The notes under the pieces: model-generated
Told to the model about the DNA's origin: nothing
What the model saw: only the letters and a program-made list of their open reading frames with translations
Database searches by the model: none
In this document: positions 1 through 45,257 of the stretch, one piece after another
Layout of the letters: each line of letters starts with the position of its first letter
How positions within the stretch are numbered: position 1 is the stretch's first letter
Translations under genes and position numbers: made by a program
Source of the DNA: Clostridiaceae bacterium
GTDB taxonomy: Bacteria; Bacillota; Clostridia; Acetivibrionales; DUMC01
Assembly (NCBI GenBank): GCA_012840075.1
Contig: DUMC01000146.1
Location: 1-45,257 of the forward strand
Length of the DNA: 45,257 nucleotides
Direction of reading: 5' to 3'

Positions 1-145
1 ATATATAATACATTTCGGTTTCACTTTGTGCAGAAATACTGGTGCGTCTTGGAACTAAGTCCAATGTATTACTGGAAAACTATTTACAAATAGCACCTAT
101 GTCATTTGTACAAAACTTAGGTAATTAAGAAACAGGTAGTGAAAT
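1..145. other. Left-edge spacer, no gene assigned
   Basis: The first 145 bases are AT-rich. A short open stretch of about 39 codons lies at 9-128 in frame 3, bounded by stops on both sides. It resembles nothing I recognise and has no convincing start. A small palindrome (CTATTT-AC-AAATAG) lies at 80-93. Confidence 0.4.
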
Positions 146-874
146 ATGAGATATAAGCTAATATGTTGTGATGTATTTATGAGAATGGCATGCCTTGCTA
201 TAGCGAATACGTCAAATATAATAGACCCTGAATTTACTGAGCTTGGTGCTCATGAGAATTCTTCGAGGCTTCGGGAAATTCTGCAGAAAAAGATAGATGA
301 TGCGGACAAAACCGGATTGTATGATGCCATTCTCCTTGGATACGGTTTATGCGGCAACAGTACCGCCGGTCTTAAAGCTAGGAATACACCGCTTGTAATT
401 CCAAGAGCTCATGATTGTTGTACAATTTTTCTAGGTTCAAAGGAGAAGTTCCTGGAATATTTCAAAGATAATCTAAGTGCTCAGTGGAGTTCAATAGGAT
501 ATATGGAAAGAAGCTCAGATTATTTAAGGAATACCGATACAGGCAAATTGCTGGGATTGGATAAGGATTATGAGGAACTGGTGGAAAAATACGGAGAAGA
601 AAATGCAAAATATATATGGGAAACTCTTCATCCGGAGTATAACAATGATGAGTTTATCTATATTTATATACCTGAATTTGAAAAGCTTAGGTATCCGGAA
701 AAAGCTAAATCTGTTGCAGCTAAAGATAATAAAACTTTCAAGTTGTTGAAAGGTGATATGAGAATAATAAATGACCTAATAAACGGTAAATGGAATGAGA
801 ATGATTTTCTCATCGTACCGCCGGGGAAAGAAATCAAGGCGGTATATGATAACGACCGGGTTATAAGTATATGA
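146..874 (+). CDS. DUF1638 domain-containing protein
   Basis: A 242-residue soluble protein that I place in the DUF1638 family. The best signals are the Gly/Cys-rich stretch G65-Y-G-L-C69-G around residues 65-72, and R87-A-H-D-C-C92, followed by a conserved LGSKEKF-type segment. Two further cysteines sit at positions 7 and 8, so a metal or cofactor site is plausible. From general knowledge, DUF1638 genes are often found beside corrinoid-dependent methyltransferase genes of the MtaA/MtaB/MtaC or MttB type, but the biochemical role is not established. No corrinoid protein is visible nearby; the only related candidate is the URO-D-like gene at the far right end, 43 kb away. The ribosome site before ATG 146 is weak (CAGGTAGTG), so this may be the last gene of an operon that begins outside the window. 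The family call is fairly safe; the function is unknown. Confidence 0.75.
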   Translation: MRYKLICCDVFMRMACLAIANTSNIIDPEFTELGAHENSSRLREILQKKIDDADKTGLYDAILLGYGLCGNSTAGLKARNTPLVIPRAHDCCTIFLGSKEKFLEYFKDNLSAQWSSIGYMERSSDYLRNTDTGKLLGLDKDYEELVEKYGEENAKYIWETLHPEYNNDEFIYIYIPEFEKLRYPEKAKSVAAKDNKTFKLLKGDMRIINDLINGKWNENDFLIVPPGKEIKAVYDNDRVISI

Positions 875-1023
875 ATTACAGAGGGCAAAACCGCATTATT
901 TCTGAACAAAACTACTTGAATAGATTAATCAAAACCTAGAAAACAGAAAGAACATTGTATACATGTAAAAGAAAGGTTGAATTTAGTTTTTATAAATGAT
1001 ATAATTTTAACAATTGTAAAGAG

Positions 1024-1095
1024 TAAGTTAATGGTAGGCTAACTTGCAAGAAAATATCGGACAAGCTGCACTGGGCATAAAGCTTGGTATGTCCG
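1024..1095 (+). other. Inverted repeats in the pckA upstream region
   Basis: The 339-base gap between the DUF1638 gene and pckA holds two inverted repeats. AAGTTA (1025-1030) pairs with TAACTT (1040-1045). CGGACAAGCT (1058-1067) pairs with AGCTTG...TCCG inside 1081-1095, with a 5-base bulge. No U-tract follows, so this is not a convincing intrinsic terminator. It lies upstream of the predicted pckA promoter and could be the 3' structure of the preceding transcript or a regulatory site. Confidence 0.3.
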
Positions 1096-1143
1096 GTGTT
1101 TAGATTAAATAAATAAATGGTATATAATAAAGTATATAAAAAA

Positions 1144-1171
1144 TTGTACTATTACCAAGCATGTCTATAAT
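1144..1171 (+). promoter_or_regulatory. Predicted sigma-A promoter of pckA
   Basis: TTGTAC (1144-1149), a 16-base spacer, and TATAAT (1166-1171) lie about 42 bases before the pckA start. The -10 box is exact and the spacer is one base short of optimal. Confidence 0.55.
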
Positions 1172-1213
1172 AGCAAATTAATTATATTTTACTTGAAGGG
1201 AGTAATAGATTAA

Positions 1214-3016
1214 ATGGTTAAGCACAAGAGATTAGAAGCATGGGTAAAGGAAATGGCTGCTATGTGCCAGCCTGATAGGATTTATTGGTGTGATGGGTCA
1301 GAAGAAGAAAACAATCGCCTTTTACAAGAAATGGTTAAAGCTGGTATGGCCATACCTTTAAATCCGGAAAAACGCCCGGGATGCTATGCATTCCGCAGCC
1401 ATCCATCCGATGTTGCACGTGTGGAAGACCGCACATTTATAGCTTCCAGAACAAAAGAAGATGCAGGTCCAACTAATAACTGGATAGATCCTGAAGAGCT
1501 AAAAGCAACAATGACCAAGTTATACACAGGTTGCATGAAAGGCAGAACCATGTATGTAATCCCATTTAGCATGGGTCCTATAGGTTCACCTTTGTCAAAG
1601 ATCGGTATACAGTTGACAGATAGCCCTTATGTTGTTGTTAACATGCGCATTATGACCCGTATGGGTTCTAAAGTCCTCGAAGCCCTTGGTGAAGATGGTG
1701 AGTTTGTACCTTGCCTGCATTCAGTCGGCTATCCTTTGAAAGAAGGAGAAAAGGACGTTACATGGCCATGTGCACCGATGGAGCAAAAGTATATCAGCCA
1801 CTTCCCTGAAGAAAGAACTATTTGGTCATATGGTTCCGGTTACGGCGGAAATGCCCTTTTGGGTAAAAAGTGCTTTGCACTCCGTATTGCTTCTGTACAA
1901 GCTCGGGATGAAGGCTGGATGGCTGAGCATATGTTAATATTAAAAATAACGGATCCTAAGGGAAGAGTAACATACATTGCAGGAGCTTTCCCAAGTGCAT
2001 GCGGAAAGACAAACTTGGCAATGTTAATACCAACCATCCCCGGATGGAAAGTTGAAACAATTGGTGATGACATTGCATGGATGAGGTTTGGTAAGGACGG
2101 ACGCTTGTATGCGATAAATCCGGAAGCCGGATTTTTCGGTGTAGCTCCTGGTACATCCATGAAATCAAATCCAAATGCTATGTTGACTATTCAAAAGAAT
2201 ACAATATTCACCAATGTAGCTTTAACCGATGATTTGGATGTATGGTGGGAAGGAATAGACGGAGAAGTTCCTTCACATCTCGTAGATTGGCAGGGCAATG
2301 ATTGGACTCCTGATTCAGGAAAAAATGCAGCACATCCGAATGCACGTTTCACAGCACCTGCAAGACAATGCCCTGTAATCGCACCTGAATGGGAAGATCC
2401 GCAAGGTGTACCGATATCGGCAATTCTAATTGGTGGACGCCGCCCGACAGCTATACCGCTAGTTCATGAAAGTTTTGACTGGAAACATGGTGTATTCATG
2501 GGTTCAATAATGGGTTCAGAAATCACAGCAGCCATCATATCAGGTAAGATCGGTCAGGTACGTCGTGACCCATTTGCTATGCTTCCTTTCATGGGTTATC
2601 ATGTATGTGATTATCTGCAACATTGGTTGGATATGGGAACCAAGACTGATCCTGAAAAATTGCCGAAGATATTCTATGTCAACTGGTTCCGTAAGGATGA
2701 AAAAGGCAGATGGCTATGGCCCGGATTCGGTGAAAACAGCCGTGTATTAAAGTGGATCGTCGAAAGAGTCAACGGAGAAGGTAAAGCTGCCAAGACACCA
2801 ATCGGTTACATGCCCACAGTTGATGCTATTGATCTGGAAGGCCTTAATGTACCGATAGAAGATATGAAAGAACTTTTGAGAGTGGATAAAGAAGGTTGGC
2901 TCAGGGAAGTTGAATCCATTAAGGAACATTATGCTAACTACGGAAGCAAAATGCCAAAAGAATTAATCGAACAACTCCATGCCCTGGAAGAAAGATTAAA
3001 GAATTACCAGGAGTAA
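1214..3016 (+). CDS. pckA: Phosphoenolpyruvate carboxykinase, GTP-dependent
   Basis: A 600-residue cytosolic enzyme that interconverts oxaloacetate plus GTP with phosphoenolpyruvate, CO2 and GDP. It belongs to the GTP family, not the ATP family: the P-loop reads [12 protein letters not shown] at residues 256-267, with the family-specific Cys, followed by a kinase-2 stretch containing two Asp near residue 300 (TIGDDIAWM). MGSIMGSE lies near residue 430 and the guanine-binding region [10 protein letters not shown] near residue 510. The length is normal. ATG 1214 follows GAAGGGAGT at 1195-1203. The gene is monocistronic, with its own promoter and a strong terminator at 3139-3175. In cellulolytic clostridia this enzyme is known to take part in the PEP-oxaloacetate-malate route that bypasses weak or absent pyruvate kinase, so a glycolytic rather than gluconeogenic role is likely here. 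Confidence 0.96.
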
Positions 3017-3138
3017 TATAGGTAGATTAAATGCAGAAAAATTTACGGAAATTAATAAAAGTATATAGAAGTTTATGTCAAACGGACTTTTGCATAAATG
3101 CGATTCTAATGTGTAAAAATCTTAATGTGTAAATATAG

Positions 3139-3175
3139 AAAAGATATGGGTATATTAACGCCCATATCTTTTTTT
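3139..3175 (+). terminator. Intrinsic terminator after pckA
   Basis: A perfect 12-bp stem (AAAAGATATGGG 3139-3150 with CCCATATCTTTT 3161-3172), a 10-base loop and a run of T to 3175 lie about 120 bases after the pckA stop. Confidence 0.9.
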
Positions 3176-3231
3176 AACTATCTAAATATGAAAATCATTG
3201 TTTTAAAGTTTTATTAAGACTTTTTATTAGC

Positions 3232-3260
3232 TTGCTTTTAAAGCATTTTATTACTAAAAT
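3232..3260 (+). promoter_or_regulatory. Predicted promoter of the PPC-domain gene
   Basis: TTGCTT (3232-3237), a 17-base spacer and TAAAAT (3255-3260) lie 47 bases before the start. A 13-bp palindrome TGCTTTTAAAGCA (3233-3245) overlaps the -35 box and could be an operator. Confidence 0.5.
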
Positions 3261-3307
3261 TTTAATGAAATGATGATTTATAAATAAAGGAATCAGGAGG
3301 ATTATCT

Positions 3308-3736
3308 ATGAAGTATAAGATTTTTGGAAATACTGTAATTGCACGGATTGACAAGGGAGAAGAAATTGTATCGTCAATTTTAGAAATTTGCAAGAAAGAA
3401 AATATAAAACTAGGCAAGGTTAGTGCAATCGGAGCCGTAAACAAAGTAAAAATCGGCCTTTTTAAAACGGGAGAAAAAAAGTACTATTCCGACATTCTAA
3501 CCGGAGAATTTGAAATTACTTCCCTTTTGGGAAATGTTACTACTATGAATGATGAAGTTTATCTTCATTTGCACATCAATATATCAGACAGTTCTTTTAA
3601 AACATTTGGAGGCCATTTGAATGAAGCATATGTTAGCGGAACCTGCGAATTGTTTATTGACGTAATTGACGGACATATGGACAGAAAATTTAGTGAAGAA
3701 ATAGGGTTGAACTTATTGGAGTTTGATTACGAGTAA
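3308..3736 (+). CDS. PPC/DUF296 domain protein (PD1-like DNA-binding fold)
   Basis: A 142-residue single-domain protein of the PPC (plant and prokaryote conserved, DUF296) family. The family signature is clear: a Gly-rich ISAIGAV-type turn (KVSAIGAVNKVKIG, residues 37-50), H87-L-H89 on a strand, and G101-G-H103 followed by the xVSGTCEL strand. In solved family members the His residues bind a metal and the protein is a trimer; plant relatives carry AT-hooks, but no AT-hook is present here. The bacterial role is unsettled, and DNA binding has been proposed by analogy only. CAGGAGG at 3294-3300 is well placed before ATG 3308. The gene stands alone with its own promoter and terminator. Confidence 0.85.
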   Translation: MKYKIFGNTVIARIDKGEEIVSSILEICKKENIKLGKVSAIGAVNKVKIGLFKTGEKKYYSDILTGEFEITSLLGNVTTMNDEVYLHLHINISDSSFKTFGGHLNEAYVSGTCELFIDVIDGHMDRKFSEEIGLNLLEFDYE

Positions 3737-3837
3737 TACGGAATTTGAATGTCAATATCAAAAAAGATTTTAGAAATTCCAAAATGTTTTAGAAATCTCA
3801 AAGGACTAAAATTTGAAATTAAATTAAAATCTCCGAG

Positions 3838-3899
3838 AGGACGGATATTATTTAATTATTTTATAAAGTAGAAATTACTTTAACAGCCCGTCCTTTTTT
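3838..3899 (+). terminator. Intrinsic terminator after the PPC gene
   Basis: AGGACGG (3838-3844) pairs with CCGTCCT (3888-3894) and is followed by a T run to 3899. The long loop contains a second hairpin, AAAGTA (3865-3870) with TACTTT (3876-3881). Confidence 0.75.
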
Positions 3900-3935
3900 A
3901 CTTTTACGACTTATTTTTGCTCTTGCGAGAAATTC

Positions 3936-3955
3936 ATATTTTGTATACAAAATAT
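3936..3955. promoter_or_regulatory. Perfect 20-bp palindrome upstream of the his promoter (candidate operator)
   Basis: ATATTTTGTATACAAAATAT at 3936-3955 is self-complementary over its full length and ends 19 bases before the -35 box of the his operon. The core TTGTATACAA fits the TNGTNNACNA pattern typical of FadR-type GntR regulators. A histidine-responsive repressor (HisR type) is an alternative. The regulator itself is not in the window. Confidence 0.55.
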
Positions 3956-3974
3956 ACAAATTTTAAATTATATG

Positions 3975-4004
3975 TTGACATTTTGAGGGAAAGTGAAATA
4001 TAAT
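3975..4004 (+). promoter_or_regulatory. Strong sigma-A promoter of the his operon
   Basis: TTGACA (3975-3980), an 18-base spacer and TATAAT (3999-4004) match both consensus boxes exactly. Transcription from about 4011 would give a leader of about 205 bases before hisZ. Confidence 0.85.
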
Positions 4005-4017
4005 ATTAGCAATTCAT

Positions 4018-4061
4018 TAATTTATAACTTTATCATGTTAAAGTTAAAAAGTGATAAATTA
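4018..4061 (+). other. AU-rich hairpin at the 5' end of the his leader
   Basis: TAATTTAT (4018-4025) pairs with ATAAATTA (4054-4061), and nested AACTTT (4026-4031) pairs with AAAGTT (4040-4045). It lies just after the predicted transcription start. I see no T-box consensus (TGGnACCGCG) and no terminator in the leader, so it may serve RNA stability or protein binding. Confidence 0.4.
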
Positions 4062-4217
4062 AAAAGAACAAACAGTATGGTAGAAAAGTGAATGACGAGG
4101 AAATGATGGGAAGCTGAGTAATATCAAGATAATTAATTTAATATAAGTTAATAAATAATTAATATAAACCGGATGGATTAATATCTTAATTTTCTATAAT
4201 TAAAGGAGGTGCATCTG

Positions 4218-5471
4218 TTGCCCAAGTGGAAGATATATACTCCTGACGGTGTACAGGATATACTATTTGATGAATGTTATATTAAGAAAAATATTGAAGC
4301 TGAATTAAGGGAGTTATTTAGAAGGTGCGGATATTTTGAAATAGAAACTCCTATTCTTGAGTTCTTTGATACTTTTACGGTAGATGAAGAATCAACGCCT
4401 CAGGAAAGCATGTTTAAGTTTTTTGACCAGCAGGGTAGGATTCTGGTTCTGAGACCTGACCTTACCATTCCTGTTGCAAGAGTTGCAGCCAGTAAGTTAA
4501 AAGATGCACAATATCCGTTGAGAATTTCATATATAGGTAATACTTTCAGATATAATGAGTCAGGTGGGGGAAGACAGAAAGAATTTACTCAAGCCGGTAT
4601 TGAATTGCTGGGAGAAGTGACACCTGAGTCGGATGCAGAAGTAATTTCAATTGCCGTAAATGCCGTTAAGACCTGTGGATTGAATGATTTTCAAATAGAT
4701 ATTGGGCATGTCGGTTTTTTTAAGGGCTTGATGGAAGAAGCAGGGCTTTGTGAGCAAGATATGGCGCAAATGAGAATACTGATAGAGCGAAAAGATTTTA
4801 TCGGTATTGAAGAAATTATAAGCAAGCGCGATATATCATCTCATATAAAGAAATTAATATTTAATATGCCTCGTTTATCCGGTGGTATTGATGTAATTGA
4901 CAGAGTCAGAAAAATTTTAAAGGGTCCAAAAACTTTGGAGGCGCTTGACTACTTGGAAGAACTCCTGAAAATATTGGAAGACTACGGACTGAATGATTAT
5001 GTTTCCATTGATCTGGGTATGGTACAGAGCCTCAATTATTACACAGGTATAATCTTCAGAGGGTTTACCCATGGTGTTGGATTTCCCATACTTAGCGGAG
5101 GAAGATATGACAATTTGATAGAAAAATTTGGCTTAAGGCTTCCTGCGACTGGTTTTTCGCTAGGAGTAAATCTTGTAATGAATGCATTGGAGAGACAGCA
5201 AAAATGTATGGATAAACCGCATGTTGACAGCTTGATTTATTACGAGAAAGAGGGCAGAAAAGTTGCTTTTGAAATATGCAGGCAATTAAGAGCCCAAGGG
5301 CTTGTTATACAAATGGATATAACCATGGCCGGAAAAGAAAGAGTTAAAGCTTATGCCAGATCAATGGGAATAGGCGGAATAATAGGTGTGCTTGATGAAG
5401 ACTTGATAGAAATACACAACCTGGAAACTAATGAGATTAAAAGAGTATCGAGGAGTGAGTTACTTAAATGA
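4218..5471 (+). CDS. hisZ: ATP phosphoribosyltransferase regulatory subunit HisZ
   Basis: A 417-residue paralogue of histidyl-tRNA synthetase that forms a hetero-octamer with short-form HisG and is needed for its activity and histidine feedback. The class II synthetase-like core is visible: TPDGVQD near the N-terminus, [10 protein letters not shown] (motif 1 region), [20 protein letters not shown] (motif 2 region), and [11 protein letters not shown] plus [14 protein letters not shown] (motif 3 region). A C-terminal segment takes the place of the tRNA-binding domain. I chose TTG 4218 as the start because AAAGGAGGT (4202-4210) sits 7-8 bases upstream; a GTG at 4209 in the same frame lies inside the ribosome site. 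It is the first gene of the operon and overlaps hisG by ATGA, as expected for subunits made in equal amounts. Confidence 0.93.
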
Positions 5472-6124
5472 ATTACATAAATATTGCCCTGCCAAAAGGT
5501 AGATTAGGGGATAAAGCTGTTGAGCTGTTTGAGGCTATAGGAATAGACTGCGAAGAAATTAAAAATTCTTCACGAAAGCTTATATTTACCGATGAGAAAA
5601 ACATGATAAGGCTTTTCCTTGTAAAACCTACTGATGTACCTACATACGTGGAATATGGGGCGGCAGATATTGGCATTGCAGGACGTGATACTTTGCTGGA
5701 AGAAGGTAGGAATCTATATGAAATCCTTAACTTAAGATACGGAAATTGCAAAATGGTACTGGCAGGACCGGCTGAGCTTAAAGATAAGTTTGACAAGCTT
5801 GCAAATAAAAGAGTAGCAACAAAATATCCGAGAATAGCTAGGGAATATTTTGAACACAGAAGAAAGGAGTCCGTGGAGATAATAAAGCTGAACGGTTCGG
5901 TTGAATTGGCTCCTTTGGTAGGTTTGTCCGAATTGATCGTAGATTTAGTGGAAAGCGGGAGGACCCTAAAAGAGAACAATCTGGTTATCTATGATGTGAT
6001 AGAAGATATAAGTGCAAGATTGGTGGTAAACAGAGCCAGCATGAAGATGAAAAGTGAAAGAATACAGTGGATAATAGACGAGTTAAGAAAAAATATAGAC
6101 ATGCAAATTGGTTCACAATATTAA
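5468..6124 (+). CDS. hisG: ATP phosphoribosyltransferase catalytic subunit, short form
   Basis: A 218-residue short HisG that makes phosphoribosyl-ATP from ATP and PRPP, the first and committed step of histidine synthesis. It starts with the typical [15 protein letters not shown] segment, carries [16 protein letters not shown] near residue 70, and has the PRPP-binding loop region near [17 protein letters not shown] around residue 155-170. It lacks the C-terminal ACT-like regulatory domain of long HisG, which explains the need for HisZ directly upstream. ATG 5468 overlaps the hisZ stop (ATGA), with GAGGAGTGAG just before it. Confidence 0.95.
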
Positions 6125-6178
6125 CATTGATGCATAATATTGGCAATATGCAGTATAAGAATGTATAGTAATAAGAAA

Positions 6179-6203
6179 ATGTTATATTAACAATATATAA
6201 CAT
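6179..6203. repeat. 9-bp inverted repeat between hisG and hisD
   Basis: ATGTTATAT (6179-6187) and ATATAACAT (6195-6203) are perfectly complementary around a 7-base loop, within the 147-base gap. No T run follows. It could be an RNA processing or stability element inside the operon. Confidence 0.4.
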
Positions 6204-6271
6204 AAGCTGTGATAGTTATTTTAACAGTTAAGCTTAACATTGATATCATTCTAACAGGGAGTTGAAATAGC

Positions 6272-7564
6272 ATGTTTAAGATTATTAAGTCCGGTACTGA
6301 TGAAGAAAAAGAGTTTTTTAAAAAACTATCCCGGCGAAATGCCATGGATAATGGTGAAATAGAAGGTACAGTAAAGGAAATAATTGATAATGTAAGAAAA
6401 AACGGAGATAAAGCTCTCTATGAATATACGAATAAATATGATCGTGTAGATACTACTAAATATAAATTAAAAGTAGAAGACCGCGAAATACAAGAAGCTT
6501 ATAAGAATATCGATTCTGTGTTACTTGATTCAATTAGGCGGGCAAAAAAGAACATAGAAAAATACCATCAAAAACAAATTGAGAAATCTTGGATTTCAAC
6601 GGAAGATAACGGAGTTTTACTAGGACAATTATACAGACCTCTTGAAATAGTTGGGGTATATGTCCCCGGGGGTACTGCGCCTTTAATTTCTTCAGTTCTT
6701 ATGAATATCATACCTGCTAAAATTGCCGGGGTTGAAAAAATTATTATGGTCACTCCTCCACAAAAAGATGGAAAGATTAACCCTGCCATACTTGCGACTG
6801 CCAATGAAGCAGGAGCTGATGAAATATATGCCGTGGGGGGAGCTCAAGCTATAGCTGCTCTTGCTTTTGGCACCCAAACAATACCTAAAGTGGATAAAAT
6901 CGTTGGTCCCGGCAATATTTATGTTGCAACTGCTAAAAAGATGGTATATGGTATCTGTGATATAGACATGTTTGCCGGTCCAAGTGAAATTACCATAATA
7001 GCGGATGATACGGCAAATCCTGTTTATGTAGCTGCTGATTTACTTTCACAAGCCGAACATGACCCATTAGCAGCATCAATTTTATTGACTCCATCAGAAG
7101 AATTGACTTTGCAGGTAAGAGCAGAGATCGAAAGTCAGAGTCAATACCTTGAACGCAAGGAAGTAATAAGTAAATCAATAGCAGAATACGGAAGAGCTAT
7201 AATCGTCGACTCTGTCGATGAAGCTGTAAACATCGTAAATAAAATAGCAACTGAACACCTGGAACTTATGGTAAAAGAGCCATTTGCAATATTAGGATCA
7301 ATAAAAAATGCGGGAGCAATTTTCATAGGTTCTTATTCATCAGAACCTGTAGGAGATTATTACGCAGGACCTAACCATGTCCTTCCGACGGGAGGAACGG
7401 CAAGATTCTTTTCACCTCTAAGTGTAAGCGATTTCGTAAAGAAAACAAGTGTTATATCTTATACGCAAAAGGCTTTGCACAAAGCCAAGGATGATATAAT
7501 AAGATTTGCAGAGGCTGAAGGCTTAACAGCTCATGCAAATGCTATTAAAGTAAGGTTTGAATAA
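6272..7564 (+). CDS. hisD: Histidinol dehydrogenase
   Basis: A 430-residue Zn2+ and NAD+-dependent enzyme that oxidises L-histidinol to L-histidine in two steps, the end of the pathway. Family features are all present: VPGGTAPLISSVLMN (131-145), VGPGNIYVATAKK (211-223), FAGPSEI (234-240) and SQAEHDP (259-265). Expected zinc ligands are Q260, H263, D362 and H421, and the catalytic pair is E328-H329 (ATEHLEL). The length is normal. CAGGGAG near 6256-6261 precedes ATG 6272. It is separated from hisG by 147 bases but has no terminator before it, so it is probably co-transcribed. Confidence 0.97.
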   Translation: MFKIIKSGTDEEKEFFKKLSRRNAMDNGEIEGTVKEIIDNVRKNGDKALYEYTNKYDRVDTTKYKLKVEDREIQEAYKNIDSVLLDSIRRAKKNIEKYHQKQIEKSWISTEDNGVLLGQLYRPLEIVGVYVPGGTAPLISSVLMNIIPAKIAGVEKIIMVTPPQKDGKINPAILATANEAGADEIYAVGGAQAIAALAFGTQTIPKVDKIVGPGNIYVATAKKMVYGICDIDMFAGPSEITIIADDTANPVYVAADLLSQAEHDPLAASILLTPSEELTLQVRAEIESQSQYLERKEVISKSIAEYGRAIIVDSVDEAVNIVNKIATEHLELMVKEPFAILGSIKNAGAIFIGSYSSEPVGDYYAGPNHVLPTGGTARFFSPLSVSDFVKKTSVISYTQKALHKAKDDIIRFAEAEGLTAHANAIKVRFE

Positions 7565-7578
7565 ATAGGAGTGATTTT

Positions 7579-8664
7579 GTGGAAGCAAACATTATTAAAT
7601 ACAGGTTTTGGAGCGAAAAGGCCAAAAGTCTGGAACCATACGTTCCCGGCGAACAGCCTAAAGATAAAAAATATATAAAACTAAATACTAATGAAAATCC
7701 TTATCCACCATCACCTAAAGTTCTAAGGGCTATAATTGATTCTGTAAATGAAAGTTTAAGGTTATATCCTGATCCTGATTGTACAGAGCTTTGTCGGGAA
7801 ATTGCCGGATATTATAACTTAAATGAAAAACAGGTTTTTCCCGGTAACGGTTCTGATGAAATCTTGGCTTTTGCCTTTTTGGCTTTTTTTAACCCGGGGA
7901 ATCCCATAATCTTTCCTGATATTACGTATAGCTTTTATCCGGTTTACTGCGATTTATATAATATAGATTATAACCTTGTTCCGTTAGATGATGAATTTAA
8001 TATACAGATTGAAGAATTTTTCCGTCCGAACGGAGGAATAGTTTTTCCCAATCCCAATGCGCCTACAGGTAAAGCTTTACCTCTGAGTGGCATTGTAAAA
8101 ATTTTGGACTATAATAAAGAAAGTGTTGTTATTATTGATGAAGCATATGTTGACTTCGGAGGAGAAACAGCAGCCTGTTTGATAGGCGAATATAAGAACC
8201 TATTGATTGTGCAGACGTTTTCAAAATCACGTTCCCTTGCAGGTTTAAGGCTTGGTTTTGCCTTAGGAGATGAAAAACTGATTGAAGCCTTGAATATGGT
8301 CAAAAACTCATTTAACTCATATACAATAGACCGGTTGGCTTTAAGAGCCGGTATAGAAGCAATTAAAGATGATGAGTGGTTTCAATCCTCGAGGCAGAAA
8401 ATAATTGCCACAAGGGAAAGAATAACATCAGCTTTAAGAAAGCTTGGATTTAAAGTGACGGATTCAAAAGCTAACTTTATATTTATCAGCCATGAAAGCT
8501 ATAAAGCCGTTGATTTATTTACAGCATTAAAAGATAGGGGAGTGCTTGTTAGATACTTTAATAAGCCGAGGATTGATAACTATCTGAGAGTAACCATAGG
8601 AAGCGATGAAGAGATGGACAAGTTTTTGGAAATCATTAGGGAGATTATTAACGAACAAGTTTAA
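7579..8664 (+). CDS. hisC: Histidinol-phosphate aminotransferase
   Basis: A 361-residue fold-type I PLP aminotransferase that converts imidazole-acetol phosphate and glutamate to histidinol phosphate. Signature segments are LNTNENPYPPSP (35-46), NPNAPTG (158-164), DEAYVDF (187-193), and the PLP-lysine region TFSKSRSLAGLRLGFALG with K216 as the Schiff-base residue and R224 as phosphate contact. The start is GTG 7579, with AGGAGTG at 7567-7573 and only 14 bases after hisD, showing tight operon packing. The PLP motifs alone would also fit related aminotransferases, but the gene context makes HisC the clear choice. Confidence 0.95.
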   Translation: MEANIIKYRFWSEKAKSLEPYVPGEQPKDKKYIKLNTNENPYPPSPKVLRAIIDSVNESLRLYPDPDCTELCREIAGYYNLNEKQVFPGNGSDEILAFAFLAFFNPGNPIIFPDITYSFYPVYCDLYNIDYNLVPLDDEFNIQIEEFFRPNGGIVFPNPNAPTGKALPLSGIVKILDYNKESVVIIDEAYVDFGGETAACLIGEYKNLLIVQTFSKSRSLAGLRLGFALGDEKLIEALNMVKNSFNSYTIDRLALRAGIEAIKDDEWFQSSRQKIIATRERITSALRKLGFKVTDSKANFIFISHESYKAVDLFTALKDRGVLVRYFNKPRIDNYLRVTIGSDEEMDKFLEIIREIINEQV

Positions 8665-8750
8665 CAGCCGGTATAAATGATTTTCAAATGCAAGTATTTT
8701 TCCAAATTAATTCTCTCATTACCATTTTTGTACTAAAGGAGAATGATCAA

Positions 8751-9386
8751 ATGGAAAAGATTGAGAGTATAGAACCTAAAAATAATCTTGACGGATTATC
8801 AAGGAAAGCATATATTGAAAGAAAAACCGGTGAAACCGATATAAAACTTAATATTAATATTGACGGTGAAGGGAAAAGCTCAATAAATACGGGAATTGGC
8901 TTTTTCGATCATATGTTAAGCCTTTTTTCAAAACATGGTTTTTTTGATTTGGAGGTTCAGGCAAAAGGTGATTTATATGTTGATAGTCATCATACAATAG
9001 AGGACGTTGGAATTGTCCTCGGACAAGCTATAAAGGAAGCCTTAAGAGATAAAAGAGGAATAAAAAGGTATGGTATGGCATACGTACCGATGGATGAAGC
9101 CCTGGCTATGGTAGTTGTAGATTTAAGCGGAAGGCCTTTCTTGGTTTTTGATGCCGAATTTTCTGCGGAGAAGATCGGAAGCCTTGACAGCCAAATGATT
9201 GAAGAATTTTTCAGGGCTGTTGCTTCTAATGCAGGCATGACCTTACATGTTAAAATCTTATACGGAAAAAATGATCATCACAAAGCAGAAGCTATTTTCA
9301 AAGCCTTTGGACGGGCCCTTGATGATGCTGTAAAAATAGATCTGCGTATTAGTGGGGTTATGTCTACTAAAGGGATTTTGGGATAA
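8751..9386 (+). CDS. hisB: Imidazoleglycerol-phosphate dehydratase
   Basis: A 211-residue monofunctional HisB that dehydrates imidazoleglycerol phosphate to imidazole-acetol phosphate. It has the metal-binding motifs SHHTIEDVGIVLGQA and NDHHKAEAIFKAFGRAL, plus the FFDHML segment near the N-terminus. No histidinol-phosphatase domain is fused to it. An in-frame ATG at 8688 would add 21 residues, but that start has no ribosome site and the extra residues are hydrophobic and unlike the family. ATG 8751 has AAAGGAG (8735-8741) at 9 bases, so I use it. Even so the protein has a slightly long N-terminus (about 15 residues before the conserved RKAYIERKTGETDI). Confidence 0.94.
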   Translation: MEKIESIEPKNNLDGLSRKAYIERKTGETDIKLNINIDGEGKSSINTGIGFFDHMLSLFSKHGFFDLEVQAKGDLYVDSHHTIEDVGIVLGQAIKEALRDKRGIKRYGMAYVPMDEALAMVVVDLSGRPFLVFDAEFSAEKIGSLDSQMIEEFFRAVASNAGMTLHVKILYGKNDHHKAEAIFKAFGRALDDAVKIDLRISGVMSTKGILG

Positions 9387-9442
9387 AAATTCAGAATATT
9401 ATATAAAAATTTTGAATATTCGGAATAAAAATTTAGAATATT
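9383..9442 (+). repeat. Three tandem copies of an 18-bp AT-rich unit
   Basis: ATAAAAATT-(C/T)(A/T)-GAATATT occurs at 9383-9400, 9403-9420 and 9425-9442. The first copy overlaps the hisB stop codon. An 11-bp unit TTAGAATGAA(G/A) follows at 9442-9452 and 9453-9463. This lies where hisH would normally begin. Confidence 0.8.
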
Positions 9443-9480
9443 TAGAATGAAGTTAGAATGAAAAATCGGGATGAAAAGTA

Positions 9481-9519
9481 TTATAATAAAGATTATAATA
9501 AAAATTGTAATAAAAGTTA
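9481..9519 (+). repeat. Three tandem copies of a 12-bp AT-rich unit
   Basis: TTATAATAAAGA (9481-9492), TTATAATAAAAA (9493-9504) and TTGTAATAAAAG (9505-9516) follow each other without a gap and end in a partial TTA. They lie in the 221-base gap between hisB and purC, which otherwise holds nothing but the purC ribosome site. Confidence 0.85.
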
Positions 9520-9607
9520 CCAACTATTTGGTGTCATAATTATAAAATCTAAGTTTTATCAAAATTAGACTTTTATCAAATATAGATTAGAAAGGAAAGA
9601 ATGTTCT

Positions 9608-10498
9608 ATGAGCATGTTGATTAACGATACAAGTTTTATTAAGCTACCGCTGTATAAGCAGGGTAAAGTCAGAAATGTTTATGAAGCAGGAGATAATCTA
9701 TTAATTGTAGTAACGGACAGGATTTCTGCTTTTGATGTAGTTTTTCCAAATCTTATACCTAATAAGGGTAAAGTATTAAACAGTATTTCAGCATTTTGGT
9801 TTGATTATACAAAAGATATTATCGGCAACCATATGATAACTACGGATGTAGACAAGTATCCCCAGGAACTATCTAATTGTAAGGAAGAACTTGAGGGGAG
9901 ATCCATGCTGGTTAGAAGAGCTCAGATGATACCGGCAGAATGTATTGTAAGAGGTTATCTTGAAGGTTCGGGACTTAAGGAATACCAAAGGACGGGATCA
10001 ATCTGCGGCATCAAACTTCCTGAAGGTTTGAAACAATGCGAGAAATTGCCTGAACCGATTTTTACACCAACAACTAAAGCAGAAGAAGGACATGATGAAA
10101 GCATTACCTTTGAAGAATTGGCTAATAGAATAGGAAGTGAACTGGCAACCAAGCTACGCGATATTTCAATAAAATTGTATCTTAAAGCTGCTAAATATGC
10201 TGAAAGCAGGGGTATTATCCTAGCAGATACAAAACTTGAATTCGGCTTTATAGACGGAGAACTTGCCGTTTGTGATGAAATGTTTACCCCTGATTCCTCC
10301 AGATTCTGGGACATGGAAGATTACGAACCCGGAAGGCCGCAAAAAAGCTTTGATAAACAATATTTAAGAGAATATCTGGAAAAAATCGGTTGGAATAAGC
10401 AACCACCTGCACCACAATTACCGGAGGATGTTGTAAGGAACACAGAATCTAAATACATAGAGGCTTATGAGAGAATAACAGGTAAAAAGCTTTGTTAA
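9608..10498 (+). CDS. purC: Phosphoribosylaminoimidazole-succinocarboxamide synthase (SAICAR synthetase)
   Basis: A 296-residue ATP-dependent ligase of purine synthesis that joins CAIR and aspartate to give SAICAR. Clear motifs are YKQGKVRNVYEAGDNLLIVVTDRISAFD (residues 16-43), VRRAQMIPAECIVRGYLEGSGLKEY (102-126), GIILADTKLEFGF and DEMFTPDSSRFWD. The length fits the longer bacterial/yeast-like form (about 290-305), not the short E. coli form of 237. AGAAAGGAAAGA precedes ATG 9608. It is an unexpected guest between hisB and hisF. There is a metabolic link, since HisF releases AICAR, which re-enters purine synthesis downstream of PurC, but purC is not a standard his operon gene. Confidence 0.96.
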   Translation: MSMLINDTSFIKLPLYKQGKVRNVYEAGDNLLIVVTDRISAFDVVFPNLIPNKGKVLNSISAFWFDYTKDIIGNHMITTDVDKYPQELSNCKEELEGRSMLVRRAQMIPAECIVRGYLEGSGLKEYQRTGSICGIKLPEGLKQCEKLPEPIFTPTTKAEEGHDESITFEELANRIGSELATKLRDISIKLYLKAAKYAESRGIILADTKLEFGFIDGELAVCDEMFTPDSSRFWDMEDYEPGRPQKSFDKQYLREYLEKIGWNKQPPAPQLPEDVVRNTESKYIEAYERITGKKLC

Positions 10499-10516
10499 TT
10501 ATATTTAATTATACAT

Positions 10517-10576
10517 GGGGGACACACCTTGATTGAAATTTCGGCAATCCTTTTATGGAGAGGGATGTCCCCTTTT
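10517..10576 (+). other. GGGGAC-type inverted repeat element after purC (possible terminator or REP-like element)
   Basis: GGGGACA (10518-10524) pairs with TGTCCCC (10566-10572), followed by TTTT to 10576. A nested hairpin, GATTG (10531-10535) with CAATC (10545-10549), lies in the loop. The whole could act as a weak terminator, which would split purC from hisF, or be a small dispersed palindromic repeat. A second GGGGAC-containing hairpin lies at 30979-31003. Confidence 0.5.
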
Positions 10577-10676
10577 GAATAAGAGATATTTCGGCATAAA
10601 TGATGAAGAATGTTCATTTTAATTAAGAGTATTCCTATGTAAGGTATTGTCAAGGAAAGGATGGTAAAACGGATCA

Positions 10677-11441
10677 ATGTCAACATATATTAGGATAATT
10701 CCATGTCTTGATATGAAAGACGGGAAAGTAGTAAAAGGTGTAAACTTCACTAATATTAAAGATGCAGGGGATCCTGTGGAAATAGCAAAGGTATATTGCC
10801 AGGAAGGTGCGGATGAACTGGTTTTGCTCGATATATCAGCTACTGTTGAGGGAAGAAAGACTTTATTAGATGTTGTGAGCAAAGTTGCAAAGGAAGTAAA
10901 AATTCCTTTTATAGTAGGCGGAGGAATTGGCAGTATAGAAGACATATACAACGTGTTGAATGCAGGTGCAAATAAGGTATCAATAAACAGTGCAGCAGTC
11001 AAAAACCCCTTATTAATAAAGGAAGCATCCAAGCAATTTTCCGATAATTGCATAATAGTGGCAATAGACGCGGCAAGGAATAACGAAAGAAATGGCTGGG
11101 ATGTGTATATTAATGGGGGGAATACTAATACGGGCAAAGATGTAATTGATTGGGCAAAGGAAGTAGAAAGCCTTGGTGCCGGCGAGATATTATTAACAAG
11201 TAAAGACAGGGACGGGACTAAGAACGGCTATGATATAGAACTGACCAAGGCTGTTGCTGAAAGCGTTTCCATACCCGTTATTGCTTCAGGTGGGGCAGGC
11301 TCTTTGAAGGACTTTTATGACGTAATCACAGAAGGCAAGGCTCAGGCTGTGCTTGCTGCATCATTGTTCCATTTCAAAGAAATTGAAATAGGGGAGCTAA
11401 AAAAATACCTGAAAGAAAAAGGAGTACAGGTTAAATTATGA
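10677..11441 (+). CDS. hisF: Imidazole glycerol phosphate synthase, cyclase subunit
   Basis: A 254-residue TIM barrel that uses ammonia from the HisH glutaminase to convert PRFAR to imidazoleglycerol phosphate and AICAR. Catalytic residues are D12 ([16 protein letters not shown]) and D131 (VAIDAARN). Phosphate-binding loops are visible in VGGGIGS (80-86) and ASGGAGS near the C-terminus. The half-barrel repeat expected of HisA/HisF is present. AAGGAAAGG (10652-10660) is 16 bases before ATG 10677, so initiation may be modest. The C-terminus overlaps hisI by ATGA. Its partner HisH and the preceding isomerase HisA are not encoded in this operon. Confidence 0.96.
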
Positions 11442-11758
11442 AAGGGCAATGTACGCTAAAATTTAATAATGATGGACTTATTCCTGTCATAGCTCAGGAT
11501 GTTGACACCAATGAGGTATTAATGCTTGCTTATATGAACCAAGAGGCTTTTAAAAAAACTTTAGAAACCGGAATTGCCCATTATTGGAGCAGAAGCAGAA
11601 AAAAGCTCTGGATGAAAGGTGAAACTTCAGGACACATTCAACGGGTTGAGTCCATTAGAATTGATTGCGATAACGATGCCCTTCTTCTTAAAGTAAAACA
11701 GGAAGGAGCAGCCTGCCATACAGGGAATTTTAGTTGCTTCTATAGAGAAATTGTTTAA
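11438..11758 (+). CDS. hisI: Phosphoribosyl-AMP cyclohydrolase
   Basis: A 106-residue monofunctional enzyme that opens the adenine ring of phosphoribosyl-AMP. The family signature is intact: [24 protein letters not shown] in the first half, then WMKGETSG, and the Zn/Mg ligand region [12 protein letters not shown]...GAACHTG with Cys and Asp residues spaced as in the family. ATG 11438 overlaps the hisF stop. In many bacteria hisI and hisE are fused; here they are separate genes. Confidence 0.95.
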
Positions 11759-11807
11759 TGGAAACGCTCTCCTCATAATACAATTATGTTTCAGGGAGGA
11801 AAATAAA

Positions 11808-12149
11808 ATGCATGAAAGCGGCAGCAATCAAAATTTTAGCAATCAAAACATTCAAGAGAATAATAAACCCGGTCCCGAGATATTAAAGGAACTTTACGAA
11901 GTTATCTGCGACAGGAAAGTCAACAGGAAAGAAGGCTCCTATACTAATTATTTATTTGATAAGGGACTGGATAAAATCCTTAAAAAAGTGGGCGAAGAAG
12001 CTTCAGAAGTTATCATAGCGGCTAAAAACAGGTCTTTTGAAGAAGTGAAGTATGAAATTTCAGACTTGATATATCATCTCTTCGTATTAATGGTAGAACA
12101 GGGGATAAAACTTGAAGATATATACGAAGAACTGAGAAGCAGGAGATAA
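11808..12149 (+). CDS. hisE: Phosphoribosyl-ATP pyrophosphatase
   Basis: A 113-residue all-alpha pyrophosphatase (MazG-like fold) that removes PPi from phosphoribosyl-ATP, the second pathway step. The core is [31 protein letters not shown] and [13 protein letters not shown], with the Glu and Asp metal ligands in place. AGGGAGGA (11793-11800) selects ATG 11808. The first 20 or so residues are Asn/Gln/Ser-rich and not part of the usual domain, so the protein is a little longer than the normal 95-105. This is the last gene of the operon. Confidence 0.94.
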
Positions 12150-12432
12150 TATTAAATCAATTGACTGTTTTAATGATAAGATATTTTCTTTTTTTAATTG
12201 ATAAACTTTTTCTGAACAAAATAATGAATTATTTTTTCTAAAAAGAAAAATCGTAATTACCTAATGGAAGTAAAAACTTTTTGAGAGAAAAATCACCTTA
12301 GCAAAATAATGCAAAATGAAGATAGTAAGACCAAATTAAAACAAATTGACAAAATAACAAAATAAACCAAAATTTTGGAGATTACACATATTTGCCTTGA
12401 AAAAGGTTAATATATTAATATAGAAAATGGTA
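12150..12432. other. AT-rich spacer between hisE and the CIRCE element
   Basis: About 280 bases without a gene. It contains an A/T hairpin, AATTA plus TTTTTCT (12227-12239) pairing with AGAAAAA and TAATT (12244-12258), which lacks G/C and is not a good intrinsic terminator. The groESL promoter must lie near its right end; TTGCCT at 12393-12398 is a possible -35 box but the -10 is poor. Confidence 0.45.
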
Positions 12433-12459
12433 TTAGCACTCAGCATGGCTGAGTGCTAA
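12433..12459. promoter_or_regulatory. CIRCE operator (HrcA binding site)
   Basis: TTAGCACTC (12433-12441), a 9-base spacer and GAGTGCTAA (12451-12459) match the CIRCE consensus exactly. It lies 30 bases before groES. Repression by HrcA, relieved by heat or protein stress, follows from the well-studied family; hrcA is not in the window. Confidence 0.97.
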
Positions 12460-12468
12460 TAAAATTAA

Positions 12469-12774
<306 letters not shown>

Positions 12775-12878
12775 TGCTCAAGACTCATGAGAAAAGGTCG
12801 ATAAATAACTGATAAGTTAACACTCCGCTAAATCAACCGATATCATTCAGGAGGCTGTTAAATTAATAATAACGGTAG

Positions 12879-14531
<1,653 letters not shown>

Positions 14532-14562
14532 TTAGTACGGCTCAGAAATAAAAAAGAAGATG

Positions 14563-14598
14563 AAAGAGGCAGGAATATCAAAATCTTGCCTCTTTTTT
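14563..14598 (+). terminator. Intrinsic terminator of groESL
   Basis: AAAGAGGCA (14563-14571) pairs with TGCCTCTTT (14587-14595), extended inward by three more pairs, with a T run to 14598. Confidence 0.9.
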
Positions 14599-14703
14599 AT
14601 ATTTTTTTAAAGAGCACCGGTTTTGCAAGACAATTTTGAAAGAACATCGGTTAAATGATAACATAATTTTTTAATAAAATTTTGATTTGATTAATTTATG
14701 TTA

Positions 14704-14732
14704 TTGTCTACATTAGATTTGTATGATAAGAT
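14704..14732 (+). promoter_or_regulatory. Possible promoter of the 14844 gene
   Basis: TTGTCT (14704-14709), a 17-base spacer and TAAGAT (14727-14732). The rest of the 312-base gap 14532-14843 holds the groESL terminator and an imperfect direct repeat around CACCGGTT/CATCGGTT; no gene is seen. Confidence 0.4.
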
Positions 14733-14843
14733 TAGATAAAAAACATAATTCAAATCTTTGAGCAAACTTAGTTGGCAAAATTCCTTGCTTCAATAAAGTA
14801 AAAATGAAAACATATAAAATAAATTAATGATACGGAGGTTAAA

Positions 14844-15347
14844 ATGGATAGTTTTATAGAAAAAATAGTAGCAAAGAAAAAAACATTTAAAGATTACTTG
14901 ATTTCAATTGGGATAGTGCTGGCAGGAACTTTGTTAACTCTTATATTAGGATTTATTCAGTTTTTACAACCTTTCTGGTTTATAATAACTGTAGCGATTA
15001 TATATTTTATGTATCAACTCATAACTTCATCAAATATTGAATATGAATATATTGTTACCAACGGAGACCTGGATATTGACAAAATAATCAACAAAAGAAG
15101 GAGGAAAAGAATATTCAGTGCTAATTGCAAAGAATTTGAAATTCTTGCCAGGTTAAAAGGCGGGCTTAATGACAGAAGGATACAGAATATAACTAATAGG
15201 ATAATGGCAGTAAGCTCAATTGATTCGGAAAATGTGTTTTTTGCCATTTTGAACTATAAAGGAGAAAAAACTGCAGTATTTTTCGAACCGGATGAAAGAA
15301 TGCTTAATACATTCAAATTATTCATACCAAGAAAGATTGAAGCTTAA
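14844..15347 (+). CDS. Small membrane protein, DUF6106-like
   Basis: A 167-residue protein with two adjacent hydrophobic helices (about residues 19-38 and 43-61), followed by a cytosolic domain starting SNIEYEYIVTNGDLDIDKIINKRRRKR. This layout, two helices and then an EYEY-V-NG-LDIDKI-rich soluble domain, is one I associate with the clostridial DUF6106 group of unknown function. The basic run RRRKR after residue 88 could contact membrane or RNA. ACGGAGG lies before ATG 14844. It precedes the GH18 gene by 132 bases and could share its expression, but nothing shows a shared function. Confidence 0.6.
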   Translation: MDSFIEKIVAKKKTFKDYLISIGIVLAGTLLTLILGFIQFLQPFWFIITVAIIYFMYQLITSSNIEYEYIVTNGDLDIDKIINKRRRKRIFSANCKEFEILARLKGGLNDRRIQNITNRIMAVSSIDSENVFFAILNYKGEKTAVFFEPDERMLNTFKLFIPRKIEA

Positions 15348-15479
15348 TTAACAAGGTGCTACGTTCTTATACTTTTTACACCAGCAATTTTAAACAATAG
15401 TGGGAAAACAAAAGTTAAAGAGAAAAAGTTAAAAAACAAAAGTTGGAAATTTATATGATATGAACTTCAGGGGGTTTAA

Positions 15480-17372
15480 ATGAAAAAATATATTCTACGA
15501 GCTTTGCTAATAATTGTAATTTTAGCTTTAATAGGCGGTATTGGTTATTACGGTTATAATGTCTACTATAATCTTTACGTGCCTAACAATGAAATGATGG
15601 TAGTTTTTCAAACTGAAAGAACCAATCTTGTAATAGAAGATCAAATTATTATTGCAGAAAACCCTCCAATAATTGATGACGAGGAAATTTTGCTGCCTAT
15701 AGAAATAATAAAGAAGTATATAGATAAGGATATCTATTGGGATGAAAACCTGAAAAAGGTAACCATAACTACAAAGAATCGCGTTATAAGGATGAAAACC
15801 AACGAACTTGAAGCACTGGTCAATAATAAACCCGTTACCCTTAACATACCTGCAAGAGAAAGTAAAGGTACGGTATATATTCCAATAGAGTTTTTGTCCG
15901 AGTTTTATGGAATCACTGTTAGATATGAGAAGTCAAATAACGTTGTTATAATTGATCCGATTGCCGATCTAATTCAAATAGCCAGGCCGATTAACTCAAA
16001 TGCAGTAATAAGATTAGGCAGATCCATAAAAGAACCTATTGTTAAAGAGTTTAGTTTTTTGGAAGATGATGAAGAGCTTGAGACTTACGGTGAAAACATC
16101 AGGAATACCGGTTCTGTTGAAAATAATGCCGGTCCTGCAGAAAAGACCGATTTGATTACTAACCGTATCGAAATTGAAGAACTGGATGATATTGCACTAA
16201 GAATATTTAAGGAATACGATAACTGGTATAAGGTAAGAACCAAGGACGGAATTATAGGATATATAGAGAAAAAATTTGTTGTTGTTGAATGGGTTTCAAT
16301 TAAGAATAAATATACCTATACTGAAGAAGAAATAATTCCATGGAAACCCGAGAAGGGGAAAATAAATCTGGTATGGGAGATGATGTATTCAACAAGACCT
16401 AATCTGAGGGAAATAGGAAAAATTGAAGGGCTTGATGTAATATCTCCTACCTGGTTTCAATTACAAGATGATCAAGGAAATATTATTAACAGATCAGATG
16501 CAACTTACGTAGAGTGGGCCCATCAAAACGGGTATAAGGTTTGGGCTCTTTTTGCAAATGATTTTCAGAATATTGATGCTACCAGCAGGTTTTTGAATAA
16601 TACTGATGCAAGGGATAATGCGATAAGGCAAATCCTGATGTATGCTTCCTTATATAAATTGGATGGCATCAATATTGATTTTGAAAATATTTACAAGGAA
16701 GATAGAGATGCATTAACTCAATTTGTAAGGGAAATTACGCCGCTTTTAAGAGAACAGGGGCTTGTTGTTTCAATAGATGTGAATATACCTGATGGAAGTG
16801 ATACTTGGTCAAAGTGTTATGATCATAAAGCACTCGGTGAAATCGTTGATTATGTAGCGCTTATGACCTACGATCAACATTGGGCCGGAAGCCCCGTGGC
16901 AGGTTCAGTAGCTCAACTAAGCTGGGTTGAAAGGAACCTTGTCAAAGTTTTAGAATTAGTTCCACGGGAAAAGCTTTTACTGGGACTTCCTTTTTATATT
17001 CGGTTGTGGCAGGAAGAGGAAATGGCAGGTGCGGTAAAGGTAACGAATCCTACAGTGTTTACAATGGGAGGAGCAAAAGAAGTTGTAAGTAAATATGATG
17101 CTGCTGTAGAATGGGATGAAGAAAGCGGGCAATTTTATGCTGAGTATAAGAAAGACGGAAAAACATATAAATTATGGCTTGAAGACGAAAATTCCATAAA
17201 TCTTAAATCTTCACTTGTTCATAAATACAAGCTTGCAGGTACGGCCGCATGGAAGAGAAGTGATGCATCTCCTGAAGTGTGGGAGGTATTAAAGAGAAAT
17301 TTGAAAGAATATAATAATTATCAAGAATGGTTAGCGGCAAATAATATCAAGAGTTTTGTTTACAATAGATAA
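15480..17372 (+). CDS. Membrane-anchored GH18 family protein with copper-amine-oxidase-N-like and SH3-like domains
   Basis: A 630-residue exported protein. Residues 6-27 form an uncleaved signal-anchor helix. Residues about 60-165 resemble the copper amine oxidase N-terminal domain found on clostridial surface proteins (paired LLPIEII...VTITTKNRVI and VYIPIEFLSEFYGI repeats). Residues 232-275 look like a bacterial SH3 domain (NWYKVRTKDGIIGYIEKKFVVV). Residues 293-610 are a GH18 barrel with the catalytic DxxDxDxE motif D395-G-I-N-I-D400-F-E402, E402 being the proton donor. The barrel most resembles the YaaH/YdhD/SleL type of spore cortex N-acetylglucosaminidase rather than secreted chitinases, so a cell-wall or spore role outside the membrane is likely. 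AGGGGG at 15469-15474 is close (5 bases) to ATG 15480. Confidence 0.88.
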   Translation: MKKYILRALLIIVILALIGGIGYYGYNVYYNLYVPNNEMMVVFQTERTNLVIEDQIIIAENPPIIDDEEILLPIEIIKKYIDKDIYWDENLKKVTITTKNRVIRMKTNELEALVNNKPVTLNIPARESKGTVYIPIEFLSEFYGITVRYEKSNNVVIIDPIADLIQIARPINSNAVIRLGRSIKEPIVKEFSFLEDDEELETYGENIRNTGSVENNAGPAEKTDLITNRIEIEELDDIALRIFKEYDNWYKVRTKDGIIGYIEKKFVVVEWVSIKNKYTYTEEEIIPWKPEKGKINLVWEMMYSTRPNLREIGKIEGLDVISPTWFQLQDDQGNIINRSDATYVEWAHQNGYKVWALFANDFQNIDATSRFLNNTDARDNAIRQILMYASLYKLDGINIDFENIYKEDRDALTQFVREITPLLREQGLVVSIDVNIPDGSDTWSKCYDHKALGEIVDYVALMTYDQHWAGSPVAGSVAQLSWVERNLVKVLELVPREKLLLGLPFYIRLWQEEEMAGAVKVTNPTVFTMGGAKEVVSKYDAAVEWDEESGQFYAEYKKDGKTYKLWLEDENSINLKSSLVHKYKLAGTAAWKRSDASPEVWEVLKRNLKEYNNYQEWLAANNIKSFVYNR

Positions 17373-17405
17373 AAAATATATATGAGATGAAAATGAGTAA
17401 TATTT

Positions 17406-17434
17406 TTGGATAAAGTAATATTTTTGAATATATT
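17406..17434 (+). promoter_or_regulatory. Possible promoter of the MgtC-family gene
   Basis: TTGGAT (17406-17411), a 17-base spacer and TATATT (17429-17434). It overlaps a direct repeat AGTAATATTTTTG(G/A) at 17396-17409 and 17414-17427 (18-bp period). Confidence 0.4.
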
Positions 17435-17519
17435 ATATATTAAACTGTTAATGTTAATAAATCTGCTGCAAGTATAATATATTATTAATATATTTTGCGC
17501 AGATGTGAGGGTAAGAAAG

Positions 17520-18209
17520 ATGCTTTTTTCATTTGACAGGATATTATATTTGTTGGATGTGTTGGGGAGACTGCTCCTGGCGTTATTGCTGGGAGGGATA
17601 ATCGGCTATGAAAGAGAAAGCGAAAACAGACCTGCGGGCTTTAGGACCCACATACTTGTATGTATGGGAGCTGCCTTGGTTATGATTACTTCTGAGTTCA
17701 TATATAAAGAATTAGTGCCAGGTAATGATATAGATCTTACTAGGATGGGTGCACAAGTTATCAGTGGGATAGGTTTCTTGGGGGCAGGTACAATATTAAG
17801 AGAGGGATTTAACGTCAAAGGTCTTACCACAGCAGCAAGTTTGTGGGCAGTTTCGTGTGTGGGTTTGGCTGTAGGAATAGGTTTTATTGAAGGTGCCATT
17901 TTTGCGACTATTTTGGTTTACATAACATTAATATTGTTGAAAAAGATAGAAAGACAGTTTAATGTTAAAAAACAGTATAAAAACATCTTTATAGAAGCAG
18001 AAGCAAATCCTGATATAGTTTTCAAATTAACAAATATATTTTCCAAATATCAGGTTCTCATCAAAAACATTGAGTATATTAACAGTGAAAATGAAAACAG
18101 GGTTATTTTGAAGTTTAATGTAAGGCCTCCGCATGCTTTTCGCTTGGAAGACATCATGCTGGATATTTGTAATGTGGAGGGAGTTTGCAAAGCGTATGAG
18201 AAACGGTAA
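17520..18209 (+). CDS. MgtC/SapB family membrane protein
   Basis: A 229-residue protein. The N-terminal 140 residues are the MgtC/SapB membrane domain with four or five helices and the conserved GGIIGYERE...AGFRTHILVCMGAALV and RMGAQVISGIGFLGAGTI motifs. The C-terminal 85 residues form an ACT-like soluble domain. MgtC proteins are linked to low-Mg2+ growth and, in pathogens, to regulation of the F-type ATPase; in free-living clostridia the role is not clear. I start at ATG 17520 because GAGGG (17507-17511) is well spaced; a GTG at 17505 is possible but has no site. Confidence 0.88.
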   Translation: MLFSFDRILYLLDVLGRLLLALLLGGIIGYERESENRPAGFRTHILVCMGAALVMITSEFIYKELVPGNDIDLTRMGAQVISGIGFLGAGTILREGFNVKGLTTAASLWAVSCVGLAVGIGFIEGAIFATILVYITLILLKKIERQFNVKKQYKNIFIEAEANPDIVFKLTNIFSKYQVLIKNIEYINSENENRVILKFNVRPPHAFRLEDIMLDICNVEGVCKAYEKR

Positions 18210-18289
18210 GTTTTGTAAATGTCATATAAGATTTATATAAAATCTGTTTTTTCTTTTTTGGGGACATTTTAATCAGGTGAGATGATGGC

Positions 18290-19138
18290 ATGACAATACT
18301 CCATCAAAAATATACAACTGATAAGAGTAAACCTTATTTTATTTGCCGGGCTAAAGCAAAAGAATTTCCATACCATTGGCATGATGAAGTAGAGATAATA
18401 TATATATTGAAAGGCAATATAAATTTTGTTATTGAAACACAAACTTACTATGTTAAGGAAAGAGACATTTTAATCATAAAAAGCGGTGAAATTCACAGAT
18501 GTTACGGTGGAGTGGATTGTGAACATATTATTATTGAATTCGGTCATTATCTTGACAATGAAATACTCAAAACCCAAACTTTGATTTATCCCGGTGCCTC
18601 TGCATTGTTGAGTAAAGATTTGCATGTGAAAGAAAACCTGTATTCAAAAATTGAGGAGCTTATACTTCAAATATATGACGAATATGAAAGAAAAAGTCAA
18701 GCGTGGAACTTTATGATAAAATCTGCCTTGTATAAAATAGTAGGATTATTGGACAGGGAATGTGCAAAAGAGGTAAAAGGCGATTCAAATAAAAACATTA
18801 TTCCGGGTTATTACAATGAAATCCTTCATGATGTGTTTGAATATATTGAAGAAAATTATAAATCGAACATTACACTGGAAGAAATTTCTCGGGTGGCAAA
18901 TTTCAGCAAGCACTATTTTAACAAGTTTTTTAAAAAGGCTACAAATAAAACATTTGCCAGATATGTTAATGATGTAAGGATTGAAAAAGCTCAAACCCTG
19001 TTAAAGTGCTCAAAGCAAAGCATTACAGAGATTGCTTATGAAGTTGGTTTTAACAGCATAAAAACCTTTAACAGGGTTTTCAAACAAAAAGTTGGATGCA
19101 CTCCAAGTGAGTATAAGCAAAATCAGAACATGTATTAG
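18290..19138 (+). CDS. AraC family transcriptional regulator with cupin sensor domain
   Basis: A 282-residue regulator. The N-terminal half is an AraC-type cupin (FPYHWHDEVEIIYILKGN at 25-42 and RDILIIKSGEIHRCYGG at 61-77), likely to bind a sugar or related ligand. The C-terminal 100 residues contain two helix-turn-helix units (ITLEEISRVANFSKHYFNKFFK and ITEIAYEVGFNSIKTFNRVFKQKVGCTPSEY). Such proteins usually activate nearby carbohydrate genes in response to ligand. It lies just upstream of the GH30-like and amidohydrolase genes and probably controls them or their ancestors. AGGTGA lies before ATG 18290. Confidence 0.9.
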   Translation: MTILHQKYTTDKSKPYFICRAKAKEFPYHWHDEVEIIYILKGNINFVIETQTYYVKERDILIIKSGEIHRCYGGVDCEHIIIEFGHYLDNEILKTQTLIYPGASALLSKDLHVKENLYSKIEELILQIYDEYERKSQAWNFMIKSALYKIVGLLDRECAKEVKGDSNKNIIPGYYNEILHDVFEYIEENYKSNITLEEISRVANFSKHYFNKFFKKATNKTFARYVNDVRIEKAQTLLKCSKQSITEIAYEVGFNSIKTFNRVFKQKVGCTPSEYKQNQNMY

Positions 19139-19159
19139 ATTGCAAGTTACATTGGGTAC

Positions 19160-19173
19160 AAGCAAATTTGCTT
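19160..19173. repeat. 14-bp perfect palindrome at the AraC/GH30 junction
   Basis: AAGCAAATTTGCTT is self-complementary. It lies in the 57-base gap between the AraC stop and the GH30-like open frame, within a wider inverted repeat AAGTTA (19144-19149) / TAACTT (19173-19178). It could be an operator or lie near a deletion joint. Confidence 0.5.
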
Positions 19174-19195
19174 AACTTAAGAATTTAATGGGAGC

Positions 19196-20518
19196 TTGAT
19201 TATAAGATATATACTTTCCGAAGATGACAGAGAAACAATATTGGATTTGATATTTAGCGAAAACGGATTAAAACCAGGCATTGTAAAGATGTTTTTGGAT
19301 CCTTTTAGTCAACCATCTATGCCTGACTTAACATATATTAATGATATAGATACTGTATGCCTTTCTCTATATGACCATGCCACTACCACACGGTGGATGC
19401 GTTATTTTGTAAAGGAAGGGCTTAAAAGAACCCGACAACGTGGTGGTGATCTAGCTATCATAACCACTTTATATGGACCTCCAGGATGGATGACACTACA
19501 AAAGGTTATACGCGGTAGAGATTTGGATCCTCAATTTAAAGTGGCTTGTGCTAAGTACATGGTGGCGTGGGTGAAATATTTAAGGGAAGTGGAGGAATTA
19601 CCTGTAAAATATATATCTCTTCATAATGAGGGAGAAGACTATCATAGATGGCCGTATGATGGAAGCAGCAATAATTTAGGTACAGGACATGACTATAATA
19701 TGTATTGGCCGCCAGAACAGGTGGTTGAGTTTATAAAACTAGTAAGGATTATATTAGATAAACAAGGGATGTATGAGGTAGGAGTAACTCCAGGTGAGAC
19801 TTCTAATTGGTATCGTTTTAGTGACTGGGGATATTCAGATGCTATAGCGGAGGATCCACAGGCAGTAAGAAGCTTGGGATTGATTACATCTCATGGTTTT
19901 TTTGTGCCCCATTATGGTATAGGGTATGGTGACCATAGAAGTTTGGGTAATGATATTTTAAGGGAAAAAAGGCCGGAACTGCATAGCTGGGTTACATCAA
20001 CAAGCTGGTCCAAAATGGATGCAAACTTTGTAAATGAGATAAGGAATAATATCTACTGTGCAAAGGTAAACGGCATTATTCCGTGGGCATGCATACAGAG
20101 ACCAACTAAATGGATAGGCGGAGATCCAAATCCTGGTACAGCTTTCATTGTAAATGAAGATGGTAGTTTTTCAATAACACCGGGTTACTATTTTTATAAA
20201 CAGGTTTCCAGAGCTGGTCAGCCTGGCATGGCTGTTGTTAAGGTGGCAGCTACTTCATCGGATATAGGACTTATAGGTTTTTCGTCAAATGGTACTTCCA
20301 ATCCAAATGCTTTTGTGGTTATTAATATAGGGCATGATTACAAAGATGTGTACATTAATATTGAAGGAGATAAATATGGTATTTACGAGACATTCAGGAC
20401 ATCACAGTGTGAAAAATACCAATGTATAGGTATTTTTAAAAAACAAGAAAACATTTTAAAATATCAGGTGCCTCCAAAGTCAGTTACTTCATTTTTTGAA
20501 AGGAGCGCTTTAAAGTGA
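19196..20518 (+). pseudogene. GH30-like glycoside hydrolase, apparently missing its N-terminus
   Basis: A 440-codon frame resembling GH30-type (glucosylceramidase/xylanase clan) hydrolases: LKPGIVKMFLDPF near residue 25, ITTLYGPPGWM (88-98), KYISLHNEGEDY (around 138-149, with Glu at the acid/base position), a second-half barrel, and a beta-sandwich tail with VVINIGHDYKDVYI. What is missing is the family's usual opening, the GFG-containing strand and following helix, about 30-40 residues. The only start is TTG 19196, one base after GGAG, which is too close to serve as a ribosome site; an in-frame TAA stands at 19178. I read this as a gene cut off at its 5' end, possibly fused next to the AraC gene by a deletion. 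It may still be transcribed with the amidohydrolase that overlaps its stop. If a frame-restoring error is found, it would be an intact gene. Confidence 0.6.
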
Positions 20519-21279
20519 TAATAGATGCAGATGTACATTTGTCACCTAACTTGGAAGGAAGCACCAATATAACTGCCGAAGAATTGATTGATATGATGAA
20601 TAAATCTGGGGTAGATAAAGCAGTTACATGGCTACAACCTCCATATATGCGGGAAATAGATACGTTAAATAGATATATCTATGAAGCCTCAATAAAGTAT
20701 CAAGATAGAATACTTGGTTTTGGTTGGGTGGATCCTCATTTTGGTATAGAGAAATCAAAAGATGCAATAAAGAGATGTATATATGAGTATGGTTTTTATG
20801 GAATAAAACTGAATGGAGCACAGAATAGTTTTTTCATTGATGACCCTGTGATGTCTATGCCCCTTATTGAAGAAGTTGCAAAGACAGGTAGAGTTTTGGC
20901 TTTTCATGTGGGAGCAGATGACTATGAACGTACACACCCTTATCGTGTAGGTAAAATAGCAAGAATGTATCCAGAAATTGATATTCTTATGGTTCACATG
21001 GGAGGTGCAGCTTTCAATGATATAAGTAGTGCTGCCATAGAGATAGCCAAGGAATATAAAAATATTACTTTGATAGGTAGTGCAATAAGGACACGTTCTA
21101 TTATAAAAGCCATAAGAGAGTTAGGTACAGAAAGAATTTGCTTTGGAAGTGATACACCTTTTGAAATAATGCATGTTGAAGTTGCAAGATACAACTCTAT
21201 TTTAGATGATGTAGTGGATAAACAAGGCAAGAAAAATATCATGGGCGGTAATATAGCCCGTATATTGAGAATTTCTTGA
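20515..21279 (+). CDS. Amidohydrolase family 2 protein (TIM-barrel metal hydrolase/decarboxylase type)
   Basis: A 254-residue amidohydrolase_2 protein. It opens IIDADVHLSP, where D-x-H stands for the usual H-x-H at the first metal site. Later strands give AFHVGADD (His near 132), MVHMGGAAF (His near 161) and CFGSDTPFE (Asp near 221), the last being the catalytic Asp of the superfamily. Members include decarboxylases (ACMSD type), lactonases and hydrolases of sugar acids, so the substrate is open. GTG 20515 overlaps the GH30 stop (GTGA) and follows AAAGGAG at 20499-20505, showing translational coupling. Confidence 0.8.
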   Translation: MIIDADVHLSPNLEGSTNITAEELIDMMNKSGVDKAVTWLQPPYMREIDTLNRYIYEASIKYQDRILGFGWVDPHFGIEKSKDAIKRCIYEYGFYGIKLNGAQNSFFIDDPVMSMPLIEEVAKTGRVLAFHVGADDYERTHPYRVGKIARMYPEIDILMVHMGGAAFNDISSAAIEIAKEYKNITLIGSAIRTRSIIKAIRELGTERICFGSDTPFEIMHVEVARYNSILDDVVDKQGKKNIMGGNIARILRIS

Positions 21280-21289
21280 TATATAATTT

Positions 21290-21335
21290 GCATCAATACA
21301 GCTCCCACTTTCAGAAGCGAGAGTTGTATTGATGC
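21290..21335. terminator. 15-bp hairpin between convergent genes
   Basis: GCATCAATACAGCTC (21290-21304) pairs with 21321-21335 through 15 pairs including one G-U, with a 16-base loop. It lies between the amidohydrolase (plus) and the DegT-type gene (minus) and could stop transcription from both sides, although neither side has a good U-tract. Confidence 0.55.
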
Positions 21336-21356
21336 TTGAGATAAAATATTAACTGA

Positions 21357-22529
21357 TTAACTGTATTTTACTGCTTTTATACAAGCCTCTGCTCTTGCCA
21401 TTATATCTGCTTCAGTCCAGTCAGGATTCATTCCGACAACAACTGTTCTGCTCAGTATATCAGTCGTTTTTGGGCACATGTCAATGGAATAATTCATGTT
21501 CAAATCTTTATTCTGCGGAAGTTTAAAAGGATCCAATGCAGGATGATGAGAACCTCTTTTATTCATAATGGGTTCCCAATCAAAATATACATGTTTCTTG
21601 CTGTCTACCAATACTGTGCCGTTAACTCCTTCGCTTGCAGCAAATTTTCTTGCTTCCGCTTCACTGTCAAAAAGGAAACCTACTGTGGTTCCGCAGTCAC
21701 CTTCAATATCATTTGACCGGATGAACTTAATGTTTTTTTCACCTTCAAAACAACCCATAAAAGCTTTCTTCACTCTTCTGAGATCCTTCAATATATCGTC
21801 TAATTTTTTAAGCTGTTCCCTTAGGATGGCTCCTGCAATTTCATTGCTGCGCAATTGAGAACCCACGAAAATCGGCGTTTTTAATGCACCTGAGTGAGCT
21901 CTGAAAGCGGTACCGCCATCATGATATATTAAAGCTCTTTCATAAATTGTTTCATCATTTGTTACCAAGGCTCCACCTTCACCTGCAGTTATTATTTTAA
22001 AATAATTGAAGCTAAAAGCACCTGCATCACCAATGCTGCCCAGTCTTTTTCCTTTATAGCTTCCGCCGTCTGCCTGGCAACAATCTTCAATTACTTTCAG
22101 GTTATATCTTTTTGCTATTTCCATTATTTTATCCATATTAGACGGTAGCCCTAGCATATTCACGGGAATTATTGCTTTTGTGTATTTTGAAATTTTCTTT
22201 TCCACGTCTTCCGGATCAATTGTCAGGCTATCATCTATTTCAGCAATCACCGGTATGGCGCCGACTGCAAGAATAGCAAGGGCAGTAGCCATAAAGGTAT
22301 ATGCAGGAACAATAACTTCATCTCCTGGTCCTGCACCAATGCCTACCAGGGCGCATATTAGAGCTCCTGTACCTCCTGTCACCGCAAGACTGTATTTAGT
22401 ACCTATCTTTTCAGCCAGTTCCATTTCAAAATTTTTAACTTCACTTGCATTTTCACTAAACCGGAATAGCTGACGACTCCTTATAACTCTTTCAACAGCT
22501 TTGATTTCTTCATCACCAATCCTGTACAT
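21357..22529 (-). CDS. DegT/DnrJ/EryC1/StrS family PLP aminotransferase
   Basis: A 390-residue sugar-aminotransferase-type protein. It shows the family's VTGGTGALICAL (50-61), GDEVIVPAYTFMATALAI (69-86), VIEDCCQADGG (146-156) and FSFNYFKIITAGEGGALVTND, with K178 as the PLP lysine. The family makes amino sugars for cell-surface glycans or secondary metabolites by transamination of keto-sugars; some members are dehydratases or AHBA-synthase-like. No nucleotide-sugar gene lies near, so the substrate is unknown. AGGAGGG precedes the ATG on the minus strand. It stands alone, in the opposite direction to its neighbours. Confidence 0.88.
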   Translation of the reverse strand: MYRIGDEEIKAVERVIRSRQLFRFSENASEVKNFEMELAEKIGTKYSLAVTGGTGALICALVGIGAGPGDEVIVPAYTFMATALAILAVGAIPVIAEIDDSLTIDPEDVEKKISKYTKAIIPVNMLGLPSNMDKIMEIAKRYNLKVIEDCCQADGGSYKGKRLGSIGDAGAFSFNYFKIITAGEGGALVTNDETIYERALIYHDGGTAFRAHSGALKTPIFVGSQLRSNEIAGAILREQLKKLDDILKDLRRVKKAFMGCFEGEKNIKFIRSNDIEGDCGTTVGFLFDSEAEARKFAASEGVNGTVLVDSKKHVYFDWEPIMNKRGSHHPALDPFKLPQNKDLNMNYSIDMCPKTTDILSRTVVVGMNPDWTEADIMARAEACIKAVKYS

Positions 22530-22571
22530 GCCAAAATCCCTCCTATTTTATATATTTATTCTCAAATTTTA

Positions 22572-22600
22572 AGTATTTAATTTAATAATAATTTGGTCAA
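22572..22600 (-). promoter_or_regulatory. Possible promoter of the DegT-type gene
   Basis: On the minus strand TTGACC (22595-22600), a 17-base spacer and AATACT (22572-22577). The -10 box is poor. Confidence 0.35.
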
Positions 22601-22761
22601 TTTAACACGATGATAAATTAGCAAGTCTGACCACTCTCGATATAATATTCAAAAATAGAATAATACATTTGAAAATGTTCAATATTAAAATAACGTATTT
22701 GAATATAATAATATAGTCACCGGCGGGCATTTACTACTCAAAAAAAGTCAAGGTTTAAATT

Positions 22762-22790
22762 TGATGAAAATGTTTGTTAAAGCTATAATA
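22762..22790 (+). promoter_or_regulatory. Predicted promoter of the fRMsr gene
   Basis: TTGATG (22762-22767), a 17-base spacer and TATAAT (22785-22790). It gives a leader of about 160 bases. The divergent region 22600-22760 is AT-rich with short repeats such as TTGAA-AATG-TTCAA and no gene. Confidence 0.65.
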
Positions 22791-22814
22791 TTGTCCGTGA
22801 ATATACCTTGAATC

Positions 22815-22860
22815 GGGGTGCATTTATCAAATATTTCCTTACATAAATTGAATTCACCCC
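22815..22860 (+). other. Leader hairpin upstream of the fRMsr gene
   Basis: GGGGTG (22815-22820) pairs with CACCCC (22855-22860), with further pairing of CA-TTTAT against ATAAAT-TG inside. TTTAATTG follows. It starts about 18 bases after the predicted transcription start, so it could be an attenuator or a stability element. I do not recognise a known riboswitch. Confidence 0.45.
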
Positions 22861-22956
22861 TTTAATTGTATCCTTAAATCTTGCAAATGCATGCGGATGA
22901 TATTATTCATTAGGGAACAGATGTAAAAAATATAAATACGAAAGGATGATTTAGAA

Positions 22957-23466
22957 ATGTTTAATATTAATGAAAACGCAATAAAACAAGAAAGAGTTGA
23001 TAAAAAAGAAATTTACCGGATAATAAATACTTATCTAAAAGGAATTGTAGAAGAAGATTCCGACTGGCTTGCAGGTATTTCAAATGCTTCAGCATTGTTA
23101 TTCCAATTGCTCCCTGACATCAACTGGGCAGGTTTTTATTTATATAGGAACAATGAACTTGTTTTAGGGCCATTTCAAGGAAAACCTGCATGTATACGTA
23201 TAAAAATGGGAAAAGGTGTCTGCGGCACTGCAGCTAAGGAAAGGAAGATACAAATAGTTAGGGATGTAAATGAATTTCCCGGTCATATAGTCTGTGATAT
23301 TGCATCCCAATCCGAAATAGTAATACCCATAATTCATAGCGAAAGACTGATAGGAGTTCTTGATATTGACAGCCCCAAAAAGGGGAGATTTGATAATGAG
23401 GATGCAGAAAGTTTGATGGAGTTTGTAGATATTTTAAATAAGCATCTTACATGGCCGGAATTTTAG
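22957..23466 (+). CDS. Free methionine-R-sulfoxide reductase (GAF domain)
   Basis: A 169-residue single GAF-domain protein of the fRMsr (YebR/MsrC) type, which reduces free L-methionine-R-sulfoxide with thioredoxin. The three family cysteines are present with exact spacing: C79 (PACIRI), C89 (GKGVCGTAA) and C113 (FPGHIVCDIASQSEIVIP), equivalent to C84, C94 and C118 of E. coli. C113 is the expected catalytic residue. The length is normal. AAAGGATG lies before ATG 22957. It is a lone gene with its own promoter and terminator, and probably serves oxidative-stress repair in an anaerobe. Confidence 0.93.
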   Translation: MFNINENAIKQERVDKKEIYRIINTYLKGIVEEDSDWLAGISNASALLFQLLPDINWAGFYLYRNNELVLGPFQGKPACIRIKMGKGVCGTAAKERKIQIVRDVNEFPGHIVCDIASQSEIVIPIIHSERLIGVLDIDSPKKGRFDNEDAESLMEFVDILNKHLTWPEF

Positions 23467-23486
23467 TGCTGTAAATTGGGTAAAAT

Positions 23487-23524
23487 GGGGTCAGGCTTGA
23501 ATTATTTAAGCCTGGCCTCTTTTT
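23487..23524 (+). terminator. Intrinsic terminator after fRMsr
   Basis: A 12-pair stem, GGGGTCAGGCTT (23487-23498) with AAGCCTGGCCTC (23508-23519), including two G-U pairs, with a 9-base loop and T run to 23524. Confidence 0.92.
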
Positions 23525-23628
23525 ATCCTGCTCCATTGTAATCAAGGCTGCCCTATTTACGTCCATTTGTTTAAAATTTTAAAATTATGCAAAAACCGTA
23601 CTTATTTAAGACAAAATCGTTGATTTCA

Positions 23629-23657
23629 TTGAAGTGACGGTTAATTAGATATATAAT
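23629..23657 (+). promoter_or_regulatory. Predicted promoter of the carbohydrate locus
   Basis: TTGAAG (23629-23634), a 17-base spacer and TATAAT (23652-23657), 207 bases before the first gene. The long leader contains a 14-bp direct repeat AAATAAAAATTAAA at 23746-23759 and 23763-23776. Confidence 0.6.
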
Positions 23658-23835
23658 TTAAATAGTAAAAATATAAAAGTACTTCAAAAATATATCAACT
23701 GTAAAAAATTGAAAATAAAGATGATAATAAATGATTAAATAGATTAAATAAAAATTAAAATCAAATAAAAATTAAACAAAGCGTGCATAAAAAAACACAT
23801 ATATAAAGCACACAAAACACATAAAACAATTGAAA

Positions 23836-23859
23836 GGGGTGATTACCCGTTTAGGGTAA
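23836..23859 (+). promoter_or_regulatory. Alternative hairpins over the ribosome site of the isomerase gene
   Basis: ACCC at 23845-23848 can pair with GGGT at 23837-23840, which covers the Shine-Dalgarno-like AAAGGGGTG, or, extended to TTACCC (23843-23848), with GGGTAA (23854-23859), which leaves it free. The two pairings exclude each other and end five bases before ATG 23864. Confidence 0.45.
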
Positions 23860-23863
23860 GGTT

Positions 23864-24661
23864 ATGATTAAGCTTGGTGTCAATTCTGTTCTTTTCAAAG
23901 GTTATACTTTCAGAGAAGCGGCAGAGGCCATCAAAAAAGCAGGTTATGACGGACTTGAGATTTCTGCGATAAAAGGTATGTGTGAGCATTTGGATTTGGA
24001 CAATTGGAAAGCACAAAAAAATGAAATCAAGTCCATTATGGAAGAATTTAATCTTGAGATGCTTTCAGCTGAAGTAGCTTCTCTTGATGAAGAAAGGCTT
24101 ATGAAGGCTTTTGAAGCCGGAGCTGAAATAGGAATTCCGATAATAAATATAGGACCTGGCGGCAAATCCGATGATGAAGACAGCCTAAAAGAAAGTCTTG
24201 AAAAAATAGCAAAAATGAGTGAAAAAGCTTCCGAATTCGGTGTTATTTTATGTGTAAAAGCCCATGTGGGGGCTTCAATCTATAATACTCCGACAACGCT
24301 CAGAGCAATAGAATATATAAAAAGTGATAGTTTTGGCATTGATATGGATCCCAGCCACATATACCGTGCAGGCGAATTACCGGAAGAAGCTCTGCCTAAG
24401 GTTATACATAAGGTAAGACATATTCATATTCGCGATTGTAAAGGAAGAGGTCCCGGACCCGGTGAACCGGCACTTCAGGCATGTGGTAGAGGGGATATAA
24501 ATCTTTTCGGATATTTCAAAGCCATGGTGGAAGCAAAATATGAAGGACCGGTATGTCTTGAAGTAATAGGACCTCAACAGGATATGGTTTCAGCTTCAAT
24601 AATTGCTGCAGAAAGCTACGGGTATATGAATGCATGTCTTAAACTTCTCGGAGCAAGGTAA
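23864..24661 (+). CDS. Sugar phosphate isomerase/epimerase-like TIM-barrel protein
   Basis: A 265-residue protein of the xylose-isomerase-like TIM barrel (AP endonuclease 2) superfamily. Visible features are LGVNSVLFKGYTFREAAEAIKKAGYDGLEIS at the N-terminus, GIDMDPSHIYRAG (metal Asp and His near residues 163-168), VRHIHIRDCKG, and the late Glu in GPVCLEVIGPQ near 230. The set Glu/Asp/His/Glu would hold one divalent metal. Members epimerise keto-sugars (IolE/IolI, tagatose 3-epimerase) or, in C-glycoside pathways, remove aglycones from 3-keto-sugars. It is the first gene of the locus and lies near two Gfo/Idh/MocA genes, which supports a keto-sugar substrate. The exact reaction is unknown. Confidence 0.85.
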   Translation: MIKLGVNSVLFKGYTFREAAEAIKKAGYDGLEISAIKGMCEHLDLDNWKAQKNEIKSIMEEFNLEMLSAEVASLDEERLMKAFEAGAEIGIPIINIGPGGKSDDEDSLKESLEKIAKMSEKASEFGVILCVKAHVGASIYNTPTTLRAIEYIKSDSFGIDMDPSHIYRAGELPEEALPKVIHKVRHIHIRDCKGRGPGPGEPALQACGRGDINLFGYFKAMVEAKYEGPVCLEVIGPQQDMVSASIIAAESYGYMNACLKLLGAR

Positions 24662-24790
24662 AATGTTAACTCAAGATAAAATGTTTAATTCAAGATAAAG
24701 GCTTAATTAAGGATATATAAAGCCTGGATTAGCATTATATCATAGCCTGAATAATACTCAGATGATAACATTTAAAGGGAGGTTATCCAA

Positions 24791-26182
24791 ATGGTAAAGA
24801 AACCAAATTTATTGTTTTTCGGAATTGACAGCTTAAGAGCAGATCATATGAGCCTTTATGGATATAACCGTCTTACCACGCCGCACATAGACAAATATGC
24901 CGAGGGTGGTATAGTATTTGAATATTGCTTCAGTCCAAGCATACCAACTACACCCGGCTATGCAAGCATGTTTACCGGCAGGGATTGTTTTGGAACGAAC
25001 ATAGTGGCATTAAGACACAAAGGCGGATATCCGGAAGGAGTTAAAACACTTGCAGAAGTACTTAAAGAAAACGGATATAATACTACATGTATAGGTTTTG
25101 GAGGTAATCCTGCATCAAGAGGTTTTGACAAATATATTGAATATGAGGGATGGGGTTCCTGGGAAGCCGGACGTTCCCATAAAGCAGAGAATTTAAACAA
25201 GGTAGCTATTCCGGAGCTGGAGAGACTTGCAAAAGAAGATAAACCTTTCTTCCTGTTTATGCGTCATATGGATCCGCATTCACCTTACCTTCCACCGGAA
25301 CCGTTCCACCGAATATTTTACGGTGGCAATGAATTTGACCCTAATAATAAATCTCTTGAACCTGTTTACGCTTTTAAGCCTTTCAGAGATTATTTTTACA
25401 CTTGGTTCCCACCGGGATGCACGGATAAAGACTATATAATAGCACAATATGACGGTGCTGTTGCTTATATGGATGCTTGCATTCAGAATATTCTTACAAA
25501 ACTTGAAGCTTTAGGTTTGGAAGGTGAAACACTGGTTGTTATCACAGCCGACCATGGTGAAACCCTGTATGACCATGACTGTTATTTTGATCACCACGGA
25601 CTTTATGACTGCACCTTAAGAGTGCCTTTGGTATTCCGTTTTCCCGGAAAGCTTCCTGCGGGCAAAAGATATTCCGATTACTGTCAGCTCAAAGATATAA
25701 TGCCCACCATTCTTGAAATATTGGAGATAGATTCAGGACTTGAGTTCGACGGAAGAAGCCTTATGCCTTTAACAAGAGGTGAATATAGAGAACCGGAACC
25801 GGAGTTTTATATCACAGAGTGTACTTGGATGAGAAAACATGGATGGCGTACACCTGAATGGAAACTTATTCAGGCTTTGGAACCGGATTTTCATTTCAAA
25901 CCTGAAATTGAGCTTTACAACCTGATAAAGGATCCTGAAGAAAATAATAATGTAGCCGATAAAGAACCAGGTGTTGTAAAAATGCTTCTTGAGCGCATGC
26001 AGCAACATATTGCAAAACGTGAAAAAGAAGTAGGTAGGGTAAACCCCATATACACTAACCTGGACTGGCACGGAAAAGGCTGTGGACCGTTTAAGACGTC
26101 ACAGCAGGCTTATGATACATTACACATAGGTGATCCTGAAGCTGCTAGGAAGCTGCAGGCTCAATTGGATAAAAAGAAATAA
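24791..26182 (+). CDS. Sulfatase-superfamily hydrolase lacking the formylglycine Cys/Ser
   Basis: A 463-residue cytosolic protein (no signal peptide) of the sulfatase branch of the alkaline phosphatase superfamily. Metal-site segments are FFGIDSLRADHMSLYGY (D13), MRHMDPHSPYLPP and ITADHGETLYDHD, and the FTGR that follows the active-site helix is present (F61-R64). In true sulfatases the nucleophile motif is C/S-x-P-x-R; here positions 53-57 read T-T-P-G-Y. So the residue converted to formylglycine is Thr, and the Arg is Tyr. Thr is the nucleophile in several phosphodiesterases and phosphotransferases of this superfamily, so a phosphodiester or phosphonate substrate is at least as likely as a sulfate ester. 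AAAGGGAGG (24774-24782) precedes ATG 24791. It lies 129 bases after the isomerase gene, probably in the same operon. Confidence 0.85.
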   Translation: MVKKPNLLFFGIDSLRADHMSLYGYNRLTTPHIDKYAEGGIVFEYCFSPSIPTTPGYASMFTGRDCFGTNIVALRHKGGYPEGVKTLAEVLKENGYNTTCIGFGGNPASRGFDKYIEYEGWGSWEAGRSHKAENLNKVAIPELERLAKEDKPFFLFMRHMDPHSPYLPPEPFHRIFYGGNEFDPNNKSLEPVYAFKPFRDYFYTWFPPGCTDKDYIIAQYDGAVAYMDACIQNILTKLEALGLEGETLVVITADHGETLYDHDCYFDHHGLYDCTLRVPLVFRFPGKLPAGKRYSDYCQLKDIMPTILEILEIDSGLEFDGRSLMPLTRGEYREPEPEFYITECTWMRKHGWRTPEWKLIQALEPDFHFKPEIELYNLIKDPEENNNVADKEPGVVKMLLERMQQHIAKREKEVGRVNPIYTNLDWHGKGCGPFKTSQQAYDTLHIGDPEAARKLQAQLDKKK

Positions 26183-26258
26183 TATGAACCGGTAAAAATA
26201 AATAACCTTGACCGGATAAAAAAATAATATAATTTTACTAATTCGGGAGAAGATATAA

Positions 26259-27269
26259 ATGTTAAAAGTATGTGTAATTGGCATGGGTAATATCGGTAAT
26301 ATTCATGCTAGAGTATATAGTGAATATGACAAAGTCCGGCTTGCAGGAGTTTGCGATATAATTCCGGAAAGGGCTGAAAGAGCAGGTAAAAAATTTGGGG
26401 TTCCTTATTACTTCGATGCTGAAGAAATGCTCAGGGAAATTAAACCTGATATATGCAGTGTAACTACCGGCGGGTTTGAGTATTCCAGCGATCATTTTTT
26501 ACCGACAATCCAAGCATTAAACGCAGGTTGTCATGTATTATGTGAAAAGCCCATTTGCAATGATCTTGAAAAAGCTCAGATTATGGTAGATACTGCTAAA
26601 AAATTAAACAGGTGTTTTGGAATAAACTTGAACCACAGGTTTACTCCTGCAGCGCGACTTGTTAAGCAATGGCAGAATGAAGGGAAAATCGGCAACCTTC
26701 TGTTCATAAATATGGCTCTCTGGATCGGCAGGTTTGAACCTCATTTTGATTCCGAGTATTATCACCTTAAAGCTTTAAATCCTCACAGCGTAGATATTAT
26801 GCGGTATTTTGGAGGAGATATTGATACCGTACATTGTTTTGCTATGAAAGCTCCAGGCAGGGATATCTGGTCTACGGCTTCAATAAATGTTAAATTCAAA
26901 AACGGTGCAGTTGGGCATTTGACAAGTTCGTATGATATTAAGCGGGGGCATCCGATGGAGCGTTGTGAAATAGCCGGAACAAAGGGTAGAGCGGTACTTG
27001 AAGATATGTGGAGAGAAGCCGTCTTATATCCCGCAGATAGTTTTGTGAAAAAGGTATATACGAATCCTATATTTGGAGGTTTTACCGAATTTTATGATAC
27101 ATTCCGTGACAGGATAATACACTTTGTTGACCAGGTTGCAAGAGGAGACAGACCGGAAGATATTGACGGCTCAGGTGAGCAGGGACTTGAAGCAAGCCGA
27201 GTGATTCATGCGGCTATAGAGTCTTTAAAGACCGGACTTCCTGTCAAAGTTGAAACGATTAAAAAATAA
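26259..27269 (+). CDS. Gfo/Idh/MocA family oxidoreductase (first copy)
   Basis: A 336-residue NAD(P)-dependent oxidoreductase. The Rossmann motif is GMGNIG (8-13), the acidic ribose-binding Asp is in VCDI (31-34), and the catalytic-lysine motif E96-K-P98 is intact. H176 and D179 in NPHSVDIMRYFGG match the C-terminal His/Asp active-site pair. The family oxidises a sugar hydroxyl or reduces a keto-sugar; inositol and 3-keto-glucoside dehydrogenases belong here. It lies 76 bases after the sulfatase-like gene and just before the AraC regulator. It is clearly related to the second copy at 28408 but is shorter by 29 residues and differs through the C-terminal half. Confidence 0.92.
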   Translation: MLKVCVIGMGNIGNIHARVYSEYDKVRLAGVCDIIPERAERAGKKFGVPYYFDAEEMLREIKPDICSVTTGGFEYSSDHFLPTIQALNAGCHVLCEKPICNDLEKAQIMVDTAKKLNRCFGINLNHRFTPAARLVKQWQNEGKIGNLLFINMALWIGRFEPHFDSEYYHLKALNPHSVDIMRYFGGDIDTVHCFAMKAPGRDIWSTASINVKFKNGAVGHLTSSYDIKRGHPMERCEIAGTKGRAVLEDMWREAVLYPADSFVKKVYTNPIFGGFTEFYDTFRDRIIHFVDQVARGDRPEDIDGSGEQGLEASRVIHAAIESLKTGLPVKVETIKK

Positions 27270-27328
27270 TAAAGTAATTGAGAAATAAGCTGATAAGTTA
27301 AAATGATAGATAAACGGGGAAGGTATTG

Positions 27329-28210
27329 ATGGTATCTCAAGTAAATTATTTGGAAAGCAGAAATTTTTTTGAAAACAGAAATGTCCCAATACTGGTTATG
27401 GATACGGAGCACCATGGAAGAGTCGGAATGCACAGCCATGATTTCTACGAATTTGTATATATAGACAAGGGCTTTTCCATGCACTTCTGCGAAGGTGAAA
27501 CAACGGTACTTACATCCGGAGACTTATTTGCAATTAGACCCGGACAAGTACATTCATATACCAGTGCTCACCATACATTCTTATATAATTGCTTGTTTTC
27601 CATGGAAGCATTGGACAACACTGTAGTTGAAGATATTGTAAAACTTCCCGGTTTAAAACAGATCCTTGAACCCGTTGACACCAAATGGCAAAAGCTGCAC
27701 CTGGATTTTACTGAAAGAAGAGAGGTACTGATTTACCTGGAGAAAATGAAATGGGAGCAAATTAACAGGGGAATTGGCTGGGAGTTGAATATGAAAAGCT
27801 TATTGATAAGTTTTTTGGTTCTGTATTCACGGTTGTACTTAAGTCACTATGAAAACATTAGCCCTAGCAGTAAGGCGCAGATACTCCACATACACAAAGC
27901 GCTCAAGTATATTGAAGATAATTATGAAAAGGATTTCTTGCTCAAGGACATGGCAAAATCAATTAATCTTTCCCCTGATTATATTTCGCGCCAATTTAGG
28001 ATTGCCATAGGTTTGTCGCCCATAGAGTATCTTAGAAATTTTAGGATAGCAAAAGCAATGGAAAAGCTTAAAACTACTGATTTGCCGATTTCAGAAATTG
28101 CTAAGAGTACGGGTTTCAGTGATATAAGCAATTTTTCACGACAATTTAAGCAGGTAGTAGGAACTTCCCCTTCAGCTTTCCGTAGAAACTATGACGAAAC
28201 GAAAACATGA
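27329..28210 (+). CDS. AraC family transcriptional regulator
   Basis: A 293-residue AraC regulator. The cupin part has H-x-H-like GRVGMHSHDFYEFVYIDKG and SGDLFAIRPGQVHSY, and the C-terminus holds the double helix-turn-helix, FLLKDMAKSINLSPDYISRQFR and ISEIAKSTGFSDISNFSRQFKQVVGTSPSAFRRN. ATG 27329 is used (a TTG directly before it is also in frame); GGGGAAGG lies at 27317-27323. It sits between two related oxidoreductase genes and is the only regulator within the 24-37 kb locus, so it is the likely local activator, responding to the sugar or its keto form. Confidence 0.9.
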   Translation: MVSQVNYLESRNFFENRNVPILVMDTEHHGRVGMHSHDFYEFVYIDKGFSMHFCEGETTVLTSGDLFAIRPGQVHSYTSAHHTFLYNCLFSMEALDNTVVEDIVKLPGLKQILEPVDTKWQKLHLDFTERREVLIYLEKMKWEQINRGIGWELNMKSLLISFLVLYSRLYLSHYENISPSSKAQILHIHKALKYIEDNYEKDFLLKDMAKSINLSPDYISRQFRIAIGLSPIEYLRNFRIAKAMEKLKTTDLPISEIAKSTGFSDISNFSRQFKQVVGTSPSAFRRNYDETKT

Positions 28211-28407
28211 TGAAAAGCTTAGTTTAGAAAGTATAACTTGATTATGATCATGTAAGTTTAGCGAAGCTTAAACAGAACAACAATTAGTAAGTAATAAGGC
28301 AAATAAATTTTTAATGATTAAAAGTAAACAAATTTTAGTAATTATTGAAACGGTAATAAAAGCAAATTAATAAGAAAAACAAATAAAAGAAAGGTGGTTA
28401 AGAGAAC
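28211..28407 (+). other. Spacer before the second oxidoreductase
   Basis: 197 bases, AT-rich. A small hairpin GTTTAGC-GAA-GC(T)TAAAC lies near 28256-28273. AAAGGTGG near 28391-28398 is the ribosome site of the next gene. A promoter under AraC control may lie here but I cannot define one. Confidence 0.35.
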
Positions 28408-29505
28408 ATGGCTTTAAAAGTAGGCATTGTAGGAATGGGAGGTATCGGAAATCTGCATGCGGAGTGTTATAAAAAAGATCCTTTGGCTGAACTCGTTGCC
28501 GTATGCGATATTATAAAAGAAAAAGCGGATGCAGCTGCCGAAAGGCACGGAGTAAAAGCTTATTACAGTCTTAAGGAAATGCTAAAAGCACATCCGGAGA
28601 TAGATATAATTAGCGTGACAACCAGCGGTTATGAAAACGGAAGCTGGCATTATGAACCTGTTATGGAAGCAATTGATGCAGGAAAACATGTATTGGTTGA
28701 AAAGCCTATATCAAATGACATAGTGGAAGCCAGAGAAATGGTGAGTTTTGCCGCTAAGAAAGATGTGTACCTGGGATGTAATTTGAACCATTATTTTACC
28801 ATTCCTGCTGATAAGGCAAAACAGTTAATAAAAGAAGGCAAAATAGGTGAACCTGTATATTGCATTCACAAAGTCGGATTTAACGGCGGAGAAGCAATTT
28901 ATGGCGGAGTGGGAAGTCCAAGATGGCAGCGTCCTTATTCACATGTAAAAGCATTCCTTGCTCATCCTTTTAGTGTAATGCGATATTTCTGCGGAGATAT
29001 AACCCATGTACAAGCTTTCTTGAATAAGCCGGGTGTTAGAAAAAGCGCAGATGATTTAATGCTATCAATCAACAGCATACATGTACGGTTTGAAAACGGC
29101 AGTGTTGGATATTTACTGTCCCAGCGCGGAGATGCGATGTTCGGTCTTGGCGGATGGTGGAGTTTTGAAATGGCAGGAACTAAAGGAACATTCTGCATAG
29201 AAAATTGTGTTGAGCAGCTCACTTTCTGGGAAGCACCTAAAGCCGGTGAAAAAACTCCTCCCGAACCTGTAGTAATAAACACAGGTATTAAAGATTTTAA
29301 TTCAACTTTCCCTACAAGAATACATGCTTTTTTAGAAGATGTAACAAACGGAGTGCCAAAGGAGTATTTAAGAGCTTCCGGTCGTGATGCACTTGCAACG
29401 CTTGAATACACCTTTGCAGTAATCACTTCGTATGAAGAAGGCGGAGCGCTTGTTCGTCCGCATAGCTTGCCGAACTTGCACGGACATCCTTCTTATGTAT
29501 GGTAA
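28408..29505 (+). CDS. Gfo/Idh/MocA family oxidoreductase (second copy)
   Basis: A 365-residue NAD(P)-dependent oxidoreductase with GMGGIG (9-14), VCDI (32-35), and E98-K-P100. The sequence NLNHYFTIPADKAKQLIKEGKIGEPVY matches the corresponding NLNHRFTPAARLVKQWQNEGKIG of the first copy, showing an old duplication. The C-terminal domain is longer and carries the His of LAHPFSVMRYFCGD. Two such enzymes in one locus often act in sequence, one oxidising and one reducing, or on two positions of a sugar. A terminator follows, closing this transcription unit. Confidence 0.92.
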   Translation: MALKVGIVGMGGIGNLHAECYKKDPLAELVAVCDIIKEKADAAAERHGVKAYYSLKEMLKAHPEIDIISVTTSGYENGSWHYEPVMEAIDAGKHVLVEKPISNDIVEAREMVSFAAKKDVYLGCNLNHYFTIPADKAKQLIKEGKIGEPVYCIHKVGFNGGEAIYGGVGSPRWQRPYSHVKAFLAHPFSVMRYFCGDITHVQAFLNKPGVRKSADDLMLSINSIHVRFENGSVGYLLSQRGDAMFGLGGWWSFEMAGTKGTFCIENCVEQLTFWEAPKAGEKTPPEPVVINTGIKDFNSTFPTRIHAFLEDVTNGVPKEYLRASGRDALATLEYTFAVITSYEEGGALVRPHSLPNLHGHPSYVW

Positions 29506-29513
29506 TAAGAGGA

Positions 29514-29563
29514 AAGGGGTATTCCCTCAAAATTTAGGGGCTTTTTGTCCGGGTATACCCCTT
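29514..29563 (+). terminator. Terminator after the second oxidoreductase
   Basis: AAGGGGTAT (29514-29522) pairs with ATACCCCTT (29555-29563). A competing inner hairpin, CCCT (29524-29527) with AGGG (29536-29539), is followed by GCTTTTT and looks like a short terminator. The two forms cannot coexist fully, so partial read-through to the ABC importer genes is possible. Confidence 0.6.
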
Positions 29564-29643
29564 ATTTACGTTAAGTTATTTTCTAATAAAATTGTTTCCA
29601 AATAATTACATTATAAATTCCTTTTGTGGAGGAAATAGGGGAC

Positions 29644-30957
29644 ATGAAAAAATTTGTTACGATTCTTTTAATATGTACCATGTTATTAGGAATATGCGCA
29701 TCATACACATCATGCTCAAGTAGCGATAAAAATTCGGAATCTTCCGATAAATCTTCCACTTTGCAAGAAGATCCAACTTCTAAAGGAGAAGTGGATAAAA
29801 CAGTCACTCTTACATTTTTGCGAATTGGCAATGATGCTCCGGAAGCAAATTATTGGAAGTCGCTTATTAAGAAGTTTGAGGAAGAAAACAAAAATATTAA
29901 AATTCAATATGATGACGCAGCCATAGGTGAGCCTATGGAAACAAAACTTAATACACTATTTGCAGGTGGTGCGGGACCGGATATTATCGGGCACGGAATA
30001 CTTTCCGTCGCAAATAGGGTTGAAGCCGGGCACTATGTACCAATAACCGAATATTTTAACCAATGGGAAGGCAAGGATGATATAATGGAAAGCGTTCTGG
30101 CAAACGGCACGTATAAGAGTGAGGTATACGGCCTTGCATATTCTACAACACCGTATATATTTGCATATAGGAAAGACATGTTTGCCGAAGCAGGACTTGA
30201 CCCTGAAAAACCGCCCCAAACCTGGGATGAACTAAGAGAATATGCACGACTTCTGACAAAAAAGGAAGGAGACAGGATTGTTCGTGCAGGATTTGCTTTC
30301 CCGATGGCTGCCGGAAATTTCGTAGAATTTGATGTTTTTGTTTTTGGTAACGGTGGCAGGTTTTACGATGATTCAAATATGCCCACCATTAACACACCTG
30401 ACAAAGTTGAAGTTTTTGAATTCCTCAAGAGCTTTATCGACGAGGTGAATATACCATATAATAATAATGAGGTTAATCCCTTCATTAAAGGAAATGCCGC
30501 AATGACTCTCATTAACAACGTTGCTTTACGTCCGATGCTGGATGATCCTGAATTAAAAGATAAGGTAGGTGTTGCGGTACCACCGTACAACAAGGTAAAA
30601 GCAACATTTTCAGGGTGTAACATGTTATTTATCGGCAGAGATTGCAAGAATAAAGATGAAGCATGGAAATTCATAGAAGCTGCGTTGTCAAAAGAACAAG
30701 TACTCGAACGCAGTAAGCAGCTTAATATTCCGGTTACAAGAAAATCCCTTTTGGAGGAATTTTCAAAACTTGACCCGTATAATGCAGTAAGGGCTGAATG
30801 CGTCCAGGTAGGAATAGGAATGCCTCGTACCGTATGGTCACCAAGATTCCAAACCATAAGAAATGAAATGGTACAGAAAGTACTGTATTCTAAAATGTCA
30901 ATAGAAGAAGCTTTAAATGAGGCTCAAAACGAACTGATGAAAGAAATAAATCAGTAA
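29644..30957 (+). CDS. ABC sugar transporter, substrate-binding lipoprotein (family 1)
   Basis: A 437-residue extracellular solute-binding protein. Residues 1-23 form a lipoprotein signal (KKFVTILLICTMLLGICASYTS) with a probable lipid-attached C24 before a Ser/Asp/Lys-rich linker. The mature part begins VTLTFLRIGNDAPEANYWKSLIKKFEEENKNIKI, typical of MalE/UgpB-type binders, and contains the GPDIIG and GLAYSTTPYIFAYRKDMFAEAGLDPEKPPQTWDEL segments. ATG 29644 is preceded by GGAGGA at 29628-29633; a GTG at 29626 lies within that site. With the two permeases that follow it forms a complete CUT1-type importer; no ATPase is encoded nearby, so a shared MsmK-type ATPase is likely. An oligosaccharide ligand is expected. 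Confidence 0.93.
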   Translation: MKKFVTILLICTMLLGICASYTSCSSSDKNSESSDKSSTLQEDPTSKGEVDKTVTLTFLRIGNDAPEANYWKSLIKKFEEENKNIKIQYDDAAIGEPMETKLNTLFAGGAGPDIIGHGILSVANRVEAGHYVPITEYFNQWEGKDDIMESVLANGTYKSEVYGLAYSTTPYIFAYRKDMFAEAGLDPEKPPQTWDELREYARLLTKKEGDRIVRAGFAFPMAAGNFVEFDVFVFGNGGRFYDDSNMPTINTPDKVEVFEFLKSFIDEVNIPYNNNEVNPFIKGNAAMTLINNVALRPMLDDPELKDKVGVAVPPYNKVKATFSGCNMLFIGRDCKNKDEAWKFIEAALSKEQVLERSKQLNIPVTRKSLLEEFSKLDPYNAVRAECVQVGIGMPRTVWSPRFQTIRNEMVQKVLYSKMSIEEALNEAQNELMKEINQ

Positions 30958-30978
30958 GTAAAACCCGGGAGGGAGGTT

Positions 30979-31003
30979 AGACAAGGGGACGGTTCTTTTG
31001 TCT
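30979..31003 (+). other. GGGGAC hairpin between binding protein and permease genes
   Basis: AGACAA (30979-30984) pairs with TTGTCT (30998-31003) around GGGGACGGTTCTT. It lies in the 71-base gap. The motif GGGGACGGTTCTTTTGTC is one I recall as a frequent short dispersed repeat in clostridial genomes. It may lower permease expression relative to the binding protein. Confidence 0.45.
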
Positions 31004-31028
31004 TTCCATCCAAAAAAGGAAGCAAAGG

Positions 31029-31976
31029 ATGATAAGAAGTATGAAATATGAAGTTAAAGAAATAAAGAAACCGTTCCCTTACTTTCTTACTAAAAGTCCG
31101 AATATGAGTAAGAGAAGAATAAGTAGAGATGACATTTCAGCGTATATAATGATAACGCCCTTTTTTATCTTTTTTGTTTTGTTTGTAATAGTGCCCATCG
31201 GTTATAACTTTGTTAACAGTTTTACAAATTATAACCTTGGGAAGACAAGGGATTTTATCGGACTGAAAAACTATATAAATCTATTCTCTGATAAGAACTT
31301 TTTACAATCCATGTACAATACTTTAATATACGCGGCATTTAGTGTCGTTCCGTTAATGGTTTTAGGATTAATTTCCGCAGTTGCATTAAATGGTCGCTCT
31401 AAAATACTGCATGTGACCAGGGCTCTTTTTATTTTTCCTTACATAACATCAATGGTCGCTGTTTCCATGATTTGGCTTTATCTATATGAACCGTCAACAG
31501 GTGTTTTTAATAAAATCCTATTAGGATTGGGACTCAAACCTCAAAATTGGCTGTTTGACGAGAAGCTGGCTCTTTCCTGCTTAATTGTAATGAATATATG
31601 GAAAAATATAGGCTATGTGATGATTATTTATCTTGCAGGGCTTCAAAGTATACCGCAGGAATTATACGAAGCAGGTAAAGTTGACGGAGCTTCTGATTTT
31701 AAAATGTTTTACAAAATAACTATACCAATGTTATCGCCAATTTCGTTCTTTATCTTTGTAACAACCATGATAGAAGGTTTTAAAACTTTTGAACAAGTGA
31801 GAATAATGACAGGAGGAGGACCTGTCAATAGTACAACTACAATTGTTCACCAGATATATATCCGTGCTTTTAGTGAATATAAGATGGGATATGCCTCAGC
31901 AATGTCCATCATACTTCTTATAATTATATTTGTAATTACAATGATTAATTTGAAGATCGGAAAAGGGAAGGAATGA
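31029..31976 (+). CDS. ABC sugar transporter permease (MalF/UgpA type)
   Basis: A 315-residue inner-membrane permease with six predicted helices. The ATPase-contact loop EAGKVDGASDFKMFYKITIPMLSP lies near residues 212-235, where A-x-x-DGA and the following pattern are standard for the family. A 35-residue charged N-terminus precedes the first helix. ATG 31029 follows AAGGAAGC; ATG 31041 with AAAGGATG is a fair alternative. It overlaps the next permease gene by ATGA. Confidence 0.92.
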   Translation: MIRSMKYEVKEIKKPFPYFLTKSPNMSKRRISRDDISAYIMITPFFIFFVLFVIVPIGYNFVNSFTNYNLGKTRDFIGLKNYINLFSDKNFLQSMYNTLIYAAFSVVPLMVLGLISAVALNGRSKILHVTRALFIFPYITSMVAVSMIWLYLYEPSTGVFNKILLGLGLKPQNWLFDEKLALSCLIVMNIWKNIGYVMIIYLAGLQSIPQELYEAGKVDGASDFKMFYKITIPMLSPISFFIFVTTMIEGFKTFEQVRIMTGGGPVNSTTTIVHQIYIRAFSEYKMGYASAMSIILLIIIFVITMINLKIGKGKE

Positions 31977-32953
31977 AAGAGGAAGTGCTGATTCGAGGTA
32001 AAATCCGAAACCGGGGTAAAATCCAGGACCGAGAAAGAATATTAAATCAAGAAAAAGTTCGTGAGCTTAAAGCGCTTGAAATTAATTTCTGCAGTATAAA
32101 CGGGTACAAACTACTTACAGGAACTATAGCAGTAATATTAGTAGTTCTTACGGCTTTCCCTTTTTTGATAATGCTTTCAGTATCCTTGCAAACAATGAAA
32201 GAAATATATGCACCGGAATTAGTTTTCATACCGGAAAAAGCCCAATTTGTAAATTACGTAAATGCCATGAAAAACGGAAATTGGGGCAGATACATGTTTA
32301 ATAGCATATATATTACAACAATAGTAGTTATAATAAGCCTTTTCATAAACTCAATGACAGGTTATGTTTTTGCTCGAATAAATTTTAAAGGCAAAAATTT
32401 ATTGTTTATTCTTTTGTTAGTAGGTATGATGATTCCTCCTCAAGTTACCATGGTCCCTCTTTTCATAATGATGAGAAGGTTTCCGCTTGCGGGAGGCAAT
32501 AATATATGGGGGGCTGGAGGTACAGGGTTAATAAACACATATACAGGATTAATTTTGCCATTTATTGCCGGATCTTTCGGCGTGTTTCTTTGCAGGCAGT
32601 TTTATATGACTTTTCCTAAAGATCTTGATAATTCTGCACTGATTGACGGATGCAGCAGGTTTAAAATATTTGTCAGAATCTATTTACCTCTGTCAAAACC
32701 GGTACTGGCTTCTCTCGGAATACTTAAATTTACGGGTACTTGGAATGAGTATACCTGGCCTTTAATAATGACAAATTCGGATTCTATGAAAACCGTTCAG
32801 ATAGCTCTTACAATGTTTAGGGATGAAGCGGAAGTTATCTGGAACCAGCTTATGGCTGCAACAATAATTTCTTCCGCTATAATATATATCTTATTTTTAT
32901 TGCTACAAAAGTATTTTGTGGCAGGAATTCTTGCAGGAAGCCTAAAAGAATAA
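31973..32953 (+). CDS. ABC sugar transporter permease (MalG/UgpE type)
   Basis: A 326-residue partner permease with six helices and the contact loop NSALIDGCSRFKIFVRIYLPLSKP near residue 215-238. The N-terminal 40 residues are unusually long and charged, with a small internal repeat (RGKIRNRGKIQDRERI) coming from a duplicated GGTAAAATCC segment. ATG 31973 overlaps the preceding stop. The importer unit ends here; a weak terminator and a new promoter follow. Confidence 0.92.
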   Translation: MKEEVLIRGKIRNRGKIQDRERILNQEKVRELKALEINFCSINGYKLLTGTIAVILVVLTAFPFLIMLSVSLQTMKEIYAPELVFIPEKAQFVNYVNAMKNGNWGRYMFNSIYITTIVVIISLFINSMTGYVFARINFKGKNLLFILLLVGMMIPPQVTMVPLFIMMRRFPLAGGNNIWGAGGTGLINTYTGLILPFIAGSFGVFLCRQFYMTFPKDLDNSALIDGCSRFKIFVRIYLPLSKPVLASLGILKFTGTWNEYTWPLIMTNSDSMKTVQIALTMFRDEAEVIWNQLMAATIISSAIIYILFLLLQKYFVAGILAGSLKE

Positions 32954-32983
32954 GGAACGATTTTTTTGATTCCGTCTTTTTTT
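32954..32983 (+). terminator. Weak terminator after the permease genes
   Basis: GGAA (32954-32957) pairs with TTCC (32970-32973), and a T run lies at 32977-32983. The stem is short. Confidence 0.4.
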
Positions 32984-33001
32984 ATTTCTAAATATAATTA
33001 A

Positions 33002-33030
33002 TTGAAAGCATATCAGAGGTTTGATATAAT
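33002..33030 (+). promoter_or_regulatory. Predicted promoter of the M20 amidohydrolase unit
   Basis: TTGAAA (33002-33007), a 17-base spacer and TATAAT (33025-33030), 87 bases before the start. Three CAATTG motifs follow, at 33032-33037, 33051-33056 (inside the palindrome TTCAATTGAA) and 33076-33081; they could be operator half-sites. Confidence 0.65.
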
Positions 33031-33116
33031 CCAATTGTAGCTCCTTTATTCAATTGAAAACAAAGCTTCATTTTTCAATTGGAAATTAAACATCCAAAAC
33101 GAAAGGTGTGATCTGT

Positions 33117-34490
33117 ATGTCGGAATATAAATATCTTTTTGACGCCGTAGAAAAACACAGAACTCTTATTTTTGAGGCAGAAAAATATATCTGGGAAAAT
33201 CCTGAAACAGGCTACCGTGAGTGGAAAACCAGTACATATCTAGAGAAAAAATTCGAGAAGCTTGGTTATAAACTCTTTAGAGCAGAAAATATACCAGGCT
33301 TTTATACTATTATTGACACAGGAAGACCCGGACCTTGTGTGCTTGTAATGGCGGAACTTGATTCCCTTATATGCTTTGAACATCCTGACGCGGATCCACA
33401 AACGGGTGCAGTACATGCATGCGGTCACCATGCCCAGTGTGCAGCCTTGCTTGGTCTTGCAGCAGCACTAAAAGAAGAAGGTGTGTTAGACGGACTTTCA
33501 GGAAGAATTAAGCTTTGTGCAGTCCCTGCGGAGGAATTAATTGAAACCGAATACCGTGAAACTCTCAGACAAAAAGGGATTATACGGTATTATGGTGGAA
33601 AGGTGGAGTTTCTTTACCGTGGATATTTTGATGATGTAGACATGGCTTTTATGTTCCATACAACCGGTGGTAAACACAGATTTTATGCAACAAGAGGGTC
33701 TAACGGATGCATTGTAAAGAATATAAACTATAAAGGAGTTGCTGCACATGCCGGAGGATCTCCTCACGAAGGTATAAATGCTTTGTATGCTGCTACCCTT
33801 GGTATACATGCTATTAATGCTCTTAGAGAGACATTCAAAGATTCGGATCATATAAGAGTGCACCCGATTGTAACTAAGGGCGGAACGGCTGTTAATGCGA
33901 TTCCAAGTGATGTAAAAATGGAGAGTTATGTTAGAGGTGCGGATATGAAAGTTATAACGGAAGTGAACAAAAAGATAAACCGCGCTCTCGCAGCAAGTGC
34001 AGCAGCTATTGGCGCGAATGTGATACTAAGTGATCGCCCTGGATACACACCCCTAATTAATGATAAAAATTTACTTAGAATTGCAGAAAGAGCCATGAAG
34101 GAAATTGCACCTGCAGAACATGTAGCCATAACTGATAATTGGGGTACGGGTTGTACCGATATGGGAGATATTTCTGCCGTCATGCCTGCAATACATCCTT
34201 ATGCAGGCGGTGCGACAGGTACGGGACATGGAAGTGATTATCGTATAGAAGACAAGGAAAATGCTTGTGTGAATTCAGCAAAATGCCAGCTATTAATGCT
34301 TAATATGCTGTTATCAAATGATGCTGCGGAAGCAAAAAAGGTTATTGAGGAGAAAAATCTGCGTTACCAATCAAAGGAAGAGTATTTTAAAGCAATAGAT
34401 TCCATTATACAGGATAAAACTGCAGTAATTTATAATGAGGACGGTACTGTGACGTTAGATTTCGCCAAGGAAATTACCGTTAAGGAGTAG
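33117..34490 (+). CDS. M20 family metallo-amidohydrolase (HipO/AbgB-like)
   Basis: A 457-residue M20D-type hydrolase of N-acyl amino compounds. Metal ligands by comparison with plant IAA-amino acid hydrolases and AbgB are C102 and H104 (HACGH), E139 (PAEE), H181 (FMFHTTGG) and H371 (GTGHGSDY); all are present. H211 (GVAAHAGGSPHEGINA) is the dimer-domain His. The segment after H104 is unusual: the family's GHDxH is GHHAQ here, so the Asp and second His are replaced. ATG 33117 is chosen with GAAAGGTG at 33101-33108; a GTG at 33108 lies within the site. In this locus it may remove an N-acyl group from an amino sugar or release an amino acid from a glycoconjugate. It heads a unit with the AKR-like and GH127 genes. 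Confidence 0.87.
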   Translation: MSEYKYLFDAVEKHRTLIFEAEKYIWENPETGYREWKTSTYLEKKFEKLGYKLFRAENIPGFYTIIDTGRPGPCVLVMAELDSLICFEHPDADPQTGAVHACGHHAQCAALLGLAAALKEEGVLDGLSGRIKLCAVPAEELIETEYRETLRQKGIIRYYGGKVEFLYRGYFDDVDMAFMFHTTGGKHRFYATRGSNGCIVKNINYKGVAAHAGGSPHEGINALYAATLGIHAINALRETFKDSDHIRVHPIVTKGGTAVNAIPSDVKMESYVRGADMKVITEVNKKINRALAASAAAIGANVILSDRPGYTPLINDKNLLRIAERAMKEIAPAEHVAITDNWGTGCTDMGDISAVMPAIHPYAGGATGTGHGSDYRIEDKENACVNSAKCQLLMLNMLLSNDAAEAKKVIEEKNLRYQSKEEYFKAIDSIIQDKTAVIYNEDGTVTLDFAKEITVKE

Positions 34491-34557
34491 AAATACTTAA
34501 CATAAAGAAAAAAAGAAAAATTAGATTAAGATGTTAATATAGGAGGGCTATATTAAA

Positions 34558-35403
34558 ATGCATAAATTTCCTCGAACCAATATTGAAAATATTTCTCTTT
34601 CAAGAATGATAATCGGAACAAACTGGATATTAGGATACAGTCATACAAGCCCATCGGCAGATAGGTTCATAAAGCACTGCAATAGGTCACCTGAAGCTAT
34701 AGCAGACATAATAGAAGTATTTTTGAAAGCAGATATTGATACAATTCTTGGACCTTTGTCCAGTAACATGCACCTGCTTGACGGCATAAAAATGGCAGAA
34801 GACCGCACAGGAAAGAGTGTTATAAAGATTGATACTCCGATAATAAATGTGGATGATAATGAAAATGCCAGAAGAGAAGCGGAAAATACCATCAAATTAA
34901 GCAGAAAATGTGGAGCGGCATTATGCCTTCCTCACCACAGCAGCGTGGAACAGTTGGTAAACAAGAATAAAAAAACCATTGACAGATTGCCTGATTATCT
35001 TGCTATGATTCGTGAAAATGATATGATACCGGGATTATCAGCACACATGCCGGAACTGGTAGTTTATTCCGATCTTAATAATTATGACGTGCAAACCTAC
35101 ATACAGATTTACAATTGCATTGGTTTCTTAATGCAGGTGGAAATTGAGTACATTCATAAGATAATATGGACAGCCAAAAAACCGGTAATAACAATAAAAC
35201 CTATGGCTGCAGGCCGTGTTAGTCCATTTGTTGGTTTGACATTTGTATGGCATACAATTCGTCCCTGTGATATGGTTAGTGTAGGATGTCTTACTCCGGA
35301 AGAAGCTGCAGAAGACATAGAAATATCAATGGCTGCATTGGAACATCGTCCGCCTGTTTTAGAGGGGCGTAGCAGTCCTAATAAAACAGCTATTATGAAG
35401 TAA
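34558..35403 (+). CDS. Uncharacterised TIM-barrel protein, aldo/keto-reductase-like
   Basis: A 281-residue protein that I cannot assign to a named family. The C-terminal part, VITIKPMAAGRVSPFVGLTFVW...CDMVSVGCLTPEEAAEDIEISMAALE, reads like the last strands and helix of an aldo/keto reductase (nicotinamide-cofactor phosphate region), and the opening, ISLSRMIIGTNWILGYSH, like its first strand. However the usual catalytic segment (D-x-A-x-x-Y-G) is replaced by DIDTILGPLSSN, with no Tyr, so ordinary reductase activity is doubtful. TAGGAGGG precedes ATG 34558. It lies 67 bases after the M20 gene and 39 before the GH127 gene, so it is almost certainly part of the same pathway. Confidence 0.6.
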   Translation: MHKFPRTNIENISLSRMIIGTNWILGYSHTSPSADRFIKHCNRSPEAIADIIEVFLKADIDTILGPLSSNMHLLDGIKMAEDRTGKSVIKIDTPIINVDDNENARREAENTIKLSRKCGAALCLPHHSSVEQLVNKNKKTIDRLPDYLAMIRENDMIPGLSAHMPELVVYSDLNNYDVQTYIQIYNCIGFLMQVEIEYIHKIIWTAKKPVITIKPMAAGRVSPFVGLTFVWHTIRPCDMVSVGCLTPEEAAEDIEISMAALEHRPPVLEGRSSPNKTAIMK

Positions 35404-35442
35404 CAAACAAGCCGTTTATCCTTGAAAGAAAGGTGAGCAAAA

Positions 35443-37365
35443 ATGGACAATGTTAATGCTCATGATATATCTAGCTTAGATAAAGGAATTGAAAACAATA
35501 AACTGCTGGAACCGGTTTTTAGACCTTTATCAATCAAGGAGATCCAGCCTGAAGGTTGGTTGCTAAACCAATTAAAGATTCAAGCCAAAGGTCTCTCTGG
35601 CAATCTTGATAAATTCTGGCCGGATATAAAAGACAGCAAATGGATTGGTGGAAATGCAGAAGGATGGGAAAGACTTCCTTATTGGCTCGATGGATTTATA
35701 CCATTGGCATGGTTGTTAAATGATGAAGATATGAAATCCAGGGCTAAATATTATATTAATTATATTATTGACCATCAAAGGGAAGACGGTTGGATATGCC
35801 CGGATGATGAATTTGCAAAGAAGGATTTGTGGGCGTTTTTTCTTATATTAAAAGTTTTGGTGCTGTATCATGATGCTACGGAAGATGAGCGAATAGAAGG
35901 GGTAATTAGAAAGGCACTTTTATATCTTGACAGAAATATTGACAGACAAACACTCTATGGATGGGCTCACGCACGTTGGTTTGAGTGCATGATCCCTATG
36001 TGGTGGCTGTATGAACGTATAAGAGAAGAATGGATATTAGAACTTGCCGCCAAAATCCACGCACAGGGATTTGATTGGATATCTTTATACAAGCACTGGC
36101 CGTATAAAAAACCAATTGAGAAAAAACGCTGGAGTTATATGAGCCACGTAGTAAATAATGCAATGATGCTCAAATCCGGTCCTTTATTATGGCGTATGAC
36201 CGGTTCAAAAGAACAACTTGAAAGTGCTGAACACATGGTAGATTTATTAGATAAATACCATGGCATGGTAACCGGAGTTTTCACCGGAGATGAATGCTTG
36301 GCCGGGAAAAGTCCCATCCAGGGTACCGAGTTGTGTGCTGTAGTAGAATATATGTATTCTCTTGAGCATTTAATATCTATTACAGATAGAGCTCATTGGG
36401 GAGACAGGTTGGAAAAAATAGCATACAATGCCCTGCCTGCCACATTTAGCCCGGATATGTGGACGCACCAGTATGACCAGCAGGTAAACCAGATTGAGTG
36501 TAGTCGGCAGGATAATCCGGTATTCATGACAAATGGCGGGGAATCAAATATTTTTGGACTTGAGCCAAACTATGGCTGCTGTACTGCCAATTTAAGCCAA
36601 GGATGGCCTAAGTTTGCCTTGTCAACATTTATGAAGAGCAATGACGGACTTGTTGCGGCAGTTTACGCACCTTGCAGCATTAATACAAATATAGACGATA
36701 CAAAAGTATCAGTCAGACTAATTACAGAATATCCATTCCGGGACACTTTGAACTTTACTGTTACTACAGAAAAAGAAACTGAATTTTCATTGTGGTTAAG
36801 AATTCCGGCGTGGACTGACAGGGCTTATCTGGAGATAGATGGAAAGCAGTTGGATATATGTGCCCATGAAGGATATTATTGTCTGAGAAGAAAATGGTCA
36901 GGCGAAACGTCTTTTACTCTCCGTTTTCCAATGATAATTAATATTGAACCTCGTCCCAATAACCTTTATGCAGTTACTCGAGGACCACTGGTATATTCAC
37001 TGGCTATAGGCGAAAAATGGGTGAGAATAAATGAGGATATTCCTGGACGGGAACCACCTCATTGCGATTACGAAGTATATCCTGTTACGCCGTGGAATTA
37101 TGGGTTGTGCATTGATATAGATAATCCGGAAAAAAGTATTGTTTTTGAAGAACATGAAGTTGGAGATTGTCCTTTTTCTCCTGAAGGAGCGCCTGTGGTA
37201 GCTTATGTGTACGGAAAAAAGATTGACTGGTCCAAGGAGAACGGGGTAGCTTTGCCGTATCCCGAGATGAAATGGATATCAGATGAAAAGGAAAAGCTAA
37301 AACTCATACCGTATGGATGCACCAACTTGCGCATGACTGAAATGCCGATTTTTAATGAAAAGTAA
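35443..37365 (+). CDS. GH127-type hydrolase (beta-L-arabinofuranosidase family, DUF1680)
   Basis: A 640-residue cytosolic (alpha/alpha)6-barrel glycosidase without a signal peptide. Typical segments are FWPDIKDSKWIGGNAEGWERLPYWLDGFIPLAWLL (58-92), GTELCAVVEYMYSLEHL (294-310, with E296 at the proposed acid/base position), and NYGCCTANLSQGWPKF (376-391). The pair C379-C380 matches the zinc-bound Cys pair, one of which is the catalytic nucleophile in HypBA1. The upstream Glu/Cys zinc ligands are probably E352-C353, but their spacing differs from the E-x-C I recall, so the exact subfamily (GH127, GH146 or other DUF1680) is open. Two beta-sandwich domains follow. AAAGGTGAG precedes ATG 35443. It would cleave an imported oligosaccharide. 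Confidence 0.85.
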   Translation: MDNVNAHDISSLDKGIENNKLLEPVFRPLSIKEIQPEGWLLNQLKIQAKGLSGNLDKFWPDIKDSKWIGGNAEGWERLPYWLDGFIPLAWLLNDEDMKSRAKYYINYIIDHQREDGWICPDDEFAKKDLWAFFLILKVLVLYHDATEDERIEGVIRKALLYLDRNIDRQTLYGWAHARWFECMIPMWWLYERIREEWILELAAKIHAQGFDWISLYKHWPYKKPIEKKRWSYMSHVVNNAMMLKSGPLLWRMTGSKEQLESAEHMVDLLDKYHGMVTGVFTGDECLAGKSPIQGTELCAVVEYMYSLEHLISITDRAHWGDRLEKIAYNALPATFSPDMWTHQYDQQVNQIECSRQDNPVFMTNGGESNIFGLEPNYGCCTANLSQGWPKFALSTFMKSNDGLVAAVYAPCSINTNIDDTKVSVRLITEYPFRDTLNFTVTTEKETEFSLWLRIPAWTDRAYLEIDGKQLDICAHEGYYCLRRKWSGETSFTLRFPMIINIEPRPNNLYAVTRGPLVYSLAIGEKWVRINEDIPGREPPHCDYEVYPVTPWNYGLCIDIDNPEKSIVFEEHEVGDCPFSPEGAPVVAYVYGKKIDWSKENGVALPYPEMKWISDEKEKLKLIPYGCTNLRMTEMPIFNEK

Positions 37366-37377
37366 AGCTGAAAAAAC

Positions 37378-37407
37378 TAAGTTAATTGAGGAAAATTAAG
37401 TTAATTG
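37378..37407 (+). repeat. Direct repeat at the GH127/binding-protein junction
   Basis: TAAGTTAATTG occurs at 37378-37388 and again at 37397-37407, immediately before the point where binding-protein homology begins. Short direct repeats at such a place are consistent with a slippage or recombination deletion. Confidence 0.5.
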
Positions 37408-38101
37408 TATAACCAATGCTCCTACTCTTGAATCCGGACGTACTGCATTTGCTACACATGACATTACCATGGCTGATAATTGGAATTATTCCAATACTCT
37501 CGAAGGTGTAGAATTTGAACGAGTTATCATTAATCCTGATGCTCCGGGATTCCGGGATTTTTGGGGCAATAACTTGGTGTGTATACCTCACTCTTCCAAG
37601 CATCCCGATCGTGTTATTCGTTGGGTAGATTGGCTTTATGGAAATAAGGATAACTACATGCTGCTGTTATATGGTATAGAAGGTGTACATTGGGAATACA
37701 TGGAAGGAGATAGTGAAAGAATACAGGTTCCAGCAGGGAAAGATCCCAATGACTATCCTATGTGGCACATGTGGCAATGGGCACAAGGAGTACTTGATCC
37801 TTTTAGACCGGCTATGAAAGATGATACAATTGCACTTCTCAAGAAGTTCCGTGATATTAATACACCTGTTATAGAGTCTCCTACCTTGGGATTTTATGCT
37901 GATTTGAAGCCTGTTGAGGAAGAATGGGATCTTATGCAAGAGGTGTGGAGAAAATATGGTGTGCCTTTACTTCATGGGCGCGTACCGATAGAAGGCAATT
38001 ATGAAAAACTGCTGGAAGAAATGAACAAGGCCGGTGCTGATAAATTCCTTGCTGAAATGTAAAGACAATACGATACTTGGCGTGCTAAGAAGGGCAAATA
38101 G
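37400..38101 (+). pseudogene. LplA-type sugar-binding protein, 3' fragment with extra stop codon
   Basis: The C-terminal 230 or so codons of a family 1 (LplA/DUF3502-type) solute-binding protein. Recognisable coding sequence starts near NAPTLESGRTAFATHDIT (about 37414) right after an in-frame TAA (37398-37400), with no signal peptide, start codon or ribosome site; the first half of the gene is gone. The remainder includes RVIRWVDWLYGNKDNYMLLLYGIEGVHW and the C-terminal VEEEWDLMQEVWRKYGVPLLHGRV. TAA at 38060-38062 interrupts it, but the frame goes on with R-Q-Y-D-T-W-R-A-K-K-G-K to TAG 38099-38101, the normal ending of this family, so CAA to TAA is the simplest change. The longest ATG frame starts at 37469, but I do not think a working protein is made. 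It was once the binding protein for the LplB/LplC permeases downstream. Confidence 0.8.
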
Positions 38102-38144
38102 CAAACAAAGAATAGCAAATTTTGTACAGAATTACGCCAAGGAA

Positions 38145-38172
38145 GGGGAAAGCCAACTGCTTGGCTTTCCCC
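38145..38172 (+). other. Perfect 12-bp hairpin before GH116
   Basis: GGGGAAAGCCAA (38145-38156) pairs perfectly with TTGGCTTTCCCC (38161-38172) around the tetraloop CTGC. No U-tract follows. In sugar ABC operons such a hairpin after the binding-protein gene commonly protects its mRNA; here it outlives the damaged gene. Confidence 0.7.
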
Positions 38173-38270
38173 AGATAATTATATCAGGCGAAATACATAA
38201 TGTAACATTCATAGTAAGATTACATGTATGGTAAAATATAGGAAATATACTCAGAGGAGGAATTGCTATA

Positions 38271-40712
38271 GTGAACAATTCTGTTTATTCCAAGCATGAG
38301 CTATATTCAATGAACTATAGAAAATCCTACAATGCAGATGCCAGGGAAGCTGCTTTTTTATTGGGTGGAATTGGTACCGGAAATTTCTCCATTGGCGCAA
38401 GGGGAGAGATGAGAGACTGGGAAATTTTTAATCGCCCGGGTAAAGGTAATATAATGCCTTACACTTTTTTTGCTATATGGGCTAAAAAGGAAGATGCCGT
38501 TCCGGTAGTAAAAGTTTTAGAATCAAAGCTGCAACCGCCTTATTCAAAGTCTCATGGATTTGCTCCTGAAGAATTAGGAGGATTACCTCGTCTGGACTCT
38601 TCTGTCATGATAGGTGAATACCCCTTTGTATGGGTAGAATTTAAAGACCGTAAGCTGCCTGTTCAAGTTACATTGGAAGCATTTACTCCATTTATCCCGC
38701 TAAACGAGGATGAATCAGGTATTCCCGGTGCGATTATCCGCTATAAGGTAAAAAATCCCACCAGCAAGAAAGTTAATGTTACAATTGTTGGCTCTATGAG
38801 TAATGTTATTGGAACAGGAGTTGGTAACCCGTGGAGGACTAATCTGAAAGCAAAAGATAAGAAAATTGAATATATTTGCAAAGAAGGACTGCATGGGTTG
38901 TATTATACTGCTGTAGGCATAGATCCGGAAGCTCTTAACTATGGAAATATGGCTTTAATAACTTCGGATAATAATGTTACGGTAAAACCCAATTGGCTAA
39001 ACCGCGGTTGGTGGGATGGAATTCATGATTTCTGGGATGATTTTTCTTCAGATGGTATGTTGGAAAAAGAATCGATATATGTACAAGAAAATGTAGACGA
39101 TGAAGAAAGATTTAAAGTAGGTTCTCTCGGTATTTATCATGTTCTTTTGCCGAATGAAGAAAAGATTTTTGAGTTTATATTGACCTGGTATTTCCCTAAT
39201 CGTGTCAAAAGCTGGTATGAAGATCAATATATTTTTCCGGACTGGGACGGAAGTTTGGTTAAAAACTATTACAGTAAAATGTTTCAAGATGCATGGGATG
39301 TCGGACAATATTTAAAGACCAACATGGATCGTCTTGAAAAGCATTCTCGTGATTTTCACAGGGCATTATTTACCAGCACTTTACCATATTACGTAATTGA
39401 TGCAATAGCAAGTAATATTACGGTTATTCGAAGTCCTACCTGTTTTCGCATAGAAACGGGAGAATTTCTAAGCTATGAAGGTTGCCACGATTCAAGGGGT
39501 AGTTGCCAGGGTAATTGTACTCATGTTTGGAATTATGCCCAAACCTTGGCTTTTCTTTTTCCCAAATTGGAACAAACCATGCGTAAAATTGAATTTAATT
39601 TGGAAACAGATGAAAATGGCAAGATGGCATTTCGAACCCACCAAGTATTAGGTCAAAAGAGATGGGATTATCACCCGGCAGCTGACGGACAGATGGGAAC
39701 AATCATACGCTTATACAGGGATTGGAAGTTAAGCGGTGATGATGAGTTTTTAAAGGAAGTATGGAATAATGCTTGTAAGGCTTTAGATTTTGCTTTTTCA
39801 TACTGGGATTCGGATGGGGATTTTGTATTGGATAGTCAACAACATAATACCTATGACATAGAATTCTATGGTCCAAATTCCCTAACAAATTCCATGTTTT
39901 TTGCCGCTCTAAAAGCCGGTACGGAAATGGCTGAATATTTAGGAGATAGAGAGCGGGCAGCAAAGTATAAGCAAGCTTTGGAAAAAGGTAGTAATAAGAT
40001 GGACCAATTGTTATGGAATGGTGAATATTATATTCAAAAAATTGATGATATAAACCGGTATCGATACCAATATGGCGAAGGATGCCTGTCAGATCAATTG
40101 CTTGGACAACTGTTGGCTCATGTGGCAGGTTTGGGATACGTGCTTCCTAAGGAACATGTTAGAAAAGCAGTATATTCCATTTTCAAGTATAACTTCAGGA
40201 GCAGTTTGGAGGAGCATTATAATGTACAAAGAACATATGCTCTAGGAAATGAAAAAGGATTGTTATTGTGTTCTTGGCCACATGGAGGCAGACCTAAACT
40301 TCCGTTTGTTTATTCAGATGAGGTATGGTCAGGAATTGAATATCAGGTCGCCGCACATTTAATTTATGAAGGTTTTATCGATGAAGGATTAACTATTGTA
40401 AAAGCCGTAAGAGAAAGATATGATGGATATAAGAGAAACCCGTGGAACGAAGTTGAGTGTGGTCATCATTATGTTCGTTCTATGGCTAGTTGGTCGGTAC
40501 TTTTAGCATTAAGCGGATTTAAATATGACATGGTAAAAGGTACGATGAGCTTTGCCCCTGCTATCAATCAGGACAATTTTAGGACATTTTGGAGTACCGG
40601 TCGTGCATGGGGAATATATCGCCAGATAAAGGATCAAGAAGGGAAAATTCATAGTGAAATAGAAATTTTATATGGAAGCTTGGAAGGCATAAAGATTATA
40701 ATGGATACCTAA
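38271..40712 (+). CDS. GH116 family glycoside hydrolase
   Basis: An 813-residue cytosolic enzyme of the GH116 (bacterial beta-glucosidase/GBA2-like) family, possibly beta-glucosidase, beta-xylosidase or N-acetylglucosaminidase. The N-terminal sandwich domain opens AAFLLGGIGTGNFSIGARGEMRDWEIFNRP, the hallmark of the family. The (alpha/alpha)6 domain contains GSCQGNCTHVWNYAQTLAFLFPKLE, KMAFRTHQVLGQKRWDYHPAADGQMG and D521-S-Q-Q-H-N-T-Y-D529-I-E-F-Y-G-P-N-S, with D529 in the acid/base region. The length is usual. GTG 38271 follows GAGGAGG (38254-38260) at 10 bases. The gene is intact although genes on both sides are broken. Confidence 0.88.
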   Translation: MNNSVYSKHELYSMNYRKSYNADAREAAFLLGGIGTGNFSIGARGEMRDWEIFNRPGKGNIMPYTFFAIWAKKEDAVPVVKVLESKLQPPYSKSHGFAPEELGGLPRLDSSVMIGEYPFVWVEFKDRKLPVQVTLEAFTPFIPLNEDESGIPGAIIRYKVKNPTSKKVNVTIVGSMSNVIGTGVGNPWRTNLKAKDKKIEYICKEGLHGLYYTAVGIDPEALNYGNMALITSDNNVTVKPNWLNRGWWDGIHDFWDDFSSDGMLEKESIYVQENVDDEERFKVGSLGIYHVLLPNEEKIFEFILTWYFPNRVKSWYEDQYIFPDWDGSLVKNYYSKMFQDAWDVGQYLKTNMDRLEKHSRDFHRALFTSTLPYYVIDAIASNITVIRSPTCFRIETGEFLSYEGCHDSRGSCQGNCTHVWNYAQTLAFLFPKLEQTMRKIEFNLETDENGKMAFRTHQVLGQKRWDYHPAADGQMGTIIRLYRDWKLSGDDEFLKEVWNNACKALDFAFSYWDSDGDFVLDSQQHNTYDIEFYGPNSLTNSMFFAALKAGTEMAEYLGDRERAAKYKQALEKGSNKMDQLLWNGEYYIQKIDDINRYRYQYGEGCLSDQLLGQLLAHVAGLGYVLPKEHVRKAVYSIFKYNFRSSLEEHYNVQRTYALGNEKGLLLCSWPHGGRPKLPFVYSDEVWSGIEYQVAAHLIYEGFIDEGLTIVKAVRERYDGYKRNPWNEVECGHHYVRSMASWSVLLALSGFKYDMVKGTMSFAPAINQDNFRTFWSTGRAWGIYRQIKDQEGKIHSEIEILYGSLEGIKIIMDT

Positions 40713-40737
40713 TAAAAGGGAAAGGAGCATATTAGTT

Positions 40738-41694
40738 ATGAAAGTTGCTTTTAGCAAACCTATGGAACGAAAAAGAAAGCAAAATTCTTTTGTCAAAGAA
40801 ATGAAAACAAACTGGGTATTATATTTAATGGCCTTACCAGGTATAGCATTTTTCTTTGTCTTTAATTACTTGCCCATGGGTGGAATTATTATGGCTTTTA
40901 AAGAGTTCAATTTCCGCGATGGCATATTTGGCAGTCCCTGGGTGGGATTTTCAAACTTCAGGTTCTTTTTCCGCTCCGCTGCTTTTCCCTCGGTAATTTA
41001 TAATACACTTCTTTTGAGCAGTTTAGGTATAATTATTGGTATAATTGTTCCGTTATATCTTGCATTAGCGCTCAATGAGGTGCATCACAAAATGGTCAGG
41101 CGTGTTTCCCAATCGGTAATGATATTTCCAAATTTTATTTCGGCTGTTGCTGTTAGTGTTATTGTATATAATATATTCAGCTATAAGTTTGGTGTAGCCA
41201 ACCAAATCAGGGGAAGGCTGGGACTGGATCCTAGGGACTGGTATACTAATTCTTTAGAATGGGTTGTGTATTACTTAATAATCAGAACCTGGAAAGGTGC
41301 AGGTTATAGTTCCATAGTATACCTGGCTGCTATTACCGGAATCTCTCCTGAGCTATATGAATCGGCAGAAATTGATGGAGCCAATCGTATACAACAAATT
41401 AGGTATATTACACTACCTGGTATTAAATCAACAATTGTTATTCTTTTTGTTTTGGCAGTGGGTCGTATTTTTACTACTGATGCAGGTTTCATTTGGTTAC
41501 TTATAGGTGATCGTCCCAGTTTGTTAGAGTATATGGATACCATCGACACTTACGTGTTTCGGATGGTACGCGGAACCCCTAATGTAGGTCGTACAACGGC
41601 AATAGGTCTATTGCAGTCTATATCTTGCCTTATAATGGTGCTTGTGGTCAACTGGATTACTCGTAAGGTTTATCCTGAAGGTGCTATATTCTAG
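40738..41694 (+). CDS. lplB: LplB-type ABC sugar transporter permease
   Basis: A 318-residue permease of the LplB family (binding-protein-dependent transport of complex sugars). It has a charged N-terminus, then WVLYLMALPGIAFFFVFNYLPMGGIIMAFKEFN (26-58), six helices in all, and the ATPase-contact loop ELYESAEIDGANRIQQIRYITLPGI at about 205-229. AAAGGAG (40721-40727) lies before ATG 40738, 25 bases after GH116. Its partner LplC directly downstream is truncated and its binding protein is a fragment, so this permease probably cannot form a working importer unless partners are encoded elsewhere. Confidence 0.9.
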   Translation: MKVAFSKPMERKRKQNSFVKEMKTNWVLYLMALPGIAFFFVFNYLPMGGIIMAFKEFNFRDGIFGSPWVGFSNFRFFFRSAAFPSVIYNTLLLSSLGIIIGIIVPLYLALALNEVHHKMVRRVSQSVMIFPNFISAVAVSVIVYNIFSYKFGVANQIRGRLGLDPRDWYTNSLEWVVYYLIIRTWKGAGYSSIVYLAAITGISPELYESAEIDGANRIQQIRYITLPGIKSTIVILFVLAVGRIFTTDAGFIWLLIGDRPSLLEYMDTIDTYVFRMVRGTPNVGRTTAIGLLQSISCLIMVLVVNWITRKVYPEGAIF

Positions 41695-41712
41695 CAGGAG
41701 GTATGAATAATA

Positions 41713-41886
41713 ATGAATAGTATAAAGATTAATAATGCGAATTTAGAAAAGCATGTTAAAAGGAGCTTTTCTGACTGCGTTTGGAAATGGACGAGTTATG
41801 CAATTGTTATATTCTTTGCTCTGATTTGTTTAGTACCTTTTTTACTTGTAATCATAATTTTGTCATTGATACCTCAAAACCTTTAA
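41713..41886 (+). pseudogene. lplC: LplC-type permease, 57-codon N-terminal remnant
   Basis: AGGAGGT (41696-41702) and ATG 41713 start a frame reading MNSIKINNAN...FSDCVWKWTSYAIVIFFALICLVPFLLVIII, which is the N-terminal tail and first membrane helix of an LplC permease. After about residue 49 (position 41858) homology stops and the frame ends at TAA 41884-41886. The other five helices are missing. The sequence then continues, in another frame, as an amidohydrolase without its N-terminus, so a deletion removed the rest of lplC and the start of the next gene. Confidence 0.8.
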
Positions 41887-42962
41887 TGGAGCGATGGGAG
41901 GTTGTTGAGAAATATTGGGAAAATGCACGGTATACCGGTTATGGTAGGGCGATTGATCATACGGTGCGAGATCTCTATGGTATAGAACGTATTGACCGCA
42001 ATACTATAGAAAAGGTCAATGAACTCTTCATTAAAGCACGCAAAGAGAGTCCTTTCCATCGAGTGCTCAAAGAAAAAAGCAAAATCCGCACAAGCCTTTT
42101 AGACAACAGCAACTTTGATTTAGAACCGGACAGGAACTACTTTACACCTGTATTTAAACTTGATCCCTATATCTTTTTCAGAAACATTGAACAGATAAGA
42201 CAGCTATCTAAGGTAGCCGGAATAGCAGTTACTTCCTTCAATGATTGGTTAGAAGTAACTGAATGTATGATAGAGCGAGCTATTTCAAATGGTATAGCGG
42301 TTTTCAAGAGTGCTCTTGCCTATGAGCGTCCCATCTGTTATGAAAAAGTGAATTATTATCAAGCTGAGGAAGCATTTAACAAGATATTTAACTACATTCA
42401 TCTTCCGGAAATGAAAAACCAAGAGTTGATAATAGGAAGAGAATTCCAGGACTACATGATGCATTTCATATTACGCATTATAAATAAGCATGGACTTACC
42501 GTACAGTTTCATACAGGTATACAGGAAGGTAATGGCAATGTATTAACGAACAGCAATCCCACACAGTTATGCAATCTGTTTCTTACATACACCAACATTA
42601 AATTCGATCTTTTCCATATCAGTTATCCATATCATAGGGAAGCAATTGCTTTATGTAAAATGTTTCCTAATGTATATCTTGACATGTGCTGGGCTCATAT
42701 AATATCACCACGCAGCGCCATGGAATTTTTAAGTGAGTTCATAGATGCAGTAGCTGTAAATAAAGTAAGCGCTTTCGGTGGTGACTACTTAATGATAGAC
42801 ACTGTTTATGGGCACCAGCTTATGGCCAGACAAAATGTGAGCAAAGTACTGGCTGAAAAAGTTAGTGATGGTATCTTCAGTGTTGATGAGGCTTGTAAGA
42901 TAGCAAAGATGATGTTTTTTGACAATCCGGTAGAAATTTTCAATCTTAAAGGAATAATTTAG
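41781..42962 (+). pseudogene. Amidohydrolase family protein, N-terminally truncated by deletion
   Basis: Homology to an amidohydrolase (uronate-isomerase-like branch) begins at about 41859 (F-V-I-D-T-S-K-P-L-M-E-R-W) and runs to the stop at 42962: YGRAIDHTVRDLYGIERI, FHTGIQEGNGN (metal His), FHISYPYHREAIALCKMFPNVYLDMCWAHI and SAFGGDYLMIDTVYGH (late active-site Asp), ending FFDNPVEIFNL. The open frame can be extended upstream to TTG 41781, but those first 26 codons are only the lplC remnant read in another frame. The family's N-terminal strand with the HxH metal ligands (about 60-70 residues) is absent, so an active enzyme is unlikely. No ribosome site serves ATG 41886. Confidence 0.75.
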
Positions 42963-43065
42963 AGGATTGTGGGGCATGTTTTCCCATACTGTAAAAATCA
43001 GTGTATAAAAGTCTTTACTGAGGTAAAAGAGTTTTGTTACAAGAAGTTACCCAGGTTTATTACAA

Positions 43066-43160
43066 AAAGCAGGTTACTCAGGTTTAATAGGTTAATATTT
43101 AGAATTTAATACAGGTTTTGCTAAATTAAGCATATTTTAAAGACGGGAGTAACCTGCTTT
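43066..43160 (-). terminator. Long-range 14-bp inverted repeat, probable terminator of the minus-strand gene
   Basis: AAAGCAGGTTACTC (43066-43079) and GAGTAACCTGCTTT (43147-43160) are perfect complements with 67 bases between. Read on the minus strand the second arm ends in CTTTTTG, which fits a terminator after the gene that stops at 43173. A related direct repeat, GTTAC(C/T)CAGGTTTA, lies at 43046-43059 and 43073-43086. Confidence 0.55.
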
Positions 43161-43172
43161 CTCACTGCTTAC

Positions 43173-43547
43173 TCATTTAAGCGGATAAGCAATTGTAGTC
43201 ATTAAAGCCATCTCCGGTTGAGAAGTATCCATTCTGCTATACTGGACTACTATCTCGGTGTCACTTTCGACCATCATAGCATATGGTACATCCATTGGAA
43301 CGCTTTCACCTTTGTCATTTTTAATTTTATCCATTCTGATATGGTTAGTTCTTTGGGATTTGCATACGGCTTTAAAGCCGGTCATGGGATCCCTGTCCTC
43401 AAAATAGAGGGTGATATTAATATTCGCATCTTTTTTCCCCGTGTTAAGTACACAAATAGCCTCATGACTCTTAAATAATTTACCGTTGCTAATAGAAGAA
43501 TAATACCCATCAGGTATAAACCATACTTTGGAACCAACTGCTTCCAT
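43173..43547 (-). CDS. Sensory rhodopsin transducer (ASRT) family protein
   Basis: A 124-residue beta-sandwich protein matching the Anabaena sensory rhodopsin transducer family (length 125). The match covers the whole chain: KVWFIPDGYYSS (7-18), SHEAICVLNTGKKDANINITLYFEDRDP (27-54), RTNHIRMD (66-73), PYAMMVESDTEIVVQYSRMDTSQPEMALMTTIAYP (88-122). I start at the ATG at 43547 because AAGGAG lies nine bases upstream; an in-frame ATG at 43592 would add 15 residues with no site. The Anabaena protein binds its rhodopsin and DNA; homologues in bacteria without rhodopsin are widespread and have been proposed to bind carbohydrate. The position beside a glycan locus favours the latter. Confidence 0.87.
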   Translation of the reverse strand: MEAVGSKVWFIPDGYYSSISNGKLFKSHEAICVLNTGKKDANINITLYFEDRDPMTGFKAVCKSQRTNHIRMDKIKNDKGESVPMDVPYAMMVESDTEIVVQYSRMDTSQPEMALMTTIAYPLK

Positions 43548-43583
43548 TTGCCACATCTCCTTTTCTAATTTATTCATATAATA

Positions 43584-43613
43584 ATTATACAATTTTTAGC
43601 TCAATGGATTCAA
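43584..43613 (-). promoter_or_regulatory. Predicted promoter of the ASRT-family gene
   Basis: On the minus strand TTGAAT (43608-43613), an 18-base spacer and TATAAT (43584-43589) lie about 37 bases before ATG 43547. Confidence 0.6.
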
Positions 43614-44007
43614 ACAAAAAATGATATCATACTTAAATCATTACGGAAAACATTAAATGAGAAATATATAGTACAAGAATTGTTTACTTTTTTATTTGAT
43701 TTTAGTATTTTTATAAGAAGTCCTTTGTGGAGAAGAGAACCCCATTATTGATAATACTGGTTTCAGGGTTTACTTCAGAGCATTTCAAAAATAAAGACCT
43801 AAAACTTGCAGCATAATTCTTATTGTTTATTTGATGCCTATGTTAAATAGATCTCGAATTATCCATATGAAAGATCCTTTCTTTTGCTTGTTTTATTTAT
43901 TTGGTGAAGTAATATAAAAATATAAAATATGAATATATTAGTAATTTTGATAAACACTTTAATAGTTAATAGACTGCTTTCCATTCTTATTTTTTAGCAT
44001 GCAAATA
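43614..44007. other. Spacer between the two minus-strand genes
   Basis: About 390 bases, AT-rich. It holds a weak AACCC/GGGTT inverted repeat (43738-43742 and 43766-43770) enclosing ATTAT-TG-ATAAT. I see no gene and no convincing terminator for the upstream URO-D-like gene. Confidence 0.4.
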
Positions 44008-45123
44008 TTAATATCGCCCGTAATTTTGTATTGCATACATTACTGCTCTCATACTGGTCAACAGTGTGCCATTGTTAATTGAACCTGCTGTACAAAGGTT
44101 TAGTCCTCTGCTTTCTTTTGCCATTTCACAATCGCGTTTAACTTCAGCTATGATTGCTTCTTCATCATTTGACATAAAGGTTAATGGAGAAAGACATCCA
44201 TCTATTCTGGTATTTGGCATATATTTGCGTATTTCGTTAACCAATACATTGGGTCCGAAGTTACATCCTGTTAGATTTAATTTTGCAAGGATAGGGAGTA
44301 AGTGTCCCATATCAGAATCAGAATGCTGATATCTTTTATCTCCTGGATTAGGACTAAAACGATCAAATACGCGCTTAAGTATTGGGTATGCAAAAAATTC
44401 ATACATCTCTGGGGTCAACAGATAACAGTTATCATCTGCGAAAGAAAATCCTCCTGGTGCCTTCCCTGGTTCATATCCTGCTTCTTCATCCATGATTTCC
44501 GCCATTCCTATTATGACATCCGCTATGACTTGGCTGAACCTTAAGGCTAAGTCAGGTTCATCGATAATTAAATATATTAAATTTTCAACTCCGTAAATAG
44601 AGGTAGCAAGAGTTACGGGACCTCTCACATGCCTGAGTAGATTCGGCCTTTTTCCGTATTTTTCAAAAATTCTTTTTTTCTCGCTTTCCCAATTAGGTGG
44701 AAGCATAAATTCTCTAAGATCCAATTTTTCCACTCTATCTAACATGGCTTCGAGTTCATTCGGGGTACTGCAGGAACCTACCAGCCATTCTGAGTAACCA
44801 TTGTATATATATTTTCCTTCGAATACTTCCCCAATTCTTCGAATAGGAGGAAATTGCTCATCAGGACTTGGAAAATGTTCTCTAAGCAACCTTCGACCTA
44901 CAATTTTTTCAGCTTTATCATTATACCGTTTATTAAGCTCTATTCGTTGTTCTATAGAGATTTTTCCCCAAGGATCTTTTATATCCTCACCCAGTTCTGC
45001 AAAAACACAATGGTCGCCCATACGTATGCCTAATGCTACTTGCGGTGCATGTGGATTAAAGCAATTATCTTTATGAGCTTCTTCGTCGTCAGCCCAAAAT
45101 TTGTCCAGATCTACCTCAAGCAT
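44008..45123 (-). CDS. Uroporphyrinogen decarboxylase (URO-D) superfamily protein, MtaA-like
   Basis: A 371-residue URO-D-fold protein, not a true HemE. The C-terminal part reads RYQHSDSDMGHLLPILAKLNLTGCNFGP (265-291) and GLNLCTAGSINNGT (340-353). In cobamide methyltransferases of this fold (MtaA, CmuA) a His-x-Cys and a later Cys bind the catalytic zinc; here H267 is followed by D269 instead of Cys, and C287 and C344 are candidates for the other ligands. So methyl transfer is possible but not certain. Homologues are frequent in Firmicute carbohydrate regions with unknown substrate. AAGGAGG (CCTCCTT 45131-45137 on the plus strand) precedes the ATG. No corrinoid protein or MtaB is in view, but the window ends 134 bases upstream. 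Confidence 0.8.
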   Translation of the reverse strand: MLEVDLDKFWADDEEAHKDNCFNPHAPQVALGIRMGDHCVFAELGEDIKDPWGKISIEQRIELNKRYNDKAEKIVGRRLLREHFPSPDEQFPPIRRIGEVFEGKYIYNGYSEWLVGSCSTPNELEAMLDRVEKLDLREFMLPPNWESEKKRIFEKYGKRPNLLRHVRGPVTLATSIYGVENLIYLIIDEPDLALRFSQVIADVIIGMAEIMDEEAGYEPGKAPGGFSFADDNCYLLTPEMYEFFAYPILKRVFDRFSPNPGDKRYQHSDSDMGHLLPILAKLNLTGCNFGPNVLVNEIRKYMPNTRIDGCLSPLTFMSNDEEAIIAEVKRDCEMAKESRGLNLCTAGSINNGTLLTSMRAVMYAIQNYGRY

Positions 45124-45161
45124 TTTTTAGCCTCCTTGTACAATATAGTTATAATCAAATC

Positions 45162-45178
45162 ACAGCTTTTTTAGCTGT
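45162..45178. other. Short hairpin upstream of the URO-D-like gene
   Basis: ACAGCT (45162-45167) and AGCTGT (45173-45178) around TTTTT, in the 134-base right-edge spacer, which has no other feature I can support. Confidence 0.3.
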
Positions 45179-45257
45179 AATAATTAACAAATCTTAATAG
45201 TTTACATAACATTTGGTTATAAACTTTTCTAAACATCAAGCACATCATCGGCTTCAC

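Follow-up and report, generated by a model that had tools for sequence, protein, structure and literature searches.

The genes APE2, SULF, GFO1 and GFO2, located on a contig of a Clostridiaceae bacterium (DUMC01000146.1; the entire analysed stretch of 45,257 nucleotides is referred to as the window), form a conserved cassette that travels together across several phyla. As to its function, we favour, with a probability of roughly 45%, a cytosolic pathway in which an imported glycoside would be oxidised, subjected to an elimination, possibly hydrated, and finally reduced, with SULF adding an ester cleavage. The pathway suggested in a preliminary description of the locus is thus kept in its core and its chemistry, but not in its extent of ten genes.

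Organisation of the locus

The locus comprises ten genes for enzymes and transport proteins and one for an AraC-type regulator. According to the ORF list of the window, all are intact and located on the forward (+) strand, as had been described before. APE2 (23864..24661) codes for a TIM barrel of family PF01261 (AP_endonuc_2, 86.9 bits in Pfam), a putative keto-sugar beta-eliminase or dehydratase. It is followed by SULF (24791..26182; PF00884, Sulfatase, 164.3 bits), whose product shows an S1 sulfatase fold with an invariant Thr53 at the formylglycine position. The two Gfo/Idh/MocA oxidoreductase genes, GFO1 (26259..27269; slot Y; PF01408, 91.9 bits) and GFO2 (28408..29505; slot X; PF01408, 95.7 bits), complete the core and flank the AraC-family gene (27326..28210; HTH_18 84.1 bits, AraC_binding 48.4 bits), which likely encodes a local regulator. 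An ABC importer is encoded downstream by genes for a substrate-binding protein (29626..30957; SBP_bac_1, 132.4 bits) and two permeases (31029..31976 and 31973..32953; BPD_transp_1, 67.6 and 76.7 bits). The last three genes code for an M20 amidohydrolase (33108..34490, ATG at 33117; Peptidase_M20 42.7 bits; TIGR01891 205.4 bits, cut-off 153.75), an aldo-keto reductase (AKR)-like barrel without a Pfam family (34558..35403) and a GH127-like glycosidase (35443..37365; PF20736 middle domain 62.8 bits, PF07944 catalytic domain 47.5 bits).

A terminator-like hairpin of 15 pairs upstream of APE2 (23487-23519) and promoter-like sites at 23629 (10/12 match) and 33002 (11/12) agree with a break between transcription units before 33108. 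Over the region, the number of promoter-like sites (63) is close to the shuffled level (mean 52.0, sd 7.5), and 18 terminator-like sites compare with 10.9 in shuffled sequence (sd 4.1). The M20, AKR-like and GH127 genes are probably local accessories that constitute a second transcription unit.

These three genes had been regarded as parts of the pathway, which is not borne out by the comparison with other genomes. Homologues of M20, the AKR-like protein and GH127 occur in 0, 0 and 1 of 94 distinct cassette loci (tblastn E ≤ 1e-10, whole loci); the distances from the cassette in the window are 6.9, 8.4 and 9.3 kb, and many loci are short, with a downstream reach of at least 7.5 kb in 61/94 and at least 9.3 kb in 52/94. 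In L094, a family relative, the cassette has a GH127 homologue (66% by blastp) at a distance of about 10 kb. The importer is likewise a lineage-specific partner: a homologue of the substrate-binding protein (at least 35% identity, within 9 kb) was found only in L094, L095 and L143 of the 94 loci. The AraC regulator is present at the same place in L094 (70% identity) and L095 (66%).

For the protein encoded at 34558, neither Pfam nor NCBIfam gave a match at E 0.001 or better, and the only weaker one was PGK at E 0.026. The predicted model of this protein (pLDDT 88.4) is an AKR-like barrel with 4exa as best Foldseek match (TM 0.61), which confirms the label given to it earlier. Homologues were detected in 8/58 genomes of the order and 22/391 of the class (own genome and partial matches counted), and not on plasmids by tblastn. 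Expected co-occurrence with homologues of the genes at 24791, 26259, 28408 and 33117 was not found at the level of neighbourhoods, as SULF is absent from the 30 stretches retrieved around homologues of the 34558 gene. What stays is an enrichment by genome, in 10/19 genomes with SULF compared to 1.0 expected, although the genes are unlinked. The 34558 gene was therefore rejected as a pathway marker.

Conservation of the four-gene cassette

Within the class, SULF orthologues are present in 20/391 genomes (E ≤ 1e-60) and APE2 orthologues in 19/391 (E ≤ 1e-50), all 19 of which are among the 20 genomes with SULF. Both genes are adjacent on one contig in 17 of the 19 shared genomes and on separate contigs in two; the co-occurrence has a p value of 4e-30 with the window's own genome left out. 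A wider scan, covering the best 80 of at least 580 SULF-like stretches, yielded loci from several phyla. APE2 is upstream of SULF in 86/89 loci and a GFO gene downstream of it in 77/84. Of the 60 loci that reach 4 kb to either side, all carry at least one GFO gene and 48 carry two. Six loci were dropped because they contain the same SULF as another locus (L112, L114, L117, L119, L132 and L158), and the distinct total is 91 in some counts and 94 in others because no SULF ORF was called in L140, L170 and L175. APE2 and GFO counts are based on tblastn, those of other neighbours on ORF clusters. By co-occurrence and gene order, the combination of two Gfo/Idh/MocA enzymes, barrel and Thr-type sulfatase relative noted in the preliminary description is a true conserved unit. 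Identities across the phyla range from 53 to 90%, and named strains of Paenibacillus, Cohnella and Lederbergia carry the cassette, which points to a common natural substrate.

The oxidoreductases fall into four clades that fill two slots, X and Y, with GFO1 of the window placed in the clade GFO1 of the tree. One X and one Y enzyme are combined in 57/58 loci with two GFO genes (53/54 after duplicate removal), a value reached by none of 10,000 shuffles (mean 29.2, maximum 43 of 58). The presence of both slots and one barrel in these 53 of 54 distinct loci also fits an oxidise-epimerise-reduce scheme, in which a rare-sugar glycoside would be converted to a common one after SULF has stripped the ester. 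The ycjQRS cluster of E. coli, as described in PMC11543891, comprises the same kinds of genes, namely the dehydrogenases YcjS and YcjQ, the epimerase YcjR and an ABC importer. We consider such a scheme unlikely, albeit worth weighing, in view of the barrel residues discussed below.

Core enzymes and candidate reactions

In the alignment of APE2, the residues K132, H134, D162, H188 and E233 are kept in 84/84 rows. For the Agrobacterium enzyme AtOGE, the motif His132-x-His134 (catalytic), Asp163, His189 and Glu233 are reported (PMC10628242). Judged from its sequence, APE2 carries the residue pattern of 3-keto-glycoside beta-eliminases with one change, Lys132, at the first metal-ligand position, which is His in AtOGE and Glu in the C-glycoside enzymes. 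None of the 10 profile matches up to 1e-5 is named AtOGE, judged by entry names, and the likeness is thus one of residue order and spacing only. In the profile alignment with IolI, a Glu is found where APE2 has its invariant Lys132 (84/84), which argues against an epimerase. Epimerases of the PF01261 fold, YcjR included, presumably use a Glu at this position as one of a pair. Furthermore, E157, D187, H212 and E252 are kept in an accessory barrel, cluster C7, and not in APE2, again speaking against APE2 as the epimerase.

The profile matches of APE2 include IolI and IolE, and a His-rich stretch of IolE at the same place means that dehydration of an inosose-like ring would fit as well. The cassette might accordingly serve a variant cyclitol catabolism, with GFO1/GFO2 oxidising a ring alcohol to an inosose, APE2 dehydrating it like IolE and SULF removing a phosphate ester, e.g. 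of inositol phosphate. Matches to NCBIfam inositol 2-dehydrogenase (GFO1 118.6, GFO2 100.3 bits) and IolE (APE2, 28.7 bits) are in line with this, as is myo-inositol 2-dehydrogenase 3cea as second profile match of GFO1. Nevertheless, we regard it as improbable. The scores are far below the cut-offs of the equivalogs for IolG (TIGR04380, 355) and IolE (TIGR04379, 290), and the 25 families seen most often among 97 non-core neighbours from non-Bacillales loci include none of the iol type. The classical inositol route is not known to need a second GFO slot, which also counts against this explanation. Other matches of the oxidoreductases are DgpA, a C-glycoside oxidase, among the three GFO2 profile matches up to 1e-20, and UDP-GlcNAc 3-dehydrogenase as best NCBIfam match of GFO1 (120.9 bits, below the cut-off of 450). 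The same 97 neighbours, with 113 families matched, include no recurring hydrolase that would name the substrate.

For SULF, T53, Y57, F103, H163, D254, H255 and D267 are kept in 97/97 rows, so that the 'Thr-type' assignment made earlier is right. Y57, F103 and D267 replace R, K and K of canonical sulfatases in all 97 rows; a neighbouring Cys-type sulfatase, S2, keeps them in 36, 34 and 36 of 36 rows. The formylglycine motif [CS]-x-P-x-R, as defined in PMC5066984, is not found in SULF. In the same paper, the SulfAtlas authors state that formylglycine formation from Thr has never been shown and that Thr proteins of the TXNXE type should not be regarded as functional sulfatases unless supported by experiment. 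The predicted model matches the S1 sulfatase 9fo1 (Foldseek E 3.5e-24, Z 26.6) at a mean pLDDT of 70.9, with the active site as the low-confidence part (residues 49-54 and 256-276 below 50). By eye, no signal peptide is present in SULF. Thr53 and the replaced R, K, K positions led us to reject an ordinary sulfatase. An LtaS/EptA-type enzyme was considered as well and appears less likely, the 50 fold matches listed being S1 sulfatases and near relatives, none of that type. SULF is best read as a non-formylglycine esterase added to a keto-sugar pathway.

In the favoured pathway, a glycoside would enter via the ABC importer (in this lineage) and be oxidised to a keto-sugar by the enzyme of one slot, our guess being GFO2/GFOB. 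As a metal-dependent barrel, APE2 would use His134 to take a proton beside the ketone, and the substituent would be eliminated. Hydration of the product may then fall to a second PF01261 barrel in some loci, or else to APE2 or an enzyme encoded elsewhere, before the enzyme of the other slot would reduce the product. Such a second barrel (cluster C7; representative 112.4 bits for PF01261) is present in 23/91 related loci; Pfam revealed none within 23629-37365. SULF would employ Thr53 together with a metal bound by D13, D254 and H255 to cleave an ester carried by the substrate or by the released part. A phosphate mono- or diester is more likely than a sulfate, and the sulfate option of the ester removal proposed previously is unlikely for this enzyme. 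The oxidise-eliminate-reduce route as such fits the barrel residues (compared with those in PMC10628242), but the accompanying hydrolysis by GH127 is not retained as a part of it.

Sulfate activation genes and known systems

Besides the core genes, many cassettes are accompanied by genes of sulfate activation and transfer, which fall outside the oxidise-eliminate-reduce scheme and are a point against it. Of the 91 distinct loci, 29 contain an APS kinase, 6 an ATP sulfurylase, 2 a CysNC and 22 a PF13469 sulfotransferase (ORF clusters, families checked on representatives). Any such gene is present in 50/91 loci, and in 34/45 of those with 9 kb on both sides; S2 is found in 33/91. Sulfotransferases were observed in PVC and Chloroflexi loci; Bacillales loci have an APS kinase and S3, a Thr-type protein.

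These counts favour a sulfate-linked pathway, in which the cassette would make or remodel a sulfated sugar or cyclitol: PAPS would be supplied by APS kinase and ATP sulfurylase and used by the sulfotransferase, S2 would be a turnover sulfatase and the host of the window would possess the post-import part only. The cassettes on two complete Paenibacillus chromosomes, which hold one of two full-length APS kinases, also support it. We rate this explanation as rather unlikely, however. The genome of the window (97% complete, 193 contigs) yielded no match for APS kinase, PF13469 or PF00685, the two Paenibacillus genomes none for PF13469 or PF00685, and SULF has lost the sulfate-binding residues. 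In addition, regulators and permeases recur among 100 loci (AraC-type clusters in 34 and 14, permease clusters in 8 to 15), which speaks for catabolism. A more speculative and quite improbable version couples sulfation to the pathway: a sugar hydroxyl group, sulfated in a PAPS-dependent step, would become a leaving group or tag that is eliminated by the barrel, and SULF and S3 would represent a new class of ester- or sulfuryl-transfer enzymes that do without formylglycine. A literature search for operons combining Gfo and sulfatase with APS kinase or sulfotransferase found none among the titles listed.

The preliminary description knew of no described system with this gene set, which is overstated. 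Two Gfo/Idh/MocA enzymes, PF01261 barrels and an ABC importer, all of which the locus shares, are known from the levoglucosan pathway LgdA-LgdB1-LgdB2-LgdC of Bacillus smithii, described as oxidation, elimination, hydration and reduction (PMC7676230, PMC10066097). That system has two PF01261 enzymes, whereas the locus has one barrel, and it is described without a sulfatase-fold enzyme, the word 'sulfatase' being absent from the main text of both articles. With the LgdA equivalog NF052479, GFO1 and GFO2 score 59.0 and 67.7 bits, which is below the cut-off of 650. The AtOGE operon of Agrobacterium and the C-glycoside deglycosylation system DgpA/DgpB-C pair oxidoreductases and a Mn-dependent barrel, the latter catalysing beta-elimination of 3-keto-glycosides (PMC10628242, PMC8563793). 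APE2 shares the catalytic His and the D/H/E pattern with these barrels, and SULF is the addition in the window. For a small beta subunit beside the barrel, as expected of the DgpA/DgpB-C type, no forward-strand ORF of at least 120 aa is left within 23.6-37.4 kb. The ycjQRS cluster has phosphorylases and a beta-phosphoglucomutase where the window has the sulfatase-fold enzyme (PMC11543891). S1 formylglycine sulfatases share the fold and PF00884 with SULF, which differs by a Thr in place of the Cys/Ser nucleophile. A 3-keto-glycoside hydrolase route is known for DUF1080 (PMC9007349); Pfam assigned none of the scanned window ORFs to this family.

Taken together, the gene set would give a function to Thr-type relatives of sulfatases, which are labelled as sulfatases even though formylglycine chemistry is unavailable to them. 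It also places sulfate activation beside keto-sugar elimination, a link that is open to study in culturable soil bacteria.

Genes of the region and their conservation

The ORF listing confirmed the eleven intact same-strand genes that the preliminary description had placed between 23629 and 37365, and Pfam and NCBIfam searches matched the families it had named. The core cassette on the forward strand encodes a PF01261 barrel protein (APE2, 23864), a sulfatase-fold protein (SULF, 24791) and two Gfo/Idh/MocA oxidoreductases (GFO1, 26259; GFO2, 28408). The other genes encode an AraC regulator (27326), a binding protein (29626), two permeases (31029 and 31973), an M20 protein (33108), an AKR-like protein (34558-35403) and a GH127 protein (35443). 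The AKR-like protein has no family in Pfam or NCBIfam, while its structure model (pLDDT 88.4) resembles aldo-keto reductase barrels (4exa, TM 0.61). A strong, terminator-like hairpin is located at 23487-23519, 3' of the upstream gene. The highest-scoring promoter-like site, at 33002 (11/12), precedes the M20 gene; promoter-like sites across the region number 63, which is near the shuffled level (mean 52.0).

Of a lipoprotein-type substrate-binding protein, positions 37469-38062 encode no more than the C-terminal part, with its DUF3502 domain. A lone permease gene lies nearby at 40738, and the two together probably represent a decayed importer. An ASRT-family gene (Anabaena sensory rhodopsin transducer, PF07100) was found on the reverse strand at 43173-43592. 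In 6/91 loci a homologue lies no more than 9 kb from the cassette, and the copy in locus L094 (78% identity) lies farther away.

SULF orthologues (63-80% identity, E ≤ 1e-60) were detected in 20 of the 391 class genomes searched and APE2 orthologues (59-75% identity, E ≤ 1e-50) in 19 of the same set, each count including the window's own genome. All 19 APE2 genomes fall within the 20 SULF genomes, an overlap of 18 when the window's genome is excluded (p = 4e-30). Both genes are adjacent on one contig in 17 of the 19 and on separate contigs in G069 and G084; in G105, the sole SULF genome without APE2, SULF is located at a contig end. A scan of genome contigs with the SULF alignment yielded at least 580 stretches encoding a relative, of which the best 80 (67-80% identity) were used. 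According to record titles, these best 80 include Bacillota (Paenibacillus, Cohnella, Lederbergia, Neobacillus, Clostridiales) and members of Planctomycetota, Lentisphaerae, Verrucomicrobia, Armatimonadota, Chloroflexi and Spirochaetes. Together with the 20 from the class search they gave 100 loci, or 94 after removal of six duplicates. By tblastn (at least 50% identity), APE2 precedes SULF on its strand by no more than 2.5 kb in 86 of the 89 loci with room for it, within 200 bp in 68 loci, and is absent in L115, L159 and L177. A Gfo/Idh/MocA gene follows downstream in 77/84 loci (tblastn, at least 38% identity to GFO1).

Whole-locus searches (E ≤ 1e-10) of the 94 cassette loci yielded no M20 or AKR-like homologue and one GH127 homologue (L094), although about one third to one half of the loci could not reveal these genes because their downstream reach is too short (61 extend to 7.5 kb, 52 to 9.3 kb). 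Relatives of the binding protein occur in three cassette loci (L094, L095, L143). In two family relatives, G046 and G047, the order from APE2 through SULF, GFO1, AraC, GFO2 and the binding protein to the permeases is kept (66-90%). The AKR-like family was observed in 22/391 class genomes (e.g. L003 and L066) and is enriched by genome with SULF (10/19 versus 1.0 expected), yet its gene was seen beside SULF only in the window. A distant paralogue in the window's genome lies at C112, near another GFO/AP_endonuc-like locus.

Sulfate-activation genes beside the cassette

The presence of sulfate-activation genes near the cassette is a surprise, found outside the window. Neighbours within 9 kb of SULF were counted in 91 distinct loci as sequence clusters, with families verified on representatives. 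APS kinase was found in 29 loci, ATP sulfurylase in 6, CysNC in 2, a PF13469 sulfotransferase in 22, and the further sulfatase-fold proteins S2 and S3 in 33 and 27, respectively. One or more genes for sulfate activation or transfer occur in 50/91 loci and in 34/45 with 9 kb either side, fractions that are biased, the 80 loci being best-scoring and Paenibacillus-rich. Representatives exceeded the cut-offs for APS kinase (L160, 245.6 bits against 138.7; L187, 200.0 against 21.1), ATP sulfurylase (L186, 466.7 against 322.95) and CysNC (L118, 951 against 715; L136 via APS kinase and GTPase domains); the sulfotransferase was verified on 4/22 (48.7-60.6 bits, cut-off 27). Among L112-L191, from other phyla, genes for ATP sulfurylase, APS kinase, CysNC, a sulfate/citrate-type permease and sulfotransferase adjoin the cassette (e.g. 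L186:13575-17145, L136:16153-18141 and L154:2361-3170). In PVC, Chloroflexi and some class-relative loci, the sulfotransferase gene separates SULF from GFO1, whereas in many loci of Bacillales S3 is preceded by APS kinase. S3 occurs together with APS kinase in 22 loci and with the sulfotransferase in none.

Such neighbours bring in a sulfate-linked pathway as a rival reading. Two complete Paenibacillus chromosomes each carry two full-length APS kinases, one within the cassette, plus one weak partial match; PF13469/PF00685 searches gave no match there (positive in only 4/14 and 3/14 controls). The window's genome has 17 sulfatase-family matches, no APS kinase match (search positive in 11/14 controls) and no PF13469/PF00685 sulfotransferase match (positive in only 4/14 and 3/14). 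Because this genome has the core but no PAPS genes were found in it, the core seems not to depend on PAPS everywhere, with the reservation that the assembly (97% complete, 193 contigs) may hide PAPS genes in a gap.

A PhyH-family dioxygenase (PF05721; L173 member 137.9 bits) was observed no farther than 9 kb from the cassette in 13/91 loci (e.g. L135:16954-17859 and L173:5760-6599); its cluster comprises 14 loci, all Bacillales by record title. In Lederbergia citrea, a fused class II aldolase/short-chain dehydrogenase lies downstream of the cassette (L149:12585-14654). A fusion of this kind acts in L-rhamnose catabolism, a possible hint at a deoxyhexose product.

Active-site residues

The SULF model (mean pLDDT 70.9) matches S1 sulfatases structurally, and the roles of its alignment columns are those we assume from the S1 family. 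With duplicates kept, all 97 rows have Thr53 at the nucleophile position, Y57, F103 and D267 in place of the sulfate-pocket R, K and K, and H163, D254 and H255; D13 is found in 96/97. No signal peptide was seen by eye. S3 is a second Thr-type protein, with T, H, N and D at the nucleophile and R, K, K positions (27 rows). Thr-type relatives in the superfamily suggest a putative phosphate-ester role of SULF. S2 (36 rows) keeps the nucleophile (C 35, S 1) and the pocket (R 36, K 34, K 36), and is thus a candidate formylglycine sulfatase, which SULF and S3 are not. The SulfAtlas paper states the formylglycine motif as [CS]-x-P-x-R and that formylglycine from Thr was never demonstrated (PMC5066984).

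K132, H134, D162, H188 and E233 of APE2 are invariant in 84/84 rows (duplicates kept). The O-glycoside beta-eliminase AtOGE has the metal ligands His132, Asp163, His189 and, weakly, Glu233, with His134 as catalytic residue (PMC10628242). The C-glycoside enzymes share this catalytic His and have Glu as first ligand (PMC10628242, PMC8563793). By its residues, APE2 carries the eliminase pattern, its first ligand position being Lys. AtOGE was not among the 10 matches of the APE2 profile search by name, so the likeness is one of order and spacing. In profile alignments, IolI has Glu at the position of Lys132 and IolE a His-rich stretch in that region. A cyclitol route is another rival. C7, an accessory PF01261 barrel (112.4 bits) in 23/91 loci, conserves E157, D187, H212 and E252 and could be the hydratase of the pathway.

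Oxidoreductase slots and proposed route

The tree of 151 Gfo/Idh/MocA proteins has four clades, GFO1, GFO2 and the further GFOA and GFOB, which were defined post hoc by inspection of the very tree tested. One member of {GFO2, GFOB} is combined with one of {GFO1, GFOA} in 57 of the 58 two-oxidoreductase loci (53/54 after duplicate removal); with all 58, 10,000 shuffles averaged 29.2 such loci and never exceeded 43. All four cross combinations were found, and L177, with two GFOA, is the exception. Many loci have one oxidoreductase only (e.g. GFO1 alone in 20/100), in part due to contig ends and ORF calling; at least two are present in 48/60 loci having 4 kb either side. A further family, K13, occurs in 12/91 loci. 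The slot pairing indicates that two distinct oxidoreductase jobs seem to be needed.

Within open-licence literature, the titles and abstract openings of the matches listed held no prior description of this gene set. For levoglucosan, two papers describe a route with two Gfo/Idh/MocA enzymes, two PF01261 enzymes and an importer (PMC7676230, PMC10066097). The cassette would follow the same scheme, with SULF added. Epimerisation of the ycjQRS type is a rival here as well. Beyond the gene set, slots and residues observed, we infer the direction of reaction, the substrate class and the type of ester. The best-supported reading is that Gfo/Idh/MocA oxidation would be followed by elimination at the barrel, hydration and reduction, a route to which SULF would be joined as an added esterase.
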